Assembly (NCBI GenBank): GCA_949358305.1
Contig: OX442320.1
Location: 1,676,501 to 1,740,500 of the forward strand
Length of the DNA: 64,000 nt
Source: Strigamia acuminata
Lineage: Eukaryota; Arthropoda; Chilopoda; Geophilomorpha; Linotaeniidae
Direction of reading: 5' to 3'
The notes beneath the pieces were generated by a model. That model worked only from the letters and a program-made list of their open reading frames with translations. It did not search any database and was not told where the DNA came from. Position 1 is the first letter of the stretch, and every line of letters starts with the position of its first letter. Made by a program: the position numbers and the translations under genes. Positions 1 to 64,000 of this stretch are shown here, in pieces.

Positions 1-2
1 AT

Positions 3-1202
3 TGTTTAAGTGTCGATGTGATGGGCCCAAAACCCGTTACGGGAAATAAAAATGCGTACATTATCGTTATAATGGACGTGGCGACTCGTTGGCCCGAGTT
101 GTACGCCGTCGCTAGACCTTCAGCAGAAAAAATCGTTGAATGTATCTACGACGTGGCGTTACGTTACGGATTTCCACGTAAAATAATATCCGATAACGGA
201 CCCCAATTTATCTCGAAAATTTGGGGTAAGTTTTGTGAGAAATTCGGGATTGTGGCGTCACATACTTCGACCTACAATCCCAGAACAAATCCCGTTGAGC
301 GACTCAACAGGGACATTAAATATGCACTAAGCATATTCACTGACATCCACAATAGGTGGGATGAATACTTGAGGGAGATCGCGTTCAGCATACGAACAAC
401 AGTCTCGAGGACGAGAGATTTTTCTCCGGCCTACCTCAACTTCGCCCGGGAGCTACGAGTGCCTTGGGACCCACGAGTGGCAGAGTCAGTAAATGTGGTG
501 GACCCCGAGAAACCACATGAGTACGTGTATAAATTGGAGCAAACCATCTCCAACACGTACAAGCACATGATGGCGCACATTTTTAATATGCGCGACCGCA
601 TTTTACAAGATAAAAGCGGTAGAAAATTTGTGAATTTCGAGATCAATGATTTGGTGTGGAAAGACACACACATCCTCTCAAATGCAGCGAGAGGAATCAC
701 CGCCAGCTTGGCCGACAAGAGAGATGGTCCGTATGTGATCATCGGCAAGCATGGCGGTAACGCGTATAAACTACGTAAGCTCGAGGACAATACCGAGCAT
801 AAGTCGATCCAGGTACGAGAGTTAACTCCGTACATTCCGGAATTCCCGCAAGAAATGTGGGCAAAAGGCCAAGTCAAGTCTAAAACTGACGGCCAAATCG
901 TCGATATGTTCGCTGGCGAGTCGGAAAAAGCACCGCCAAGTGACAACGAGGAGTATTTCGACGCCCCTTCACCACCGGTAAACGAGATAGTTGAATCCGT
1001 TCCGGATCCAATTTTGGTCGGGGGGGAAACAGGAGAAACTCCTGAAACAAACACAAAAAACACGGATAAAAAAGAAAACAGTAATGAGGAGGTACAGACA
1101 CAAAAAACAACAAAAAATATCGTACCTGTCTCGACTCATCACCTGCGGCCCCGTGGAAGTAATCCGTTTATAAAAGACGGAAAGGTCGTAGGAAAGGAGT
1201 AG
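3..1202 (+). CDS. Gypsy pol polyprotein, C-terminal integrase part (partial)
   Basis: The frame is open from the first bases, so this is the tail of a larger pol. It holds the integrase core that joins element cDNA to chromosomal DNA. The first catalytic Asp is in SVDVMGPKP (about base 15), the second in ISDNGPQF (about 190) and the Glu in NPVERLNRD (about 295), giving a D,D,E triad. A basic, SH3-like C-terminal region follows (WKDTHILS, KRDGPYVIIGKHGGNAYKLRKL), then an acidic, low-complexity tail. The core and C-terminal motifs align with Gypsy-4 pol at 60974-64000. The stop is TAG at 1200-1202. There is no frameshift in the visible part. Confidence 0.9.
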   Translation, partial: CLSVDVMGPKPVTGNKNAYIIVIMDVATRWPELYAVARPSAEKIVECIYDVALRYGFPRKIISDNGPQFISKIWGKFCEKFGIVASHTSTYNPRTNPVERLNRDIKYALSIFTDIHNRWDEYLREIAFSIRTTVSRTRDFSPAYLNFARELRVPWDPRVAESVNVVDPEKPHEYVYKLEQTISNTYKHMMAHIFNMRDRILQDKSGRKFVNFEINDLVWKDTHILSNAARGITASLADKRDGPYVIIGKHGGNAYKLRKLEDNTEHKSIQVRELTPYIPEFPQEMWAKGQVKSKTDGQIVDMFAGESEKAPPSDNEEYFDAPSPPVNEIVESVPDPILVGGETGETPETNTKNTDKKENSNEEVQTQKTTKNIVPVSTHHLRPRGSNPFIKDGKVVGKE

Positions 1203-2576
1203 AAAACGTTACGAGTCGATGGCGACGCTGAAAAACAAAAAAATTGACCGATCGACAGCGCTAGCCATCAAAATCCGAGACTCTGAAAATTTCGCTAAGT
1301 CCAACAAAGCGGATATCGGTCGAATTCGCGTCACGAGATGGCGTGGAAACGCGGGACCCGTAGCAAAATTATCGGCACGGGTCGGATACCGCGTGCAAAA
1401 GACCCCGTAGCAGCGATCGCGCACGGGCGTAGAAACAAAGGAGCCCCGTAGCGTAACATGCGCACGGGCTGTTGCGCACAGTCATAAGCACCTGGTTCTG
1501 GAGTAAAATTACCCAGAACCCACCACGATTGCCTCGTTTTCACCCGGACTTCCGCTAAAATCAGCTGATCGTCGTCCGCACGTGATACACAGCGAGTGCA
1601 TTTTTAACCAAGTTTTTGATCCATTTTACGAGAAGTTTTCAAGTTTTTTAATCGTGGTCTGACTGAACGCGCAATCCTCACGATGGATGAGGAAGGAGGG
1701 GACGAGGAAATGCTTGAAATACAGCATCATGACGAGAATTGGGACCCGGACATAAACGTAGTTCCACCCGATCAGGTAGTAGTCGGCATCGCCGCACGAG
1801 ATTTAGCTCCGTGCGGTCGAATTAAAGATACACTTGACTAATACTTGACATGAACGCTCTGCGTTCGAAATAGTGTATAATTATTATACTAATATCCACG
1901 ATCGCGAGAGCGATTGTATTTTCTCCTATTATTTGTCTTCAAGGACGCGATAGCAGACAAACTGTCGCCTCGCTCCTTGAAGATGACTCACGACAATTGA
2001 CACGAACGAGACAAAGGAAACGAGCTTTCTTTTTATATTCCAGAAATGGGAATAATTTATTGGATGGATTTTGAAAGAATTTATAGAACGTTGTTTCTAT
2101 TTTTATTTGCTATTTTATTTGCGAATTTTTTCCCGATGACACTAATTTATTATAGATTCGTTTTTTAACTCGACTTTAACTCCGAATTTTTGGAGTTATT
2201 ATTAGACAAATTTATTTCTTTACAAGTTAATTCACGACAAGAACATTTGTTTACATGTTCTAAAATTGTTATTGGAGATTTTCACGAACGATTTCGCGAA
2301 TTTATTGGTTTAAATACAAATTTACAGTTTAATTTTAAATTAAGCAATCCGAAGAAAAATTTCCGGATTAATACGCTCGATTCCGTCTCGTGGTTATCAT
2401 TGGACGTGAACCAGATGTGCCAAGAAGACTCTTTTCTTCCTGACAAGGACGAATCAATGAACAGGAATAGGACTCGACGAGCGGTCGCACGTTTCAGCGA
2501 CGTTCCTCGAGCCCACCCCCTATTTATCTCCGTGTTATTGGCGATTTCATTAATTATTTTGTTTCCATCATTGCAG
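1203..2576 (+). other. Gypsy-1 pol-to-ORF3 spacer ending in a splice acceptor
   Basis: No gene is supported here. The reading frame of ORF3 is open back to 2190 but has no good ATG context there. The spacer ends in a T-rich stretch followed by TTGCAG directly before ATGGAGC at 2577. I read this as the intron end used to make a spliced ORF3 mRNA, by analogy with env expression in Drosophila gypsy. The splicing itself is inference. Confidence 0.5.
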
Positions 2577-5444
2577 ATGGAGCTCCGAGACACATGGGGA
2601 GCGCTCAGCCCCGCATGCATAGTGCGAGCGGGCATATATCGAGGCGTACTGCCCGATTTTCTGCGCCGCTGCTTTGGCGAAGATGCGAAGCCATACCGCC
2701 TGCGCGTATTATTTTCGCGCGCCCTCGCCAAGCGTTGGGTTAACGATTGTACACTCCTGGACGCGTTCCCGGAGTCGGTGCGAAACGTCGTCGCTGCAGA
2801 GCTCGCTCGCATCGATGACCCGAAGTCACCAATCTTCCACCCGGCCCTGTCGAGCCAATACTCCGGCAGGCCGGCGGAGGAGCATGTGTTGTTCGCGTGG
2901 CAAGCGGCCGAGACCGAGGAGGCCCGCGAAGAAGTGTATCAACACTACCGCCAGCAGCTAATCGACACTGCGCCGGCGGTTGCAGAGCGGATTTTGCAAG
3001 ACGACGGAATGAGCACCGCCGATATACATCTGTGGTGCGAGCAGATTCGGCAGGGAGAAGTTACGCCACAGTGGCGACCGAGAATGGGGATTCTCACGTC
3101 ACAAGCTGAAATGTGGCAACTCCACTATTTGGGAATTCTCGGCCCCAAATATAATTTCCCAAGGAAGCGCAAGCGCTCCAAGGGAACCGGGGGCAGCGAA
3201 TCGCGCTCCCCGGGACGGTCGAAGAAACAGTGCGTCGAACAGCACTCGACCGTCAACGATGGAGCGGGAACGTCAGCGCAGCCACCGCGCGACCCCGCGA
3301 ATTACACCAGACCAAGGGTGTTCGTCAACCGTCAGATGAAAGACGGTAAAGAGACTCGAGAAGTCTGGATTTCGGGTGACGAAGAGCGAGTCTCTCGTCC
3401 CCGTGTCGGCAGACATCCGCTAACTCATCGTGAGCAGCGGAAACGAGACCGCAAAGAGCGGTATTTCGCTCGCTGCGAGGCGCGAGGAATTCCCCTTCCC
3501 GAACACGCTCTCAAAGCAATCGAAGCGAAGGAAGCGAGAGAGGCACGATCGAAGTCGAGTGGCCGATCTTCCGGGGAGCGTCGCGTCCTAGCGCCAGACA
3601 CGCGGGACCTTCGCGAGATCATCACCCAGATGAAACGCAAGAAATTGTCTCGTTTCGACCCCGCGATGCAGTTCGCTCGCAAGATGGGCGTCGTCGAGCA
3701 TGGTACCGTGATTCCACACGAAGTGGCACGGTGGTTAAGCGAATATGTCAATTCGCGACCGCGTGTAGAAAACGCGCCTACGGCCGTCGTTCCACCGACG
3801 AGTACTGTAAGCCAGCTCCCGGCACTCCAAGTCACGCCGACTGGAGTGCAAGCGACGCTGCCACCGCCAACACAACAGTCTTTGACGTTGCTGTTGCCGA
3901 CGCAGTCATCAACGTCGCAACCGTTGCCAGCACAGCAGTCCCTGACGCTGCCGCCGCCGACACAGCCGCTGCCGCCGCCGACGCAGCCCCCGCCGCCGCC
4001 GCCGCCGATGCCGGGTTCGAGCACTACGCCGAACTTGGCCGTCGACGACTCGGTGATGTTGCCCGTTCACCAGAGCATTGCGCGGGAATGCCATAACGCC
4101 CGATTCGGAGAATATTACCCGAGCAAGGCAAGACACGACCGCACCGCGATGTGGTATGAACAGCGTGACGAAAACGCACGGCTGGCTCGAGAAGCAGCCA
4201 ATCCATCGATCGAAGAGCTCTTGGCCTTCGCATTTGTGATGGAGGACCCGAGGGCCGCCGCCGCTGCTCTGCAGGGCGCCGACGTCACTCAGCGCCATTT
4301 CATCGAGTGGGGGATTTCGATGATGCGGCACCACTCGCGCGCGTTCGCTGCAGATCCTGATCGCAGCAACCCTGTAAATCGGCGCAGTCTACAGCTGGCT
4401 TTGACGAAAATCATGGTCCAGTTATTGACCCCCTCGCTCTTTGGGGTCGGACGACAGGCGATGGCCTGTTGGTCCGTAGTAGACAGAGAGGGTGTGCAGA
4501 TACCTCGCGCACTCGTTGGAGAATGGAGCGCCATTCTCCCCAACCCGGCGATGACTCGCTTCGAGCTGACCCGGGACGTGGTGAACCCCGAATGGGAGGG
4601 GTATAAGTTGCGGAGCATGGCCTTCCGCCACGCCGTTACCACGTGGGAGCCAACACCGTCAGCGCAGTCACACGCAATGATGGTCACGAGTGAAGAGCCG
4701 ATGGAGAGCGACGCCGCCTCTTCGACTGCTTCACGTGGAGCCCCAACTCCACCTCCGCCGCCGCCACCGATGCCACCAGCGGCGACGCCACAGACACCCG
4801 TCCTATCAAATGCGGCGGGTAAGCCTAGACGCCTGCTATGCCGGACGCCGCCAACGATGTCCGCCGCTCGCCAGAGCCTGACGCCTCCCGCAGCCCAAGA
4901 AGCGCAGGAAGAGACTGTCCAGCAGGCAGTGGTTTCGAAGAGCGCCAAGCCAGCGAAAGCGGCGAAGCCTCCGACAAACTACTATGAGAAGTTGTGTGAC
5001 GAGTTCTCTCAGCTGTCGATGACGACGGCGACGCGCAAATTCATCCTCGCGCAGAGAGACAAGGGGAAATCGGTATTCGTTTGGCTACACAACCAGGTGC
5101 GCCAGACCACCGATTTGATCCTCCATCAGCGTTTGCTGAGGGCCCACCGTGCGCCTCGAACGGCCGCGGAGGCGAACGCGATCCGGCACACCAATTCCGG
5201 GTTTTCGGCGTTCATTCCGCGGGTTTGGCTGCATGAGAGGAGGCGTGCCCCGTACGAGCCAGCCGGCGGCCACGATTTGTGCTTTATTTCCGAGCACGAG
5301 GACCCCCGCGACCAGTCTTCAGCCTTGGTTGGAGATCTGGTTTTGCCGCCCGGCGCTGTGCCGCCCGGCGCTGAGCCGCCCGTCCCTGGAGTGAGTTTCG
5401 CCCAGGCGATGGATCCAGCGTCGGGTCCCAGCAAGAAGGATTGA
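2577..5444 (+). CDS. Gypsy-1 ORF3, unknown proline-rich protein in env position
   Basis: About 955 aa from the ATG at 2577, which follows a splice-acceptor-like TTGCAG. The frame is also open upstream to 2190 but without a convincing ATG. I do not recognise a family. Visible features are an N-terminal globular-looking part rich in Ala, Arg and Trp; a basic stretch PRKRKRSKG that could be a nuclear signal; a very basic RE/RK-rich section near the middle; two polyproline blocks (about 3840-4010 and 4750-4790); and a Pro/Ala-rich C terminus. There is no signal peptide, no transmembrane segment and no furin-type site, so it does not look like an envelope protein. GC content and codon use are higher than in most of the window. 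A short basic region ending ARGIPLPE loosely resembles AAGIPHDN in Gypsy-4 ORF3. Confidence 0.65.
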   Translation: MELRDTWGALSPACIVRAGIYRGVLPDFLRRCFGEDAKPYRLRVLFSRALAKRWVNDCTLLDAFPESVRNVVAAELARIDDPKSPIFHPALSSQYSGRPAEEHVLFAWQAAETEEAREEVYQHYRQQLIDTAPAVAERILQDDGMSTADIHLWCEQIRQGEVTPQWRPRMGILTSQAEMWQLHYLGILGPKYNFPRKRKRSKGTGGSESRSPGRSKKQCVEQHSTVNDGAGTSAQPPRDPANYTRPRVFVNRQMKDGKETREVWISGDEERVSRPRVGRHPLTHREQRKRDRKERYFARCEARGIPLPEHALKAIEAKEAREARSKSSGRSSGERRVLAPDTRDLREIITQMKRKKLSRFDPAMQFARKMGVVEHGTVIPHEVARWLSEYVNSRPRVENAPTAVVPPTSTVSQLPALQVTPTGVQATLPPPTQQSLTLLLPTQSSTSQPLPAQQSLTLPPPTQPLPPPTQPPPPPPPMPGSSTTPNLAVDDSVMLPVHQSIARECHNARFGEYYPSKARHDRTAMWYEQRDENARLAREAANPSIEELLAFAFVMEDPRAAAAALQGADVTQRHFIEWGISMMRHHSRAFAADPDRSNPVNRRSLQLALTKIMVQLLTPSLFGVGRQAMACWSVVDREGVQIPRALVGEWSAILPNPAMTRFELTRDVVNPEWEGYKLRSMAFRHAVTTWEPTPSAQSHAMMVTSEEPMESDAASSTASRGAPTPPPPPPPMPPAATPQTPVLSNAAGKPRRLLCRTPPTMSAARQSLTPPAAQEAQEETVQQAVVSKSAKPAKAAKPPTNYYEKLCDEFSQLSMTTATRKFILAQRDKGKSVFVWLHNQVRQTTDLILHQRLLRAHRAPRTAAEANAIRHTNSGFSAFIPRVWLHERRRAPYEPAGGHDLCFISEHEDPRDQSSALVGDLVLPPGAVPPGAEPPVPGVSFAQAMDPASGPSKKD

Positions 5445-5465
5445 TCGCTCCGAACACCGGCGGTC

Positions 5466-5483
5466 AGAGCTGGGAGGGGGACG
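5466..5483 (+). promoter_or_regulatory. Polypurine tract of Gypsy-1
   Basis: A purine run (AGCTGGGAGGGGGACG) lies immediately before TGTGGTGACCC, where the 3' LTR begins. This is the usual site for plus-strand primer formation in LTR retroelements. Confidence 0.6.
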
Positions 5484-6481
5484 TGTGGTGACCCGACTGG
5501 GGTGGGGCACGAAGAGTTTCTCTCGTGGCCTACATACGGGTAAAGAAGGGGAGTCGCACGCGCGCCTCCCTTCCCTCAGAGCATTGACATCCAGTCAATG
5601 GACGGGCGTCTGCCCTGGGGGAGTGGGGGAGATTCGTCTTCTCCACTATTGGGTGGCTTTAGTCACCTGTCACCCCCCGCTTTGTGCAAAGGAATTCGCC
5701 TTGCACTGAGCGGGCAGAACCAACACAAAAATCAACCAAGATACACGTAAAAGCCAAACGTCCTAAAACGATCAAGCCTAAGTACAAAGACTTCAGGAGT
5801 GACCTAGGACAAGGGACTTTCAACGTGAGTACGATTGATTTGTGTTAACCTCCGCAGAGTAACCTGCGAAACAAGATTACCACACTATTTTAGCAAGCCA
5901 GCTAGAAATAGTAAACCTACTCCAATTTAGCGAGTTGTGCAGACAAACGGTCGCACAAGCCTAAATTGCAGTAACCACGACGAGCGTTCCCGCCGCTGTG
6001 TGTATCGCCGGGAACCACCAAGCGTCCGCCGCTGTGTGATCGCCGGACACCTACAAAAAACCCTAAACCTAGACAACAGACCAGAAGTAAGACCTTTCAG
6101 GCATTCACTCGCGCCCGACCAGCGTGAGCCCGAAGGACCGAACGAGAAACGTGAGACGAGGACGCCATTCATTGCCACGCCGGCCCAAGACGACACCACG
6201 TTGCCACGCGGACGCCATCTTGGATCCACAGCGACAAAGGACGACCTCGACCAGTTTCCCGCCAACTTCACACCCCTTTCCTTTTACCTTTTTATTCCCT
6301 TACATATTTTATTCCCTTTTAACTGTATATTCCCGTATAATAAATACATTTATTATATTTACCTTTTACATTGTCTTGCCGTGTTACATTATTTGGGTAA
6401 CCGCTTGAGTAAAGCGGTATTGCGAGATCAGAGAGTGACTCATACCACGTATCAGCGACAGACCGAGTTGAGCGCGACACA
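5484..6481 (+). repeat. Gypsy-1 3' LTR
   Basis: Starts TGTGGTGACCC right after the polypurine tract and ends at CGCGACACA where satellite DNA begins, about 1 kb. An AATAAA-type signal in an AT-rich stretch lies near 6335-6345. The right edge is set by the TG...CA rule and by the start of the satellite. The 5' copy is outside the window, so the ends are approximate. Confidence 0.55.
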
Positions 6482-7020
6482 ATGTGAAGATTTTAGAAAA
6501 TGCCAAATTGGCCCAATATTGGGTCCAAGCAGTGGCCCAATATTGTGACACAATATTGGCCCAATATTGGTTACGAGTATTGGCCCAATGTTGGCATACA
6601 ATATTGGGCCAATGTCGGGATGTAAGAAAACGCCAGATTGGCCCAATATTGGTTCAAAATATTGGCCCAATATTGGTTACGAGTATTGGCCCAATGTTGG
6701 CACACAATATTGGGCCAATGTCGGGATGTAAGAAAACGCCAGATTGGCCCAATATTGGTTCAAAATATTGGCCCAATATTGGTTACGAGTATTGGCCCAA
6801 TATTGGCACACAATATTGGGCCAATGTCGGGATGTAAGAAAACGCCAGATTGGCCCAATATTGGTTCAAAATATTGGCCCAATATTGGTTACGAGTATTG
6901 GCCCAATATTGGGAAACAATATTGGGCCAATCTGGCGTTTTCTTACATCCCGACATTGGCCCAATATTGTGTCCCAACATTGGCCCAATATTTTAGCCAA
7001 TATTGGGCCAATGTTGCGCC
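6482..7020. repeat. ATTGGCCCAAT satellite array, about 106-bp units
   Basis: At least three direct copies of a unit of about 106 bp, each containing GATGTAAGAAAACGCCAG (near 6617, 6723 and 6829), plus an inverted copy of that block near 6930. Each unit is made of short palindromic words around TTGGCCCAATATTGG. Long open frames across the array encode only repeated GPILV/QYWAN-like peptides and are not genes. The array sits just inside the terminal inverted repeat that ends at 7040, so I take it as subterminal DNA of that transposon. Confidence 0.85.
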
Positions 7021-7042
7021 AATATATAATGCTACCTGGGTA
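7015..7042 (-). mobile_element. End of a TA-duplicating DNA element in Gypsy-2 gag (first end)
   Basis: Read on the minus strand, gag is broken at TA followed by CCCAGGTAGCATTATATA. The other gag half (22950 and below) is bounded by the inverted copy of the same sequence and TA. The two ends therefore form a terminal inverted repeat of at least 20 bp with a TA target duplication. Removing the insert restores the gag frame exactly between the residues ILI and GSQ. No transposase is seen in the window. Confidence 0.75.
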
Positions 7043-8628
7043 TTAAGATGGGTACTTCAGACTCCGGATCCTCTGTCTCAAAAGCTAATAACTGTTGCCT
7101 CAACCTTGCATTCTCAGCTAAAAGCTCATCATGGGTTAATGGGGTTACTACAGTTCCACTCAGTTTACCTGCTGTTACTGGAGTTACCTTTTCGTCCACT
7201 ACCTTTTTGAAAAGTGACAGCAGCACATCCGCTGGATCCTTGACTTTCATAGTCTCATACAATTTAAGTCTTTGTTCCATCTCTGCCAGTTTAGTCGGGA
7301 ATACTGTCACCATCATTTGCTGCATCGCCGGCTTCAAACCTTGGTAAACATAATTAATTTTTTGTCCTTCAGTGAGTGCCGGCAACACAAAAGCACATTC
7401 GGCCAAGACTTTCTTCATATAGGCATCTGCTGTTCCTTCTGTGTGTCTCATGAAGTGAAGAGTATTTAAAACATTTTCCTGGCCCCTACGAAACTTTTTT
7501 TCAAGTTGTGGTTGTTAGGTTTCAGCGACCTTTGGTGATCGAGTATACACATGCGACGCGTGTTTCAGGTTTAGCGCGTTAAGAGCGATGTCTCGAGTTT
7601 CGGTGCATTGCTGCCTTTCATTGGTCCAAAGTATAAGAGTTCCCTAATGCCAATGTGGGCAGCATGTCGTGGCTTTGGGGCGAATCATCGTTGACGGCGT
7701 TTGGATTGTCTACGGTAGCTGTGTGTTGTCGTTGCGTGCATTGGAGGAGTTTTCCATGCTGGTCCAAATACGGTTTCCCATTTATGATTTGTTCTATAGT
7801 ATTATATAACTTATGTTTATGAATCACATGGGATTCGTTCTGTAACCAATATGATTTGTCCTACTGTTTTTATGAGTGAAGACACTCAAGCTGTCAACTG
7901 CTAATAAAGTGGCAGCCATCTTTTATGGTTTGTTTGCCAAAGTGCAAATCATGTCTCCTGCTTTACTCAACACTCACCCGGCTGCGATTGGAACTCAACA
8001 GTGGTTTCCACTCGGTCCAAGTCCATGTTGGATTCTTTTGTAATAACTCCACAAACCATGCCAGTCCATCAGTTTTTAACGCTAATGGTAAATGTTTAAC
8101 TCTCTCATCATCAGTGCCTATTGTGGCTTCATACGCTACTAGCCATTGGTCGATGTTCCCTTTTGTTGTATCATAACAAATGACATCCCGCTTTTGTATC
8201 ATTACACTCTTAAAAAGGTCAGTTAGAACTGCTATTGGGTCCGCCATCTTGGATTTCGTTCCTTTTGATGTGGATCCCTGAATATTAGTATTTACTAAAG
8301 GTGTTTGTATCTTTATTGGTGTTAATAATTCAAAAACTGATTGTAACAATTTTGGCTTTATTAATCTCAAAGGTGAAGAAGAATCAAGTTCCTGTTGGGA
8401 TAATGAGTCTTGGAAATGCTCTTCTTGGTTTATCTCAACAACTGGTTCCTCTTGTTTTATTTCAACAACTTGTTCTTCCTCTTCAACTTCAGGCTTAGTG
8501 TGTTTTATCTTTCCACTCCCTCTTTTAGTTGTGATATTACGGTTATCTACTGTCCTTTGTAATTCTTGGTTTTGTAAATCTAGTAGATTATCCGTTTGTG
8601 TTTGTGTAAGCTTCACTGGTTTCTCCAC
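7043..8628 (-). pseudogene. Gypsy-2 gag, N-terminal half (split)
   Basis: Homologous to Gypsy-3 gag along its length (KPVKL, KGNIDQWLVAYEATIGTDDERVKH, KINYVYQGLKPAMQ, VVDEKV). It is interrupted by a solo LTR at 7513-8000 and cut off at 7042 by the DNA element; the C-terminal half lies at 22665-22952. As in Gypsy-3, the conserved N terminus has no ATG. The first codon of the similarity is GTG, just after GCTTAACAG, and the first in-frame ATG is in CCAAGATGGCGG (about 8245). The frame is otherwise undamaged, so the breaks come from insertions rather than decay. Confidence 0.85.
7513..8000. mobile_element. Solo LTR inserted in Gypsy-2 gag
   Basis: A 488-bp sequence starting TGTTAGG and ending CTCAACA, flanked on both sides by the 5-bp direct repeat GTGGT (7508-7512 and 8001-8005). 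It interrupts gag between the codons for WKP and QLEKKF. A TATAAG word near 7630 and AATAAA near 7903 suggest plus orientation. No internal region is present, as after LTR-LTR recombination. The family is not represented elsewhere in the window. Confidence 0.85.
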
Positions 8629-8640
8629 TGTTAAGCTTTG

Positions 8641-9257
8641 AAATGCACTATAATTTTTATTTTCACTACTCTATAATGCACCTCACACATTCACTAATAA
8701 CCACAATTCACCAACACACAATCCTGAAACAAATTTTATTTATTATTAATAAACACCAATTTAAATTCAAGATATTATTAATGTCACTATTTTCCTGAAA
8801 ATAGACAAATTATCATTATTAATCACCAACAGAATCAACACAATTTATCAACTTCCTGAAAAAAAAACAAATTATTAAAACTTTATTAAATATATTATTA
8901 TCAAAATTATTTCCCTCTAAATATCTAATATCCAACAATCTTAAACAACTTTAACAATTAAATCCAAAATATTATTTAACTCAATGCAAACTCATTAACT
9001 ATTCACTAAGAAACTGTTTCCAAACTCTGAGTCACTCTATGATTCACTCTTATTTTCTCTAATATGCAAATTAATCTGCACTCTTTCTAAATTTTATAAG
9101 AATTTCTACTATTTTCACTAAGTTTTTACGGGGTTTTTAGCTCTAACTTCTCAATTTTAGCACAAAACTGGCTGATTTTACTGTAAATTTTCACTTATTC
9201 ACTACTTTTATCAACCAATTAGTGGGTCTCAAAAGAAAACCGCAATCTCCACCACTT
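8641..9257 (-). other. Gypsy-2 5' leader and primer-binding site
   Basis: AT-rich leader between the 5' LTR and gag. On the minus strand TGGTGGAGATTGCGG (9254-9240) follows the LTR after a few bases and matches the equivalent sequence in Gypsy-3, so it is the likely tRNA primer-binding site. No other gene is seen here. Confidence 0.6.
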
Positions 9258-9727
9258 TGTTACGTGGCCAACTGGCCAATAATGACCACGTAACTTATAA
9301 CTTGTTTATTACTCATCATTTAATAACTAAGAGTGAAATGAACAGGAGTCAGAGTTTAGGTTGAAATATAAACTATGTTCTTTTATTCCTTAATTACAAA
9401 TCATAAACTTAATTGAAATCATAAAACTAAACCTAAAACCAAAGTAAACATTAAGACTAAAGACATGAATAACACCTTCTCTCTTATTTGTAAACTAATC
9501 ATGCCATATACTGGCTGAAACATTAATCATTAGAAGTCCTGGGAAGACTGAGGTCTAAGAGTCAAAGTGGCTCTTTTATACCCAAGTCACCCCCCTGAGT
9601 TAGTTCTAATTGACTCGCCCGTGATGTCACCATCACGTACGCAGTCTAGTGATAGATTTTGACAACTCTAATAACATTTGTGCTGGTTTGAGACGGTCGG
9701 CAGACGACGCGACTCAACCGCATGACA
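9258..9727 (-). repeat. Gypsy-2 5' LTR
   Basis: 470 bp, from TGTTACGTGG to CGCATGACA on the plus strand. It is nearly identical to 17495-17964 except for a short stretch near 9305-9320. It is flanked by ATAG (9728-9731), which matches ATAG before the other copy (17491-17494). That is a 4-bp target duplication inside BEL gag. Confidence 0.9.
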
Positions 9728-10417
9728 ATAGACACTTGTAACAATTTTCATTTCTCGAATTGATCTGATGAGGGCAGTTTGCTGTGCGTCTTCATCCCCG
9801 TAGTTTCTCTCCAACTCCTCTCGAGCCAAATGGTAGGATTCTTCGATCAAGGGAAAAGTTGAAATCAAAGTGGCTGCTTCGCCAACACACATTGTCTGTA
9901 GATATTGAAGCTTTTCCACGTCGCTCAAGTCTGGGTCCTTATGTACTGAAGTTTCAAAGTTACTTTTGAAAGTCTTGTACTTCAAAATGTCCCCATCGAA
10001 CTTCACAGACTCCAATTTTGGCAACTTCTGGTTTTTTCGGAAAGAAGCATTCATTGTCGTATTACCGCCAGATGCAGTTGACATATTTAGTCGTCCTCCC
10101 AGTGTAGGAAGGGACCGTTTCGATACATCCCAACGTCCGCGGAGAAGATCTACTCTCGTTTGAACTGCCTCGAGTTTTTCAATGGCTTCAAGATAAAATC
10201 CATGTTCGGAATGTGTTTGAAGATCATTGAGTTCATTGACAGCACGTGTCTCTCGAATATTTGCTGTAGATAACAGCGCCTCCAACTCTCCCGGGTCGCT
10301 GGTCTGCTCCGATACAGTCAGCAAAGCGGAGAGTAAAGTGAGTAGCGCTTCCCATTTCGTCTCCATAATTTCGAGTTGATCTGGAGTAAGCAAGTTTTGC
10401 ACGGAAGGTTCTGCCAT
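9728..10417 (-). pseudogene. BEL/Pao gag, N-terminal part (split)
   Basis: Starts at an ATG (10417) and encodes the DUF1759-type Gag region typical of BEL/Pao elements, with LPKLESVKFDGDILKYKTF and LQYLQTMCVGEAATLIS. It is cut at the Gypsy-2 insertion (9727). The continuing Gag sequence is found at 17490 and below, joined in frame across the CTAT duplication. The N-terminal half therefore lies left of the C-terminal half on the same strand, the reverse of the expected order for a minus-strand gene. Confidence 0.85.
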
Positions 10418-12948
10418 GTTTTCTCTCCTCTCACAAATTCACGGCTGCAAATTGCGAAAAAGAAGATAAAATCTCGTTTGACAAAAAACACTTCGCTTTC
10501 AATTTTTCAAAAGAATAAAATTTTCAATTTTATCCCCCAGAAATACACAGAATTTTTCAACGTTTTATTGCCCAAATGACAAAAAATCAAATGAAAATGC
10601 ACAAGAATATCGAGTGTTTTAACAATCAAGGATGCTAAAACACACGAGCGACCTTGATCACGTATGAAAAACGTGACTCAAAAAGTCCTACACAAGTTTG
10701 AAATATTTTCGGCGATTCGTTTGGAACAAATTTCGCACGAAAACCACTATCAAATTTTAGCGTTAATAACTGACAGCCCTTGCAATGAGAGACTGACCAG
10801 TAACTAGCTTCAAAAAATCTAAATCTCCCCTGGTTATGCCAGTTATATGGAGATGCATGCATAAAATTAAAGAAAACACTAAAACGATTTGCAATAAAAT
10901 TCACTTTTACTAAATTTCCCCTAAGATTAGCATATGAAACAGCAATAACACCAAAAGAATACCCAAAACAATACCCTCATGCAAACAAAACCTCCAAAAT
11001 AAATGCACTGAATGAAAAAACACAAGAAAAGCAATAAATCCAGGGGCGAATCGACTTCTCAGCACAGCGCGTTGTGTTATCCAAATCCAAGATGGCGACC
11101 GTAGAATCCCGCTGATGACACACAAAAGTTCGCACTCGACGCAAGAGCTGTCCCAGTCGTGACTATTGTCACGTTGAACGGAGACACTCGTAGCAGACGA
11201 CGAATCACGAACGTATTGTTCTCCCGTCGCAACAAACACGCGAAGAAACGTATCCAAAACGAACCGGAAAAACTCACAGATTTCAGACGGAATCCTGGTC
11301 ACGTGTACCACAGAATCGTATTCGATGTTGCGGTCTGTCAACACCGAATAGAGATGAATGGGGTCGGGGCTATTTGAATTTCCCGCTTCTAAAAACTCAA
11401 GTGATCGTATTGTTAAATTCGTACGAAAACCGCGCTGAGAACACAAATCCGCACTGAAAACTATTGTTGAATGCATGGAACATTGATGGGAACACCGTTG
11501 ATTAATATCCAATGGAGTGCTGAATCAATGGCTAATCCAGGGAAAGGCTTAACTACTCACAACACATTGAAAACTAAGGTTGAAAATAGAAAACACGGGA
11601 GTAAACAAAAAACAACTTGTTTATTAAAAAGTTGGTTGAGAACTGAATAAAATACACTGATTACATTGGTTCCTGAGGAACCGCACATGCGCAGTGCCCG
11701 TTATGGCACACGCCAAGCCGATAGCGGCGAAATACAAAAACAAAAGAAACTCCGTTGTCATAGCAACGGAGGAAACGAAATCACAGCAAAGTTGTAGTTA
11801 CATAAAAACTGCACGAAAAAAGGATTGTGATATACTAAAATGACCACAAGAATACCAGGAATATTTAATATAATCACAACAATAAGATCTGAAAAGTAAA
11901 ACAATGCAAACGGAGCGAAAACAATGATCGTCAAGCAGACGATCGAGACAGCCAATCAGCGTCAAGCAAAATGATGCAATCAAAACATTTGAATTCCGAA
12001 CGGAATAAAAATGCAAAAAATAGCAAAGAATACAGGTGAAAATACTTCGAAATGAAATAATAAATAAGAATAATAGTATAATAAATTCAAAGCAAACGAT
12101 TACATCATCAAAATTGCCGATAAATCAACATGGCGCCCAACGGTCACCGAATCGGCGGCAAAACAACACAGTTTGAAAATACAAGTTTAAGATTTGAATA
12201 AAAACACCTGACAATGTTGAAATAAATATAGGAAATATTATTTCCTGAACAAAATCACACTATTTAATCAAAACTACACTGAAATGGATCGTAACACGAA
12301 CGAAACGAACATCGTCGGCCGCGCCCATATGGTGGCCGACGACGAACGTTCGTAACGTCGAAACGAAAACTCAATGACAAAATCTGAGCACACCAAACGA
12401 AAGAGCACACCGGAATTAGTACAAAACAATACTAAAACACAACAAAACTATCTTTAAAAGGTGAAAACGAAACGTTAGAAGTTCTGAAATAACAAGACTA
12501 GGAATTGAAAAATGACGTCACGCGTATAGCGTAACTGTGCTGCATTTCGACGAATGCACTCAAAAATGCCGTACAACAAGAAAAATGCATTAGAATTGAT
12601 AAAATAAAACAAAATACGTAATAAAATACCGAAAATATGTGACAATAAATTGAATTATCCCATTTCACAACACTAAAACACTAAATAACACTGAAAAAGT
12701 TTAATAAGGCACAAAATGATTTAATATGAAAAATCCTCAAAAGAAATTCAAACACATTAAATGCAAAATTTTCACAATAGTAAAAAAATCCTGAAAAACA
12801 CACAACATTAGTTTAATTGGAAATAAAACACTGAACAAAATTGCAATATAGCAGTAACTATTAATTCCACTCTGATTGCAACAACTTTGGTTGCAACAGA
12901 GAATTGCCGGCGAGAGAGAGAGAACACACAAAATGAGCTAGAAAACAG
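10418..12948 (-). other. BEL leader and LTR region, boundaries unresolved
   Basis: This stretch separates the start of BEL gag from the end of BEL pol. For a single BEL it should hold the 5' leader and one LTR. I see no second copy of any LTR-like segment in the window to fix the ends. It is AT-rich, contains a CCAAGATGGCGACC word near 11085-11101 and a primer-site-like TGGCGCCCAACGG near 12131 on the plus strand. Short open frames here show no recognisable domain. Confidence 0.45.
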
Positions 12949-15900
12949 TCAATCTAACTCCAAGATTCTAATATGTTTCACAGAGCGTCTTAGCTCTTTA
13001 CCATCTGGAAGTACTACACTCACAATGCGAATTAATCCGTCATCACCAGGAAAAATTTGTTTTATCCTGGCTAGAGGCCAAAAGTATGGGTTTGTTCCCA
13101 TTTTCTCTAGAAGAACAATCTGGTCCACTTTGGGGTTCTGAAACGACTTATCTCCTTTAATCTCATAAAAATTTCGTAGCTGCATCAGGTAACTCTTTTT
13201 CCATACACTCCAAAAATCCCAAAGGAATTGTCTTCTTTTCTTGTCTAGTTTCTTAAGATCACTTTTCTTGATAGCGTTCAAGGACTTATTTATCATGTAC
13301 TTGGGCATTCCTCCCGTGAGGAAATTCTCAGGTGAGAGGATTCTGCCGCCATTGATGTTTTCATGTACGTACGACAAAGGTCGTGAATTAATAACAGAAC
13401 TGACTTCCAAAACTAGAGTCTGAAGAGTTTCCAAGTCCACTGTATGTCGAAGTAAAACTTTTCGTAATTTGTCTTTGACAGATCTCACTAATCTTTCCCA
13501 CGCTCCTCCCATCCAGGGTGAGAGTGGTGGGATAAAAGTCCATATTATTCTTTTCTCGGAAAGAAATGTTTTGATGTCGATGTGACCAATCAATTTTTCC
13601 CATGACTGGATTTGTGTACTACCCTTTTCAAATGTTTTGCTGTTGTCGGAAAATACTTTTGCTGGACAACCGTAGCGAGCACAAAATCTTCTGAATGCCA
13701 ATAAGAATTTTTCTGTGGTCAAATCTTCGGAAACTTCAAGATGTAAGCTTCTCGTGACCATACAAGTGAATAATAAAATGTAGGTTTTCTTCAGTTTTTT
13801 CTTGTCTTTTCCAACGAAAATAGGTCCTAAGTGATCAATTCCCGTGTGTTGGAAAGGAGCTGATGGTGTTATTCTTTCCTTTGGTAATTCTCCAGTAGAA
13901 GGATTATTTCTTGCGAGTTTCGTCCTTCTGCAAATTGCACATTCTCTTATGACAGTCTGAACGGTTCTGCGTCCTCTGAGAATCCAAAATTTTTCACGAA
14001 CTCGGTATAACGTCTCGCTCAAATCTCCATGCATGAGATCGAGGTGAGTCTTGCGAATTATTAGTCTGGCTACCCAGCTTTCATTATGCAATAAAATCGG
14101 GTATTTTTCATCAAATGAGAGCAAAGACAATTTTAGTCTGCTGCGCAAACGCAAAAGTCCATCTTCATCGAGAAAATATTCAAAATTTTTCAAGGGGGAA
14201 GTTCTTCCTATTTCAGTCTTGTTTTCCACTGCTTCAATCTCTTTTCGGAAATAGATTCTTTGTGAAAGCTGCAGAATCCGAATTTGGCTGTATTCCATTT
14301 CGCTTTGAGCGAGATCTTCGCCGCAAAAACGATGAGATTTCCAGCGCATCATGAATGAAAATACTCGGACTAAACGGTTGAAACTTCTAAACCTCCTGAA
14401 AAACTTGCTTAAAAATGTCTCTTTTATTTGAATACTCAAAACTACTATTTTTCTTTCTTCTTCGGGTAATTGTTCTTGTACTATTTCTTTCTTTTCAATA
14501 GTAGAAACTTCCACGCCATTCCACCAAAGTTTATTGGCCATTAATGTTTTTGAGTTGTGTGGACGGGTCAATAGGTCAGCTGGGTTGAATTCGGTTGGCA
14601 CATGAGACCATTGCTCAGGCTTGGAAAAGGAAATAATTTCCTGAACACGGTTCGAGACATACGGCTTCCAAACGTTTTTGTCAGAATTAATCCAGGCGAG
14701 TGTGATAGTGGAGTCCGAGTAGTAACGAACTTCAGTGACAGGGTATCCAGGAAGAAAGTTCTCGAGCAGATATTTTGTCATTCTGACTCCAACCACTGCT
14801 GCTGTTAATTCGAGTCGAGGAAGAGTTACTTTTTTGGCTGGCGCAATACGGCATTTACTTAACAACAATGTTCTTTTGCCCTCCACGTTGACGACAAAAA
14901 TCGTGCAGCCAAATGCTTTTGTGCTGGCGTCACAAAAAACTTCTAGGATTATGTCCTGACCTGAATAAGTATTTAACCAACGTTGAACTTTTAGTTCCTT
15001 GAGTTGTTGGATGTCGGAATTCCATTCTTCAATTTCTTTTTTCTCTGAATCAAGAATCTTTTCATCCCATTTTTTCGTCCGAGCCCAGATCGCTTGAATG
15101 AGCAATTTCATTTGAAGAATCACAGGAGCCAAGAGTCCCATGGGATCGAAAATTGATGCTAAAAATGAGACAACTTCTCGCTTCGTAATCGGAATTTTTT
15201 CAATTTTCGGTATTTTAAGCATTATCATGTCCTTTTCTGTGTCCCAAAGTATGCCGAGCATTTTAATGATTCCAAGACTAGAAAACTCCTCGCCCCGCAT
15301 GTGGAATCCCTCTTTTTTCAAGTTGTCGAAGACGTCTTTACTGCAAGTCGCCCACTTCACAAGGGGAAGTTTACCGCTGTCTAAAATCATTTTTAACCTC
15401 TCGCAATGTGTCGTCGTGTCGGCTGGAAAATCTCCTCCAGATGTTAAGTCATCCATGAAAATTCCATCATCTAGCGCATCAACTTCTTTGGCGTGTGTTT
15501 TCTCGAATTGTTTTGCATGTTTTCGAATGGTTGCACATAGGAGGAATGGTGAGGAAATAACACCAAAGGGCACGACGATCATTCTCAGGATCATAATGTG
15601 ATTCCATAGGTTTTGCCACGAATAAGGCTGTTTAAAATAATCACGAGCCACCCACAGAAAGCGTAGAAAGTTTCTTTGAGTTGGGTTGATCATAACTTGA
15701 AGGAATGCTTGTTTAATATCTGCTATTATCGGGATGCAATAGAGACGGAATCTCACAATAACAAGAATTAAGTCAGGATTGAGGGAAGGTCCCGGAAATA
15801 AACAGTCATTGAGTGAAAGTTTTCCCTTCTTGGATGAAGACGCGTTGAACACTATTCTAAATTTGGAAGTATCTCGATCCTCTTTTATGACGGGATGGTG

Positions 15901-17490
15901 AGGTATATTATATATCCCCTTCTTGAGAAAACGTTCCTCCTTTGGGACTTCTTCCGCGTGATTTTCCTCGATGTACTGCCAAATCGAGTCGTCGTAACGT
16001 TTTTTATAGTCCTCATTTGCATCTATTCTTTTCAGCGTATTTGCAAGTTGATTCATCGCCAACTCCCAATTCGATTCTAACTCTTTCTCTTGTCCATTGA
16101 AGGGGAGCATCACTTCATAGCGTCCATCCTCCAAACGTTTTGTCGTGGATTCGAATCGGTCTCGAATAAAGTCGGAATCCTTCTCTCCCGAATCTATACC
16201 GATTGCCTCCAAATTCCAGAGTTTGTCCAATTTTTCATTTATATCAACGTTGCAAGTGTTGCAACACGTGGTTAAGTCGGCTTCATCATCAAACAAATCG
16301 ATGTTTCCAGCTGCACCGGTGAGAACCCAGCCAAATAAAGTGTTTATAAGGCCCAAATCCTCGTTGATTTTCTTCTTGCCGTCCTTTAGAATTTTCCACC
16401 AAACATCCACTCCTAATAAAATGTCAATTTGGGATGTTTTGGCGGGCAATTCTTCAGCCAACTCAAGATTTAATCCTTTCACTTTTTCTATTACCGTGGA
16501 GTTTAGAATTCCTTGCACTTTTGGTAGGTTTTCGACCGATAGCATTGTCATTTTGATTTCTTGCGTGTCATTTCTGCTTTTCAAAGTAACGTTAAAAACG
16601 TCATAATCCGTTGAAGCAGGAGTAGAATCATTGAAGCGTTGTGTCGTGGCCGAAATGCTGCCGCACTTTTTCAACTTGATTCTGTTTATCAACTCAGTTG
16701 TTATGAAAGATCGGTGGCTGCCTGGATCTATCATTCCTCGGATGTTGTGGGATCCTCCATTTTTGGTTTTGAGGTTCGCAGTGAATATCATTAATTGAAG
16801 AGTCGCGGAGATCGCGCACGAGACGTGTGTTGTCACTTGTGGCTCCTTGGGCTTCTCGACAACGCTTGATGAATTCTTTGCATCCGACTTCTTGCAAATG
16901 GTGGAGTGATGTCTTCCACCACAATGTTTGCAGGAAAACTTCACTTTACAGTCCCCGACGCGATGGCCAGTTCTGAAACAATTGAAGCAAAGCCTGTTTT
17001 TCTTGATCAATTCGATTTTTGCGTTGATCTCAATTTCTTTTTTGCAGGAACCATTAAGGTGATCCTCTTCGCAAAAAATGCACTTGATACTCTTCGTATT
17101 AGCAGGTTTGCTCTCTTGTTTTGTTTCCTGCTTGACTTTGGCACTGGTTGATTGCTTGGAATCCTGTGTCGCAGCGCAAGTCGTCATGGAACCTTTTTGC
17201 TTGCTTTTTTCGGCTTCAGTTTTTTCCTTCTTCACTTTTTCAGAATGAGATGAATTGTCAGTTCTTTCCGCCATAGCTACTTCTTTCAAGAAAAAGTCAA
17301 GTAGTGTCATAATGTTCTTGTTTTGAATTCCATGCACCTGATAAAAACGCAATGCCATCTGAGTTGGAAATTTGCTGATGATATCCGGCATGAGAAAAGC
17401 ACCTGAAGTTTGTATTGGTATTTTCAACTGCTCAAGGAGTCTGACGGTGGAAGAAATTTTGGTTAAATTTGTTCTTAACGCTTTAGTTGG
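12949..17490 (-). pseudogene. BEL/Pao gag C-terminus plus pol
   Basis: One long open frame of about 1,500 aa, lacking only the Gag N terminus found at 9728-10417. In order: Gag tail; three zinc knuckles (CIFCEEDHLNGSC, CFNCFRTGHRVGDC, CKHCGGRHHSTIC); an aspartic protease with DPGSHRSFI where D-S/T-G is usual; RT with ADIKQAF and FMDDLTSG; RNase H (FCDASTKAFG, LPRLELTAA, YSDSTITLAW); an integrase zinc region (CAICRRTK) and a D,D,E core (GIDHLGP, VFSDNSKTF, WMGGAWERLV); and a DUF5641-type C terminus. Gypsy-2 has cut it off from its own start, so it cannot be made normally. The protease change may have inactivated it earlier. Confidence 0.9.
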
Positions 17491-17494
17491 ATAG

Positions 17495-17964
17495 TGTTAC
17501 GTGGCCAACTGGCCAATAATGACCACGTAACTTATAACTGTTTTGATAAACATCATTTAATAACTAAGAGTGAAATGAACAGGAGTCAGAGTTTAGGTTG
17601 AAATATAAACTATGTTCTTTTATTCCTTAATTACAAATCATAAACTTAATTGAAATCATAAAACTAAACCTAAAACCAAAGTAAACATTAAGACTAAAGA
17701 CATGAATAACACCTTCTCTCTTATTTGTAAACTAATCATGCCATATACTGGCTGAAACATTAATCATTAGAAGTCCTGGGAAGACTGAGGTCTAAGAGTC
17801 AAAGTGGCTCTTTTATACCCAAGTCACCCCCCTGAGTTAGTTCTAATTGACTCGCCCGTGATGTCACCATCACGTACGCAGTCTAGTGATAGATTTTGAC
17901 AACTCTAATAACATTTGTGCTGGTTTGAGACGGTCGGCAGACGACGCGACTCAACCGCATGACA
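17495..17964 (-). repeat. Gypsy-2 3' LTR
   Basis: 470 bp, the partner of 9258-9727. Read on the minus strand it starts TGTCATGCGG and ends CCACGTAACA. The flanking ATAG at 17491-17494 completes the 4-bp TSD in BEL gag. Confidence 0.9.
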
Positions 17965-17990
17965 ACTCCCTCCTTTAATTTTTTGGTCTC
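17965..17990 (-). promoter_or_regulatory. Polypurine tract of Gypsy-2
   Basis: On the minus strand AATTAAAGGAGGGAGT abuts the 3' LTR. The same AATTAAAGG-type tract precedes the Gypsy-3 3' LTR at 31495. Confidence 0.75.
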
Positions 17991-18317
17991 CAAAAACCAA
18001 ACCAATCAAAATTTAGACTACCCCACGTGTTATTCATTCTAATAATCTCTATTTTAACATTAAATTACGAGTCATTCCCATGTGTTATTCATATCTTCAT
18101 GTCATTTAGTCATAAATAAAATTTACAAAAAAAAATTTCAATGTCAATCAATATATTTCAATGCCACACTAATTATTCATAATAACACTTTTTGGATTTT
18201 CTCATCTACATTATATTACTTTTTTTTTTTCGTTTTCAACATTTTCTATACAAAATTACACATTTTTAAGTAAAATACACAAAAAAAACAAAACAAAATT
18301 AAATTACAATTTAAAAT

Positions 18318-18494
18318 TTACACCGGAGGTTTAAGTTTTTCGGTCTCCTCCTTGAATGGCTCCAATGCCTTTTGGGCCAGTTCATATAGGATGCGATGTC
18401 TGAGATGAATCGGGTGCGCGTGACGCATCCAATCACGATCAATTATATATCTCAAGTTGATTCCAGTTGAATTCCAACTTAATATCCAATCTGT
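18318..18494 (-). pseudogene. Gypsy-2 ORF3 remnant, decayed ULP1-like protease C-terminus
   Basis: A 58-codon open stretch ending TAA between pol and the polypurine tract. It contains RYIIDRDWM, LRHRILYELA and LEPFKEETEK, which line up with RYVEDRDLM, LRLRFVYEIA and LPFELIKEED at the C terminus of the Gypsy-3 ULP1-like protein. The position where Gypsy-3 has the catalytic DSCG reads NSTG here, and everything upstream (His and Asp region, N terminus) is missing. An upstream TAG is at 18495-18497. I infer that Gypsy-2 once carried the same third ORF and lost most of it. Confidence 0.6.
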
Positions 18495-18756
18495 CTATTG
18501 TAGCTATTGTTCAAATTATTAAGTCTAAACTTATTAAATATTCGATGTGAAAATTTCCTAAGTTAATAATTTCAGTGCAGTTTCAAATAATCACGTTGAC
18601 TTCGTCTCAAATTCTCCGCATTATCAGATTTTAATTTAATTATTCCACAACAATACCTACTTTCACACGAAAACTCGTTGAAATAAAGTTTGTTAAGACT
18701 TAAATCAGGCTTTGTCTCAGGTCGCTACAATTTACTTGTGCTTTCTTTGACAAAAC

Positions 18757-21700
18757 CTAATAAAATGTGGTGTAATCACGTCGATCCTGCTTTCGTAGGC
18801 GGCGTGACCGGAAACTGCCAATTTCAGGTGGTCGCGCATGCGCGTCGTTGTCAACCGCACTTGCGACACCTGGTGACGGTTTCGGTAGTTGATTTTTCTC
18901 AGTTTTCGTCACAAGTTCGTTTTCGAATAGCCCTCGTAACGATATTTGGTCATCATCGTCAATGAAACGTTCTGTTGCTGCGGAAACAGGTCTGTTTGAC
19001 GAATTTTCGTTATTTTTCGTGACTATTTCATTCTGTTTGTCTGTTTCTGTCAAATCTTCGGCAAATGTAACCTTTTTAGATGTTAAAGGTTTCATGATGT
19101 CATCTGAGATTTCTTCTCTTGCCTTGTATGGTTTTAATCGCTCTATGTTTACAATATCCATTTTCTTACCTGACGAACTTCGAATTTCGTAATCATTTGG
19201 CGCTGTTCTTCGCACTATCTCATATGGACCAGAGAATTGTGGCAGTAGTTTCTCGCTCAAACCAACCTTTCTATTTGGTGTTTTCAAATATACTAGCTCT
19301 CCTAGATCGAATTCCACATGTACTCTGTCCAAATCAAAGCGTTTCTTGCTTTTTTCACCTTGTTCTTGTATCCGTTCATTAGAAATTCTCCTTGCTTCCC
19401 TGATAAATCTGGAAGTACGCAAAGTGAATTCTTTTCGAGGAAGGTTTAAGTTGACATCCACGTTGAGATCAGCTTCATAGCCTCGCATTAAATAATAAGG
19501 GGAATAACCGGTTGTTTCATGGACTCCAGTATTATAAGAGAAAAGAAGAAATGGCAAAAATTCATCCCAATCCGTGTGATCTTTATTTACATAATTCTGC
19601 AACATTTTTGCTAATGTTGCATTAAATCTTTCCGTGAGCCCATTTGTTCTTGGATGGTATCCGGAAGTGCTCTTGTGGACGGATTTGAATAATGCAGATA
19701 TCTCCTTAATCATCTCATTTCTGTATTCTGTTGCCTTATCACTCAAAATCTCTCGTGGGCTTCCTTCTTTCACCATGACTTCATAAACAAGTGCTTTCGC
19801 CGCTTCAAGAGCTGTGCAAGCTGGTGCTGCTCTAGCTATTGCAGTGCGTGACAAATAATCCGTAATAATGAAAACATACTTGTTTCCTGTATCAGATGTT
19901 GGAAAACTTCCTAATGTGTCTATGGCGACTCTTTCAAACGGTCTCGACACTGTCGACCACGGTTGCATCAATCCTTTTGGTGGCGTTGTCATAGTTTTTG
20001 CACTTGCACACGATGAACATGAGAGTACGTGATTCCTCACGTCCCTATAGATCTTAGGCCAGAAGAATCTTGTTCTTATTCTCTTCCACGTTTTGTTAAG
20101 GCCTAAATGAGCTCCTGTAAGACCGTCATGCATTTCAACTAATACGCACCTGCGTAAATGCTGCGGAACATACAACAATTCTTCCGTGTTTAAGGAATCA
20201 AATTTCTTCTTCTTAAACAATGTGTCGCCTTGAAGTACGAATTGCTTTAGCGTTCGTCTTCTGTTGCGCGGAAGTTGCTCATTTTTCTGCAAGGTTGTGA
20301 TGATTTCCAAAATCTTCTGATCTTTGCGCTGCTCAGCAGGCAAATTGAGATTCTCGAGAGCTAATGAAGGCATTTCTATGATTTCTTCTCCACCAACCTC
20401 TTCTGGAATTCTACTTAATGCATCGGCATCTGTGTGTTTCTTGCCCGACTTATGCAGTACATCATAATCGTAATCAACCAATTGCAGACTCCATCGTGCT
20501 AACCTACCATTTGGATTCTTGACGCTTTTCAGCCATTGCAGGGCTGAATGGTCCGTGATGATGGTAAACTTCTTCCCGTACAAGTAAGGTCGATACTTCT
20601 CTATGCCAAACAATATGGCGAGACATTCTCTTTCCGTCGCGGTATAGTTTTGTTCGGCTTGGCTCAGCAACCTACTTGCATAACATATAACGTGCTCCTG
20701 ATTGTTGATCTTCTGCTTCAGGATAGCTCCCAGACCGTAAGCACTAGCGTCCGTCGATATTATAAATGGCTGTGCGAAATTGGGGTGAGCCAGCACAGGT
20801 ACCGTTACCAAAGCTGTTCTTAGTCGCTTAAATGCTTTTTCATGAGGCGGTCCCCAGTCGAATTTCTCGTCTTTCTTCGTAAGGTTGACCAAGGGTTTGG
20901 AAATATCAGCAAATCCTAAAATGAATTTTCTATAATATGAACACAAACCCAAAAATCCCCTTAATTGCTTGACATTTCGTGGCACCGGAAACTTTGCCAC
21001 TGACTCGAGATTTCGTGGATCTGGTGAAATGCCTCCTGAATCAATCACATGTCCGAGATACCGGATGGTATTGGTCCCGAAAGTACATTTACTTAGCTTC
21101 ACCTTCAAGTTCGCAATTCGCAGTTTTTCGAAAACTGAGTCCAAGTCTTGTAAATGTTGCTCAAATGTTTTAGAAAAAATTATAAGGTCGTCAAGATAGG
21201 CTATACAGACCTTTCCAAGAAGGTTGCCCAATACTTTATTCATCAATTTTTGAAACGCGGCCGGGCTATTACATAACCCCATTCCGAGGACATTAAATTC
21301 ATAGTGTCCGGTTGAAGTGGTGAACGCTGTCTTTTCTCGGTCTTGTTCATTTATTTCAACTTGATGGTATCCTTGGATCAAATCCATCATCGAGAAAAAC
21401 TGGGCCCCTGCCAATTGATCTAAGGTGTCATCTATCCTTGGCAGTGGGTACACCATTTTCTTTGTAATCGCGTTCAACCTCCTCCAATCAACACAAAACC
21501 TCCATTTGCCGTCTCTTTTCTTGATGAGCAATACTGGCGCGCTCCAAGGACTTTCCGATTCCCTAATGACTCCTTGTTCTAACAATTTCCTTGTTTCCTC
21601 AGCTTCTACTTCTTTTTCTGCGATTGATCGTCTATACGGCTGCAAGTGAATAGGATCATGGTCACCTGTATCTATCTTGTGGCTAAAGTTGGTTACTCTT

Positions 21701-22668
21701 CCTAAATCTGTATCTGAAATGGCAAACCTGTCCTTATTCTTTTGGAGTAGCTGCTTTATCTGCTCTTGTTGACTCTTATTCATCTTATCTTTGGCTATTG
21801 AAGAGTCAAAGTCAAAGCAATGTGCTTGCTTTTCATCCAACCCTCCAATGCCTTTGGCAGTTGAGGAGTTAGAGTCAAAGCAATTTACTTGCTTTTCATC
21901 AAATAACCCAATTTCAATGATATAATGTGCCTTACCAATCGCAGACTTCTCCTGTAGAAATATGGACTTTGATGTTGGATTTGCCACTCGAATTACGCCT
22001 TTGCCGTTCTCAAATCTCGTCAATGTCTTGCAACAGAGAATTCCAAACCTATCGATTACATTACCTAAAGGTTCCAAAAACATTTCTGTTGTTAAAGCTT
22101 TACTTAAATTAACTGGAACTACGCATTCGTGCATTGGTGGAATTGCTATATTTTTTGTCACTCTTGCTACATAATTCTGATCCACATATGTCTTATTCAT
22201 CGGGAAAACTGCTTCTACTCCACTATTTCGGCCCACAAAGATTTTTTGTAAGTCATAATCGACAACACATCTCGCAAATGTCATAAATGGGTCACCCAAT
22301 AAAAGCTGGTAATTGAAATCCTTAACTATTAAAACTTCAACTGCATACTGCAATTGTCCTATGTGAATGTTCAAATTTATCTTGCCCACTGGAGTTATTA
22401 AGTCATTACCTATTCCTCGCAATCTAATGTTTGGCGTAGGCGTGTAATTCAACTGCAAAGCTTCTGCTATTTCTTCACTCAAAAGGTTACTTTTTGCTCC
22501 AGTGTCCATGACTGCCTTTATTTCCAAATTTTTTACAATTACTGGGATTTCCAACAATGACTCCGAAATTTTTACGTCGATTATAGTGATGTTATCCTTT
22601 TTCCATCTTCTCTTCTTCTTCTTACTTCTATTTGGATGGTAACAATTTCTCTGTGGCCGTTCAGCTAG
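18757..22668 (-). CDS. Gypsy-2 pol polyprotein
   Basis: About 1,300 aa, open throughout. It overlaps the gag stop in the -1 frame at GGAAAACTAG and has no usable ATG at its start, so it is expected to be made by -1 frameshifting. Domains: aspartic protease (VMDTGAKSN near residue 55), RT (YLDDLIIFS near 490), RNase H (STDASAYGLGAI), integrase zinc region (HLGLNKTWKR to CSSCASAK) and a D,D,E core (AIDTLGSF, LSDKATEY, GLTERFNA). Very similar to Gypsy-3 pol. Although the ORF is intact, its gag is split, so the element as a whole is broken. Confidence 0.92.
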   Translation of the reverse strand, partial: LAERPQRNCYHPNRSKKKKRRWKKDNITIIDVKISESLLEIPVIVKNLEIKAVMDTGAKSNLLSEEIAEALQLNYTPTPNIRLRGIGNDLITPVGKINLNIHIGQLQYAVEVLIVKDFNYQLLLGDPFMTFARCVVDYDLQKIFVGRNSGVEAVFPMNKTYVDQNYVARVTKNIAIPPMHECVVPVNLSKALTTEMFLEPLGNVIDRFGILCCKTLTRFENGKGVIRVANPTSKSIFLQEKSAIGKAHYIIEIGLFDEKQVNCFDSNSSTAKGIGGLDEKQAHCFDFDSSIAKDKMNKSQQEQIKQLLQKNKDRFAISDTDLGRVTNFSHKIDTGDHDPIHLQPYRRSIAEKEVEAEETRKLLEQGVIRESESPWSAPVLLIKKRDGKWRFCVDWRRLNAITKKMVYPLPRIDDTLDQLAGAQFFSMMDLIQGYHQVEINEQDREKTAFTTSTGHYEFNVLGMGLCNSPAAFQKLMNKVLGNLLGKVCIAYLDDLIIFSKTFEQHLQDLDSVFEKLRIANLKVKLSKCTFGTNTIRYLGHVIDSGGISPDPRNLESVAKFPVPRNVKQLRGFLGLCSYYRKFILGFADISKPLVNLTKKDEKFDWGPPHEKAFKRLRTALVTVPVLAHPNFAQPFIISTDASAYGLGAILKQKINNQEHVICYASRLLSQAEQNYTATERECLAILFGIEKYRPYLYGKKFTIITDHSALQWLKSVKNPNGRLARWSLQLVDYDYDVLHKSGKKHTDADALSRIPEEVGGEEIIEMPSLALENLNLPAEQRKDQKILEIITTLQKNEQLPRNRRRTLKQFVLQGDTLFKKKKFDSLNTEELLYVPQHLRRCVLVEMHDGLTGAHLGLNKTWKRIRTRFFWPKIYRDVRNHVLSCSSCASAKTMTTPPKGLMQPWSTVSRPFERVAIDTLGSFPTSDTGNKYVFIITDYLSRTAIARAAPACTALEAAKALVYEVMVKEGSPREILSDKATEYRNEMIKEISALFKSVHKSTSGYHPRTNGLTERFNATLAKMLQNYVNKDHTDWDEFLPFLLFSYNTGVHETTGYSPYYLMRGYEADLNVDVNLNLPRKEFTLRTSRFIREARRISNERIQEQGEKSKKRFDLDRVHVEFDLGELVYLKTPNRKVGLSEKLLPQFSGPYEIVRRTAPNDYEIRSSSGKKMDIVNIERLKPYKAREEISDDIMKPLTSKKVTFAEDLTETDKQNEIVTKNNENSSNRPVSAATERFIDDDDQISLRGLFENELVTKTEKNQLPKPSPGVASAVDNDAHARPPEIGSFRSRRLRKQDRRDYTTFY

Positions 22669-22952
22669 TTTTCCGTCTGTTGTTGCGTGTTAACTGTAGG
22701 ATTAGGACCTTCTCTTCTACGTCTTCTTGGTCTTCCTGCATTACCACCTCTATCCTGTTGGTATCTTGGTGGATTATAGAACTCGCAACTAAAATGATGA
22801 TAACATCCGCACGAACGAGTATTATTATTATTACTATTGTTGTTATTGTTAGTATTATAATTTTGACTACCACCTCTATTAATACTTCCTTGAAAATTCT
22901 TATATTGAAAATTCTGACCCCTTTGCTTCATTGGTGCATACCACTGGCTTCC
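22665..22952 (-). pseudogene. Gypsy-2 gag, C-terminal part (split)
   Basis: Gag tail with WYAPMKQRGQN, an Asn-rich linker and TRSCGCYHHFSCE, matching TRSCGCWHRYGCE in Gypsy-3. It begins at the TA that flanks the DNA-element end (22953-22954); the N-terminal half is at 7043-8628. It ends TAG at 22665-22667, overlapping pol. Confidence 0.85.
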
Positions 22953-22971
22953 TACCCAGGTAGCATTATAT
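22953..22971 (+). mobile_element. End of the TA-duplicating DNA element (second end)
   Basis: TA followed by CCCAGGTAGCATTATAT, the inverted partner of the end at 7040. Gypsy-3 inserted 17 bp inside it with ATAT duplicated; the element resumes at 32001 with ATTGGGCCAAT-type satellite, just as the other end runs into such satellite. Confidence 0.75.
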
Positions 22972-23476
22972 TGTTACGCGGTAGAGCCGTACCGTGTATC
23001 GGCTGGCTCTGCTCGCTCTGTTTAGGCATTTAATACAATGAATTCTCACTAGACGGCGCTGTGCACCTAATAAGATGCACAGACCGTTCAACTTAGTTGA
23101 TAGGGGGAATAGGAGTTTACTTAGTGAGTTGATTAAGCCAGAGAGCTCAGATCTCTTTTGAGTCTCAACCTGTTACCTTCACCTACTACTGCCAGCCGGT
23201 TGACGGTCAGGCAGGACTAGGTTTTCTAAACTGAATTGAATTGACAACAGCATCATCCTTATTTAGTTATTTATTTGATTTGAATGAACCATTTATGTGT
23301 TTTAGGTTTAATAAATGAACAAATGCAATAAGAGCTGATGACCGAACATTTACATTAGTAAATGTCCGACTTTGAATAATAAAGCCAATAGGCATTTTAC
23401 ATATAAAACCCTGTGTCATTCTTGATTAAATTCATGTCACGTAGGACTAAATCAATCCCCATTTAGCCACGTAACA
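22972..23476 (+). repeat. Gypsy-3 5' LTR
   Basis: 505 bp, TGTTACGCGG to CACGTAACA. A TATAAAA box lies near 23402 in ACATATAAAACCC, followed by TGTGTCATTC where transcription probably starts. It matches 31496-32000. Confidence 0.95.
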
Positions 23477-23478
23477 AC

Positions 23479-23492
23479 TGGTGGAGATGCGG
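23479..23492 (+). promoter_or_regulatory. Gypsy-3 primer-binding site
   Basis: TGGTGGAGATGCGG starts two bases after the 5' LTR. It is complementary to a tRNA 3' end including CCA and nearly identical to the Gypsy-2 site. The tRNA species was not identified. Confidence 0.65.
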
Positions 23493-24018
23493 TCTCGATT
23501 GTAGCCCGTTTAGATTTAAAATCCCATTAAAATTGGATTAAAATTGCCAAAATAATTTAATAAAAATCTAGAAATAATTAGTGAAAATTGCTGATTTTAT
23601 AGCAATTATCTTGAATGACTCAGAGTTGGTAAAAACAAGTGAAGTCACAGTTTGAATATTTAATGTCATTGTGTGAAATAATTTGCATTTTGGAAATGAA
23701 AATAGAGTTTAATTGTTTATTAGGGATTAATAAATTGATTTACAATTGTTATATTTAGAATAAATAAAATATATAGTGTATAAATACTAATTTTGATATT
23801 TATTTACAGGAAATTTTGTGAATTTATAGGAATTGAAAAATTGTTTTGAAATGTTATTGTTGGATTATTTTCTTTGTAATTTTGAGTGTAATATTTATGA
23901 ATTATATGCTAATAACACTTTAAGTTTTCAGGTAATGAATTCGTGTTAGTGTATTCAGTGTTTAGAAAGAGATTAGTGCTAGTGAAGTGAATAAAAAAGT
24001 GCAATATAAGGCTTCAGT

Positions 24019-25350
24019 GTGGATAAGCCAGTGAAATTGTCACAATTCAACTTGGATAATCTTCAGGATTTACAAAATTTGCAGTCACCTGAACCAAATT
24101 TGAAAAATATCACCACTAGAAGAAGTAAAAACGCTAAATCCGAATCTGACACTGAACCTCAGAAGGAAGATAAAGAAGTCCGATCTCAACCTCAATCAAT
24201 ATTACAGAAATTGGATTTTGCTACTCCAGCAATAAAATTAATTCCACAAAAAGGTTTAGAAGAAATAATAAAGACATTTACACCAGTAAAAACTAAACCA
24301 GTTCCAACCTCAATTAAACCAAATTTTCCGAAAATGACATCATCACAGACTCCAACGGACGTATTGACCGACTTATTGAAGAGTTTGGTAGTGCAGAAGC
24401 GACCTGTTGTCACTTATGATACAGAAAAGGGCAACATCGACCAATGGCTTGTGGCATATGAAGCTACAATAGGAACAGATGATGAGAGAGTAAAACATCT
24501 AGCATTAGCCTTAAAGACTGATGGATTGGCATGGTTTGTGGAACAACTAAAGAAGAATCCGACATGGAAATGGACGGATTGGAAACCACAGATCGAGAAA
24601 AAATTTAGAAGAAGCCAAGAAAATGTTTACAATACTCTCCACTTCATGAAACACAAAGAGGGTACAGCAGATGCCTTCATGAAGAAAGTCTTGGCCGAAT
24701 GTGCGTTTATTCTACCAGAAATGACTGAAACTCAGAAAATAAATTATGTTTACCAAGGTTTGAAGCCTGCAATGCAGAAGATGATGATAACGGTATTTCC
24801 ATCGACGTTAGAAGAAATGGAACAGAGACTTAAATTGTATGAAAGTCACAAAACAGAAGAACCAGCGGATCTACTGCTCACAATGTTCAAAAAAGTTGTA
24901 GATGAAAAGGTGAACCCTACGACAACAGGTATACTGTCTGGAACAGGGGGATCCCCAGTAAGCTACGCCGAGTTATTAGCTGAAAATATTAAATTAAAAC
25001 AGCAAAAGCTCGTGAGTGAGTCAGTAGAGCCACAACAATCGGTTCCATTATTCATACAAGGCGAGTGGTATATTCCGGCATCGCAGCGCGGACAGAACTT
25101 TAGAGGTAGATACAACAGAGGTAGACAACGGTCAAATAGTAGTCCGACAACAACGCGTTCATGTGGATGTTGGCATCGTTATGGTTGTGAACATAACACA
25201 TCAGCGCCACAGGAGCAACAATCTCAAGAAAATAGAGGGAACCCAAATAACAGAAGGTGGTTTAAGAAGAAAAGGACACAAGGGGGCGGTAAAACGAACC
25301 CTAATCCTAAGCAGAACCCACAACAAGATCAACGAGAAGAGGAAAACTAG
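24019..25350 (+). CDS. Gypsy-3 Gag
   Basis: About 443 codons of open frame, the structural capsid protein of the particle. Visible: a charged N terminus, a capsid-like helical core (DNIDQWLVAYEA-type motif, then LKTDGLAWFVEQL and KINYVYQGLKPAM), an Arg/Gly-rich stretch, and the Cys/His cluster TRSCGCWHRYGCEH instead of a standard CCHC knuckle. The frame begins at GTG (24019) after GGCTTCAG with TAA just upstream. There is no ATG until residue 106, yet the N terminus is conserved with Gypsy-2. Either non-AUG initiation or splicing at TTCAG could supply a start. Ends TAG at 25348-25350 in GGAAAACTAG. Confidence 0.88.
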   Translation: MDKPVKLSQFNLDNLQDLQNLQSPEPNLKNITTRRSKNAKSESDTEPQKEDKEVRSQPQSILQKLDFATPAIKLIPQKGLEEIIKTFTPVKTKPVPTSIKPNFPKMTSSQTPTDVLTDLLKSLVVQKRPVVTYDTEKGNIDQWLVAYEATIGTDDERVKHLALALKTDGLAWFVEQLKKNPTWKWTDWKPQIEKKFRRSQENVYNTLHFMKHKEGTADAFMKKVLAECAFILPEMTETQKINYVYQGLKPAMQKMMITVFPSTLEEMEQRLKLYESHKTEEPADLLLTMFKKVVDEKVNPTTTGILSGTGGSPVSYAELLAENIKLKQQKLVSESVEPQQSVPLFIQGEWYIPASQRGQNFRGRYNRGRQRSNSSPTTTRSCGCWHRYGCEHNTSAPQEQQSQENRGNPNNRRWFKKKRTQGGGKTNPNPKQNPQQDQREEEN

Positions 25351-28300
25351 TGGGTCGGCCACAAGGAAGATGTCACCATCAACAAGGAAGATGTTGTCAT
25401 CCAAAGAAGAAAAGAAAGAATAGAAGAGAGAAGATAATCGTAGTCAAAATGAACATTTCAGAATCTCTATTGGAAATTCCAGTAATAGTGAACAACATGG
25501 AAGTCAAGGCAGTTATGGACACTGGAGGAAAACGCAATGTTATCAGCGAAGAGCTTGCTGAGGCTTTACAGTTGAAGTACCCGCCAAGCCCAAATATACG
25601 ATTACAAGGGGTAAGCGGAGAACTCGTGACTCCAATAGGAAAAGCCAAGATGAACATTACAATTGGTGAATTAACATACAGGATCGAGGTCCTGATTGTT
25701 AAAGGATTTCATTATGAATTACTGCTAAGTGACCCATTCATGCTGTTCGCGAAGTGTGTGTTAGACTACGACAAACAAAAAATCTTTGTGGGCCGAACTA
25801 GTGGAAAGGAAGTGTCATTTCCAATGAATAAAACTTTTGTTGATCAGAATTATGTTGCGAGGGTAATGAAGAACATCACAATTCCACCAATGCACGAATG
25901 CATTGTTCCCATCTATTTGAATAAAGCAATAACATTGGACATGTTTGTACAACCATTACATAATGTCACTGATAGATTTGCTGTGATAGGTTGTAAAACT
26001 TTAACAGATTTCAAGAACGGAAAAGGCATCATTCGAGTGGCTAACCCAACCAAGAAGACAGTCTTTCTGAAGGAGAAGTCAGCAATCGCAAAAGCTTATT
26101 ATGTGGTTGATGTTGGGGTGTTTGACGAAAAACAGGTACACTGTTTTGACTTTGACTCCTCAATAGCAAAAGACAAAATGAATAAAGACCAACAAGAGCA
26201 AATGCGACAACTTCTTCAAAAGAATCAAGACAGATTTGCTGTTTCTGACAAGGATTTGGGAAGAGTTCAAGTGTATAAGCATAAAATCGATACTGGAGAC
26301 CATGAACCAATACATTTGCAACCGTATCGTCGTTCTATGAAGGAAAAAGAAGTCGAAGCTGAGGAAACAAAGAAATTGCTTGATATGGGAGTGATAAGGG
26401 AATCAGAAAGTCCCTGGAGCGCGCCTGTATTGCTAATAAAGAAAAGAGATGGTAAGTGGAGATTTTGCGTTGATTGGAGACGTTTGAATGCGATAACAAA
26501 GAAAATGGTGTACCCATTGCCAAGAATAGATGACACTTTAGATCAGTTGGCAGGTGCACAGTTCTTCTCCATGATGGATCTTATTCAAGGATATTATCAA
26601 GTCGAAATAGATGAACAAGATCGTGAAAAAACAGCGTTTACCACTTCAAGCGGACATTTTGAGTTTAACGTCCTAGGAATGGGATTATGCAATAGTCCAG
26701 CAGCTTTTCAAAAGTTAATGAATAAAGTTTTAGGCAACCTCCTAGGCAAAGTTTGTATAGCGTACATTGACGACCTTATCATTTTCTCTAAAACATTCGA
26801 TCAGCATTTGAAAGATCTAGACAACGTTTTCGACAAGCTTAGACAATCTAACTTAAAGGTGAAGTTGAGCAAGTGCACATTTGGGACGAACACCATCAAG
26901 TATTTGGGACATGTCGTGGACTCTGAGGGTATATCACCAGACCCTAGGAACTTGGAATCCGTCGCGAAGTTTCCAGTTCCTACTAACCTCAAACTTCTTC
27001 GAGGATTCATAGGGCTCTGTTCGTATTACAGGAAGTTCATTCCAGGTTTTGCGGACATATCCAAGCCCTTAGTCAATTTGACGAAGAAGGACGAGAAATT
27101 TGATTGGGGCCCACCTCATGACAAGGCCTTTAAAACATTAAGGACCGCCCTTATCACCGTGCCAGTGCTTGCGCACCCTAATTTTGAAGAACCCTTCATG
27201 GTATCGACCGACGCGAGCGCATATGGTCTTGGAGCAGTGTTGAAACAGAAGATAAACAAACAAGAACATGTGATAGCTTATGCCAGCAGACTTCTCAGCC
27301 AAGCAGAACAGAATTACACATCCACGGAAAGGGAATGTCTGGCTATTCTGTTTGGAATTGAAAAGTACCGACCTTATCTGTATGGTAAGAAGTTCCAGAT
27401 AATTACAGACCATTCGGCACTTCAATGGCTAAAATCAGTCAAAAACCCCAATGGCAGACTAGCTAGATGGAGCCTACAGCTAGTAGACTTTGATTTCGAT
27501 GTGATCTACAAGAGCGGAAAAGCGCACAAAGATGCCGACGCCTTGAGTAGAATTCCAGAAGATTTAAGCGAGGAAGAAAACAAAATAGTTCCCTCACTTT
27601 TACTCGAACAGCTCGACCTTCCTGCTGAGCAGCGTAAGGACAAGAAGCTACTGGAATTGATCACCGCAATGAATCAAGTAGAGCAACTTCCGAAGAAGAG
27701 AAGACGTCCTCTAAAGCAGTTCGTCCTTCTCGATAACGTGTTGTTTAGGAAGAAAAATTCTCTGAATTCCCTAGACACGGAAGTAAATCTGTTATACGTT
27801 CCACAGCATTTGAAAATGGCCGTTCTTGAAGAAATGCATGATGGACTGACGGGTGCTCACTTGGGCCTAAACAAAACATGGAAGAGAATGAGAACAAGAT
27901 TCTTCTGGCCCCGGATATATAAAGACGTTAGAAATTACGTACTTTCTTGTCCACATTGCGCGAGCTCGAAATCAATGACGACAGCGCCAAAAGGTTTAAT
28001 GCAGCCGTGGTCTACGATATCTAAACCTTTCGAGAGGATTGGAATCGACACACTGGGAAGTTTTTCGACCTCCGACAAGGGCAACAAGTATGTTTTCGTA
28101 ATGACAGATTATTTGTCGCGGACAGTGATTGCTAGAGCAGCTCCAGCATCAACAGCGTTGGAAGCAGCTAGAACTTTGCTTTATGAGTTAATGTTGAAGG
28201 AAGGCAGTCCGAGAGAAATCCTGAGCGATAGAGGCACAGAATACAGAAACAAAATGGTGGAAGAAGTATCAAATATGTTTAAAGCCCTACATAAAACCAC

Positions 28301-29294
28301 TTCAGGGTACCATCCAAGGACCAATGGCCTCACAGAAAGATTCAATGCGACGTTTGCAAAAATGTTGCAGATTTATGTTGATAAGGACCAGAGGGACTGG
28401 GATGATTTTTTGCCATTTTTGCTTTTCTCGTATAATACCGGTGTGCACGAGACGACAGGATATACACCTTATTATCTTTTGAAAGGATATGAAGTAGATT
28501 TGAACGTGGACGTAAACCTCAACTTACCTCAGAAAGAATTCACCTTGCGAACCTCGAAATTCATCAGAGAAGCTAGGAAAATAGCAAATGAAAGGTTGGA
28601 GTGGCAAGGAGAAAAAAGCAGAAAAAGATTCGATCAAGGCCGAGTTCGTGTGGAATTTGACCCAGGAGAGTTAGTATATCTCAAAACACCCAATAGGAAA
28701 GTTGGGTTAAGTGAAAAACTCCTGCCACAATTCTCAGGCCCATTCGAAATAGTAAGAAGAACCGCGCCAAATGACTATGAAATTAGAAGTTCAAATGGAA
28801 AGAAAACAGATATTGTTAATATTGAACGATTAAAACCGTATAAACCCAGAGAAGAAATTCCAGCGGAGATATTAGAAGAATTGACAGCTAAAAAAGTCAC
28901 ATTTGCTGATGAAACTGCAACACAGAGTGAAAAACAACAAGAAATTGAAGAAAACACGTCAATTTCGCCAATTCCGATCGCTAAAGAACGATTTATTAGC
29001 GATGACGATCAAATTTCGTTAAAAACACTCTTTGAACCTGAAGAAAATACAACAAAAGTGTCAAATTTCCCAATTCCAAGCGAAACAGAGCGATTAAAAG
29101 CGCTCTATGGACCGAAAGAAATTATGGAAAGATGGCAAAACGAAGACGAACGGAAAAACAAAGAAAATCAATTGCGAAAACCGCCGACAGGTGTCGCTGA
29201 CGCAGTCGATGACGCGTCGCCGCCTGAAATCGAGAGTTTCCGGTCACGTCGCCTTCGCAAACAGGCTCGTCGTGACTACAGTGGATTGTGTTAA
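25347..29294 (+). CDS. Gypsy-3 pol polyprotein
   Basis: About 1,315 aa in the -1 frame relative to gag, entered at GGAAAACTAG. Domains in order: aspartic protease (VMDTGGKRN, near residue 57); RT (RFCVDWRRLNAIT, FSMMDLIQGYYQ, YIDDLIIFS near 472); RNase H (STDASAYGLGAV near 620, TDHSALQWL); integrase zinc-binding region (HLGLNKTWKR to CPHCASSK, near 830-872); and a D,D,E core (GIDTLGSF near 900, LSDRGTEY near 960, GLTERFNA near 996) with a basic C-terminal part. No chromodomain is visible. All catalytic motifs are present. Confidence 0.95.
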   Translation, partial: LVGRPQGRCHHQQGRCCHPKKKRKNRREKIIVVKMNISESLLEIPVIVNNMEVKAVMDTGGKRNVISEELAEALQLKYPPSPNIRLQGVSGELVTPIGKAKMNITIGELTYRIEVLIVKGFHYELLLSDPFMLFAKCVLDYDKQKIFVGRTSGKEVSFPMNKTFVDQNYVARVMKNITIPPMHECIVPIYLNKAITLDMFVQPLHNVTDRFAVIGCKTLTDFKNGKGIIRVANPTKKTVFLKEKSAIAKAYYVVDVGVFDEKQVHCFDFDSSIAKDKMNKDQQEQMRQLLQKNQDRFAVSDKDLGRVQVYKHKIDTGDHEPIHLQPYRRSMKEKEVEAEETKKLLDMGVIRESESPWSAPVLLIKKRDGKWRFCVDWRRLNAITKKMVYPLPRIDDTLDQLAGAQFFSMMDLIQGYYQVEIDEQDREKTAFTTSSGHFEFNVLGMGLCNSPAAFQKLMNKVLGNLLGKVCIAYIDDLIIFSKTFDQHLKDLDNVFDKLRQSNLKVKLSKCTFGTNTIKYLGHVVDSEGISPDPRNLESVAKFPVPTNLKLLRGFIGLCSYYRKFIPGFADISKPLVNLTKKDEKFDWGPPHDKAFKTLRTALITVPVLAHPNFEEPFMVSTDASAYGLGAVLKQKINKQEHVIAYASRLLSQAEQNYTSTERECLAILFGIEKYRPYLYGKKFQIITDHSALQWLKSVKNPNGRLARWSLQLVDFDFDVIYKSGKAHKDADALSRIPEDLSEEENKIVPSLLLEQLDLPAEQRKDKKLLELITAMNQVEQLPKKRRRPLKQFVLLDNVLFRKKNSLNSLDTEVNLLYVPQHLKMAVLEEMHDGLTGAHLGLNKTWKRMRTRFFWPRIYKDVRNYVLSCPHCASSKSMTTAPKGLMQPWSTISKPFERIGIDTLGSFSTSDKGNKYVFVMTDYLSRTVIARAAPASTALEAARTLLYELMLKEGSPREILSDRGTEYRNKMVEEVSNMFKALHKTTSGYHPRTNGLTERFNATFAKMLQIYVDKDQRDWDDFLPFLLFSYNTGVHETTGYTPYYLLKGYEVDLNVDVNLNLPQKEFTLRTSKFIREARKIANERLEWQGEKSRKRFDQGRVRVEFDPGELVYLKTPNRKVGLSEKLLPQFSGPFEIVRRTAPNDYEIRSSNGKKTDIVNIERLKPYKPREEIPAEILEELTAKKVTFADETATQSEKQQEIEENTSISPIPIAKERFISDDDQISLKTLFEPEENTTKVSNFPIPSETERLKALYGPKEIMERWQNEDERKNKENQLRKPPTGVADAVDDASPPEIESFRSRRLRKQARRDYSGLC

Positions 29295-29711
29295 GGTTTT
29301 CTGAGACGAACCGGGTTTACTGTGTGACTCAAAGAAACCTAAAGCATTAATAACAGCAGCAGTTGATTTGTGTGTGATTCCGTAAGTGAAGAGAGTGAAA
29401 TTTAGAACGAATTTGGCGAACAAATAGCTTAAAAACGAAACGAATTTATCGCGAATTTTGTGAAATAATAACATCGCGAAATGGAAATTTAGGCTTAAAT
29501 AATTGTGTTAAAACTTCAAAATGAAATTTTAGTGTGTGCATACATTAACAAGTGACTAATTAGTTGAAAAATTGTTAAATTTAGTGTAAATTAGTGCAAC
29601 ATGAAATGTTAAATGAAATAACGAATGGAAATTGAAAAATTTTTTGTGAAAATTTTGGATTAATGAATTAATTTATTTTATTTTCTTTTCAAATAATATA
29701 TTAGGATCCGA
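29295..29711 (+). promoter_or_regulatory. Pol-to-ORF3 spacer with splice acceptor
   Basis: No gene here. The end is T-rich (TTTATTTTCTTTTCAAATAA) and runs into ATATTAG|GATCCGAATGG, a good 3' splice site seven bases before the ORF3 ATG at 29712. The same arrangement occurs before the third ORFs of Gypsy-1 and Gypsy-4. Confidence 0.5.
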
Positions 29712-31085
29712 ATGGACGAAATGGCAAGCAAATTTGATCGGATGGATGTGCGTAGTGATAGTGACAGCGATGCGGATTCGGTTTGCTCGATGCAAGTGGG
29801 CGATCTTTTGGAACGTCAACTTAAGAAAGGCGATGACTTGGAAATTTATTTAGCAAATAAGCCGAGCACAAGTAAAACTTTGGACGAATTGGTTAACTGC
29901 CCACGCCCGTTTACAGAAGGAAAACAAAAGGCGGAGGAAGACAAAAAGAAATATGCAGGACCATTAACAAAGGGTGAAGAAGGCTTATTGCGTCGTCGTC
30001 GTAAAAATCGACAATTGAAACGAGATAAGAAAGCACAAAAGAAGAAAGTGTTTAATGAGCAATCGAAAAGAATCCGGGAAGAAGAAATGCGTCACACCGT
30101 TGATCGAAACAAACGCCGATTAAATGATTTGCGAATGGAGCACCGGAATATGGTCAACGCCATTAGAGCCAGGAAATTAAAAGGAGTGATGGGATTGCCC
30201 GACTACCAGTTGTGGAGAACAGGGGCGAATGCTTTGCTGATCCAGGAGGCGAAGATAAGAAAAAATATTTTAAAAGCCATCGCCCTAGCGAGAAGAGAGT
30301 CCTTCCAGGACCCTAGTGTAGTGTTTCCCACTCCTATACGGGTATACCGTGTGGAGTTGGACGCTGCACGACAGGTCCAGGCTCTCGGACTTGCATTAGA
30401 CTATAGTAATGCGCCAAAATATGACTTAGCATTCGACGCCGTAGGTTGTCCGCCGATTAAAGTCATGAACTATCAGATGGCAGCATTAGGCGACCTAACG
30501 CCGGGACGACAGAGCTGGACGTATGACAGCGTCGTTGATCATTACCTCCAACTGTTAGAAGAGCGATATCCCATATTAGCACCAATTCAATCTGAGTGGG
30601 TCTTCAAAATGGTGGACCCAGCTAAACGAAAGGAAGCGATCTATTGGCTAATGAAGAGACTTCCAAGTGCTCAAAAGAAGATTTGGGTGTTTCCAGTTCC
30701 TATTGAAGAGCATTGGCAGCTTTTCATAGTGGATTGGCGGAAAAAGCCAACCCAATACGTGCTTTATGACCCAAGTGGACCAATAGAGCGCACATATCCA
30801 AAGTGGGAATCTTTAAGATACTCGTTGATGGATGCAGGAGTAAAGTTTCCAAACAAATTCATACGTTGGGACCCGCCACGTATGCACCAATTGGATAATG
30901 ACAGCTGTGGCCCAACCATACTCTACTTCGTTAGAAGATACGTTGAAGACCGGGACTTAATGCAGTTTGGGGAGCCGTGTGAGTTACGCTTACGATTTGT
31001 GTATGAGATTGCAAATCGTGAAATTCTCCCATTCGAGTTGATCAAAGAAGAGGATAAGAAGGATCAAGCGGAAGGAGGAGAGTGA
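29712..31085 (+). CDS. Gypsy-3 ORF3, ULP1/SENP-like cysteine protease (C48-type)
   Basis: 457 aa with an ATG start. Residues 1-195 are charged and basic, partly coiled-coil-like, with RRRRKNRQLKRDKKAQKKK (about 94-112) as a likely nuclear signal. Residues 265-445 read as a papain-like ULP1 fold: WTYDSVVDHYL (269-279, like the WL-D-I-Y motif); IWVFPVPIEEHWQLFIVDW with His334-Trp335; YVLYDPSG with Asp353; and MHQLDNDSCGP with Gln393 and Cys399. All four catalytic positions are present. Known relatives cut SUMO or related tags, or process viral proteins (adenain type); the substrate here is unknown. It sits in the env position, in frame and undamaged, with a decayed relative in Gypsy-2. Confidence 0.85.
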   Translation: MDEMASKFDRMDVRSDSDSDADSVCSMQVGDLLERQLKKGDDLEIYLANKPSTSKTLDELVNCPRPFTEGKQKAEEDKKKYAGPLTKGEEGLLRRRRKNRQLKRDKKAQKKKVFNEQSKRIREEEMRHTVDRNKRRLNDLRMEHRNMVNAIRARKLKGVMGLPDYQLWRTGANALLIQEAKIRKNILKAIALARRESFQDPSVVFPTPIRVYRVELDAARQVQALGLALDYSNAPKYDLAFDAVGCPPIKVMNYQMAALGDLTPGRQSWTYDSVVDHYLQLLEERYPILAPIQSEWVFKMVDPAKRKEAIYWLMKRLPSAQKKIWVFPVPIEEHWQLFIVDWRKKPTQYVLYDPSGPIERTYPKWESLRYSLMDAGVKFPNKFIRWDPPRMHQLDNDSCGPTILYFVRRYVEDRDLMQFGEPCELRLRFVYEIANREILPFELIKEEDKKDQAEGGE

Positions 31086-31479
31086 AGTGAACTTTAACTT
31101 CTTTAAGTGAATAAGTGTAAAATCAACACGAACTTTGAACATTTTTTTTTGTGTGTGTGTTTTTTTTTTATTTTATAGAAAATTGAAAACTGAAAAAAAA
31201 GTAATATAAAACAAAAAACCAAAAAGTGTTATCATTGATGAAAAGTGTTAATTTTATTTAATTTTAAACTTTGAATATTATTTCCAATGTAAAAGTGTAA
31301 TAAAAAGTGACTATGACATTTATAAACATTGAAAAGTGAGTTATATGATATTTTTGTAAAAATAAGGATGATGAAAAGAGATTCTCAAAATTGTAAAATT
31401 GAGTTTATGATTTGAATTTTTTAATGTGAAAGGAGATGCGTTAGTTAGAACAATTCATTGTTTTTCGAGAGACCGAAAA

Positions 31480-31495
31480 AATTAAAGGGGGGGGC
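31480..31495 (+). promoter_or_regulatory. Polypurine tract of Gypsy-3
   Basis: AATTAAAGGGGGGGGC directly precedes the 3' LTR start TGTTACGCGG. Confidence 0.8.
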
Positions 31496-32000
31496 TGTTA
31501 CGCGGTAGAGCCGTACCGTGTATCGGCTGGCTCTGCTCGCTCTGTTTAGGCATTTAATACAATGAATTCTCACTAGACGGCGCTGTGCACCTAATAAGAT
31601 GCACAGACCGTTCAACTTAGTTGATAGGGGGAATAGGAGTTTACTTAGTGAGTTGATTAAGCCAGAGAGCTCAGATCTCTTTTGAGTCTCAACCTGTTAC
31701 CTTCACCTACTACTGCCAGCCGGTTGACGGTCAGGCAGGACTAGGTTTTCTAAACTGAATTGAATTGACAACAGCATCATCCTTATTTAGTTATTTATTT
31801 GATTTGAATGAACCATTTATGTGTTTTAGGTTTAATAAATGAACAAATGTAATAAGAGCTGATGACCGAACATTTACATTAGTAAATGTCCGACTTTGAA
31901 TAATAAAGCCAATAGGCATTTTACATATAAAACCCTGTGTCATTCTTGATTAAATTCATGTCACGTAGGACTAAATCAATCCCCATTTAGCCACGTAACA
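31496..32000 (+). repeat. Gypsy-3 3' LTR
   Basis: 505 bp, essentially identical to 22972-23476. It ends GTAACA and is followed by the duplicated ATAT. Confidence 0.95.
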
Positions 32001-32795
32001 ATATATTGGGCCAATATTGGACCAATATTGGGTATCTTGGGGTTCTGCTGGCCAATATAACCAACCTTCAACCAATGTAGGTCCAATATTGGGAACATAA
32101 TATTGGCCAATATTTGGAATACAATATTGGCCCAATGTTGGCTAAGGATTGGCAAGCCAATATTGGGTTTCCACGCCAGACCCAATGTTGGCCCGATATT
32201 GGCTGGCAATATTGGCCCAATATTAACTAGCCAATTATTAGCCAATATTGGCTGTCGGCAGGCAGCCATTGATTGGCCATTATTGGGAATACAATATTGG
32301 CCCAATGTTGGCTAAAGATTGGCAAGCCAATATTGGGTTTCCACGCCACACCCAATGTTGGCCCAATATTGGCCGGCAATATTGGCCCAATATCAACTAG
32401 CCAATTGTTAGCCAATATTGGCTGTCGGTAGGCAGCCATCGATTGGCCAATATTGGGAATGCAATATTGGCCCAATGTTGGCTAAAGATTGGCAAGCCAA
32501 AATTGGGTTTCCACGCCAGACCCAATGTTGGCCCAATATTGGCCGCCAATATTGGCCCAGTATCAACTAGCCAATTGTTAACCAATATTGGCTGTCGATA
32601 GGCAGCCATCAATTGGCCAATATTCTGAATACAATATTGGCCCAATGTTGGCAATGGATTGGCAAGCCAACATTGGGTTTCCACGCCGGACCCAATGTTG
32701 GCCCGATATTGGCTGGCAATAATGACCCAATATTAACCACCCAATTGTTAGCCAATATTGGCTGTCAGTAGGCAGCCATCGATTGGCCAATATTC
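32001..32795. repeat. ATTGGCCCAAT satellite array, about 169-bp units
   Basis: About four units of roughly 169 bp, marked by GAATACAATATTGGCCCAAT near 32117, 32286, 32455 and 32625 and by GGCAGCCATCGATTGGCC. It uses the same TTGGCCCAATATTGG words as 6482-7020 but with a different unit length, and follows directly from the DNA-element end interrupted by Gypsy-3. The open frames in it are repeat translations, not genes. Confidence 0.85.
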
Positions 32796-34583
32796 ATAAC
32801 TCGATCGCAAGAACACGGCATGGTGAAACTAAGCATATGATCGCTCAAATGCGGCCAAAAAGCGCTTAGTTTCCCGTCGAAACTAGGCGTCGATCGCCGG
32901 CCGCATTCCATCGCAAGAACGCCACCGCGACGTCGTGGAAAGATTCTCTCGCTATCGACGCGACGGGTAACGGGGAACCATTGTGTTTCACGTTCACCGT
33001 TCCCAAACCCATTCATCTGCCACAAAAACTGCCGCTGCCCCAGAGTTATAGCACATTGAAACTTTTTAGTGACTCGTTTTAATGTTATTTTTTTTTCGAT
33101 TTTCGGCTCGATTAAATTGTTGGTTTTGAGTGTTTGTTGGTCGTCACGTACGCGTGACATTACCGCCACTGTCTTCATTATTATAATTGAATAATAAAGA
33201 AATACACACTTTTACCGGTATTTAATTTTTTTTAAAGTTCTTATTGAGTCGACGTGGACTTAGATGCGGGAGTCGATGGTGGAGTCGATGCCGACCCAAC
33301 CGCATCGATTCCTGCATCGAAATGTCAACACCGTCCTCAAAAAATTAAAGTTTAAATATTTCGTTTTTCGGAAATTAAATAGAAGTAAATTGAATTAAAA
33401 ATTCCAAAAAGTTGCGCATATTTTTATTTACGAAGAAGTAGAAACGAATGAGAAACAATGCGCCATGACGAATAGTGCATGATCGCGCATCTGATCAATG
33501 CGTCTTTTCTCATTCAGAGAAAATGTTTAATTTGCATACAAATTGTAATTTAATGCGAATAAATATAATATTTAATTTTTTTAAAATTTAATTACGAGTA
33601 TGTATTTGTTTATTGATTGGAACAAAACGGAATGAAATAATAAACTGTTGACTGTAAAATTGAAAAAAAAACATGCAGCATAGTTAATTTTTTTTACTGC
33701 CGTGCCCCTCGTGCCGATGGTGTACGCCATGCACTTTCCTACGACCATTCGCATCGATAAATAAAATGTATCGATATATATACTTTTAAATTTTTGCAGC
33801 CAGTTGAACGAGATAGAAGGACGAACTTTGCTCTAAGATGGCGATATTAAAACTTGTTTTAACAATATTTTTTCTCGAACATTTTCCTTGCCGCATTTGG
33901 ATCGCCAAACAGATTGTATCCGTGGATACTGGATATGGATAGGATGCTATAAGATGACTCGTCGTAAAAAAATTATCTATATGCAAAATGTAACGATCAT
34001 AAATATCGTAAATTTAAAACAATCTACAACAATATGTCAAATAGATGAACTAACAAATAAGAAAGTGAAAAAGAACAGTTCCGGATCTCGAACAATGTTG
34101 ATTTGGCCGACGTAAATTTGTTGGAGTCGTCGCGCTCTTTTTCGACTTTGTCTGAATCACTCGAACCGCATTTAGATGGCTCTTGTGGTTCGTCGACTTT
34201 TCGCCGGTATCAGCGTGCCGCCATTAGAATACACCAACATATAACAATGATTATAAATGCTTAATTTAAATTTTGGAGTAAACACAAGTCGAGGTGCTCG
34301 TTCATGTGATTTTCTTCAATCTGAAGCGAGCACACGGGACAGGATTGGGATGAAGACCGATCGTTCGTTTGGTTATTATTGGAAATTTCAGCGAATTCGT
34401 CTCGTCAGAACTGTGGATTTTCTTTTCGATCTGGCCACTGAATACTGTATGTAACTTAAGAGGCGGACGTGTCGCCTGCGGATCTAAATAACTTGGAGTG
34501 TCACAACGCCGGGTCTCGGCATGCTCGTTCTTTTCGATTTTGTTTTGTCGCTTCATTTCGACGGTTGCACGATTGTTTCGGGG
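32796..34583. other. Unassigned intergenic DNA with dispersed repeats
   Basis: No gene is supported. 32840-32930 contains CTTAGTTTCCCGTCGAAAC near AATGCGGCC/GGCCGCATT words that recur around 35125-35200, marking a dispersed repeat family. The rest is AT-rich with short open frames lacking domains. Confidence 0.5.
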
Positions 34584-34629
34584 TGCTTGAGCACAGATTA
34601 GAGGAATTCCTCTAATCTGTGTGCTTGAG
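34584..34629. repeat. 30-bp perfect palindrome flanked by 8-bp direct repeats
   Basis: CACAGATTAGAGGAA followed by its exact reverse complement (34592-34621), with TGCTTGAG immediately on each side (34584-34591, 34622-34629). The 8-bp flanking repeat looks like a hAT-type target duplication around a minimal hairpin. Confidence 0.7.
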
Positions 34630-34715
34630 CTTGGTATCGAACCAAACACATGACCGCGGCCAGTGAACGGGATGAAAGTCGATTCAATTTTATTCAGTTC
34701 CACTCTGCTGGGGCA

Positions 34716-34780
34716 ATGAAAAAGAAAATGTAACAACTCGTTTAAACGAGTTGGTAACTCGAAATAACGAGTTGTGCAAC
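34716..34780 (-). repeat. AACTCGTTTAAACGAGTT palindromic repeat, left copy
   Basis: Contains AACTCGTTTAAACGAGTT and AACTCGAAATAACGAGTT after a TGAAAAAGAAAATGTAAC edge. The reverse-complement arrangement is found at 54750-54859 on the other side of Copia-2. Confidence 0.65.
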
Positions 34781-35205
34781 AAGGCTTTGTAACCGATTTA
34801 TTTAAGAACGGGGAATCGGCCAAACACCGGCCGCATTTGTGCGATCGAGTGTGGCCGGTATTCGGCCGACTACCGGTAGCGAATTTATTTATCGATTAAT
34901 TTGAATTTTTGCTCAAAAATTACTAGTTATTTTGGTTACTTTCAACGAAAAACCATGTAATTATGTCAAATTCGAGCTATTCTGAGAGTAATTTTATCGA
35001 TTAAGAATTGAAATTGACCCACAAGTACAAAAAATCCAAACATTTTGAAAAAACACAATTTATAAAAATATTTCAACTTTACTCGATTTTATTTGTAAAA
35101 ACATTCCAACTATTCTCGATTTTACTTAAAAAAGTGCTTAGTTTCTCGTCGAAACCAAGCACCGGTAGTTGGTCAAACACCAGCCGCATTCGATTGCACA
35201 AATGC

Positions 35206-35240
35206 TGTTGGAAATCGTGTGGTTGAAATAATGCAACATC
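35206..35240 (-). repeat. Copia-2 3' LTR, outer fragment
   Basis: First 35 bp of the LTR on the plus strand, ending ACATC, which is duplicated at 42050-42054 by Copia-1. The remaining 181 bp continue at 42055-42235. Confidence 0.85.
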
Positions 35241-35711
35241 TGTAGCAGAGGAGTGCGCTCACAGTATAAAATACTGTGTGTGGAAGCGAGTTTAAATGCC
35301 GAAACACGGCTAATATGAGCGCAATGACGTGCGCGCACCTCCAGCGCTTGAAAATGGTGGAAAATAAAGTCACTGCACTCTAAAGTGCTCATGAGTGACA
35401 AACACAATGTAAAAATAAACTAAATGTTTAATAAAAACGAAAATGCTTACATAATGTGGTCCATTTAGATGGAGAAAATACATGAGTGCTTGCTGGCATG
35501 CAAGCGGCCATTGTGATTGTGAAAAACATACATGCACACCATCTGGTGTTAATAATAAGTAATACAAAAGTAAACAGTATAGAGGCAGCATTATGCCCAA
35601 TGTTAAATAATGAAATAAATCCTAATAAATACACTAGGCTGCATAATGCAGTAATACATTAAGAAATGTGCAAAACAAGTACGGAGGACTGTTTGGCATT
35701 GATAAACAACA
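35241..35711 (-). repeat. Copia-1 3' LTR
   Basis: 471 bp, on the plus strand TGTAGCAGAGG to GATAAACAACA, matching 41579-42049. A TATAAAATA word near 35264 is close to the likely transcription start. Confidence 0.92.
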
Positions 35712-35919
35712 ATTTCCCCCTTCGATGGCAAATAGCCGCAAAAATAAAGAATAAGTTAAGGGAAAAACTTTAAATGTAACTTTACATAGAATAATAATAA
35801 TGGAAATAATAATTCGGAACATCGAGCCGGGTACTGTTAAATTAATCACTACGGAAGCCCGAAAATTCCCACTGGAACTCGATGATCCTCAAAATTCGGG
35901 TAAAACTAAATTAAGAATG

Positions 35920-38900
35920 TCACGACAGGTTGAAATTGAAAATCCGGGAAATCAGGAGACGCAGTTGAGATGAGCCCAACCATTTGGTAAAGATGTCTGC
36001 CACGTTCATTGATCCGGGGACTTTGCGCAATTGGAATGCACCTGCTGTGTACCATTCCCGAATCCAATGAAATTTCACTCGGATATGTTTCGTTTTACTG
36101 TTCTCCACGTCATTTGATGTGAATTGGATGGAAGAAAGCGCATCGGAGAACACTAAAGGTGGTGAAGATCTATTCAGCATCGGGACGGAACTGTAGACGT
36201 AATCCAGCCAATAAAGCTCACGGACGCACTCAACGAGGGCGACAAACTCCGCCTCCATCGTTGAGCACGCCACGCTGGTCTGTTTTCTACAATTCCATCC
36301 GATGGGGACGTTTCCAATAAAAGCTATATACCCGCCGAAACTCAAAGAAGTGCTGACTTCGGTGGCCCAAGACGCGTCAGTATATCCCCATAGCTGTCCA
36401 TTGGAACAATTTGTCAGTTCAATTGCATAATCCAAAGTATTGCCAACATAGCGCACAACCTGCATGAGCGCCTTGATGTGAGTGTGGTTGTAGCAATTGT
36501 TGAATTGTGACAACATTATCACTGAGAATAATATATCAGGTCGTGTCCTCGATGCGAGGAAGAGAAGAGAGCCAATTAACGAACGATAAGGAAATTCTGG
36601 CAAGTCCTCTTTCGACCCTTTGACGAGCGTCGTTCCTGGTGTTACTGGGACCTTGATGAGTTTATCGGCGATAATTTCAAATTTCTTGAGAATCTTCTGT
36701 ATGTATGCACGTTGGATGATGAAGATTCCTTTGGGAGTACGGATGAACTCTACACCTAAGAGTTTCGTAATTGGTCCTAAATTCACGACATCGAATTTGG
36801 TGCTGATGAGCGCAATTAATTGTGTAAGGACGTTATCCGTCGCGTAAAATAGAACTATATCATCGACGTATATTAACATCACGGCGGAAGTTCCGTATAT
36901 GTATACACAGTTGCATCCTGGTAATCTGCGAAATCCTAAATCGCGCAATGTTTGATCTAATTTCTCAAACCATTGGCGCCCGGACTGGTGGAGACCATAG
37001 AGCGACTTTATCAGGAGCCATACATGATTTGGATTTGAACATGTTGCGCCAGCTGGAATGCGCATATATACTTTGTGCGCAAGATCGCCGTATAGGTACG
37101 CGCACTTCACATCTAAATGCGCGTCCTTCCACCCTTTGAGGACTACTAATAGGCAGAAAAATAGGCGTATGAGAACAAAGTTGACAACAGGGCTAAAGAC
37201 TTCATCGTAGTCTACACCTAAAGTTTGGCGAAAGCCCTGTGCCACTAATCTGGCGCGATATCTGGCTGGTTTGCCTAGAGCATCTTCCTTCAGTTTGAAG
37301 AGCCACTTGCACCCTAATATGGTTGTATTTTCCGGTTTAGGGACCTCTTCATAGACGCCTCTTTCTGCAAAAGTGTCTAACTCTTCATTAATGGCTTCCT
37401 GCCATTTGGTTGCATCCGGAAATCTTACAGCCTCTGCGTAACTTGTGGGATCACGACGACAAAGGTGTACTCTGGGAAGTGGTGGCGGAAGATTCTCTAA
37501 TTCATATTCCATGTTGCCAAAATAAAATAGTTCAGGATCATAAGGAATGTTGTTCATGTGACAGAATTCCTCAACGTCACCCCTAGAACGTAATCGGAGT
37601 CCTGCTTCTGGGAAATAATAAACATCGACTTTGAGTTTTCCAGGTTCCTGTACTTTGCGCAAATGTTCCTCCCTTTTCCAGTGTCTACACTCAGTATCTC
37701 CACCAATGTAACGCCATTTATATGCAGTTGCAGCTCCAGTTGGAGGTGGACCATGGTGGGCTGCTTGATGAGCTTGTGGCGCATTTCCACGAGAGCCTCG
37801 ACGAGCATTTACAAAACTCGGAGGTGAACCAGGTGGTGTATGACTTGGTGTATTGCCGGGAGTAATGACTGGACTCGGCACCGGCGTTATTACTGGAGTA
37901 ATTAGAGGGGCTCGAATAGGAGATCCCGGAGTTGGAGTGGCTGGCGGAGTTCGGAATTGAGCACCCGCTAGGGTCGAATCGTCAGAGTCATAGTCCGTAT
38001 CACATTCATCCTCTGAATCCGGAAATTTGGGCCAATCAGTATATTGTAAACCGTCGTCAAACCTCACATGCGGTTGTGAAATGCGCAATGGTTGATAAGT
38101 TTGCGATGTTTGATGCGATTGGTCCTCATCTGGTCCCATCCACGGTTGCTGCGGACCTCGATAATGGTTGGAACGTTTGTAGGATTGCCGTTCGTCAATT
38201 TGGACGTGAATGGATTCGATGACTTTGTTATCCGTTGGATTCCAGACGCGATAACCTCGCGTTGTCGTGGCGTATCCAACCAAATAGCCCTCCCAAGCTC
38301 GTGGATCCAATTTGTCCCTGCCAGGAGCCGTGTGATGTACCCAGCATTTGGAGCCTAACTTCCGGAGGTGTCGGAGCGAAAGGGCACGTCGTCGCCACAA
38401 AATATAGGGCACCTCATTTTTGAGACGAGAATGAGGGCACCGATTCTTTATATAAGAGAAAGTCACTGCGAATTCCGCCCAAAGTTCATTCGGAAGTCCG
38501 GTTTCATCCAGAATAGCACGCGTGTAATCCGCCATTGTGCGATTTATGCGTTCCGCTGTGCCATTCATAGCGGGGCTATGTGGATTGGTCCGTTGGGCTT
38601 GAATCCCAGTTTCCTTTAAATAGCGGTCGAATTCGTTTGATAAGAACTCCCCTCCTCGGTCAGTTCGGATGGCCTTCACTCGTTTGCCTGTCACTCGTTC
38701 GATTCGTGTGACGTAGTCTTTGAACAATCCAAATACTTGGGATTTTTGAGCCATCGGAAATATCCAGGCATAGCGCGTGGCGTCGTCGATAATCGTTAGC
38801 ACATAACGCGCGGCTCCGTAGGAAGTCGTTCTTGATGCTCCCCACACGTCCATGTGTAGGAGATCTAAAGCCTTTGTAGAAATAGGATGTTCATCAGGTT

Positions 38901-40725
38901 TATGGGAAATGCGCGTTGATTTCGCAATTCGACAATGATTACACGAAAGTTCCTTGTTCACTTCTGCCGGTGTCACTCCATAAACTTGGTTATTTCCGGC
39001 CAAAAGTTTCATTGCATTGGTGTGAAGATGACCCAATCTGCTGTGCCATATCCCAGTCGCATCCTTTTTAACCGTAGGCGCTGCAACTTTCTTTTGATTC
39101 GCCGACTTTAGATTCGGTTTGGAAGTTGGAGGAATTGCCATTAATGTGTCGGCAAAGGATGGGACTTGAGGTAATGGTTTGGTAGGAACAGGTACAGGAG
39201 GTGTCTTGGACTGGGTTACTTTGATTGGTGCAGGTGGAGGAATTTCATTTGGCAAAGGAGGGAATTCGAGCCGAAAATCAGTAAAAAGTTCAGGATTTTT
39301 CGACTTTTTCTTTGCTCTTGGATACTGGATGAAATCCTCTTCTGTCGTGACTAATGTTCGGGTCGGAGCGATTGACTGCGCAATAGGTACATCCACTGTT
39401 GACATCAGTGTTGAAGGTGGGCACAAGCCGTCGACATAATAAAGGCCGCCCTTTTCTTTGGCCCGAAGCATTGGATGCTTAATGTCGGATTTGTAGACAT
39501 AGACGTCTCCATTCCAAATATGGATGTGATGTTTAGTTTTGTCCATTTTTGACACTGAAATCAAATTCGCCTCGAATTTTGGCGCATACAACACATCTTG
39601 GAGATTTACGACACATTCTACGTTGTTGATCATGGAGATAATCTGGACTTTGCCCTTTCCTAGAACTTCGGAATGTCCTTGACCTAATGCTATGTTAAAG
39701 GGCACAACTTTAACAAAGTCCTGAAACCAAGCCTGGACGTGGCACACATGATCTGTTGCCCCACAATCCACTATCCATTCATGTGATTGCATGAAGTGAA
39801 TTGTGGGCATTGGTTGTGGCGCACTGGCGAAAAAGTTCGTTTCTCGTCTTGCGCTGGAATTCCCCCTTGGTCTAGAATCATCTCGGTTTGAGTTCTTATT
39901 GCGTTTATGGCTTGAACTCCTCGGCTTCCTTTGAAGTGAAGCTGCCGGTTGATTCTTGTCATCTCGGCGCGATGGCAAAGGACATTTATTTGCGTAATGG
40001 CCAAATTCCTGGCAATTAAAACACTGCACCGAAGATAACGGTCGAGAGGGACGAGAACGATTTCTCCCACGTTGCTGTTTTTCACCAGCATACGCACGAG
40101 AATGTTTTGAATTGTCCACGTCGCGTGAATCCATAGCTTTGAGTCGCATATGTTCCGCGAGTAACTGTTCGGACACTTTCTTTGGTGTGAATTCACCGTT
40201 GGGCAAGTGATATGTTGTGAATGAAATCTGTGAATATTCACGAGGCAATAAGTCCAAGTATTGGTAAGCGTGGTGATCAGGCGAAGTTATCTCTCCGATA
40301 TCCTTCATTTGGCGGACATGATAGTCAACGCGTCCTAAGAAGTCGGCCATATCTTCGCCCTGTTCTAGGCGCAAATTCAAAAATTCGCGGCGCATGGCTG
40401 CCTGTCGTGCGCGAGATGATGGCGCATAAATGTTGGCTAAAATGTCCCATGCTTCCTTCGGGGTTTTACAATCATCTAGCGCAGACTTCTTCGCCTCGCT
40501 TACAGAACAGTATATTAAGCCTAATGCCTTGGCTTTACGACGCTTGTATTTCTTCTTTTCCTTGTCACCCGCGGTTTTAAGGAATTCTGCCTCTTCTTCT
40601 TCAGTTACGTGTTCCCATAACTCTTCACTTCTCAGCACCATGCGCATTGAGCGCTGCCATAGTTCGTAGTTTCCTACGCTGAGAATCGGAAGGCGTCCGG
40701 AATTGGCTTCGACGGATTTTGACAT
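35920..40725 (-). CDS. Copia-1 gag-pol polyprotein with MBD-like module
   Basis: 1,601 aa from the ATG at 40725; a single intact frame as is usual for Copia. Order: UBN2-type Gag; CCHC knuckle CFNCQEFGHYANKC (near 235); protease with WIVDCGATDH (near 318); pre-integrase HSRLGHLH and CNHCRIAK; integrase D,D,E (LLHMDVWGA, RTDRGGEF, MNGTAERINR, about 622-725); Pro/Thr-rich linker; a module at about 1003-1072 with VDVYYFPEAGLRLRS and EEFCHMNN that resembles a methyl-CpG-binding domain; RT (GCKWLFKLK, YGLHQSGRQW, IYVDDIVLF near 1287); and RNase H (CSTMEAEF, NVADIFTKWL). It is related to Copia-3, which shares the same module. Confidence 0.95.
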   Translation of the reverse strand: MSKSVEANSGRLPILSVGNYELWQRSMRMVLRSEELWEHVTEEEEAEFLKTAGDKEKKKYKRRKAKALGLIYCSVSEAKKSALDDCKTPKEAWDILANIYAPSSRARQAAMRREFLNLRLEQGEDMADFLGRVDYHVRQMKDIGEITSPDHHAYQYLDLLPREYSQISFTTYHLPNGEFTPKKVSEQLLAEHMRLKAMDSRDVDNSKHSRAYAGEKQQRGRNRSRPSRPLSSVQCFNCQEFGHYANKCPLPSRRDDKNQPAASLQRKPRSSSHKRNKNSNRDDSRPRGNSSARRETNFFASAPQPMPTIHFMQSHEWIVDCGATDHVCHVQAWFQDFVKVVPFNIALGQGHSEVLGKGKVQIISMINNVECVVNLQDVLYAPKFEANLISVSKMDKTKHHIHIWNGDVYVYKSDIKHPMLRAKEKGGLYYVDGLCPPSTLMSTVDVPIAQSIAPTRTLVTTEEDFIQYPRAKKKSKNPELFTDFRLEFPPLPNEIPPPAPIKVTQSKTPPVPVPTKPLPQVPSFADTLMAIPPTSKPNLKSANQKKVAAPTVKKDATGIWHSRLGHLHTNAMKLLAGNNQVYGVTPAEVNKELSCNHCRIAKSTRISHKPDEHPISTKALDLLHMDVWGASRTTSYGAARYVLTIIDDATRYAWIFPMAQKSQVFGLFKDYVTRIERVTGKRVKAIRTDRGGEFLSNEFDRYLKETGIQAQRTNPHSPAMNGTAERINRTMADYTRAILDETGLPNELWAEFAVTFSYIKNRCPHSRLKNEVPYILWRRRALSLRHLRKLGSKCWVHHTAPGRDKLDPRAWEGYLVGYATTTRGYRVWNPTDNKVIESIHVQIDERQSYKRSNHYRGPQQPWMGPDEDQSHQTSQTYQPLRISQPHVRFDDGLQYTDWPKFPDSEDECDTDYDSDDSTLAGAQFRTPPATPTPGSPIRAPLITPVITPVPSPVITPGNTPSHTPPGSPPSFVNARRGSRGNAPQAHQAAHHGPPPTGAATAYKWRYIGGDTECRHWKREEHLRKVQEPGKLKVDVYYFPEAGLRLRSRGDVEEFCHMNNIPYDPELFYFGNMEYELENLPPPLPRVHLCRRDPTSYAEAVRFPDATKWQEAINEELDTFAERGVYEEVPKPENTTILGCKWLFKLKEDALGKPARYRARLVAQGFRQTLGVDYDEVFSPVVNFVLIRLFFCLLVVLKGWKDAHLDVKCAYLYGDLAHKVYMRIPAGATCSNPNHVWLLIKSLYGLHQSGRQWFEKLDQTLRDLGFRRLPGCNCVYIYGTSAVMLIYVDDIVLFYATDNVLTQLIALISTKFDVVNLGPITKLLGVEFIRTPKGIFIIQRAYIQKILKKFEIIADKLIKVPVTPGTTLVKGSKEDLPEFPYRSLIGSLLFLASRTRPDILFSVIMLSQFNNCYNHTHIKALMQVVRYVGNTLDYAIELTNCSNGQLWGYTDASWATEVSTSLSFGGYIAFIGNVPIGWNCRKQTSVACSTMEAEFVALVECVRELYWLDYVYSSVPMLNRSSPPLVFSDALSSIQFTSNDVENSKTKHIRVKFHWIREWYTAGAFQLRKVPGSMNVADIFTKWLGSSQLRLLISRIFNFNLS

Positions 40726-41578
40726 AATGACGTGGAGCTACGAAACAATCCGAAGCGAAGCACACAGGACGGAAAATGGTACAATTGATGAACTTGACGG
40801 TCTCGGAGCACAATATCGCGTTGCACAACACAAATACGGCGCACTATTCGAAGCACTGTCAAAGCGGATATCAATCGAATTGGGCAACCACTTCTGAAGT
40901 GGTCAGATAACCCTAGCCAGCCAACACACAGGGGTCCGTTCGCCTACCTGGAGGCGCGGGAGTACCTGCTGGCCGCGGTAAGCACTGGCTAGGAATGAGT
41001 TTGTGCGGTGGTTCGACTGAACCGGAGGGCACAAACTATTCTAAGGGACCCACAAAAACTTAATACTATCTTAAATACTAACAAGCTAATTACGACTACT
41101 GAAAAGCAATTTTTTAATTAGTATGATGAGACGTTGCGCCAATCTAGAGATGAAAATGGCGTAGTTGCGCATTTAAAATGCGAAAATCGTCGAAAAATCG
41201 TCGATACAACGACCGTACACGGTGTACTAAGTCGGGAATTAGTCCAAATCGTCGTTCACGCTGTGTAAAGCGGGTTTCCAACGTTGATTCTCGTTGGAAA
41301 ATGGTGAAAACCTGAAAATACACAAAATTCGCTTCGAAAATCGCGAAACTCGCGGAAATTCGAGCGAAATTAAATAACAAATCGTGGAGCCGGTAGCACA
41401 GACTGCGTGAGAACGTCGGCGTGTCGTCGCGAACGTTCTAGAGACGAAAATCGTCGCGGAAATCGGCGCAATCTGCAAATAGAAAATTTATCGCAAATTC
41501 GCGAATTTCGCGAAAATGGCGATAAAAATTAGCGGTTTCGGCGTGCTGCAAGGATAGCAACCACCCTCTGCTACCACT
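40726..41578 (-). other. Copia-1 leader and primer-binding site
   Basis: Untranslated leader. On the minus strand GGTAGCAGAGG (41575-41565) follows the 5' LTR by a few bases and can pair with CCTCTGCTAC at the LTR end (41589-41580). No gene is seen. Confidence 0.7.
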
Positions 41579-42049
41579 TGTAGCAGAGGAGTGCGCTCAC
41601 AGTATAAAATACTGTGTGTGGAAGCGAGTTTAAATGCCGAAACACGGCTAATATGAGCGCAATGACGTGCGCGCACCTCCAGCGCTTGAAAATGGTGGAA
41701 AATAAAGTCACTGCACTCTAAAGTGCTCATGAGTGACAAACACAATGTAAAAATAAACTAAATGTTTAATAAAAACGAAAATGCTTACATAATGTGGTCC
41801 ATTTAGATGGAGAAAATACATGAGTGCTTGCTGGCATGCAAGCGGCCATTGTGATTGTGAAAAACATACATGCACACCATCTGGTGTTAATAATAAGTAA
41901 TACAAAAGTAAACAGTATAGAGGCAGCATTATGCCCAATGTTAAATAATGAAATAAATCCTAATAAATACACTAGGCTGCATAATGCAGTAATACATTAA
42001 GAAATGTGCAAAACAAGTACGGAGGACTGTTTGGCATTGATAAACAACA
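41579..42049 (-). repeat. Copia-1 5' LTR
   Basis: 471 bp, partner of 35241-35711. On the minus strand it ends CCTCTGCTACA, a mimic of the tRNA 3' end complementary to the adjacent primer site. Confidence 0.92.
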
Positions 42050-42235
42050 ACATCATCGTAGGGTTAAAGAAATACAAGTGATTTTATTTAGAACAATTCA
42101 CAGGTTAAATATGATGACACTTAGCCATGATTGGCTGTTACAGAATGGACGTTTCTTGGACGTATCAGCGACAGGCGCGGAACGTCCGAGCGCCCTCTCG
42201 CGACGTATTGGCGGCCGACACACATATGTCCAACA
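42050..42235 (-). repeat. Copia-2 3' LTR, inner fragment
   Basis: Rest of the split Copia-2 LTR, matching 52959-53141 (42050-42054 is the duplicated ACATC). On the minus strand it is preceded by a short purine run (GAGAGGAGAAT), the likely polypurine tract. Confidence 0.85.
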
Positions 42236-42274
42236 AATTCTCCTCTCGGACTTAATACACTTAATACAAATTAA

Positions 42275-44439
42275 TTACACTTTACAAATTCGATTCCTCT
42301 CAATCTTGCCATCCGCGTTCGAAAACTTCTTCGCATTCCCTTGCTGGTTTTTTATTTTTGTAATAAAATCTTCTGTGCGGAGTAGCACAGCTTTCTTTTC
42401 GTGATTCGCGCTTTCCTCGTGGCTGTTGTCGACTATCGGTGTTTTCCCGTATTTTCGGCGTCTGCGTTTTTTCTTCTTTTTGCGATTCGTTCTGATTTTA
42501 CCATTTGGGGTCACGTCTTTGCTCTCGAAAATTTCGCGTTTGCTTTCTTCGTGTAGGAGCAATTTGACCGAATCGTAATTCCCACCATCTTCGTCGTGTC
42601 TCACGCCGATTCCATCGTACTTTGAACTTTGTAAGTCTGCACCGATCTTCTCTTCCAGGCTTGCAGCTTGTAAATCGCGTCCTTCTCTATCGTTCTTGGA
42701 AATTTCGTCGAGTCTATCCAATCCCGCATTAAACTCGTCTTGTGTCTTGTCGTCGGGCCCATCTTGGTCAAGCACGAATTTACTACGTTTTTGATTGTCG
42801 TCGCGCTCGATCTTGTATTCTGCGTCCAAAACGTCGTGCTTTGCGTTGGATTCGACCCTTTCTCTTCCCAAGTTGCTCCTCGTGCGTACGTCCTTGCTCC
42901 ATGTGTCGCAGTCGTCGTCACTCCTCTCACCGTTGTTTACTTTGTAATTGCACACTTGATTTTCGTTCGAACTCGGCCCAACCCTGTGAAGTAAGAATGC
43001 ATTATGACCTCGATCATCGCCGCCTCGTTTCCGCTCTATCTCCCTCGTCCGTTCGGCAGACTTCGTTTTCATGGCCTTTATCCACCTGTCGGAACCAATC
43101 GAGTGTACCGCTTCGATCCCTTTCGAAATACTGGCCATTGAACTTGTAACTTGTTCACGCTCGGTCTCGATCTTGTCTTCTATCTTCTTCATTCGTCCCC
43201 AAGACTCGATCGAATTCACGGCTTTCTTCGCACTCCGAAATTGTTTTGACATCAACTTCATCTCCTCGTCCATCCACTCCTCGGATTTAATCGGTTCCAT
43301 TTCGTCGTAGTAGGGTTCGATTTCTTCCGATACGTTGGCCATCGCTCTTGATTTTATTCGCATTAGTTCTTCTTCGCTCGCCGTTTTTTCTGCGAGATTT
43401 TGAACTTGGCACTCTGCCATCGTGGATCTCGGCGCGCGTCGTTGAGTGGGCGGTGGCGGTTCGCTTTGGATTTCATCTTGCGCGTTCTCCTCTCGATTCC
43501 CGTCTATTATTTCGTCATTTTCATCTGCGTGCTTGAATTTTTCTTCGTCAGAACTCGTCTTGATTTCAGATTCGATCTCCAAGTCGGTGTATTCGGGTTG
43601 CTTCGCGGTATCGGCTTCACTGCGTAGCATCGGCGCGCCCAACTCGTTCTCGTCGAATTTTACATTTCGTTCCTCGTTCTCCTCTTGATTTTCGGTCACG
43701 GATTCGTCGTTTCCGAGTAAAGCATCAGGATCTACTTCAGGTGTCGACTTGTGTTGCGCATCGAATTCGGAAATCTCCGCTTTAAACTTGTTTAATTTCG
43801 CATCGGACTCGTCTGGTTTTGTTTCGAAAAAATTCCCGACTTGCGTTTTTCTGCACGGTACCGATTCATTCAACTCGTTTACGTCAGACTCTTGTAATTT
43901 TACGACAAATCTAGCCAATTTCGCATCCAATCTAGCTTCTTTTACGTCGAATTCGCCAAGTTTCTCGTCAAGCTTTGCTAACTTTGCATTAATTTCTTCT
44001 AGTTTCGCATCTACTTCCGCTCGCTCCGCAGCAATGTCCGCTCGTTTTGAATCAAGTTTGGCATTCTTGTTTTCAAAATCATCCGATTCTTCGTTTTTCT
44101 CGATGATTTTTACGTTTGTCTCGCCAATTTTTACGTTCGTCTCGCCAATTTTTACGTTCGTCTCGTCAATTTTTACGTTCGTCTCGCCAATTTTTACGTT
44201 CGTCTCGTCAATTTTTACGTTTGTCTCGCCAATTTTTACGTTCGTCTCGTCAATTTTTACGTTCGTCTCGCCAATTTCTTCGTCGTTCTCTTCAAATTCG
44301 TCATCGTCTTCTTCGTAATCTGGATCATATTCGTCGTCTATTTCATAATCGCCAAAAACGTTAAATCTGAATCGGATTTTATCTCTTCTTCTATCATCGT
44401 CGTTGTTCCACGTATCGTCGTCTTCGTCCTCCGCACCAT
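42275..44439 (-). CDS. Copia-2 ORF, acidic repeat-bearing C-terminal part
   Basis: About 720 codons, in frame with the gag at 51726-52770 once Copia-3 and one CGTTT copy are ignored; I checked the frame phase and saw no stop at the join. Very rich in Asp/Glu/Lys and likely helical or disordered. Begins with an acidic stretch (YDPDYEEDDDE-type), then about eight 7-residue repeats NVKIGET/NVKIDET (44105-44275), then coiled-coil-like KLDSK/KLEEIN heptads, and ends with a strongly basic RKKKKKRRRRK (near 42460) and a short tail. No protease, integrase or RT motif is present. The function is unknown; it could be a scaffold or a packaging domain that attracts another element's pol. Confidence 0.75.
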
Positions 44440-44444
44440 CGTTT

Positions 44445-45000
44445 TGTTGGTCTATTGGACCGCCAGTTGTGTCGATGTGACATAAAATCTGTGTCGATGT
44501 GACATAAAATCACATTCTCATTGCCTAATTATCTAATCTCGATGTATTTATCCCGTACTTATTTATATCCGATGATATTTGCTTATTTAGATATTTTACA
44601 TTTGTTTATTACTATTTAACACACAGTATCATGCTGTGTCCAGTGTTTTCTCTTAATTCAAGCTTTGTTTGATTATGTAATTCGTTTTCACGACACCAGG
44701 TGTCGTTAGTATTCTCATCACCTTCCAAGATGGCGGCGACCATCGCTTTGGCTCTCGCCCTTATGTTTTCACTTTGTAATGACTTCATTTGTAAGTATTT
44801 TGGTTTAGTAAACTTATTTTTATGTTTTTAAACACTGCCTGGTTTATTGCACGACATATAAGCGCATTTGCGCGGTCGTTTTATTCGTTTTTCGCTCCCG
44901 ACGTCGCCCACACGTTCGTACGAGTAGTGCGACGCCTTTGCGACGTTACACTCGAAGTTTCGAGTGCTTTTTGGTCGTTTTCCTCTGCTACCGACCTACA
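44445..45000 (+). repeat. Copia-3 5' LTR
   Basis: 556 bp, TGTTGGTCTATTGG to CGACCTACA. It contains the tandem words TGTGTCGATGTGACATAAAATC, split over two copies; an AAGATGGCGGCGACC word near 44729 (a YY1-like motif); a TATAAG word near 44858; and, at its end, CCTCTGCTACC (44982-44992), complementary to the primer site that follows. Confidence 0.92.
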
Positions 45001-45002
45001 AT

Positions 45003-45014
45003 TGGTAGCAGAGG
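45003..45014 (+). promoter_or_regulatory. Copia-3 primer-binding site
   Basis: TGGTAGCAGAGG two bases after the LTR, complementary to the 3' end of an initiator-Met-type tRNA. It forms an 11-bp stem with 44982-44992. Confidence 0.75.
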
Positions 45015-45952
45015 ATGGTTCTCATCCTTTGCACGCTATTTTTCCACTAACTATTGCCGAAAATTCCGCGAATTTCGCGAATTTCGCGGCAATTTTGTAT
45101 TTTTAGGTTTCCGCGACGATTTCCGGCATTTTTCGGATGTTTCACGACGTGAGACGACGCCTACATCCACACAACGCCTTGACGACGTTGTGCACCAGTT
45201 ATTTTCATTAATTATCGCCGAAAACTCCGCGGGTTTCGCGAATTTTGCGGCGATTTTGTTTTTTTGCAGATTTCCGACGTTTCGACGACGTTCTTCGATT
45301 CGACGACGTCGAGCAGACGTCCGCCATCGCGAAACGAGATTAATTCTCGCTGTGTCACACCCCGGCGTGTGCACAGTATCGCCGAACTTAAAAAACGACG
45401 ATTTTCAACGCTTTAAGTGAAGAGCCTCGATTTAAATCGAGAAGAATTTGGATTTTCGAATCCAAATTGCGTTTTTCTCAGTTCTTCGAGAGAACTGTGC
45501 CGTGTTATCTGATTGCACGAGGCTGTGTGACAACCCACAGCGATTCATCTATTTCTCCTTCATTTCGTGAAACTTTGTTAATTTTAAGTGGGTATTTTGG
45601 AGTGGGACACTATTAGTATCGGCACTGCCCTACGGACAAGTCTGTCCAAGCGGTGTTTGTATTCTAAAGCAAGGCTGAGCCCTGCGCCACCTAGCACTCC
45701 CGCAGCCCCAGGAGGCTATAAAGGAAGCTAGGGGGACACTTGCTTTAGGTTCTCAGCCGATTGTAGCATCGGCTCCCCTTCTGGTGATATCCGCTTTGAA
45801 CCACGTGGGAGGTGATTTAGTGAATAGTGCAACGATTTTGTGTGAACAAACATTCGTCCACACCTTCTGTGCCTTAGTGAAGTGCTTCGATCGCCGTTAT
45901 ACCATTCTCCTGAGTCCGTGTGCTTTGTGCGGTGCGCCGAGTCTTCGCAACG
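45015..45952 (+). other. Copia-3 leader
   Basis: About 940 bp of untranslated leader. Sequences like GCGAATTTCGCGG and CGAAAACTCCGCGGG repeat (45065-45090, 45218-45250), and a CTATAAAGG word lies near 45716. No gene is seen. Confidence 0.5.
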
Positions 45953-48900
45953 ATGCAAAAGACAATGGAAACGACGGTCAGCCGGATTCCCATCCTCTCT
46001 GTCGGGAATTATGAGCCCTGGCAGAGAGCGATGCGGATGCTTTTGAAATCCGAGGGCCTTTGGAGGCATGTAACGGAGGAGAAGGAGGCCGATCATCTTT
46101 TGACTTTAACGGACAAAGAGAAAGAACGTTACATGGTTAAAAAGGACAAAGCTCTCGGACACATCTACATGTATGTCAGCGAACCGAAACGTTCAGCCCT
46201 GGACAATTGTGACACTCCCAAACAGGCATGGGACGTCCTGGCAAAAGCGTACGCGCCTAGTTCGCGGGCGCGACGGGCAGCATTACGGTCGGAGTTCTTG
46301 ACTTTGCATCTCGAACCCAATGAGGAAATGCAGGATTTCATCAATCGAGTGGATCATTTTGTTCGTCAATTAGCCGACATCAAAGAGGTTACGACAGATG
46401 ATCACCATGCATACCAGTACCTCAACCGACTACCGCCCGAATACGCACAGGCAACGTTCGCCATATATCACTGGCCCGATCCAGAATTCACTCCGACTAA
46501 AGTTGCCGAACAATTGATTTCCGAATATCTACGGTTGAAACCGATGGGATTGCACAATGTACACTCATCTTCTGTGCATTCGTCTGTAAAAGGCCAACAA
46601 TCCCGAAAGAATTCTCGTCCTCGTCGACCGTTATCGGAAATTAAATGTTTCAATTGTAATGAGATGGGCCACTACGCGAACAAGTGTCCCCATCCACGAC
46701 GGGAGGATCACAATCAACCCCCGGCATCGGCTTCTTTCCAACGCTCTCGAAGCAAGAGCAAGAAGCGCAACAAAAACGCCGCGCCCAAGCCCGACGATAC
46801 GCGTCCGCGTGGTTGTTCTCGTCCAACACGAGAAGGGACATTCTTCGCCAGTGCCCCACAAGCCCCAGCGCGCCCAGTTGCACATTTCATGCAATCCAAT
46901 GAATGGATTGTCGACTGTGGCGCGACGGACCACGTCTCCTATGTTCGAGCTTGGTTTACGGATTTTGTGGACATCGTGCCTTTCGACATCGAACTCGGAC
47001 AAGGCAAGTCCAAAGTGACTGGAAAAGGAAATGTCCGACTTCTAACCAGGATAGATGACTGCAATTGCATTGTGAATTTGACAAATGTACTTTTTGCACC
47101 GAATTTCGAGGCCAATTTGATTTCGGTTTCCAAAATCGACAAAACACGTCATCACATACATTTCTACAACGGTGAAGTCAACATCTATCAATCGGACATT
47201 CGAAGTTCTATTCTTCGGGCGAAGGAGAAGGCTGGATTATATTATGTGGACGGTTTATGTTCGACTCCTTCTGTGTCTGCGGTAATTTCGACCCCAGTGT
47301 CGACGATAATTCCGACACCCATTCAGCAAACGCCGGCGCTGACTTATGTCACCACAGAAGTGGATTTTGAGAACATTCCAAAACCAAAGAAGGGGAAATC
47401 GAGACAAGGAGGCAACACGGATTTTCGAATAGAAATGCCGCCGATTCCGAAGCAAATTCAGAATCAAATTTCCAATCCGACCCAGTCTCTGCCTGTTCCC
47501 CAATCCACGCCTATCCAACCAGATCCTCCGATCCAATCCTATTCCAACGTTCTCCAATCCATTCCGACAACGCCATTACCTAATACTCCTCCTGCCATAC
47601 CTCCTCCTCCGAGCAATCCTTCTAAGTCACCAAAGAAGGCAATTGCTAATCCTGCAACCGTAAAGGATGCTACGGGGCTATGGCATAGCAGATTAGGGCA
47701 TTTGCACACAAATGCAATGCGCCTGTTGGCAAACAACGAACAAGTATACGGAATGGAACCGGGAGAAGTAAAACAAGAACTCGCTTGCAATGACTGTCGT
47801 CTTGCAAAATCGATTAAAATTTCGCACAAACCGGACCTTCACCCGAGTACTACCAAAGCACTCGACCTCCTGCATATGGACGTGTGGGGGCCGGCTCCTG
47901 CAACATCTTTCGGTGGAGCTCGTTTCGTTTTAACGATCATTGATGACGCTACACGATATGCTTGGATCACCCCATTAGCGCAGAAGTCCCAAGTCTTCGC
48001 ATGCTTTAAGGACTTCGCCGCGAGAGTCGAACGGGTTGCGAATACAACAATCAAAGCCATTCGCACAGACCGTGGCGGGGAATTCATGTCCAATGAATTC
48101 GAGCGCTATTTGAAAGACAAAGGGATCCAAGGGCAGCGAACGAACCCATCGAGCCCACAAATGAATGGAACGGCCGAACGCATTAACAGAACGATGGCAG
48201 ACAACATCCGCGCGATTCATGAAGAAACCAAACTTCCGGCCGGTTTATGGGCAGAGCTTGCAGTGACCTTCGCTTATATCAAGAACAGAAGCCCTCACTC
48301 ACGTTTGAAGAATCAAGTCCCCTATGTACTTTGGCGTGAGCGAGCGTTATCTCTCCGACACTTACGAAAGATCGGATCCAAATGTTGGGTCCACTACACA
48401 GCGCCGGGCCGTAAAAAGCTTGATCCACGCGCATGGGAAGGATATCTTGTTGGGTACGCGGTTGCAACTCGTGGCTATAGAATTTGGAATCCCATTGATA
48501 ACAAGGTCACGGAGTCTGCACATGTCCGCATAGACGAACATCAATCGTATCGCAAATCCTTACGAAGCGTACCAAATGGCAATAATGAATCCTTCTATGA
48601 ACCCAACAACGAGCAACAAAGAGTGTCATTCAACGACACCATCGAATATGCAAACTGGTCGATCAAACCAGCATCAGATGACGAACATTCGATATCCGAA
48701 GACAAATCTGTATCCAAGTCGGCTTCCAAATCAAAGACGCCACCGATACCGATTGTTCATATTCCACCCCCATCAACGCCGGAACGACAGTTATTAGAAC
48801 TTTGTGCATCAACATTGCCGACTCCAGCTCGTGGTTCTGTATCACATCCGATTACTAATGAGGAACACGAACAGATAGCTGAAGGGCAGGACACCGACGA

Positions 48901-50962
48901 TGACGCCGAGCAGATCGAGGAATTTGCGGTTCAACCGGACGCGGAAGAATTGCGACCGAATCAGTCTGCACACGTGTCACCGGAAACGTCCAATGCCAGT
49001 CCCCCCGGCCTTTCACCACCGACTTCCCCAAATCGTTTCATCACGTTACGTAGGAAAGCCGGCCCGAACATTTTACAGCACACAATGCCAATCTTCGATC
49101 AGGGGCAAATGTCTCCATTGCCTCCTGGCGCAACACATGTTGCAGCTCCTTCTGCCGGCAAGACATCATTCTATTGGCGTTATGTCGGCGGAAACACAGC
49201 ATTTCGTAAATGGATTCGCGAAGAACATCTACGCAAAGATCAACAGCCAGGTTCGATAGACATCGACGTCTACTACTTCCCGGAACCCGGCCTCCGACTT
49301 CGATCTCGCAGAGACGTCGAAGAGTTCTGTGTTATGAACAATCTCCCTTACGACCCCGAGTTATTCTTTTTCGGCAATATGGAGCATACACTACCATTGA
49401 TTCCTCCAGCTCGACATGCCGCTCACCTCTGTCGCACCGAACCGTCATCGTATGCGGAAATTCCCAAATTCGACGACGCTCCAAAGTGGCATGAAGCCAT
49501 CGGTGAAGAGTTAGGAACTTTTAAGGAGCGGGAAATCTATGTCGAAGTGCCGAAACCGCCCGATACGACCATCCTGGGTTGCAAATGGATCTTCAAACTC
49601 AAATCAGATGCGACCGGCAAGATTACTCGATATCGTGCTCGACTTGTCGCCCAAGGCTTTCGCCAAACCTTCGGAATCGACTTCGACGAAGTCTTTAGTC
49701 CAGTTGTAAATTTCGTCCTCATTCGTCTATTCTTTTGCCTTTTGGTAGTGCTACGAGGATGGAAAGATGCACACCTCGACGTCAAATGTGCATACCTGTA
49801 CGGGGACCTGGAGCACAAGGTCTATATGCGCATCCCGGCAGGTGCCACCTGTAATCACCCCGACAACGTTTGGTTACTCGTGAAATCTCTTTACGGACTC
49901 CACCAGTCTGGCCGACAGTGGTATTTGAAACTGGACGAAGCACTTCGAGCCCTCGGATTCCGGAAAATGCCCGCATGCAATTGCGTTTACATCTACGGCA
50001 ATTGCGCGGTTATGTTAGTCTACGTCGATGATATTGTACTTTTCTACGCAGCCGACAGTGTTTTGGACCGGATTATTCGACTTATTACTTCGAAATTCGA
50101 CATAGTCAACCTCGGCCCAATCACCAAACTGCTAGGAGTCGAGTTTATCCGCGAATTGGGACGCACTTACATCTCCCAACGTGCATACATCGCTAAACTC
50201 GTTCAGAAGTACGGTACATCGACAAATCGACTCGTGAAAGTGCCAGTGACACCCGGAACAACATTAGTTCGAGCATCGACAGAGGACCTGATCGATTTTC
50301 CCTACCGCTCGCTTATCGGGTCACTGCTTTTTCTGGCATCACGAACTCGCCCCGACATCTTATTTTCCGTCATATCGCTTTCGCAATTCAACACTTGCTA
50401 CGATAACACCCACATCCGTGCGCTCCTTCAAGTTCTCCAGTACGTAGCAAATACTATTGATTACCGTATCGAACTTTCGAATTGTGCGTCAAGCCAATTA
50501 TGGGCGTATACGGATGCATCGTGGGCTAGCGATTTGGCGACATCTTTAAGTTTCGGTGGCTACATTACATATATCGGGAATGTGCCAATTGGCTGGTCGT
50601 GTCGAAAACAATCGACTGTCGCGTGTTCAACTATGGAAGCCGAATTCCTCGCCCTAGTTGAATGCGTGAAGGAAACCTTTTGGCTCGATAACATCTTCAC
50701 CGAATTCCCGATTTTGAACCGCCTGTCTCGTCCGATTATTTACTCCGATGCCTTAGCCAGCATACAATTCACATCCAACGACGTGGAAAACTCGAAGACG
50801 AAGCATATCCGCGTCAAGTATCACTGGCTCAGGGAATGGTTTACGGCAGGCTGTTTTGATCTCCGAAAAGTGTCCAGCGAGCACAACGTCGCGGACATAT
50901 TCACTAAGTGGCTCAGTTCTGAGCGTCTTCAGTCGTTGATCTCCCGTGTGTTCCGACTTTAG
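45953..50962 (+). CDS. Copia-3 gag-pol polyprotein with MBD-like module
   Basis: 1,669 aa from the ATG at 45953 (MQKTMETT); the open frame extends to a GTG at 45920 but the ATG is the better start. Order: UBN2-type Gag; knuckle CFNCNEMGHYANKC (near 232-245); protease WIVDCGATDH (near 318); pre-integrase HSRLGHLH and CNDCRLAK; integrase D,D,E (LLHMDVWGP, RTDRGGEF, MNGTAERINR, about 640-745); Ser/Pro-rich linker; an MBD-like module (about 1072-1144: IDVYYFPEPGLRLRSRRDV); RT (GCKWIFKLK, YGLHQSGRQW, VYVDDIVLF near 1356); and RNase H (CSTMEAEF near 1558, NVADIFTKWL). All motifs are intact. Confidence 0.96.
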   Translation: MQKTMETTVSRIPILSVGNYEPWQRAMRMLLKSEGLWRHVTEEKEADHLLTLTDKEKERYMVKKDKALGHIYMYVSEPKRSALDNCDTPKQAWDVLAKAYAPSSRARRAALRSEFLTLHLEPNEEMQDFINRVDHFVRQLADIKEVTTDDHHAYQYLNRLPPEYAQATFAIYHWPDPEFTPTKVAEQLISEYLRLKPMGLHNVHSSSVHSSVKGQQSRKNSRPRRPLSEIKCFNCNEMGHYANKCPHPRREDHNQPPASASFQRSRSKSKKRNKNAAPKPDDTRPRGCSRPTREGTFFASAPQAPARPVAHFMQSNEWIVDCGATDHVSYVRAWFTDFVDIVPFDIELGQGKSKVTGKGNVRLLTRIDDCNCIVNLTNVLFAPNFEANLISVSKIDKTRHHIHFYNGEVNIYQSDIRSSILRAKEKAGLYYVDGLCSTPSVSAVISTPVSTIIPTPIQQTPALTYVTTEVDFENIPKPKKGKSRQGGNTDFRIEMPPIPKQIQNQISNPTQSLPVPQSTPIQPDPPIQSYSNVLQSIPTTPLPNTPPAIPPPPSNPSKSPKKAIANPATVKDATGLWHSRLGHLHTNAMRLLANNEQVYGMEPGEVKQELACNDCRLAKSIKISHKPDLHPSTTKALDLLHMDVWGPAPATSFGGARFVLTIIDDATRYAWITPLAQKSQVFACFKDFAARVERVANTTIKAIRTDRGGEFMSNEFERYLKDKGIQGQRTNPSSPQMNGTAERINRTMADNIRAIHEETKLPAGLWAELAVTFAYIKNRSPHSRLKNQVPYVLWRERALSLRHLRKIGSKCWVHYTAPGRKKLDPRAWEGYLVGYAVATRGYRIWNPIDNKVTESAHVRIDEHQSYRKSLRSVPNGNNESFYEPNNEQQRVSFNDTIEYANWSIKPASDDEHSISEDKSVSKSASKSKTPPIPIVHIPPPSTPERQLLELCASTLPTPARGSVSHPITNEEHEQIAEGQDTDDDAEQIEEFAVQPDAEELRPNQSAHVSPETSNASPPGLSPPTSPNRFITLRRKAGPNILQHTMPIFDQGQMSPLPPGATHVAAPSAGKTSFYWRYVGGNTAFRKWIREEHLRKDQQPGSIDIDVYYFPEPGLRLRSRRDVEEFCVMNNLPYDPELFFFGNMEHTLPLIPPARHAAHLCRTEPSSYAEIPKFDDAPKWHEAIGEELGTFKEREIYVEVPKPPDTTILGCKWIFKLKSDATGKITRYRARLVAQGFRQTFGIDFDEVFSPVVNFVLIRLFFCLLVVLRGWKDAHLDVKCAYLYGDLEHKVYMRIPAGATCNHPDNVWLLVKSLYGLHQSGRQWYLKLDEALRALGFRKMPACNCVYIYGNCAVMLVYVDDIVLFYAADSVLDRIIRLITSKFDIVNLGPITKLLGVEFIRELGRTYISQRAYIAKLVQKYGTSTNRLVKVPVTPGTTLVRASTEDLIDFPYRSLIGSLLFLASRTRPDILFSVISLSQFNTCYDNTHIRALLQVLQYVANTIDYRIELSNCASSQLWAYTDASWASDLATSLSFGGYITYIGNVPIGWSCRKQSTVACSTMEAEFLALVECVKETFWLDNIFTEFPILNRLSRPIIYSDALASIQFTSNDVENSKTKHIRVKYHWLREWFTAGCFDLRKVSSEHNVADIFTKWLSSERLQSLISRVFRL

Positions 50963-51169
50963 ACTTTATCGTGACATTCTTTCGTTATTTACCCGACTCC
51001 GAGGATCACCGAGTTTCTGCGGGAATATTCGGGCCTACGTGGCGTTTTCAATAACAGTACCCGGCTCGGCGATTCGACTTTATTGTTTATTTTCGATTAT
51101 CTTTATCTACTGTAACTCCAGTAACTGTTTTTCGTTTCCCCTGATTCTATCTCCATCGAAAGGGGGAAT

Positions 51170-51725
51170 TGTTGGTCTATTGGACCGCCAGTTGTGTCGA
51201 TGTGACATAAAATCTGTGTCGATGTGACATAAAATCACATTCTCATTGCCTAATTATCTAATCTCGATGTATTTATCCCGTACTTATTTATATCCGATGA
51301 TATTTGCTTATTTAGATATTTTACATTTGTTTATTACTATTTAACACACAGTATCATGCTGTGTCCAGTGTTTTCTCTTAATTCAAGCTTTGTTTGATTA
51401 TGTAATTCGTTTTCACGACACCAGGTGTCGTTAGTATTCTCATCACCTTCCAAGATGGCGGCGACCATCGCTTTGGCTCTCGCCCTTATGTTTTCACTTT
51501 GTAATGACTTCATTTGTAAGTATTTTGGTTTAGTAAACTTATTTTTATGTTTTTAAACACTGCCTGGTTTATTGCACGACATATAAGCGCATTTGCGCGG
51601 TCGTTTTATTCGTTTTTCGCTCCCGACGTCGCCCACACGTTCGTACGAGTAGTGCGACGCCTTTGCGACGTTACACTCGAAGTTTCGAGTGCTTTTTGGT
51701 CGTTTTCCTCTGCTACCGACCTACA
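51170..51725 (+). repeat. Copia-3 3' LTR
   Basis: 556 bp, apparently identical to 44445-45000, directly after the polypurine tract. It holds the last codons and stop of the truncated Copia-2 gag frame on the other strand. Confidence 0.92.
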
Positions 51726-52770
51726 CGTTTTCCTTCTCCGCGTCGTCGTCTTCGCTCTTCTCATTGTCGTCCACGATGTGGCATTCTTCTTTTTGTTCAT
51801 CGGCGTCGTGCCACGTGCGTCCGTCAGCGCCGCTCCACGTATTGCCGTCGTCGGATCTTGGGAATCGATATTCTTTCCTCACGGCTTCCGTAGGTGTCGA
51901 AATTTCAGTCGCGCACAAGTTTCCTTCGGGTTCCAGGTTCCGCTTGAATGTGGCACGTTTGGTATTCGTTCTCTCTCTCTTTGGTTTTGTGCAAGCTGAC
52001 GCCTTGTGCCCGCTCCCTTCGCAGTTGAAGCAGAAAATTGGGTTTTTGCAATCACTCGCCATGTGTCCAGGTTTGTTACAATTATAACACTTCCTCGTGA
52101 CTTCACGTTTTTCAAACTTCTTCCGGCCATCCGCTCTGTACGCGACGTCCGCGCTTCCTTCGATTTTTATGTTGTTCTGCGTCTCACGTGATCTCAAAAT
52201 TTTTCGCGCATCTTGTAGTGTAGTCGTTTTATTTGCTCTGATGCCCTCGGCCGTGGCGTCGAATTCTTCTCGCAATCCCCTTAATATCGCGTATTTGGCC
52301 TGAGTTTCCTTTATATCCCCTCCGTACGAGGCGCATTTAGTTCTCAGTGCCTCGACTCGGTTTACGTACTGGTCTATTGTCTCTTTCGCGGTCATTTTGA
52401 GGCGCAGCAACTCGTCCAAGCACTCGTACTGGAGATCTGTTGTATCGATCTCCATATTTTTCTTTATGTCGTCCCAAAGTTGTTTAGCGGTTAATGCGTC
52501 GTCGTAACGTAGTACCTGCTCATCGTTTAGGGTTCCGATCAGTATTCCCTTCGCGGCGTTGTTGCTCTTCCGCCACGTTTTCCACGTTTTCTCGTCCTCA
52601 TCGTGGGTCGCCTCTCCCTTAACTGGTCGTTTGGGCTCCGTCTCTTCGATCGCGGTGTCCCACAAATCTCGTTCATTGAGTGCGGCCTTTACTCGTTTGG
52701 ACCACAGCAAATAGTTACCGTCGTGGAACAATTCTATCTGGTTGCGGATTTTCGTCGTTGAATCCGTCAT
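51726..52770 (-). CDS. Copia-2 ORF, Gag part
   Basis: About 348 aa from the ATG at 52770. UBN2/Copia-type Gag (FHDGNYLLWSKRVKAAL, GTLNDEQVLRYDDALTAKQLWDDI, MTAKETIDQYVNRVEAL) with two CCHC knuckles, CYNCNKPGHMASDC and CFNCEGSGHKASAC, that bind RNA. An acidic tail (DDNEKSEDDDAEKEN) leads into the Copia-3 insertion. In the present chromosome the frame stops in the Copia-3 LTR at 51721. Before that insertion it continued in frame into 44439-42275. Confidence 0.85.
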
Positions 52771-52925
52771 GTCGTCTTCTCAAAAAACACGTGCTCGCTC
52801 AAAATTTTCAGACTTTTACTGCTCGTCTTTTCTTCTTCGAGTTTGTACGCCTCGTGTTTTGACTTGTAATCGTCAGGTATCTTTAACGTCGTCGGTGGAT
52901 TGTTAACCGTTCATCTGCTACCATT

Positions 52926-53141
52926 TGTTGGAAATCGTGTGGTTGAAATAATGCAACATCATCGTAGGGTTAAAGAAATACAAGTGATTTTATTTAGAAC
53001 AATTCACAGGTTAAATATGATGACACTTAGCCATGATTGGCTGTTACAGAATGGACGTTTCTTGGACGTATCAGCGACAGGCGCGGAACGTCCGAGCGCC
53101 CTCTCGCGACGTATTGGCGGCCGACACACATATGTCCAACA
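52926..53141 (-). repeat. Copia-2 5' LTR (intact)
   Basis: 216 bp and uninterrupted. It shows the empty site for the Copia-1 insertion (GCAACATCATCG). On the minus strand TGGTAGCAGATG follows it within three bases and is the primer-binding site, of the initiator-Met tRNA type common in Copia elements. Confidence 0.85.
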
Positions 53142-53404
53142 AATGCGGCCGGTGTTTGGCGTAAAAACATGTCGAGGTAAAAATAACAACAATAATAATT
53201 AGAGTTGCAAGGAATGCTTGCTTTGTAGTCAGTTAGTCGGCCTATTTGGCCAAAAAACTGAATATTCTGTGAAAAACTTAGGATGATTTGCATTTTTTAG
53301 AATAGATACTGATAATTTACACTGTAAAAAATGAATTTAGCCAGATAACTTTACATTTTTAAGTGAGAATTGAATATTTTTGGTGGAAGGTACATATTTG
53401 GCAG
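53142..53404. other. Copia-2 target flank
   Basis: No gene. Together with the bases before 35206, the AATGC target lies in a palindromic context: AACACCAGCCGCATT on the left and AATGCGGCCGGTGTT on the right. Copia-2 therefore inserted in or beside an inverted-repeat element also seen near 34815-34865. Confidence 0.5.
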
Positions 53405-53590
53405 AAAATTGTGTTTTCAACCCGAAAATTGTGTTTTTAACTCAAAAATTGCTTTTTTTCAACACGAAAATTGCTTTATTCAACCCAAAAATTGCTTTTT
53501 TCAACCCAAAAATTGCTTTTTTCAACCCAAAAATTGCTTTTTTCAACCCAAAAATTGCTTTTTTCAACCCAAAAATTGCTTTTTTTTAAA
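53405..53590 (+). repeat. 21-bp tandem repeat
   Basis: About eight units of TTCAACCCAAAAATTGCTTTT, the last five almost identical and the first ones diverged. AT-rich. Frames through it are repeat translations. Confidence 0.85.
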
Positions 53591-54684
53591 CAAATATTTG
53601 GATGTTCAGCTATATTGGCATTCAGTGCAAATTATTGCTTAGTAATAAGTAATTATTCAATAAGATATTATTGTTAGCGCATCTGCTGACTTCCGACGGC
53701 GAAGAAACTTGGAATTCCCGCGCGGAACAATTGGATTTGAATATCAGTCGCTGAGCCTGGCTAACAGGAATAAAAAACAAGTTTTTTGTCAAAATTTCGA
53801 CATGTGCGCAAGCACGTAACACGAAAAATGACTGGAAAACTGGGTTTTATCCAAATTATTCCAATCAACTAACATTCGAGTAGATGGACTACCTGGTCAG
53901 GGACTTTTTTTAAATTTGTGGAAGAGTTGTTAAAACAGCAACGGGACTTAGCAAATAGTGTATGACCCGTCTCCGGTAATGATCAGTCACTACGAAATCG
54001 AAAAAATGCAATTGAATAAAATACCGACAAACACAATTCAAAATAAATAAATAAAGCTTTGTAATGGTAAAAATATTTATTCCCGGAAAGTTACGATGGC
54101 CCAGTTGAAAAGTTTAGTGTTTATAGGAAATAAATTCGACAAAAAAAAAATGGATATTTTTTGACCAAAACACAAGAAAAACCCGAATTTTTTAAAAATC
54201 GAACACAAACCGAACGTTTTTATAGCAAAACGACATGTTTTTATTTCAAAATAAGTTGTTACATTATATAAATCTTTCGACAAACCTTTTTACCAGAAAA
54301 TCGACTTTTTTCCCGAAATTTCTTCAAATTTTGCGCACAAAATCAACCTTTTTGGCAAAAAACGACGGTAAAATCGATGAATTAGGTTCACAATGAGTGG
54401 CAAAACACCACAAATCATTCCAGAACCTGAAAAATTGAAGGAAAATCCATTTTCTTGCCCGGAACAATGACAAGTTTTCTTCGGCAAAGCCGCACGGTCG
54501 CAACAAGCGACACGCGCAAAAGCACCGCCGATACGTAACAGTCGACTTCCCGGCGAGACAAATAAAAGAAACGAACACTTTTTCAATGATTCGACTTGTT
54601 AAAACTAAAAACGAATGGAATCACCGCTGAAATAAGTTAAAAAGACCTTTTTTACATCGAAAATGACAATTTTGGCACCACAAA
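53591..54684. other. Unassigned AT-rich DNA
   Basis: No supported gene. Several stretches of the type AAAAAcCGAATTTTT (54120-54350) resemble diverged versions of the repeat at 53405-53590. Short open frames have no recognisable domain. Confidence 0.4.
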
Positions 54685-54715
54685 CACGAACACAATATTG
54701 TGTTCGTGCCACAAA
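54678..54715. repeat. 24-bp perfect palindrome flanked by 7-bp direct repeats
   Basis: CACGAACACAAT followed by its reverse complement (54685-54708), with CCACAAA on each side (54678-54684, 54709-54715). Same plan as 34584-34629. Confidence 0.65.
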
Positions 54716-54749
54716 CCTTCGCGAATAAAGAATTTTATAAGCCTCGTGG

Positions 54750-54859
54750 CACAACTCGTTTAAACGACTTGCAACTCGTTATTTCGAGTTGTGCAACTCG
54801 TTATTTCGAGTTGCGAACTCGTTTAAACGAGTTGTAAGTTGTAACATTTCTTTTTCATG
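54750..54859 (+). repeat. AACTCGTTTAAACGAGTT palindromic repeat, right copy
   Basis: A chain of near-palindromes (AACTCGTTTAAACGA, AACTCGTTATTTCGAGTT twice, AACTCGTTTAAACGAGTT) ending TGTAACATTTCTTTTTCAT. It is the reverse complement of the arrangement at 34716-34780. Confidence 0.65.
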
Positions 54860-56083
54860 AAAACGGATTCACTGGATACTGGCTGAAGATCTCGTTTAGA
54901 ACGAGATCTGCAGCCAGCTTCCGGTTTGTGTGCTGTAGACAACCGCGTGGTTAGGTCTAGGTTAATGGTTTTAATCAAACATCTTGGAATTAAACCATAT
55001 ACAACCATGTAAGCCATATGTATAGAAGGTAGGTGTTTTGATTTTTACAGATCAGGGATCGATACACGCCGATGCGATGATAAAAACGCGGTGAATTGAA
55101 AACCTCGCAAATTTGAAAATGATAGAAAATAAACGACCCGACTTCAGGACCAACGTAATTCGAATATAATGTAAATAAATTTCATTAATTATTACGATCT
55201 TTTATGCCGACATAAAACTAAAACTAAAAATTAATACGAATTTATATTTAACAGACGAAGCGAATCTATACGGGACAACGGGATCTAGCGGACAGGTCAT
55301 TCGTGATAAAGAGCAAACCCGTGAACAGACTACAACTCAACAATTAAACAAGTTAGTTTGACTTTACATTTTCCAAATACTGACTAACCAAACACTAATT
55401 TGCAGATGAAGGAACGCGTGGTGTACAGATCCATTTGCGAACCTAGTCGGGTATGTGAGTTGAAAGTGGGACACACTGGATGTAGACGATTTTGTTCAAT
55501 AGCTGGTGATGATGATCTTAAGTCGGTGAGTGAAGAAAACTCAACCGCGGGCACGTATGGCAAGTGTATGTATTCTTTATTTTTCCACTTACAGTAAATC
55601 TTGTGCAGTTATCTGTTTTAATTAGGCAAATGGAGAGACACTGGTTCAAGTAGAAGGAAATTCGACCAATATTTTTTGACAACTGATACAACATTAATTA
55701 ATTAAGTTTTAATTAAAAATAATATTTTCCTGGCATTGGTGTGTCAAAACATGTGAGTTTGTTGTTTTTTAAAATTTAAAAGAGAAAATATAAATTAATT
55801 TGAAATATTTTTTATAGGTATCCGGTTGTTTAGCAGCAAGTAAAGGAGAATGAATGAAGAAAATATCTCAATATGTCCAAATATGAATAAAAATAAAATG
55901 TGTGACGATTCTACTTTTGGGCTAATTTATTAGTCCTTTTGAGATAGATAATTCGGTTTATACAAGACGTTGCTAAGTTTAACAACAACCTAACCGAGAT
56001 AAGCTACGGAAGCCCTTACAAACATGAATATGTGATCAAGTAGGAATAACTTACAGTTTTAGTGTGACATAACATATTTATTT
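54860..56083. other. Intergenic DNA with possible exon-like pieces
   Basis: A stem-forming AGATCTCGTT...AACGAGATCT lies at 54888-54911. At 55406-55525 an ATG-started open stretch, bounded by TTTGCAG and TCG|GTGAGT, encodes a Cys-containing peptide (RSICEPSRVCELK, GCRRFC). It is preceded at 55255-55351 by another open stretch between ACAG and GTTAGT. The phases of the two do not join cleanly, and I recognise no family, so a host gene is only a possibility. Confidence 0.25.
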
Positions 56084-56293
56084 CTAAATATTGATATTAA
56101 CAAAGATGGGTTCTTGACGCGTGTAAACGGGCGGCATCAACTGGTTGAGGATCCGGGCGAAGCCAGAGGGATACGGCTGACTTGCGGCATCGTCACAAAT
56201 AGCGCTACGGAGACGCATTTGGTCCGCAGCTCGAATATCTAATAATGCGAAGAATCCTTCGCATAAGTAGGAATATTCGGCAGAATATTCCAT
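56084..56293 (-). CDS. Short ORF of unknown function
   Basis: 69 aa from an ATG. Composition looks protein-like rather than repeat-like (GFFALLDIRAADQMRLR, PSGFARILNQLMPP). An AATAAA signal follows the stop almost directly (56073-56080, minus strand). It could be a terminal exon or a chance ORF. No family is recognised. Confidence 0.25.
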   Translation of the reverse strand: MEYSAEYSYLCEGFFALLDIRAADQMRLRSAICDDAASQPYPSGFARILNQLMPPVYTRQEPIFVNINI

Positions 56294-56361
56294 GTTCCAA
56301 ATGAATAAAAGTAAAGTGATTAAAGTAATATAACAAATGAATTGTTATATAAATAATAATT

Positions 56362-56850
56362 GGGCGGGGACCGTCACGACAATTGAGAGAACGTCGCGGG
56401 AGTTGTTGAGACTCCATCCGCCAGCATGCCTTACGACGACAAGATCTCGTGATCAGGCGCCGAGTATTTGTTTGTACGCTTTAGTTCGCTATCGGTGGTA
56501 CCAACCACCAGGTAAACATTTCTATGGACTTACCGGTATAAAAAGTGATTGCCAATACAGGATTACCAATGCCCGAGTAGTTTGTTTAACACAGTGTTGT
56601 TCAACTCCTGTTCACGGGTTACTAACCCGGAGGGTACGATGGGGCGGGGACCGTCACGACGGTCGAGAGAACCATCGCGGGAGGATTTGACTCCTCCATC
56701 CGCCAGCATGCCTTACGATGACGGGATCCATTGATCGAGCACCGGGTAAAATATTAATCGGCCACTGCCGTTGGATTACCATTATCCAGGTAGTTATTTT
56801 ATCGCAACATCTTTAGATATTACTCACGGGCTACCAACCCGGCGTGTTAC
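56362..56850. repeat. Diverged tandem duplication, period about 280 bp
   Basis: GGGCGGGGACCGTCACGAC and CATCCGCCAGCATGCCTTACGA occur at 56362 onward and again at 56642 onward; CACGGGTTACTAACCCGG and CACGGGCTACCAACCCGG also correspond. GC-rich compared with its surroundings. Function unknown. Confidence 0.75.
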
Positions 56851-57185
56851 CTGTGCATTAGGCCTTTACCGACTTTTAACGTGCGGAAGGACCAATCGTA
56901 GAAAGACGGGAACCTGCGTGGGCCGTTTACAACAACCATCCTGCAGCGGACTGTGGCCAGTTAGCTGAGGGACCTACTTTCATTTAGCAAGGTCGTACTG
57001 TATACGACCGTTATATTAAGCCACCGTACGAAGTCCTACTGTCCCGTAGAACAGCTGGCTAACGTTACGGGGCCATTTCATGCGAATGCATGTCTATTAC
57101 CGGAGTTGGCCTTCCCGAAATAGCCCTACAACAGCAATAACAAAATAGTAATGAATACTAGCTGTGGAGAGCTGAGGTGGCCTGA

Positions 57186-57645
57186 TGTGTCGATAGAGAA
57201 TAATGAAATCAAACGATAACAATTCAACTACAGACAATATACAAGTTCAGTTATCAAGCCAGGGGGAAGTGAGAAACTGGAGCTTATATAGTTCTGTAGA
57301 ACTACTAGATTGGCGACAGCCAATCAGCGTACGAATCGGCGGATTCTTGGGTCACTAGTCCGGACCTAATATATGACTATGTCCAGATGGGCCTAGTTGG
57401 GGTCCGGAAGGGTCCGATTGGTTCCCTTCGACAGGTAAGTAATGTGGATATTGATTCGATGGAATCAACATTGTCAAGTAAATAATACTTAGTTTGCATT
57501 GAATAAAATAGTTATATTTTATTCACCGTGTCCTAAATAATTATTTATCACACTTTTTAGTTTTATCGAGTTTGAATTACGCGCGTTTGTTAAACAGCGC
57601 CACCTATTGTGAACATTGATAACTACTGATTTGTAATCATCACAC
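57186..57645 (-). repeat. Gypsy-4 3' LTR (probable)
   Basis: On the minus strand it starts TGTGATGATTAC after a purine tract (CACCGGGGGATG, 57659-57647) and ends TCTATCGACACA, about 460 bp. A TATATAAG box lies near 57282. The far end is chosen from TG...CA and the CGACACA ending shared with Gypsy-1; no second copy is available to prove it. Confidence 0.5.
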
Positions 57646-57646
57646 A

Positions 57647-58393
57647 TCCCCCGGTGACAAGCATAGAGTTTACTTACTCTTGATTGTCATTCTTAATGGA
57701 TAAGAATGTTCACCTAATTCTATCGAATTGTTCCACTTGGTAAGTATTTTATTAACTTAATCACGTTATTTCTTTCAGAAACTTCGTCACCCGATTAGAC
57801 TAATCGGCTTCCCTGTACAACGCAACTCCTGGTTGCTAAGCGACGGAAATGAACTCGTCCGAACATGGATACATGTTCGAGAAAACTAATTTCGATAGAA
57901 ATTTTATTTTCTCCATCAAATAAACTTCTTTCCTAGTTTATTAATCAACAAGATAATCAATAAAAAATAAACTTATGCAAAATTTTATTTATCGAAAATC
58001 TAAACTACTAATTCTTTATTACGAATGTCATAAAAAAAATTAACGAATTTCAACTTGAAATTCTTCAACGCTTCGATCAAAGCAAAAAACAAACACAATT
58101 TTCACAAATAATTATGAAAAATAAACTAAACAATCACACATATGTTAATATGATTAATTCAAATAAACATCCAAATTGAATTCGAAAAACAATAACAAAT
58201 TAAATTGAATCCAATTTTTAAATTAAACTATACTCGTTTGAGCATTTAATGATTAGTTCAAGATCTTGAAACAAACAAACACAATACTCGTGGGAATATT
58301 TCGTAATTGCAAAAACACAACAAAACACTTGGAGTATTTTTAGTCATAAAAAATCTCCACTCGGAAAAATAACGAACGTTAATTTTGTCCCTT
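57647..58393 (-). other. Gypsy-4 ORF3 3' untranslated region and polypurine tract
   Basis: AT-rich DNA between ORF3 and the 3' LTR with no gene. The purine tract CACCGGGGGATG abuts the LTR. Confidence 0.55.
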
Positions 58394-59911
58394 TTAATCC
58401 TTCTTTTCGACGTCAGTCGAAACTTTCTCCTCCTTTTTCTCGACTTCAGCAGAAGTCAGAAAATCCGACTCTTCAGTCGCCTCTGTCGAGACGGCGGAAA
58501 ACACGGCTTCTTCCGGCGCTTCAATTTCATCCGGACTCGGAGGCGGAAACGGCATGTCGTCGAGAAGCTCAGCCACGAAATCGACGACGGAAAGCAGCTC
58601 TTCAGCGTCCTCGAACTGTGCCTCGTCCGAAGTTTCAGACTTAGGCGCGATAGGAGCGCTCGACACGTCGATTACGACCGCTGGAGGATCCTCCACTGGT
58701 TTGGACAACGCTTCTACGGCCTGTTGAAGCTTACGAGCTCGCCCTCGTGCCAAGATGTTGGTGCGTTGAGCCTTGGCTATTTCTTTCGCTCGGTCGAGCG
58801 TCAGACAGCCTCGACCACGCGACATCGTTCTTGGTCGAACGAATTCTTCCACGACCTCGCTTCCAACGCTGTCGGCGGCCTGGACAGTTTCAGTGGAAAC
58901 TTCGGAGTCCTCGGACGGCGGCGGTGACTGTCGAAGGAGTTCGACTCTTACACCAGCGTTGGCTTCAGCGCGGGTCCAGGTGAGGAAGCGCGGGTCGATG
59001 TATACAGCCTCGCCGCGGCTGTTTAGAAACAATCGGCACTTGGGGCAGTGAGCCCAACATCGCTTCTCATTAGGTTTAATGCCTTTAACTACGTGGGGCT
59101 GAACCTCCTTGCGCCATGGCTCCGAACGCGGTCGCGTTTTTCTTCCACGACAATTTGGACAACGCATTAATGAAGAACCTGCGGATGCACCGCAGCACCA
59201 CCCACAGCCGACGCAAAATGGGCAGATCGTCTCTGTTGCCTGGTCCGTCACGATGTTATCGTGAGGTATTCCGGCTGCCATGTCTCGTTCGCACTGCTCC
59301 TTGCGCAGGCGGGCCTTCTCGTCCTTCTTTCTGGCCTTGTTGGCCACTCGGTACTCGCGGTTGCGAGAAACAGGCTCCGAATAACGCAAAGCGCCCGGCG
59401 GCGGCTCATTCCATCCGTATTCTGATGCAGAAGACTCAGCACCAGCAGGAAGATGCGTAACAGACGCTGATTGTCCCGTCACGGTCGGTGCAGCCGCATT
59501 CGACGTGTTGGCGACGGTGGGCGCCACGCTTGCAGTTGGCGGCCGAAATTCGGGTGAATGCGGGGCCAACGGGACGTTGATAACGTTCGCGGGCGGATAC
59601 GCCACCTGGGCCATCGGGGCCAATTGTGCCGACTCATAAACGGTTGGCTGTGCAGAAGTGGACGGGGCCTGCATCATCGCATTGAAGTCGAGCGGAAATC
59701 CGTCCGGATGGACGCTCAGCCAATTTAGTGTTGCTAACTGCAGTGGCGTCAGGGCATACATGGAGGCTGGTGCCGTTGGTATCGGTTGGGCCCTCAAATA
59801 TGCACGTTCGGCCGAACGGCGTTGCTCGTCACTAGACGAGGTGGACGAGCTGGAACTTTCATGCCGGTGTCGCCGATGACTCCGTTTTGAACGGTGTTTA
59901 CCACTTCCCAT
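58394..59911 (-). CDS. Gypsy-4 ORF3, unknown Cys-rich protein in env position
   Basis: About 505 aa from the ATG at 59911, which directly follows GTCCGCAG, a splice-acceptor-like sequence; the open frame itself extends six codons further to 59929. Not recognised as a known family. Visible: a basic/Ser-rich N terminus (KHRSKRSHRRHRHESSSSS), a Pro/Ala-rich region, a basic helix-like stretch (NKARKKDEKARLRKE), then a Cys cluster CPFCVGCGWCCG with CPNCRG and CPKCRLF that probably binds zinc, and an acidic C terminus. There is no signal peptide or membrane segment, so it is not an envelope protein. Confidence 0.65.
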   Translation of the reverse strand: MGSGKHRSKRSHRRHRHESSSSSTSSSDEQRRSAERAYLRAQPIPTAPASMYALTPLQLATLNWLSVHPDGFPLDFNAMMQAPSTSAQPTVYESAQLAPMAQVAYPPANVINVPLAPHSPEFRPPTASVAPTVANTSNAAAPTVTGQSASVTHLPAGAESSASEYGWNEPPPGALRYSEPVSRNREYRVANKARKKDEKARLRKEQCERDMAAGIPHDNIVTDQATETICPFCVGCGWCCGASAGSSLMRCPNCRGRKTRPRSEPWRKEVQPHVVKGIKPNEKRCWAHCPKCRLFLNSRGEAVYIDPRFLTWTRAEANAGVRVELLRQSPPPSEDSEVSTETVQAADSVGSEVVEEFVRPRTMSRGRGCLTLDRAKEIAKAQRTNILARGRARKLQQAVEALSKPVEDPPAVVIDVSSAPIAPKSETSDEAQFEDAEELLSVVDFVAELLDDMPFPPPSPDEIEAPEEAVFSAVSTEATEESDFLTSAEVEKKEEKVSTDVEKKD

Positions 59912-60973
59912 CTGCGGACGCAAATACATTATTTTATTAAAAATAATTCCACTCTAAATAATCATTCTTTGAGTCCAAAGAATTAAAACGTATTGTTCGC
60001 AACGAAAAAATACACAACTTGAGTTATTTATAACCCTCAACATGTGACACTAATGAGTCACATTCCCCTTGTGTTTATGACACTTAGAATGGACTCGCCT
60101 GACAGCGATTTTCATCGAAAATCGCAACTTGTTGATTTTTCAAAAGAAAAATTCTCTTTAGTTTTGTAAATTATTTAATCCAACTTTTCGAATATCAAAG
60201 ATAACTTTCGTATTAATTAATTAACACTTAGTCTAATAAATATCTCAAATCGAAAATTCACCGCTAAATAATTTATGCAAGCCTCGACCGCGACTTGATT
60301 TAAATAATTAGTGCCCACGTACTTAAACTTAATAAATAATTATTAAATTTAACCCAACTATTCGACTGAATAGCTAAACTTCCAGAGTGATTTAATGCCG
60401 ATTCACGCTTATAATACACGTGAATTTTTTAACTTTTATCGGGACGCCGATATTTTACCAATTGTTGCGAACAATTCTTTTAAATTCTTTGGTCAAAGAA
60501 TATATTTGAAAACTACTTACTGTTGAAGTTTGTTTTCCTTGCTGAAGTTGCTAATTGAATTAGCGTTGAAATTCTCAAGTCGAAAAAGTGAAGAGGAGAC
60601 GAAGGGACGAAGTCAACTTGTATCCACGTGTTTTAACGAAGTGTTTGTGTGCAATGAACCCTGGGAATTTTATTCCCTATTAATTGTCGGGTTCGAGGTT
60701 TAATCACACCTCGTAATTCTCGTACCCTCGCGAAGAGGCGAGATCATCACTTTTCCAAGTAATTTCTCTGTATTTTAGTTAAAATACATGTAAATACGAC
60801 CAAAAAAAATAAAAATATTCTATCGAATATTTAATTCATCGCAACAAATTCATATTTTAATATAAATTTCAATACATATCGTAATATCTTGTCCCCCGGT
60901 GTTGAGATTTTCAATCACTACACCTGTTAGACATGTAAAATAATTACTGTCTCCAAGTTTTAAATAAAACTTA
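59912..60973 (-). promoter_or_regulatory. Gypsy-4 pol-to-ORF3 spacer ending in a splice acceptor
   Basis: AT-rich spacer with no supported gene. On the minus strand it ends TATTTGCGTCCGCAG|ATGGG, with the AG one base before the ORF3 ATG, as in Gypsy-1. Confidence 0.5.
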
Positions 60974-63900
60974 TCAATTCCAACAGAATTTTGAGGCTTT
61001 TCCTCGTTGTTGGTATGGTTTTTTAAATACTGCAGTGATGTTTCGCACGAAATTTTCATCTGCATATTTAGGATTTGGTTTTCGTTCTCGTCGTGGACGA
61101 GTGCTAGTTCGTGGAACTATCGGTTGGGGTTTGCGGGGTTTTCGAGGCGGTTTCTTTGGAACTTCGCCTCTTTTTAACGCCGCTTTCCTTTCCATAGCAG
61201 TTAAGCGTTGTCTATGTCTATGTTTAGACTTAATGGGCGCAGATTTGTCAATTTGCACCGAAGTTGAGTCGGATAATTCCATTGGAATTTCTGAAGAAGT
61301 TTCAGGAATTAATTCCATTTCTTCAGCATCCGGAAGTTGATTACTTTCGTCCATCCATTTAGGATTTTCTTGAGGCGAGTAAGAGGCGGACTTTTGTCCT
61401 ATTTTCCAAGTCTCAATCGGGTACGACGGAGTATAAGGATACAACGCTTTAATATTTACTGATTTTTCAATTGAACCATCAGCTAATTTGCGTAATTTAT
61501 ACGCTCCGCCTGGAAGTACTTTAGTAATCTCCCACGGACCATCTCTCTTCTCTGCGAAACCAGCAGAAATATTTTTATCTGCGCACGAGAGAATGTGAGT
61601 TTGTTTCCAAACTAAATCTCCAACTTCGAACTCCGTAATTACGAACTTTTGTTCGTGTATTTTCCTATGTCGTTCAAAATTCAATTGAATTCTGCGATGC
61701 ATCTCTTGATGCGATCTGCGTAATATATCTAATAGTACTCTGACATATTTTTCTGGATTTTCTTTGTCAAATGGATTGGCATGTTTGATAATCCTTGGGT
61801 CGAAAGGTAATGTTACGATTCGTCCAGTGTTCAGTAACATCGGGCTTGAGCCCGTTGCCGATGACACATTATTTCTCATCGCGAACGCGAATTCGTCTAA
61901 ATATCGTGGCCATTGCGTGTGCACATCTGTGTACAAGGCCAGCATCGTCTTTATATCTCTATTGGCTCGCTCTGTCGGGTTCGCCTGGGCATGATACGTG
62001 CTTGTATGAGACGGGCGAATGTTGTACATTTCGCAATACTCATTGTAAATATCGGAAACGAATTGCTTTCCGTTATCGCTCACAATCTTTTTGGGGTGTC
62101 CCCATCTGTTTGTAACAGATCTTAATTCTTGAACGCAGTTAGCGCTCGTGGCTTTGGTCAAAGCCTTAATTTCAACGAACTTGGTACAATTGTCAATAAT
62201 GACAAAAATATACTGGTTTTGGGACCTTCCCGCGGGTTTTGGGCCCATCAAGTCCATGTTAATACATTCCCAAGGATTGGTCATGTTGTGGGGTGTGTAA
62301 GGAGCTGCGTGCCTTTTCTGTTGAATAGGTTTGTACTGAGCACAGTGCGTGCAGCTTTTGACGTAGTTCCTGACACTTCTACTCATACCAGGCCAGAAAT
62401 ATATTAAACGTGTTTTCTCAAGCGTCTTACTCATCCCAGCGTGACCGCTTAGGGGGTGGCCATGACAAGCGAAGAGTACTCGTTTTACGAGTGCACTGGG
62501 TACAACGGCTTTAAAGCCATTTCCCGAATCGTTTAATTCCTCTTCGAACGAAGGGTTAAAATAGATGATCATTTGATCACCATCAACTTCTTTTTTGTCT
62601 AAACAATAGTTTTTGACTTTGTTTTTCCATTCTTTTATTTCAGATTGTGGTATCCCAACAACCTTGTCATTCAATAAATATTCCCGAATGCGTTTGCATT
62701 CAGTATCTAGTAACTGAGCATCTATTATTTCTCTCCGTGTAGGAGGGACTTCTTTAAGTACTTCAGTCAACGCACTGTACAAGGTTTCTTGTACTTCCTC
62801 CCCCTCCCTTTCTTCAGAACATTCTTTAGAATTTTCTGAGAAATAGGAACGCACACTAGCCAAATATTCTCGTTTCTCCGGGGCACGATTTAATGAAACA
62901 GAAGGATTTCCGTCCCACTCAGGCCAGTATTGTTTAATTTCAACAGGTTCCACATGATCACGAAGAGGAATGTCTTCCTCTGTTAGTGGGGCTCTAGAAA
63001 GTGCGTCTGCAACTTGGTTAGCAGCACCTTTTCGAAAAACAATTTTAAAATTTCCACATTGGATTCTTAAGGCCCATCGGCCAAATTTCCCAGATGGTTC
63101 AGGCGTTCGCATCAACCATTTTAGTGCTTCTGCATCTGACTCTAAAGTGAATGTACCATATTCGAGATATGGTTTAAATCGATCAATAGCCCACACGACT
63201 GCGAGACATTCGAGTTCCGGCGTTGTATAACGCTTCTCCGCTCCACGTAAAACTCTGCTTGCATAAGCTACAGGTCTGGGTACAGAAATGTTTTTCTGCT
63301 TCTTTTCATCGAATATATCGACGTCTTGGCAAAGGACAGCTCCTAAGCCTTCATGTGAAGCGTCAGTCATGACAACAAATGGCAAAGTCATATCTGGTTT
63401 GTGTAGACAATTGTCACCACATAGTAGCTCTTTAATTCTATTAAAAGCTTCTGTCTGCTCATCTCCCCATTCAAATGGAGTTTTCTCATTCATCATACGT
63501 GTGTATGGTGCGGCAATAGTTCCGTGATTTGGAACAAACTTCCTGAAGAAGTTAGTCATGCCGTGAAAGCGCTGAATGTCTTTAGCACACGTGGGGGTGG
63601 GAAATTTCATGATCGCCGATATTTTATCGGGATCACCGAAGAGACCTTCGGGTTTAATCCAGTGGCCCAAGAATTTTAATTCTGTACGCCCAAAACGAGA
63701 TTTCGCTTTATTTATTGTCATGTTGGCTTGGTTAAGCCTTTCCAAAACATCTCGAACATGTTTGAGATGATCATCCCAATTATCTGAATACACAATTACG
63801 TCATCCAAATAAACTAACGCGTAGTCTTGCAAAGCTGAGCCTAAAATGCCTTCCATCAGACGTTGGAAAGTACAAGGTGCATTGCAAAGGCCGAACGGCA

Positions 63901-64000
63901 TTCGCACAAATTGATAAGGGCCGTTTGGCGTATAAAACGCCGTCTTTGGACGATCTTCCTTACACATTTCGACTTGATAGTAACCTTTAACAAGGTCAAT
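60974..64000 (-). CDS. Gypsy-4 pol polyprotein (partial)
   Basis: About 1,008 codons, open to the window end. Starts within RT at IDLVKGYYQVE, then FVRMPFGLCNAP, YLDDVIVYS (near 64), RNase H (MTDASHEGLGAV, near 212), integrase zinc region (HPLSGHAGMSKT to CTHCAQYK, about 503-545) and a D,D,E core (NMDLMGPKP near 584, VSDNGKQF near 642, NPTERANRD near 678). The C-terminal region (VWKQTHILS, KRDGPWEI, GGAYKLRKL) aligns with the Gypsy-1 fragment, followed by a Pro/Lys-rich tail. No frame break is seen. Confidence 0.93.
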   Translation of the reverse strand: MDLVKGYYQVEMCKEDRPKTAFYTPNGPYQFVRMPFGLCNAPCTFQRLMEGILGSALQDYALVYLDDVIVYSDNWDDHLKHVRDVLERLNQANMTINKAKSRFGRTELKFLGHWIKPEGLFGDPDKISAIMKFPTPTCAKDIQRFHGMTNFFRKFVPNHGTIAAPYTRMMNEKTPFEWGDEQTEAFNRIKELLCGDNCLHKPDMTLPFVVMTDASHEGLGAVLCQDVDIFDEKKQKNISVPRPVAYASRVLRGAEKRYTTPELECLAVVWAIDRFKPYLEYGTFTLESDAEALKWLMRTPEPSGKFGRWALRIQCGNFKIVFRKGAANQVADALSRAPLTEEDIPLRDHVEPVEIKQYWPEWDGNPSVSLNRAPEKREYLASVRSYFSENSKECSEEREGEEVQETLYSALTEVLKEVPPTRREIIDAQLLDTECKRIREYLLNDKVVGIPQSEIKEWKNKVKNYCLDKKEVDGDQMIIYFNPSFEEELNDSGNGFKAVVPSALVKRVLFACHGHPLSGHAGMSKTLEKTRLIYFWPGMSRSVRNYVKSCTHCAQYKPIQQKRHAAPYTPHNMTNPWECINMDLMGPKPAGRSQNQYIFVIIDNCTKFVEIKALTKATSANCVQELRSVTNRWGHPKKIVSDNGKQFVSDIYNEYCEMYNIRPSHTSTYHAQANPTERANRDIKTMLALYTDVHTQWPRYLDEFAFAMRNNVSSATGSSPMLLNTGRIVTLPFDPRIIKHANPFDKENPEKYVRVLLDILRRSHQEMHRRIQLNFERHRKIHEQKFVITEFEVGDLVWKQTHILSCADKNISAGFAEKRDGPWEITKVLPGGAYKLRKLADGSIEKSVNIKALYPYTPSYPIETWKIGQKSASYSPQENPKWMDESNQLPDAEEMELIPETSSEIPMELSDSTSVQIDKSAPIKSKHRHRQRLTAMERKAALKRGEVPKKPPRKPRKPQPIVPRTSTRPRRERKPNPKYADENFVRNITAVFKKPYQQRGKASKFCWN

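Follow-up and report, generated by a model that had tools for sequence, protein, structure and literature searches.

The DNA analyzed here is a window of 64,000 nucleotides from Strigamia acuminata, and it contains a complete-looking Ty3/Gypsy element at positions 22972–32000. The element is bounded by two long terminal repeats (LTRs) of 505 bp on the plus strand (TGTTACG...CGTAACA; 5′ LTR at 22972–23476, 3′ LTR at 31496–32000), which differ by one mismatch in 505 positions, and it is flanked by the target-site duplication ATAT (22968–22971 and 32001–32004). A probable primer-binding site, TGGTGGAGATGCGG, is located at 23479–23492 (plus strand), and a purine-rich tract at 31476–31495 (plus strand), which is probably the polypurine tract, abuts the 3′ LTR. 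Both candidates are properly placed and recur in the window's second Gypsy family, where the near-identical sequence TGGTGGAGATTGCGG follows the LTR on the minus strand.

The gag gene (24019–25350, plus strand) encodes 443 amino acids counted from GTG and is open. Its match to the Pfam family Ty3_capsid is weak (E 7.4e-4, 19.4 bits) and does not reach the cut-off of 29.1. The likewise open pol gene (25350–29294, plus strand) begins before gag has ended, in a different frame, and codes for 1314 amino acids with protease (PR), reverse transcriptase (RT), RNase H and integrase (IN) in this order, the protease domain being of the aspartic type with the motif DTG. The element thus combines paired LTRs and a short target duplication with a gag gene followed by PR-RT-RNase H-IN, as is typical for Ty3/Gypsy, and it is apparently young and intact. 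Downstream of pol, an A+T-rich non-coding spacer of 417 nt (29295–29711, plus strand; 28% G+C) leads to a third open reading frame, ORF3, at 29712–31085 on the plus strand, the end of which is separated from the 3′ LTR by 410 nt. With regard to a possible spliced subgenomic message, a rough frequency-based scorer ranked the AG splice acceptor just upstream of ORF3 only 143rd of 680 AG sites and a leader splice donor at 23932 6th of 462.

ORF3 and Its Predicted Product

ORF3 runs from ATG to stop over 457 codons and is not interrupted, which bears out the sequence-only reading, where an intact ORF of this length had been described in the pol–3′ LTR interval of a Gypsy element with open gag and pol. 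A chance ORF was ruled out as its source, since mononucleotide shuffling of the region 29295–31495, repeated 500 times, gave no stop-free run longer than 147 codons. The codon usage of ORF3 correlates with that of pol at 0.57, which is inside the range of 457-codon pol blocks compared with the rest of pol (minimum 0.51, mean 0.62).

The N-terminal part of the predicted protein is basic, as had been noted earlier: residues 85–160 (29964–30191, plus strand) include 28 lysines and arginines against 10 aspartates and glutamates. This region is predicted to form a long helix, by a model that is mostly of low confidence in its other parts, and may serve as a nuclear-localization region. No membrane span was found in ORF3, the highest Kyte-Doolittle mean over 19 residues being 0.72. 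Because no stretch is hydrophobic enough to span a membrane, the product is unlike an envelope protein, and an env identity was ruled out. The earlier comparison with env applies to position only.

The C-terminal part contains Trp269 (WTYD), His334 (EEHWQLF), Asp353 (VLYDPSG) and, within the motif QLDNDSCGP, Gln393 and Cys399. A spacing pattern of the form HW-D-Q-CG, which was composed post hoc with ORF3 already known, was present in 4 of 20000 shuffled ORF3 proteins, and in a stop-free search of all six frames of the whole window it was matched by ORF3 alone.

Homology to SENP/ULP1 Proteases

Searches against the sequences of the PDB pointed to the C48 peptidases. With full-length ORF3 (best E 2.2e-4) the top 14 of 17 matches were SENP1, SENP2, SENP3, SENP5 or ULP1, and with the domain (best E 7.4e-5) the same proteins made up the top 14 of 15 matches. 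As a control the domain was reversed, and all of its 11 matches were designed TIM barrels with a best E of 2e-9, without any SENP or ULP1. Designed TIM barrels have a fourfold internal repeat, and their E-values are probably inflated by summing over these repeats. Since this control reached such a value, single E-values need care, and a shuffle test against SENP1 was made for this reason. The local score of the domain against the SENP1 fragment was 112, whereas 5000 shuffles had a mean of 29.9 and a maximum of 53, none of them reaching 112, and the reversed domain scored 26; SENP1 had been chosen as the best PDB match, which somewhat favors it in this comparison.

The stretch aligned to SENP1 covers ORF3 residues 265–439 (30504–31028, plus strand). 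Identity was found at 51 of 168 aligned residues, including W269, D272, H334, W335, D353, Q393, C399 and G400. The His-Asp-Cys triad and the oxyanion glutamine are thereby present in order and aligned to a C48 member of solved structure, which rules out a chance motif and agrees with the catalytic signature that had been read from the sequence at H334, D353, Q393 and C399. Following the SENP structures, we take the histidine, aspartate and cysteine to be the catalytic residues and the glutamine to form the oxyanion hole. In SENPs the Gly-Gly of SUMO is flanked by two tryptophans, and therefore a ubiquitin-like substrate is favored for ORF3.

In Pfam, the C-terminal 217 residues matched two families alone up to E 10, namely C48 and C57, both of which belong to clan CE. 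The match to C48 (Ulp1, PF02902) has an E of 0.032 and 14.5 bits and lies under the gathering cut-off of 20.7, and that to C57 (E 0.22) is also under its cut-off; full-length ORF3 had no Pfam match at E 1. As 14.5 bits are less than 20.7, ORF3 is termed C48-like and homologous to SENP1, not a formal member of PF02902. In view of the reversed-domain control, the homology to SENP1 rests mainly on the shuffle test and on the agreement of the PDB and Pfam searches. The earlier interpretation is thus supported in part: a C48-like protease with all catalytic residues and a basic N-terminal part occupies the ORF3 position, whereas protease activity, SUMO specificity, nuclear entry, an effect on silencing and processing of Gag are putative. 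Taken on its sequence, the gene very probably encodes a SENP/ULP1-like protease.

Structures predicted from the single sequence had low confidence, with a mean pLDDT of 45.3 for full-length ORF3 and of 42.0 for the domain. When the domain model was searched with Foldseek, 281 matches up to E 10 were listed, of which none reached E 0.001. ORF3 had no match in PHROGs and two weak ones, far under the cut-off, in NCBIfam. In viral contigs there were 3 pattern matches for ORF3 and 12 matches for the RT-to-integrase part of pol, and in prokaryote genomes 44 matches for ORF3, none of which was confirmed. This absence of viral and prokaryote relatives is as expected for a eukaryotic element.

A Second Gypsy Family With an ORF3 Remnant

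The pol gene of the second Gypsy family (18757–22689, minus strand) is open and its product is 74% identical to that of the first in the BLAST alignment and 78% identical by aligned positions. Comparison of the two pol genes gave a pS of 0.78 and a pN of 0.13, the synonymous sites being saturated. The 3′ LTR of this family (17495–17965, minus strand) is 98.7% identical to 9258–9728.

An ORF3 remnant is located between this pol gene and the 3′ LTR, at 18336–18452 on the minus strand. It comprises about 42 codons, matches ORF3 residues 409–450 (tblastn on the window, E 3.2e-5; score 88, where the best of 500 shuffles scored 61), and its frame terminates near the equivalent of the ORF3 stop. For the rest of ORF3, including the catalytic core, no significant match was found in the second-family copy. 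Over 39 aligned codons, ORF3 and the remnant show a pS of 0.97 and a pN of 0.38. In rounded counts, they differ at about 22 of 23 synonymous sites and at 36 of 94 nonsynonymous ones (Fisher p 2.5e-7); because the remnant was found by protein similarity, this test is biased toward purifying selection. From its presence in both families, ORF3 seems to be older than their split, and it is likely to belong to this Gypsy lineage as an established gene.

The second-family copy keeps an open pol gene and LTRs of 98.7% identity without the catalytic core, so that the element may not require ORF3 or may obtain its function by complementation. Either the second family dropped the gene, or this copy lost ORF3 after its insertion, or help is provided in trans.

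The first element is inserted within the second-family copy, which is circularly permuted around a BEL/Pao element (7017–9727, 9728–17494 and 17495–22971). The left part of this copy consists of the gag half and the 5′ LTR, the right part of the 3′ LTR, the ORF3 remnant and pol. The BEL/Pao element has a match to Peptidase_A17 and, given the distribution of such elements, points to an animal host; the sequence ATAG is present at both of its junctions (9728–9731 and 17491–17494). The permuted layout points either to duplication in tandem or to a join made during assembly. At both outer ends of the permuted block, 6533–7025 and 32102–32911, there are imperfect palindromic repeats of ATATTGGCCAATATTGG-like units, with four overlapping 300-nt copies at a spacing of 170 nt at 32102.

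Furthermore, the window contains two other Gypsy-type pol pieces, each followed by a long ORF. One is located at 60977–64000 on the minus strand and is followed by an ORF of 519 codons (58397–59953, minus strand) with a cysteine cluster of CxxC units, the other at 3–1199 on the plus strand and is followed by an ORF of 1091 codons (2169–5441, plus strand). Neither ORF had a Pfam match at E 0.01 or a PDB match up to E 0.1. Additionally, two pairs of direct repeats with 100% identity, one of 472 nt (35241–42050) and one of 557 nt (44444–51725), surround open frames of 1605 codons on the minus strand and 1682 codons on the plus strand, respectively. Both are likely to be LTR elements of a different kind and of very recent origin.

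Proposed Function of ORF3

The intact ORF3, its homology to SENP1, the catalytic residues, the young element and the remnant in the second family can be read from the DNA; from there we infer the activity, tag specificity, nuclear location, target and expression mode of the protein. On the favored reading, ORF3 is an accessory gene of this Ty3/Gypsy lineage, encoding a C48-type cysteine protease with a basic N-terminal part. The protein would most likely enter the nucleus and act there on proteins restricting the element, stripping them of SUMO or a related ubiquitin-like tag. The favored targets would be host factors of SUMO-dependent transcriptional silencing and, next to these, the element's own Gag or integrase. 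As a whole, this reading of ORF3 as a nuclear protease for SUMO or ubiquitin-like tags is tentative, with a probability of roughly 0.4.

In Drosophila ovaries, Piwi-guided silencing and the repression of R1 and R2 require SUMOylation (PMC8733420; PMC7676866). As transposon silencing in the fly ovary needs SUMO, a protease for SUMO encoded by the element itself is a direct and testable anti-silencing idea. An enzyme of this kind would counter SUMO-dependent silencing; that silencing in the host is based on SUMO or piRNA is assumed. The full form of this idea, in which a long-lived animal Ty3/Gypsy lineage carries at the env position a SUMO- or ubiquitin-like-deconjugating protease as an anti-silencing enzyme that undoes SUMO-dependent silencing, is possible but rather doubtful.

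An unlikely alternative with some standing is that a deSUMOylase- or deubiquitinase-like ORF3 product acts on proteins of the element itself, so that Gag or integrase is not degraded or inactivated, and is not directed against host silencing. The homology of the ORF3 domain supports such a target equally well. Moreover, the SUMO-type motif [VILMF]KxE/D is completely missing from pol at 25350–29294, where 4.6 are expected and 1.25% of 2000 shuffles have so few, and from the pol of the second family at 18760–22689, where 3.9 are expected and 1.4% of 2000 shuffles have so few. This absence is a hint that SUMO on Pol is of importance. The same absence can be turned against the proposal, as a Pol without consensus SUMO sites would need no help against SUMO, and the single motif in gag is about the chance expectation.

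ORF3 could also be a captured passenger gene without any function for the element, as the second-family copy with its open pol gene and nearly identical LTRs does without the core. This is less probable again, because ORF3 is open over its full length in a copy whose LTRs are one mismatch apart and is common to two families with saturated synonymous sites in pol. The purifying signature over the 39 aligned codons, biased as described, points in the same direction.

Improbable, too, is an adenain-like maturation protease cutting Gag or Pol. C48 and adenain belong to one clan, and Gag contains GG at two places. However, there is no obvious need for another protease acting on Gag-Pol, because Pol already has its aspartic protease with DTG. 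Adenain has a glutamate where ORF3 has Asp353, and in the sequence searches no adenain (C5) was listed up to E 10, either in Pfam or in the PDB, the nearest PDB entries being SENPs.

Finally, a host SENP-like gene could have been inserted once, by accident, into a single Gypsy copy, which is the case that the sequence-only reading had set against its own interpretation. This agrees with the one full ORF3 copy visible within the window but is highly improbable, because the second family has the remnant (18452–18336) in the equivalent place between pol and the 3′ LTR, and ORF3 is continuous with a codon usage in the range of the pol blocks.

Comparison With Known Systems

The predicted nuclear SUMO or ubiquitin-like-tag protease can be compared with known proteins and mobile elements. 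The catalytic residues and both conserved tryptophans of SENP1 and ULP1 (PDB 2iyc, 1euv) align with ORF3. Unlike in these enzymes, the N-terminal part of ORF3 is without a Pfam match. In errantiviruses such as Drosophila gypsy, pol is followed by a third ORF ahead of the 3′ LTR, and this ORF encodes the envelope glycoprotein. ORF3 has the same position, but it comprises a protease domain and no membrane span, and so differs from the membrane-spanning envelope ORF of that group.

Polinton/Maverick elements are not known to have LTRs or RT. Like the ORF3 element they combine a retrovirus-like integrase with an Ulp1-like cysteine protease, which was perhaps derived from a Ginger1-related transposon (PMC10175614). 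In contrast to the ORF3 element, they are DNA elements, and their genes include those for capsid proteins and for a protein-primed DNA polymerase.

Ginger1 transposons carry an Ulp1 (C48) domain in 8 of the 16 families of Table 1 and share with the ORF3 element the combination of a Gypsy-type integrase with a C48 domain (PMC2836005). Whereas Ginger1 elements end in terminal inverted repeats and their transposase itself includes Ulp1 as its C-terminal part, the ORF3 element has LTRs, gag, RT and a C48-like domain in an ORF separate from pol. The same source mentions Ulp1 in some Mutator DNA transposons, and some oomycete CryptonS elements are described as bearing a C48 peptidase as an additional protein (PMC3212892). 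These Mutator and Crypton elements encode C48 like the ORF3 element, yet they are not LTR retrotransposons.

Among the matches listed from the open-access literature, and within their accessible text, no LTR retrotransposon with an ULP1 ORF was found, which agrees with the earlier statement that a well-described animal Gypsy family with such a layout is not known. Protease, SUMO, ubiquitin and peptidase are words absent from the accessible text of a review on the additional ORFs of LTR elements in plants (PMC7264820), and Ulp, SUMO, OTU, cysteine and ubiquitin from that of a paper on accessory domains of retrotransposons (PMC6338049). The accessible parts of papers on a plant EPSPS locus, downy mildew and the almond genome mention ULP genes or domains, and two of them Gypsy, without an LTR element encoding ULP; in a paper on fig, C48 is a sample label and not the peptidase. 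Within these matches, C48 in mobile elements is otherwise found in DNA elements only.

LTR retrotransposons of bdelloid rotifers resemble the ORF3 element in carrying a family-specific gene for an enzyme other than env between pol and the 3′ LTR (PMC5408684). There the third ORF encodes a GDSL esterase or a DEDDy exonuclease, and no cysteine-protease ORF3 is named in the accessible text. C48 proteases recur in DNA transposons. An LTR retrotransposon with a separate and apparently conserved C48 ORF would be a further case in which unrelated mobile elements are served by one type of gene.
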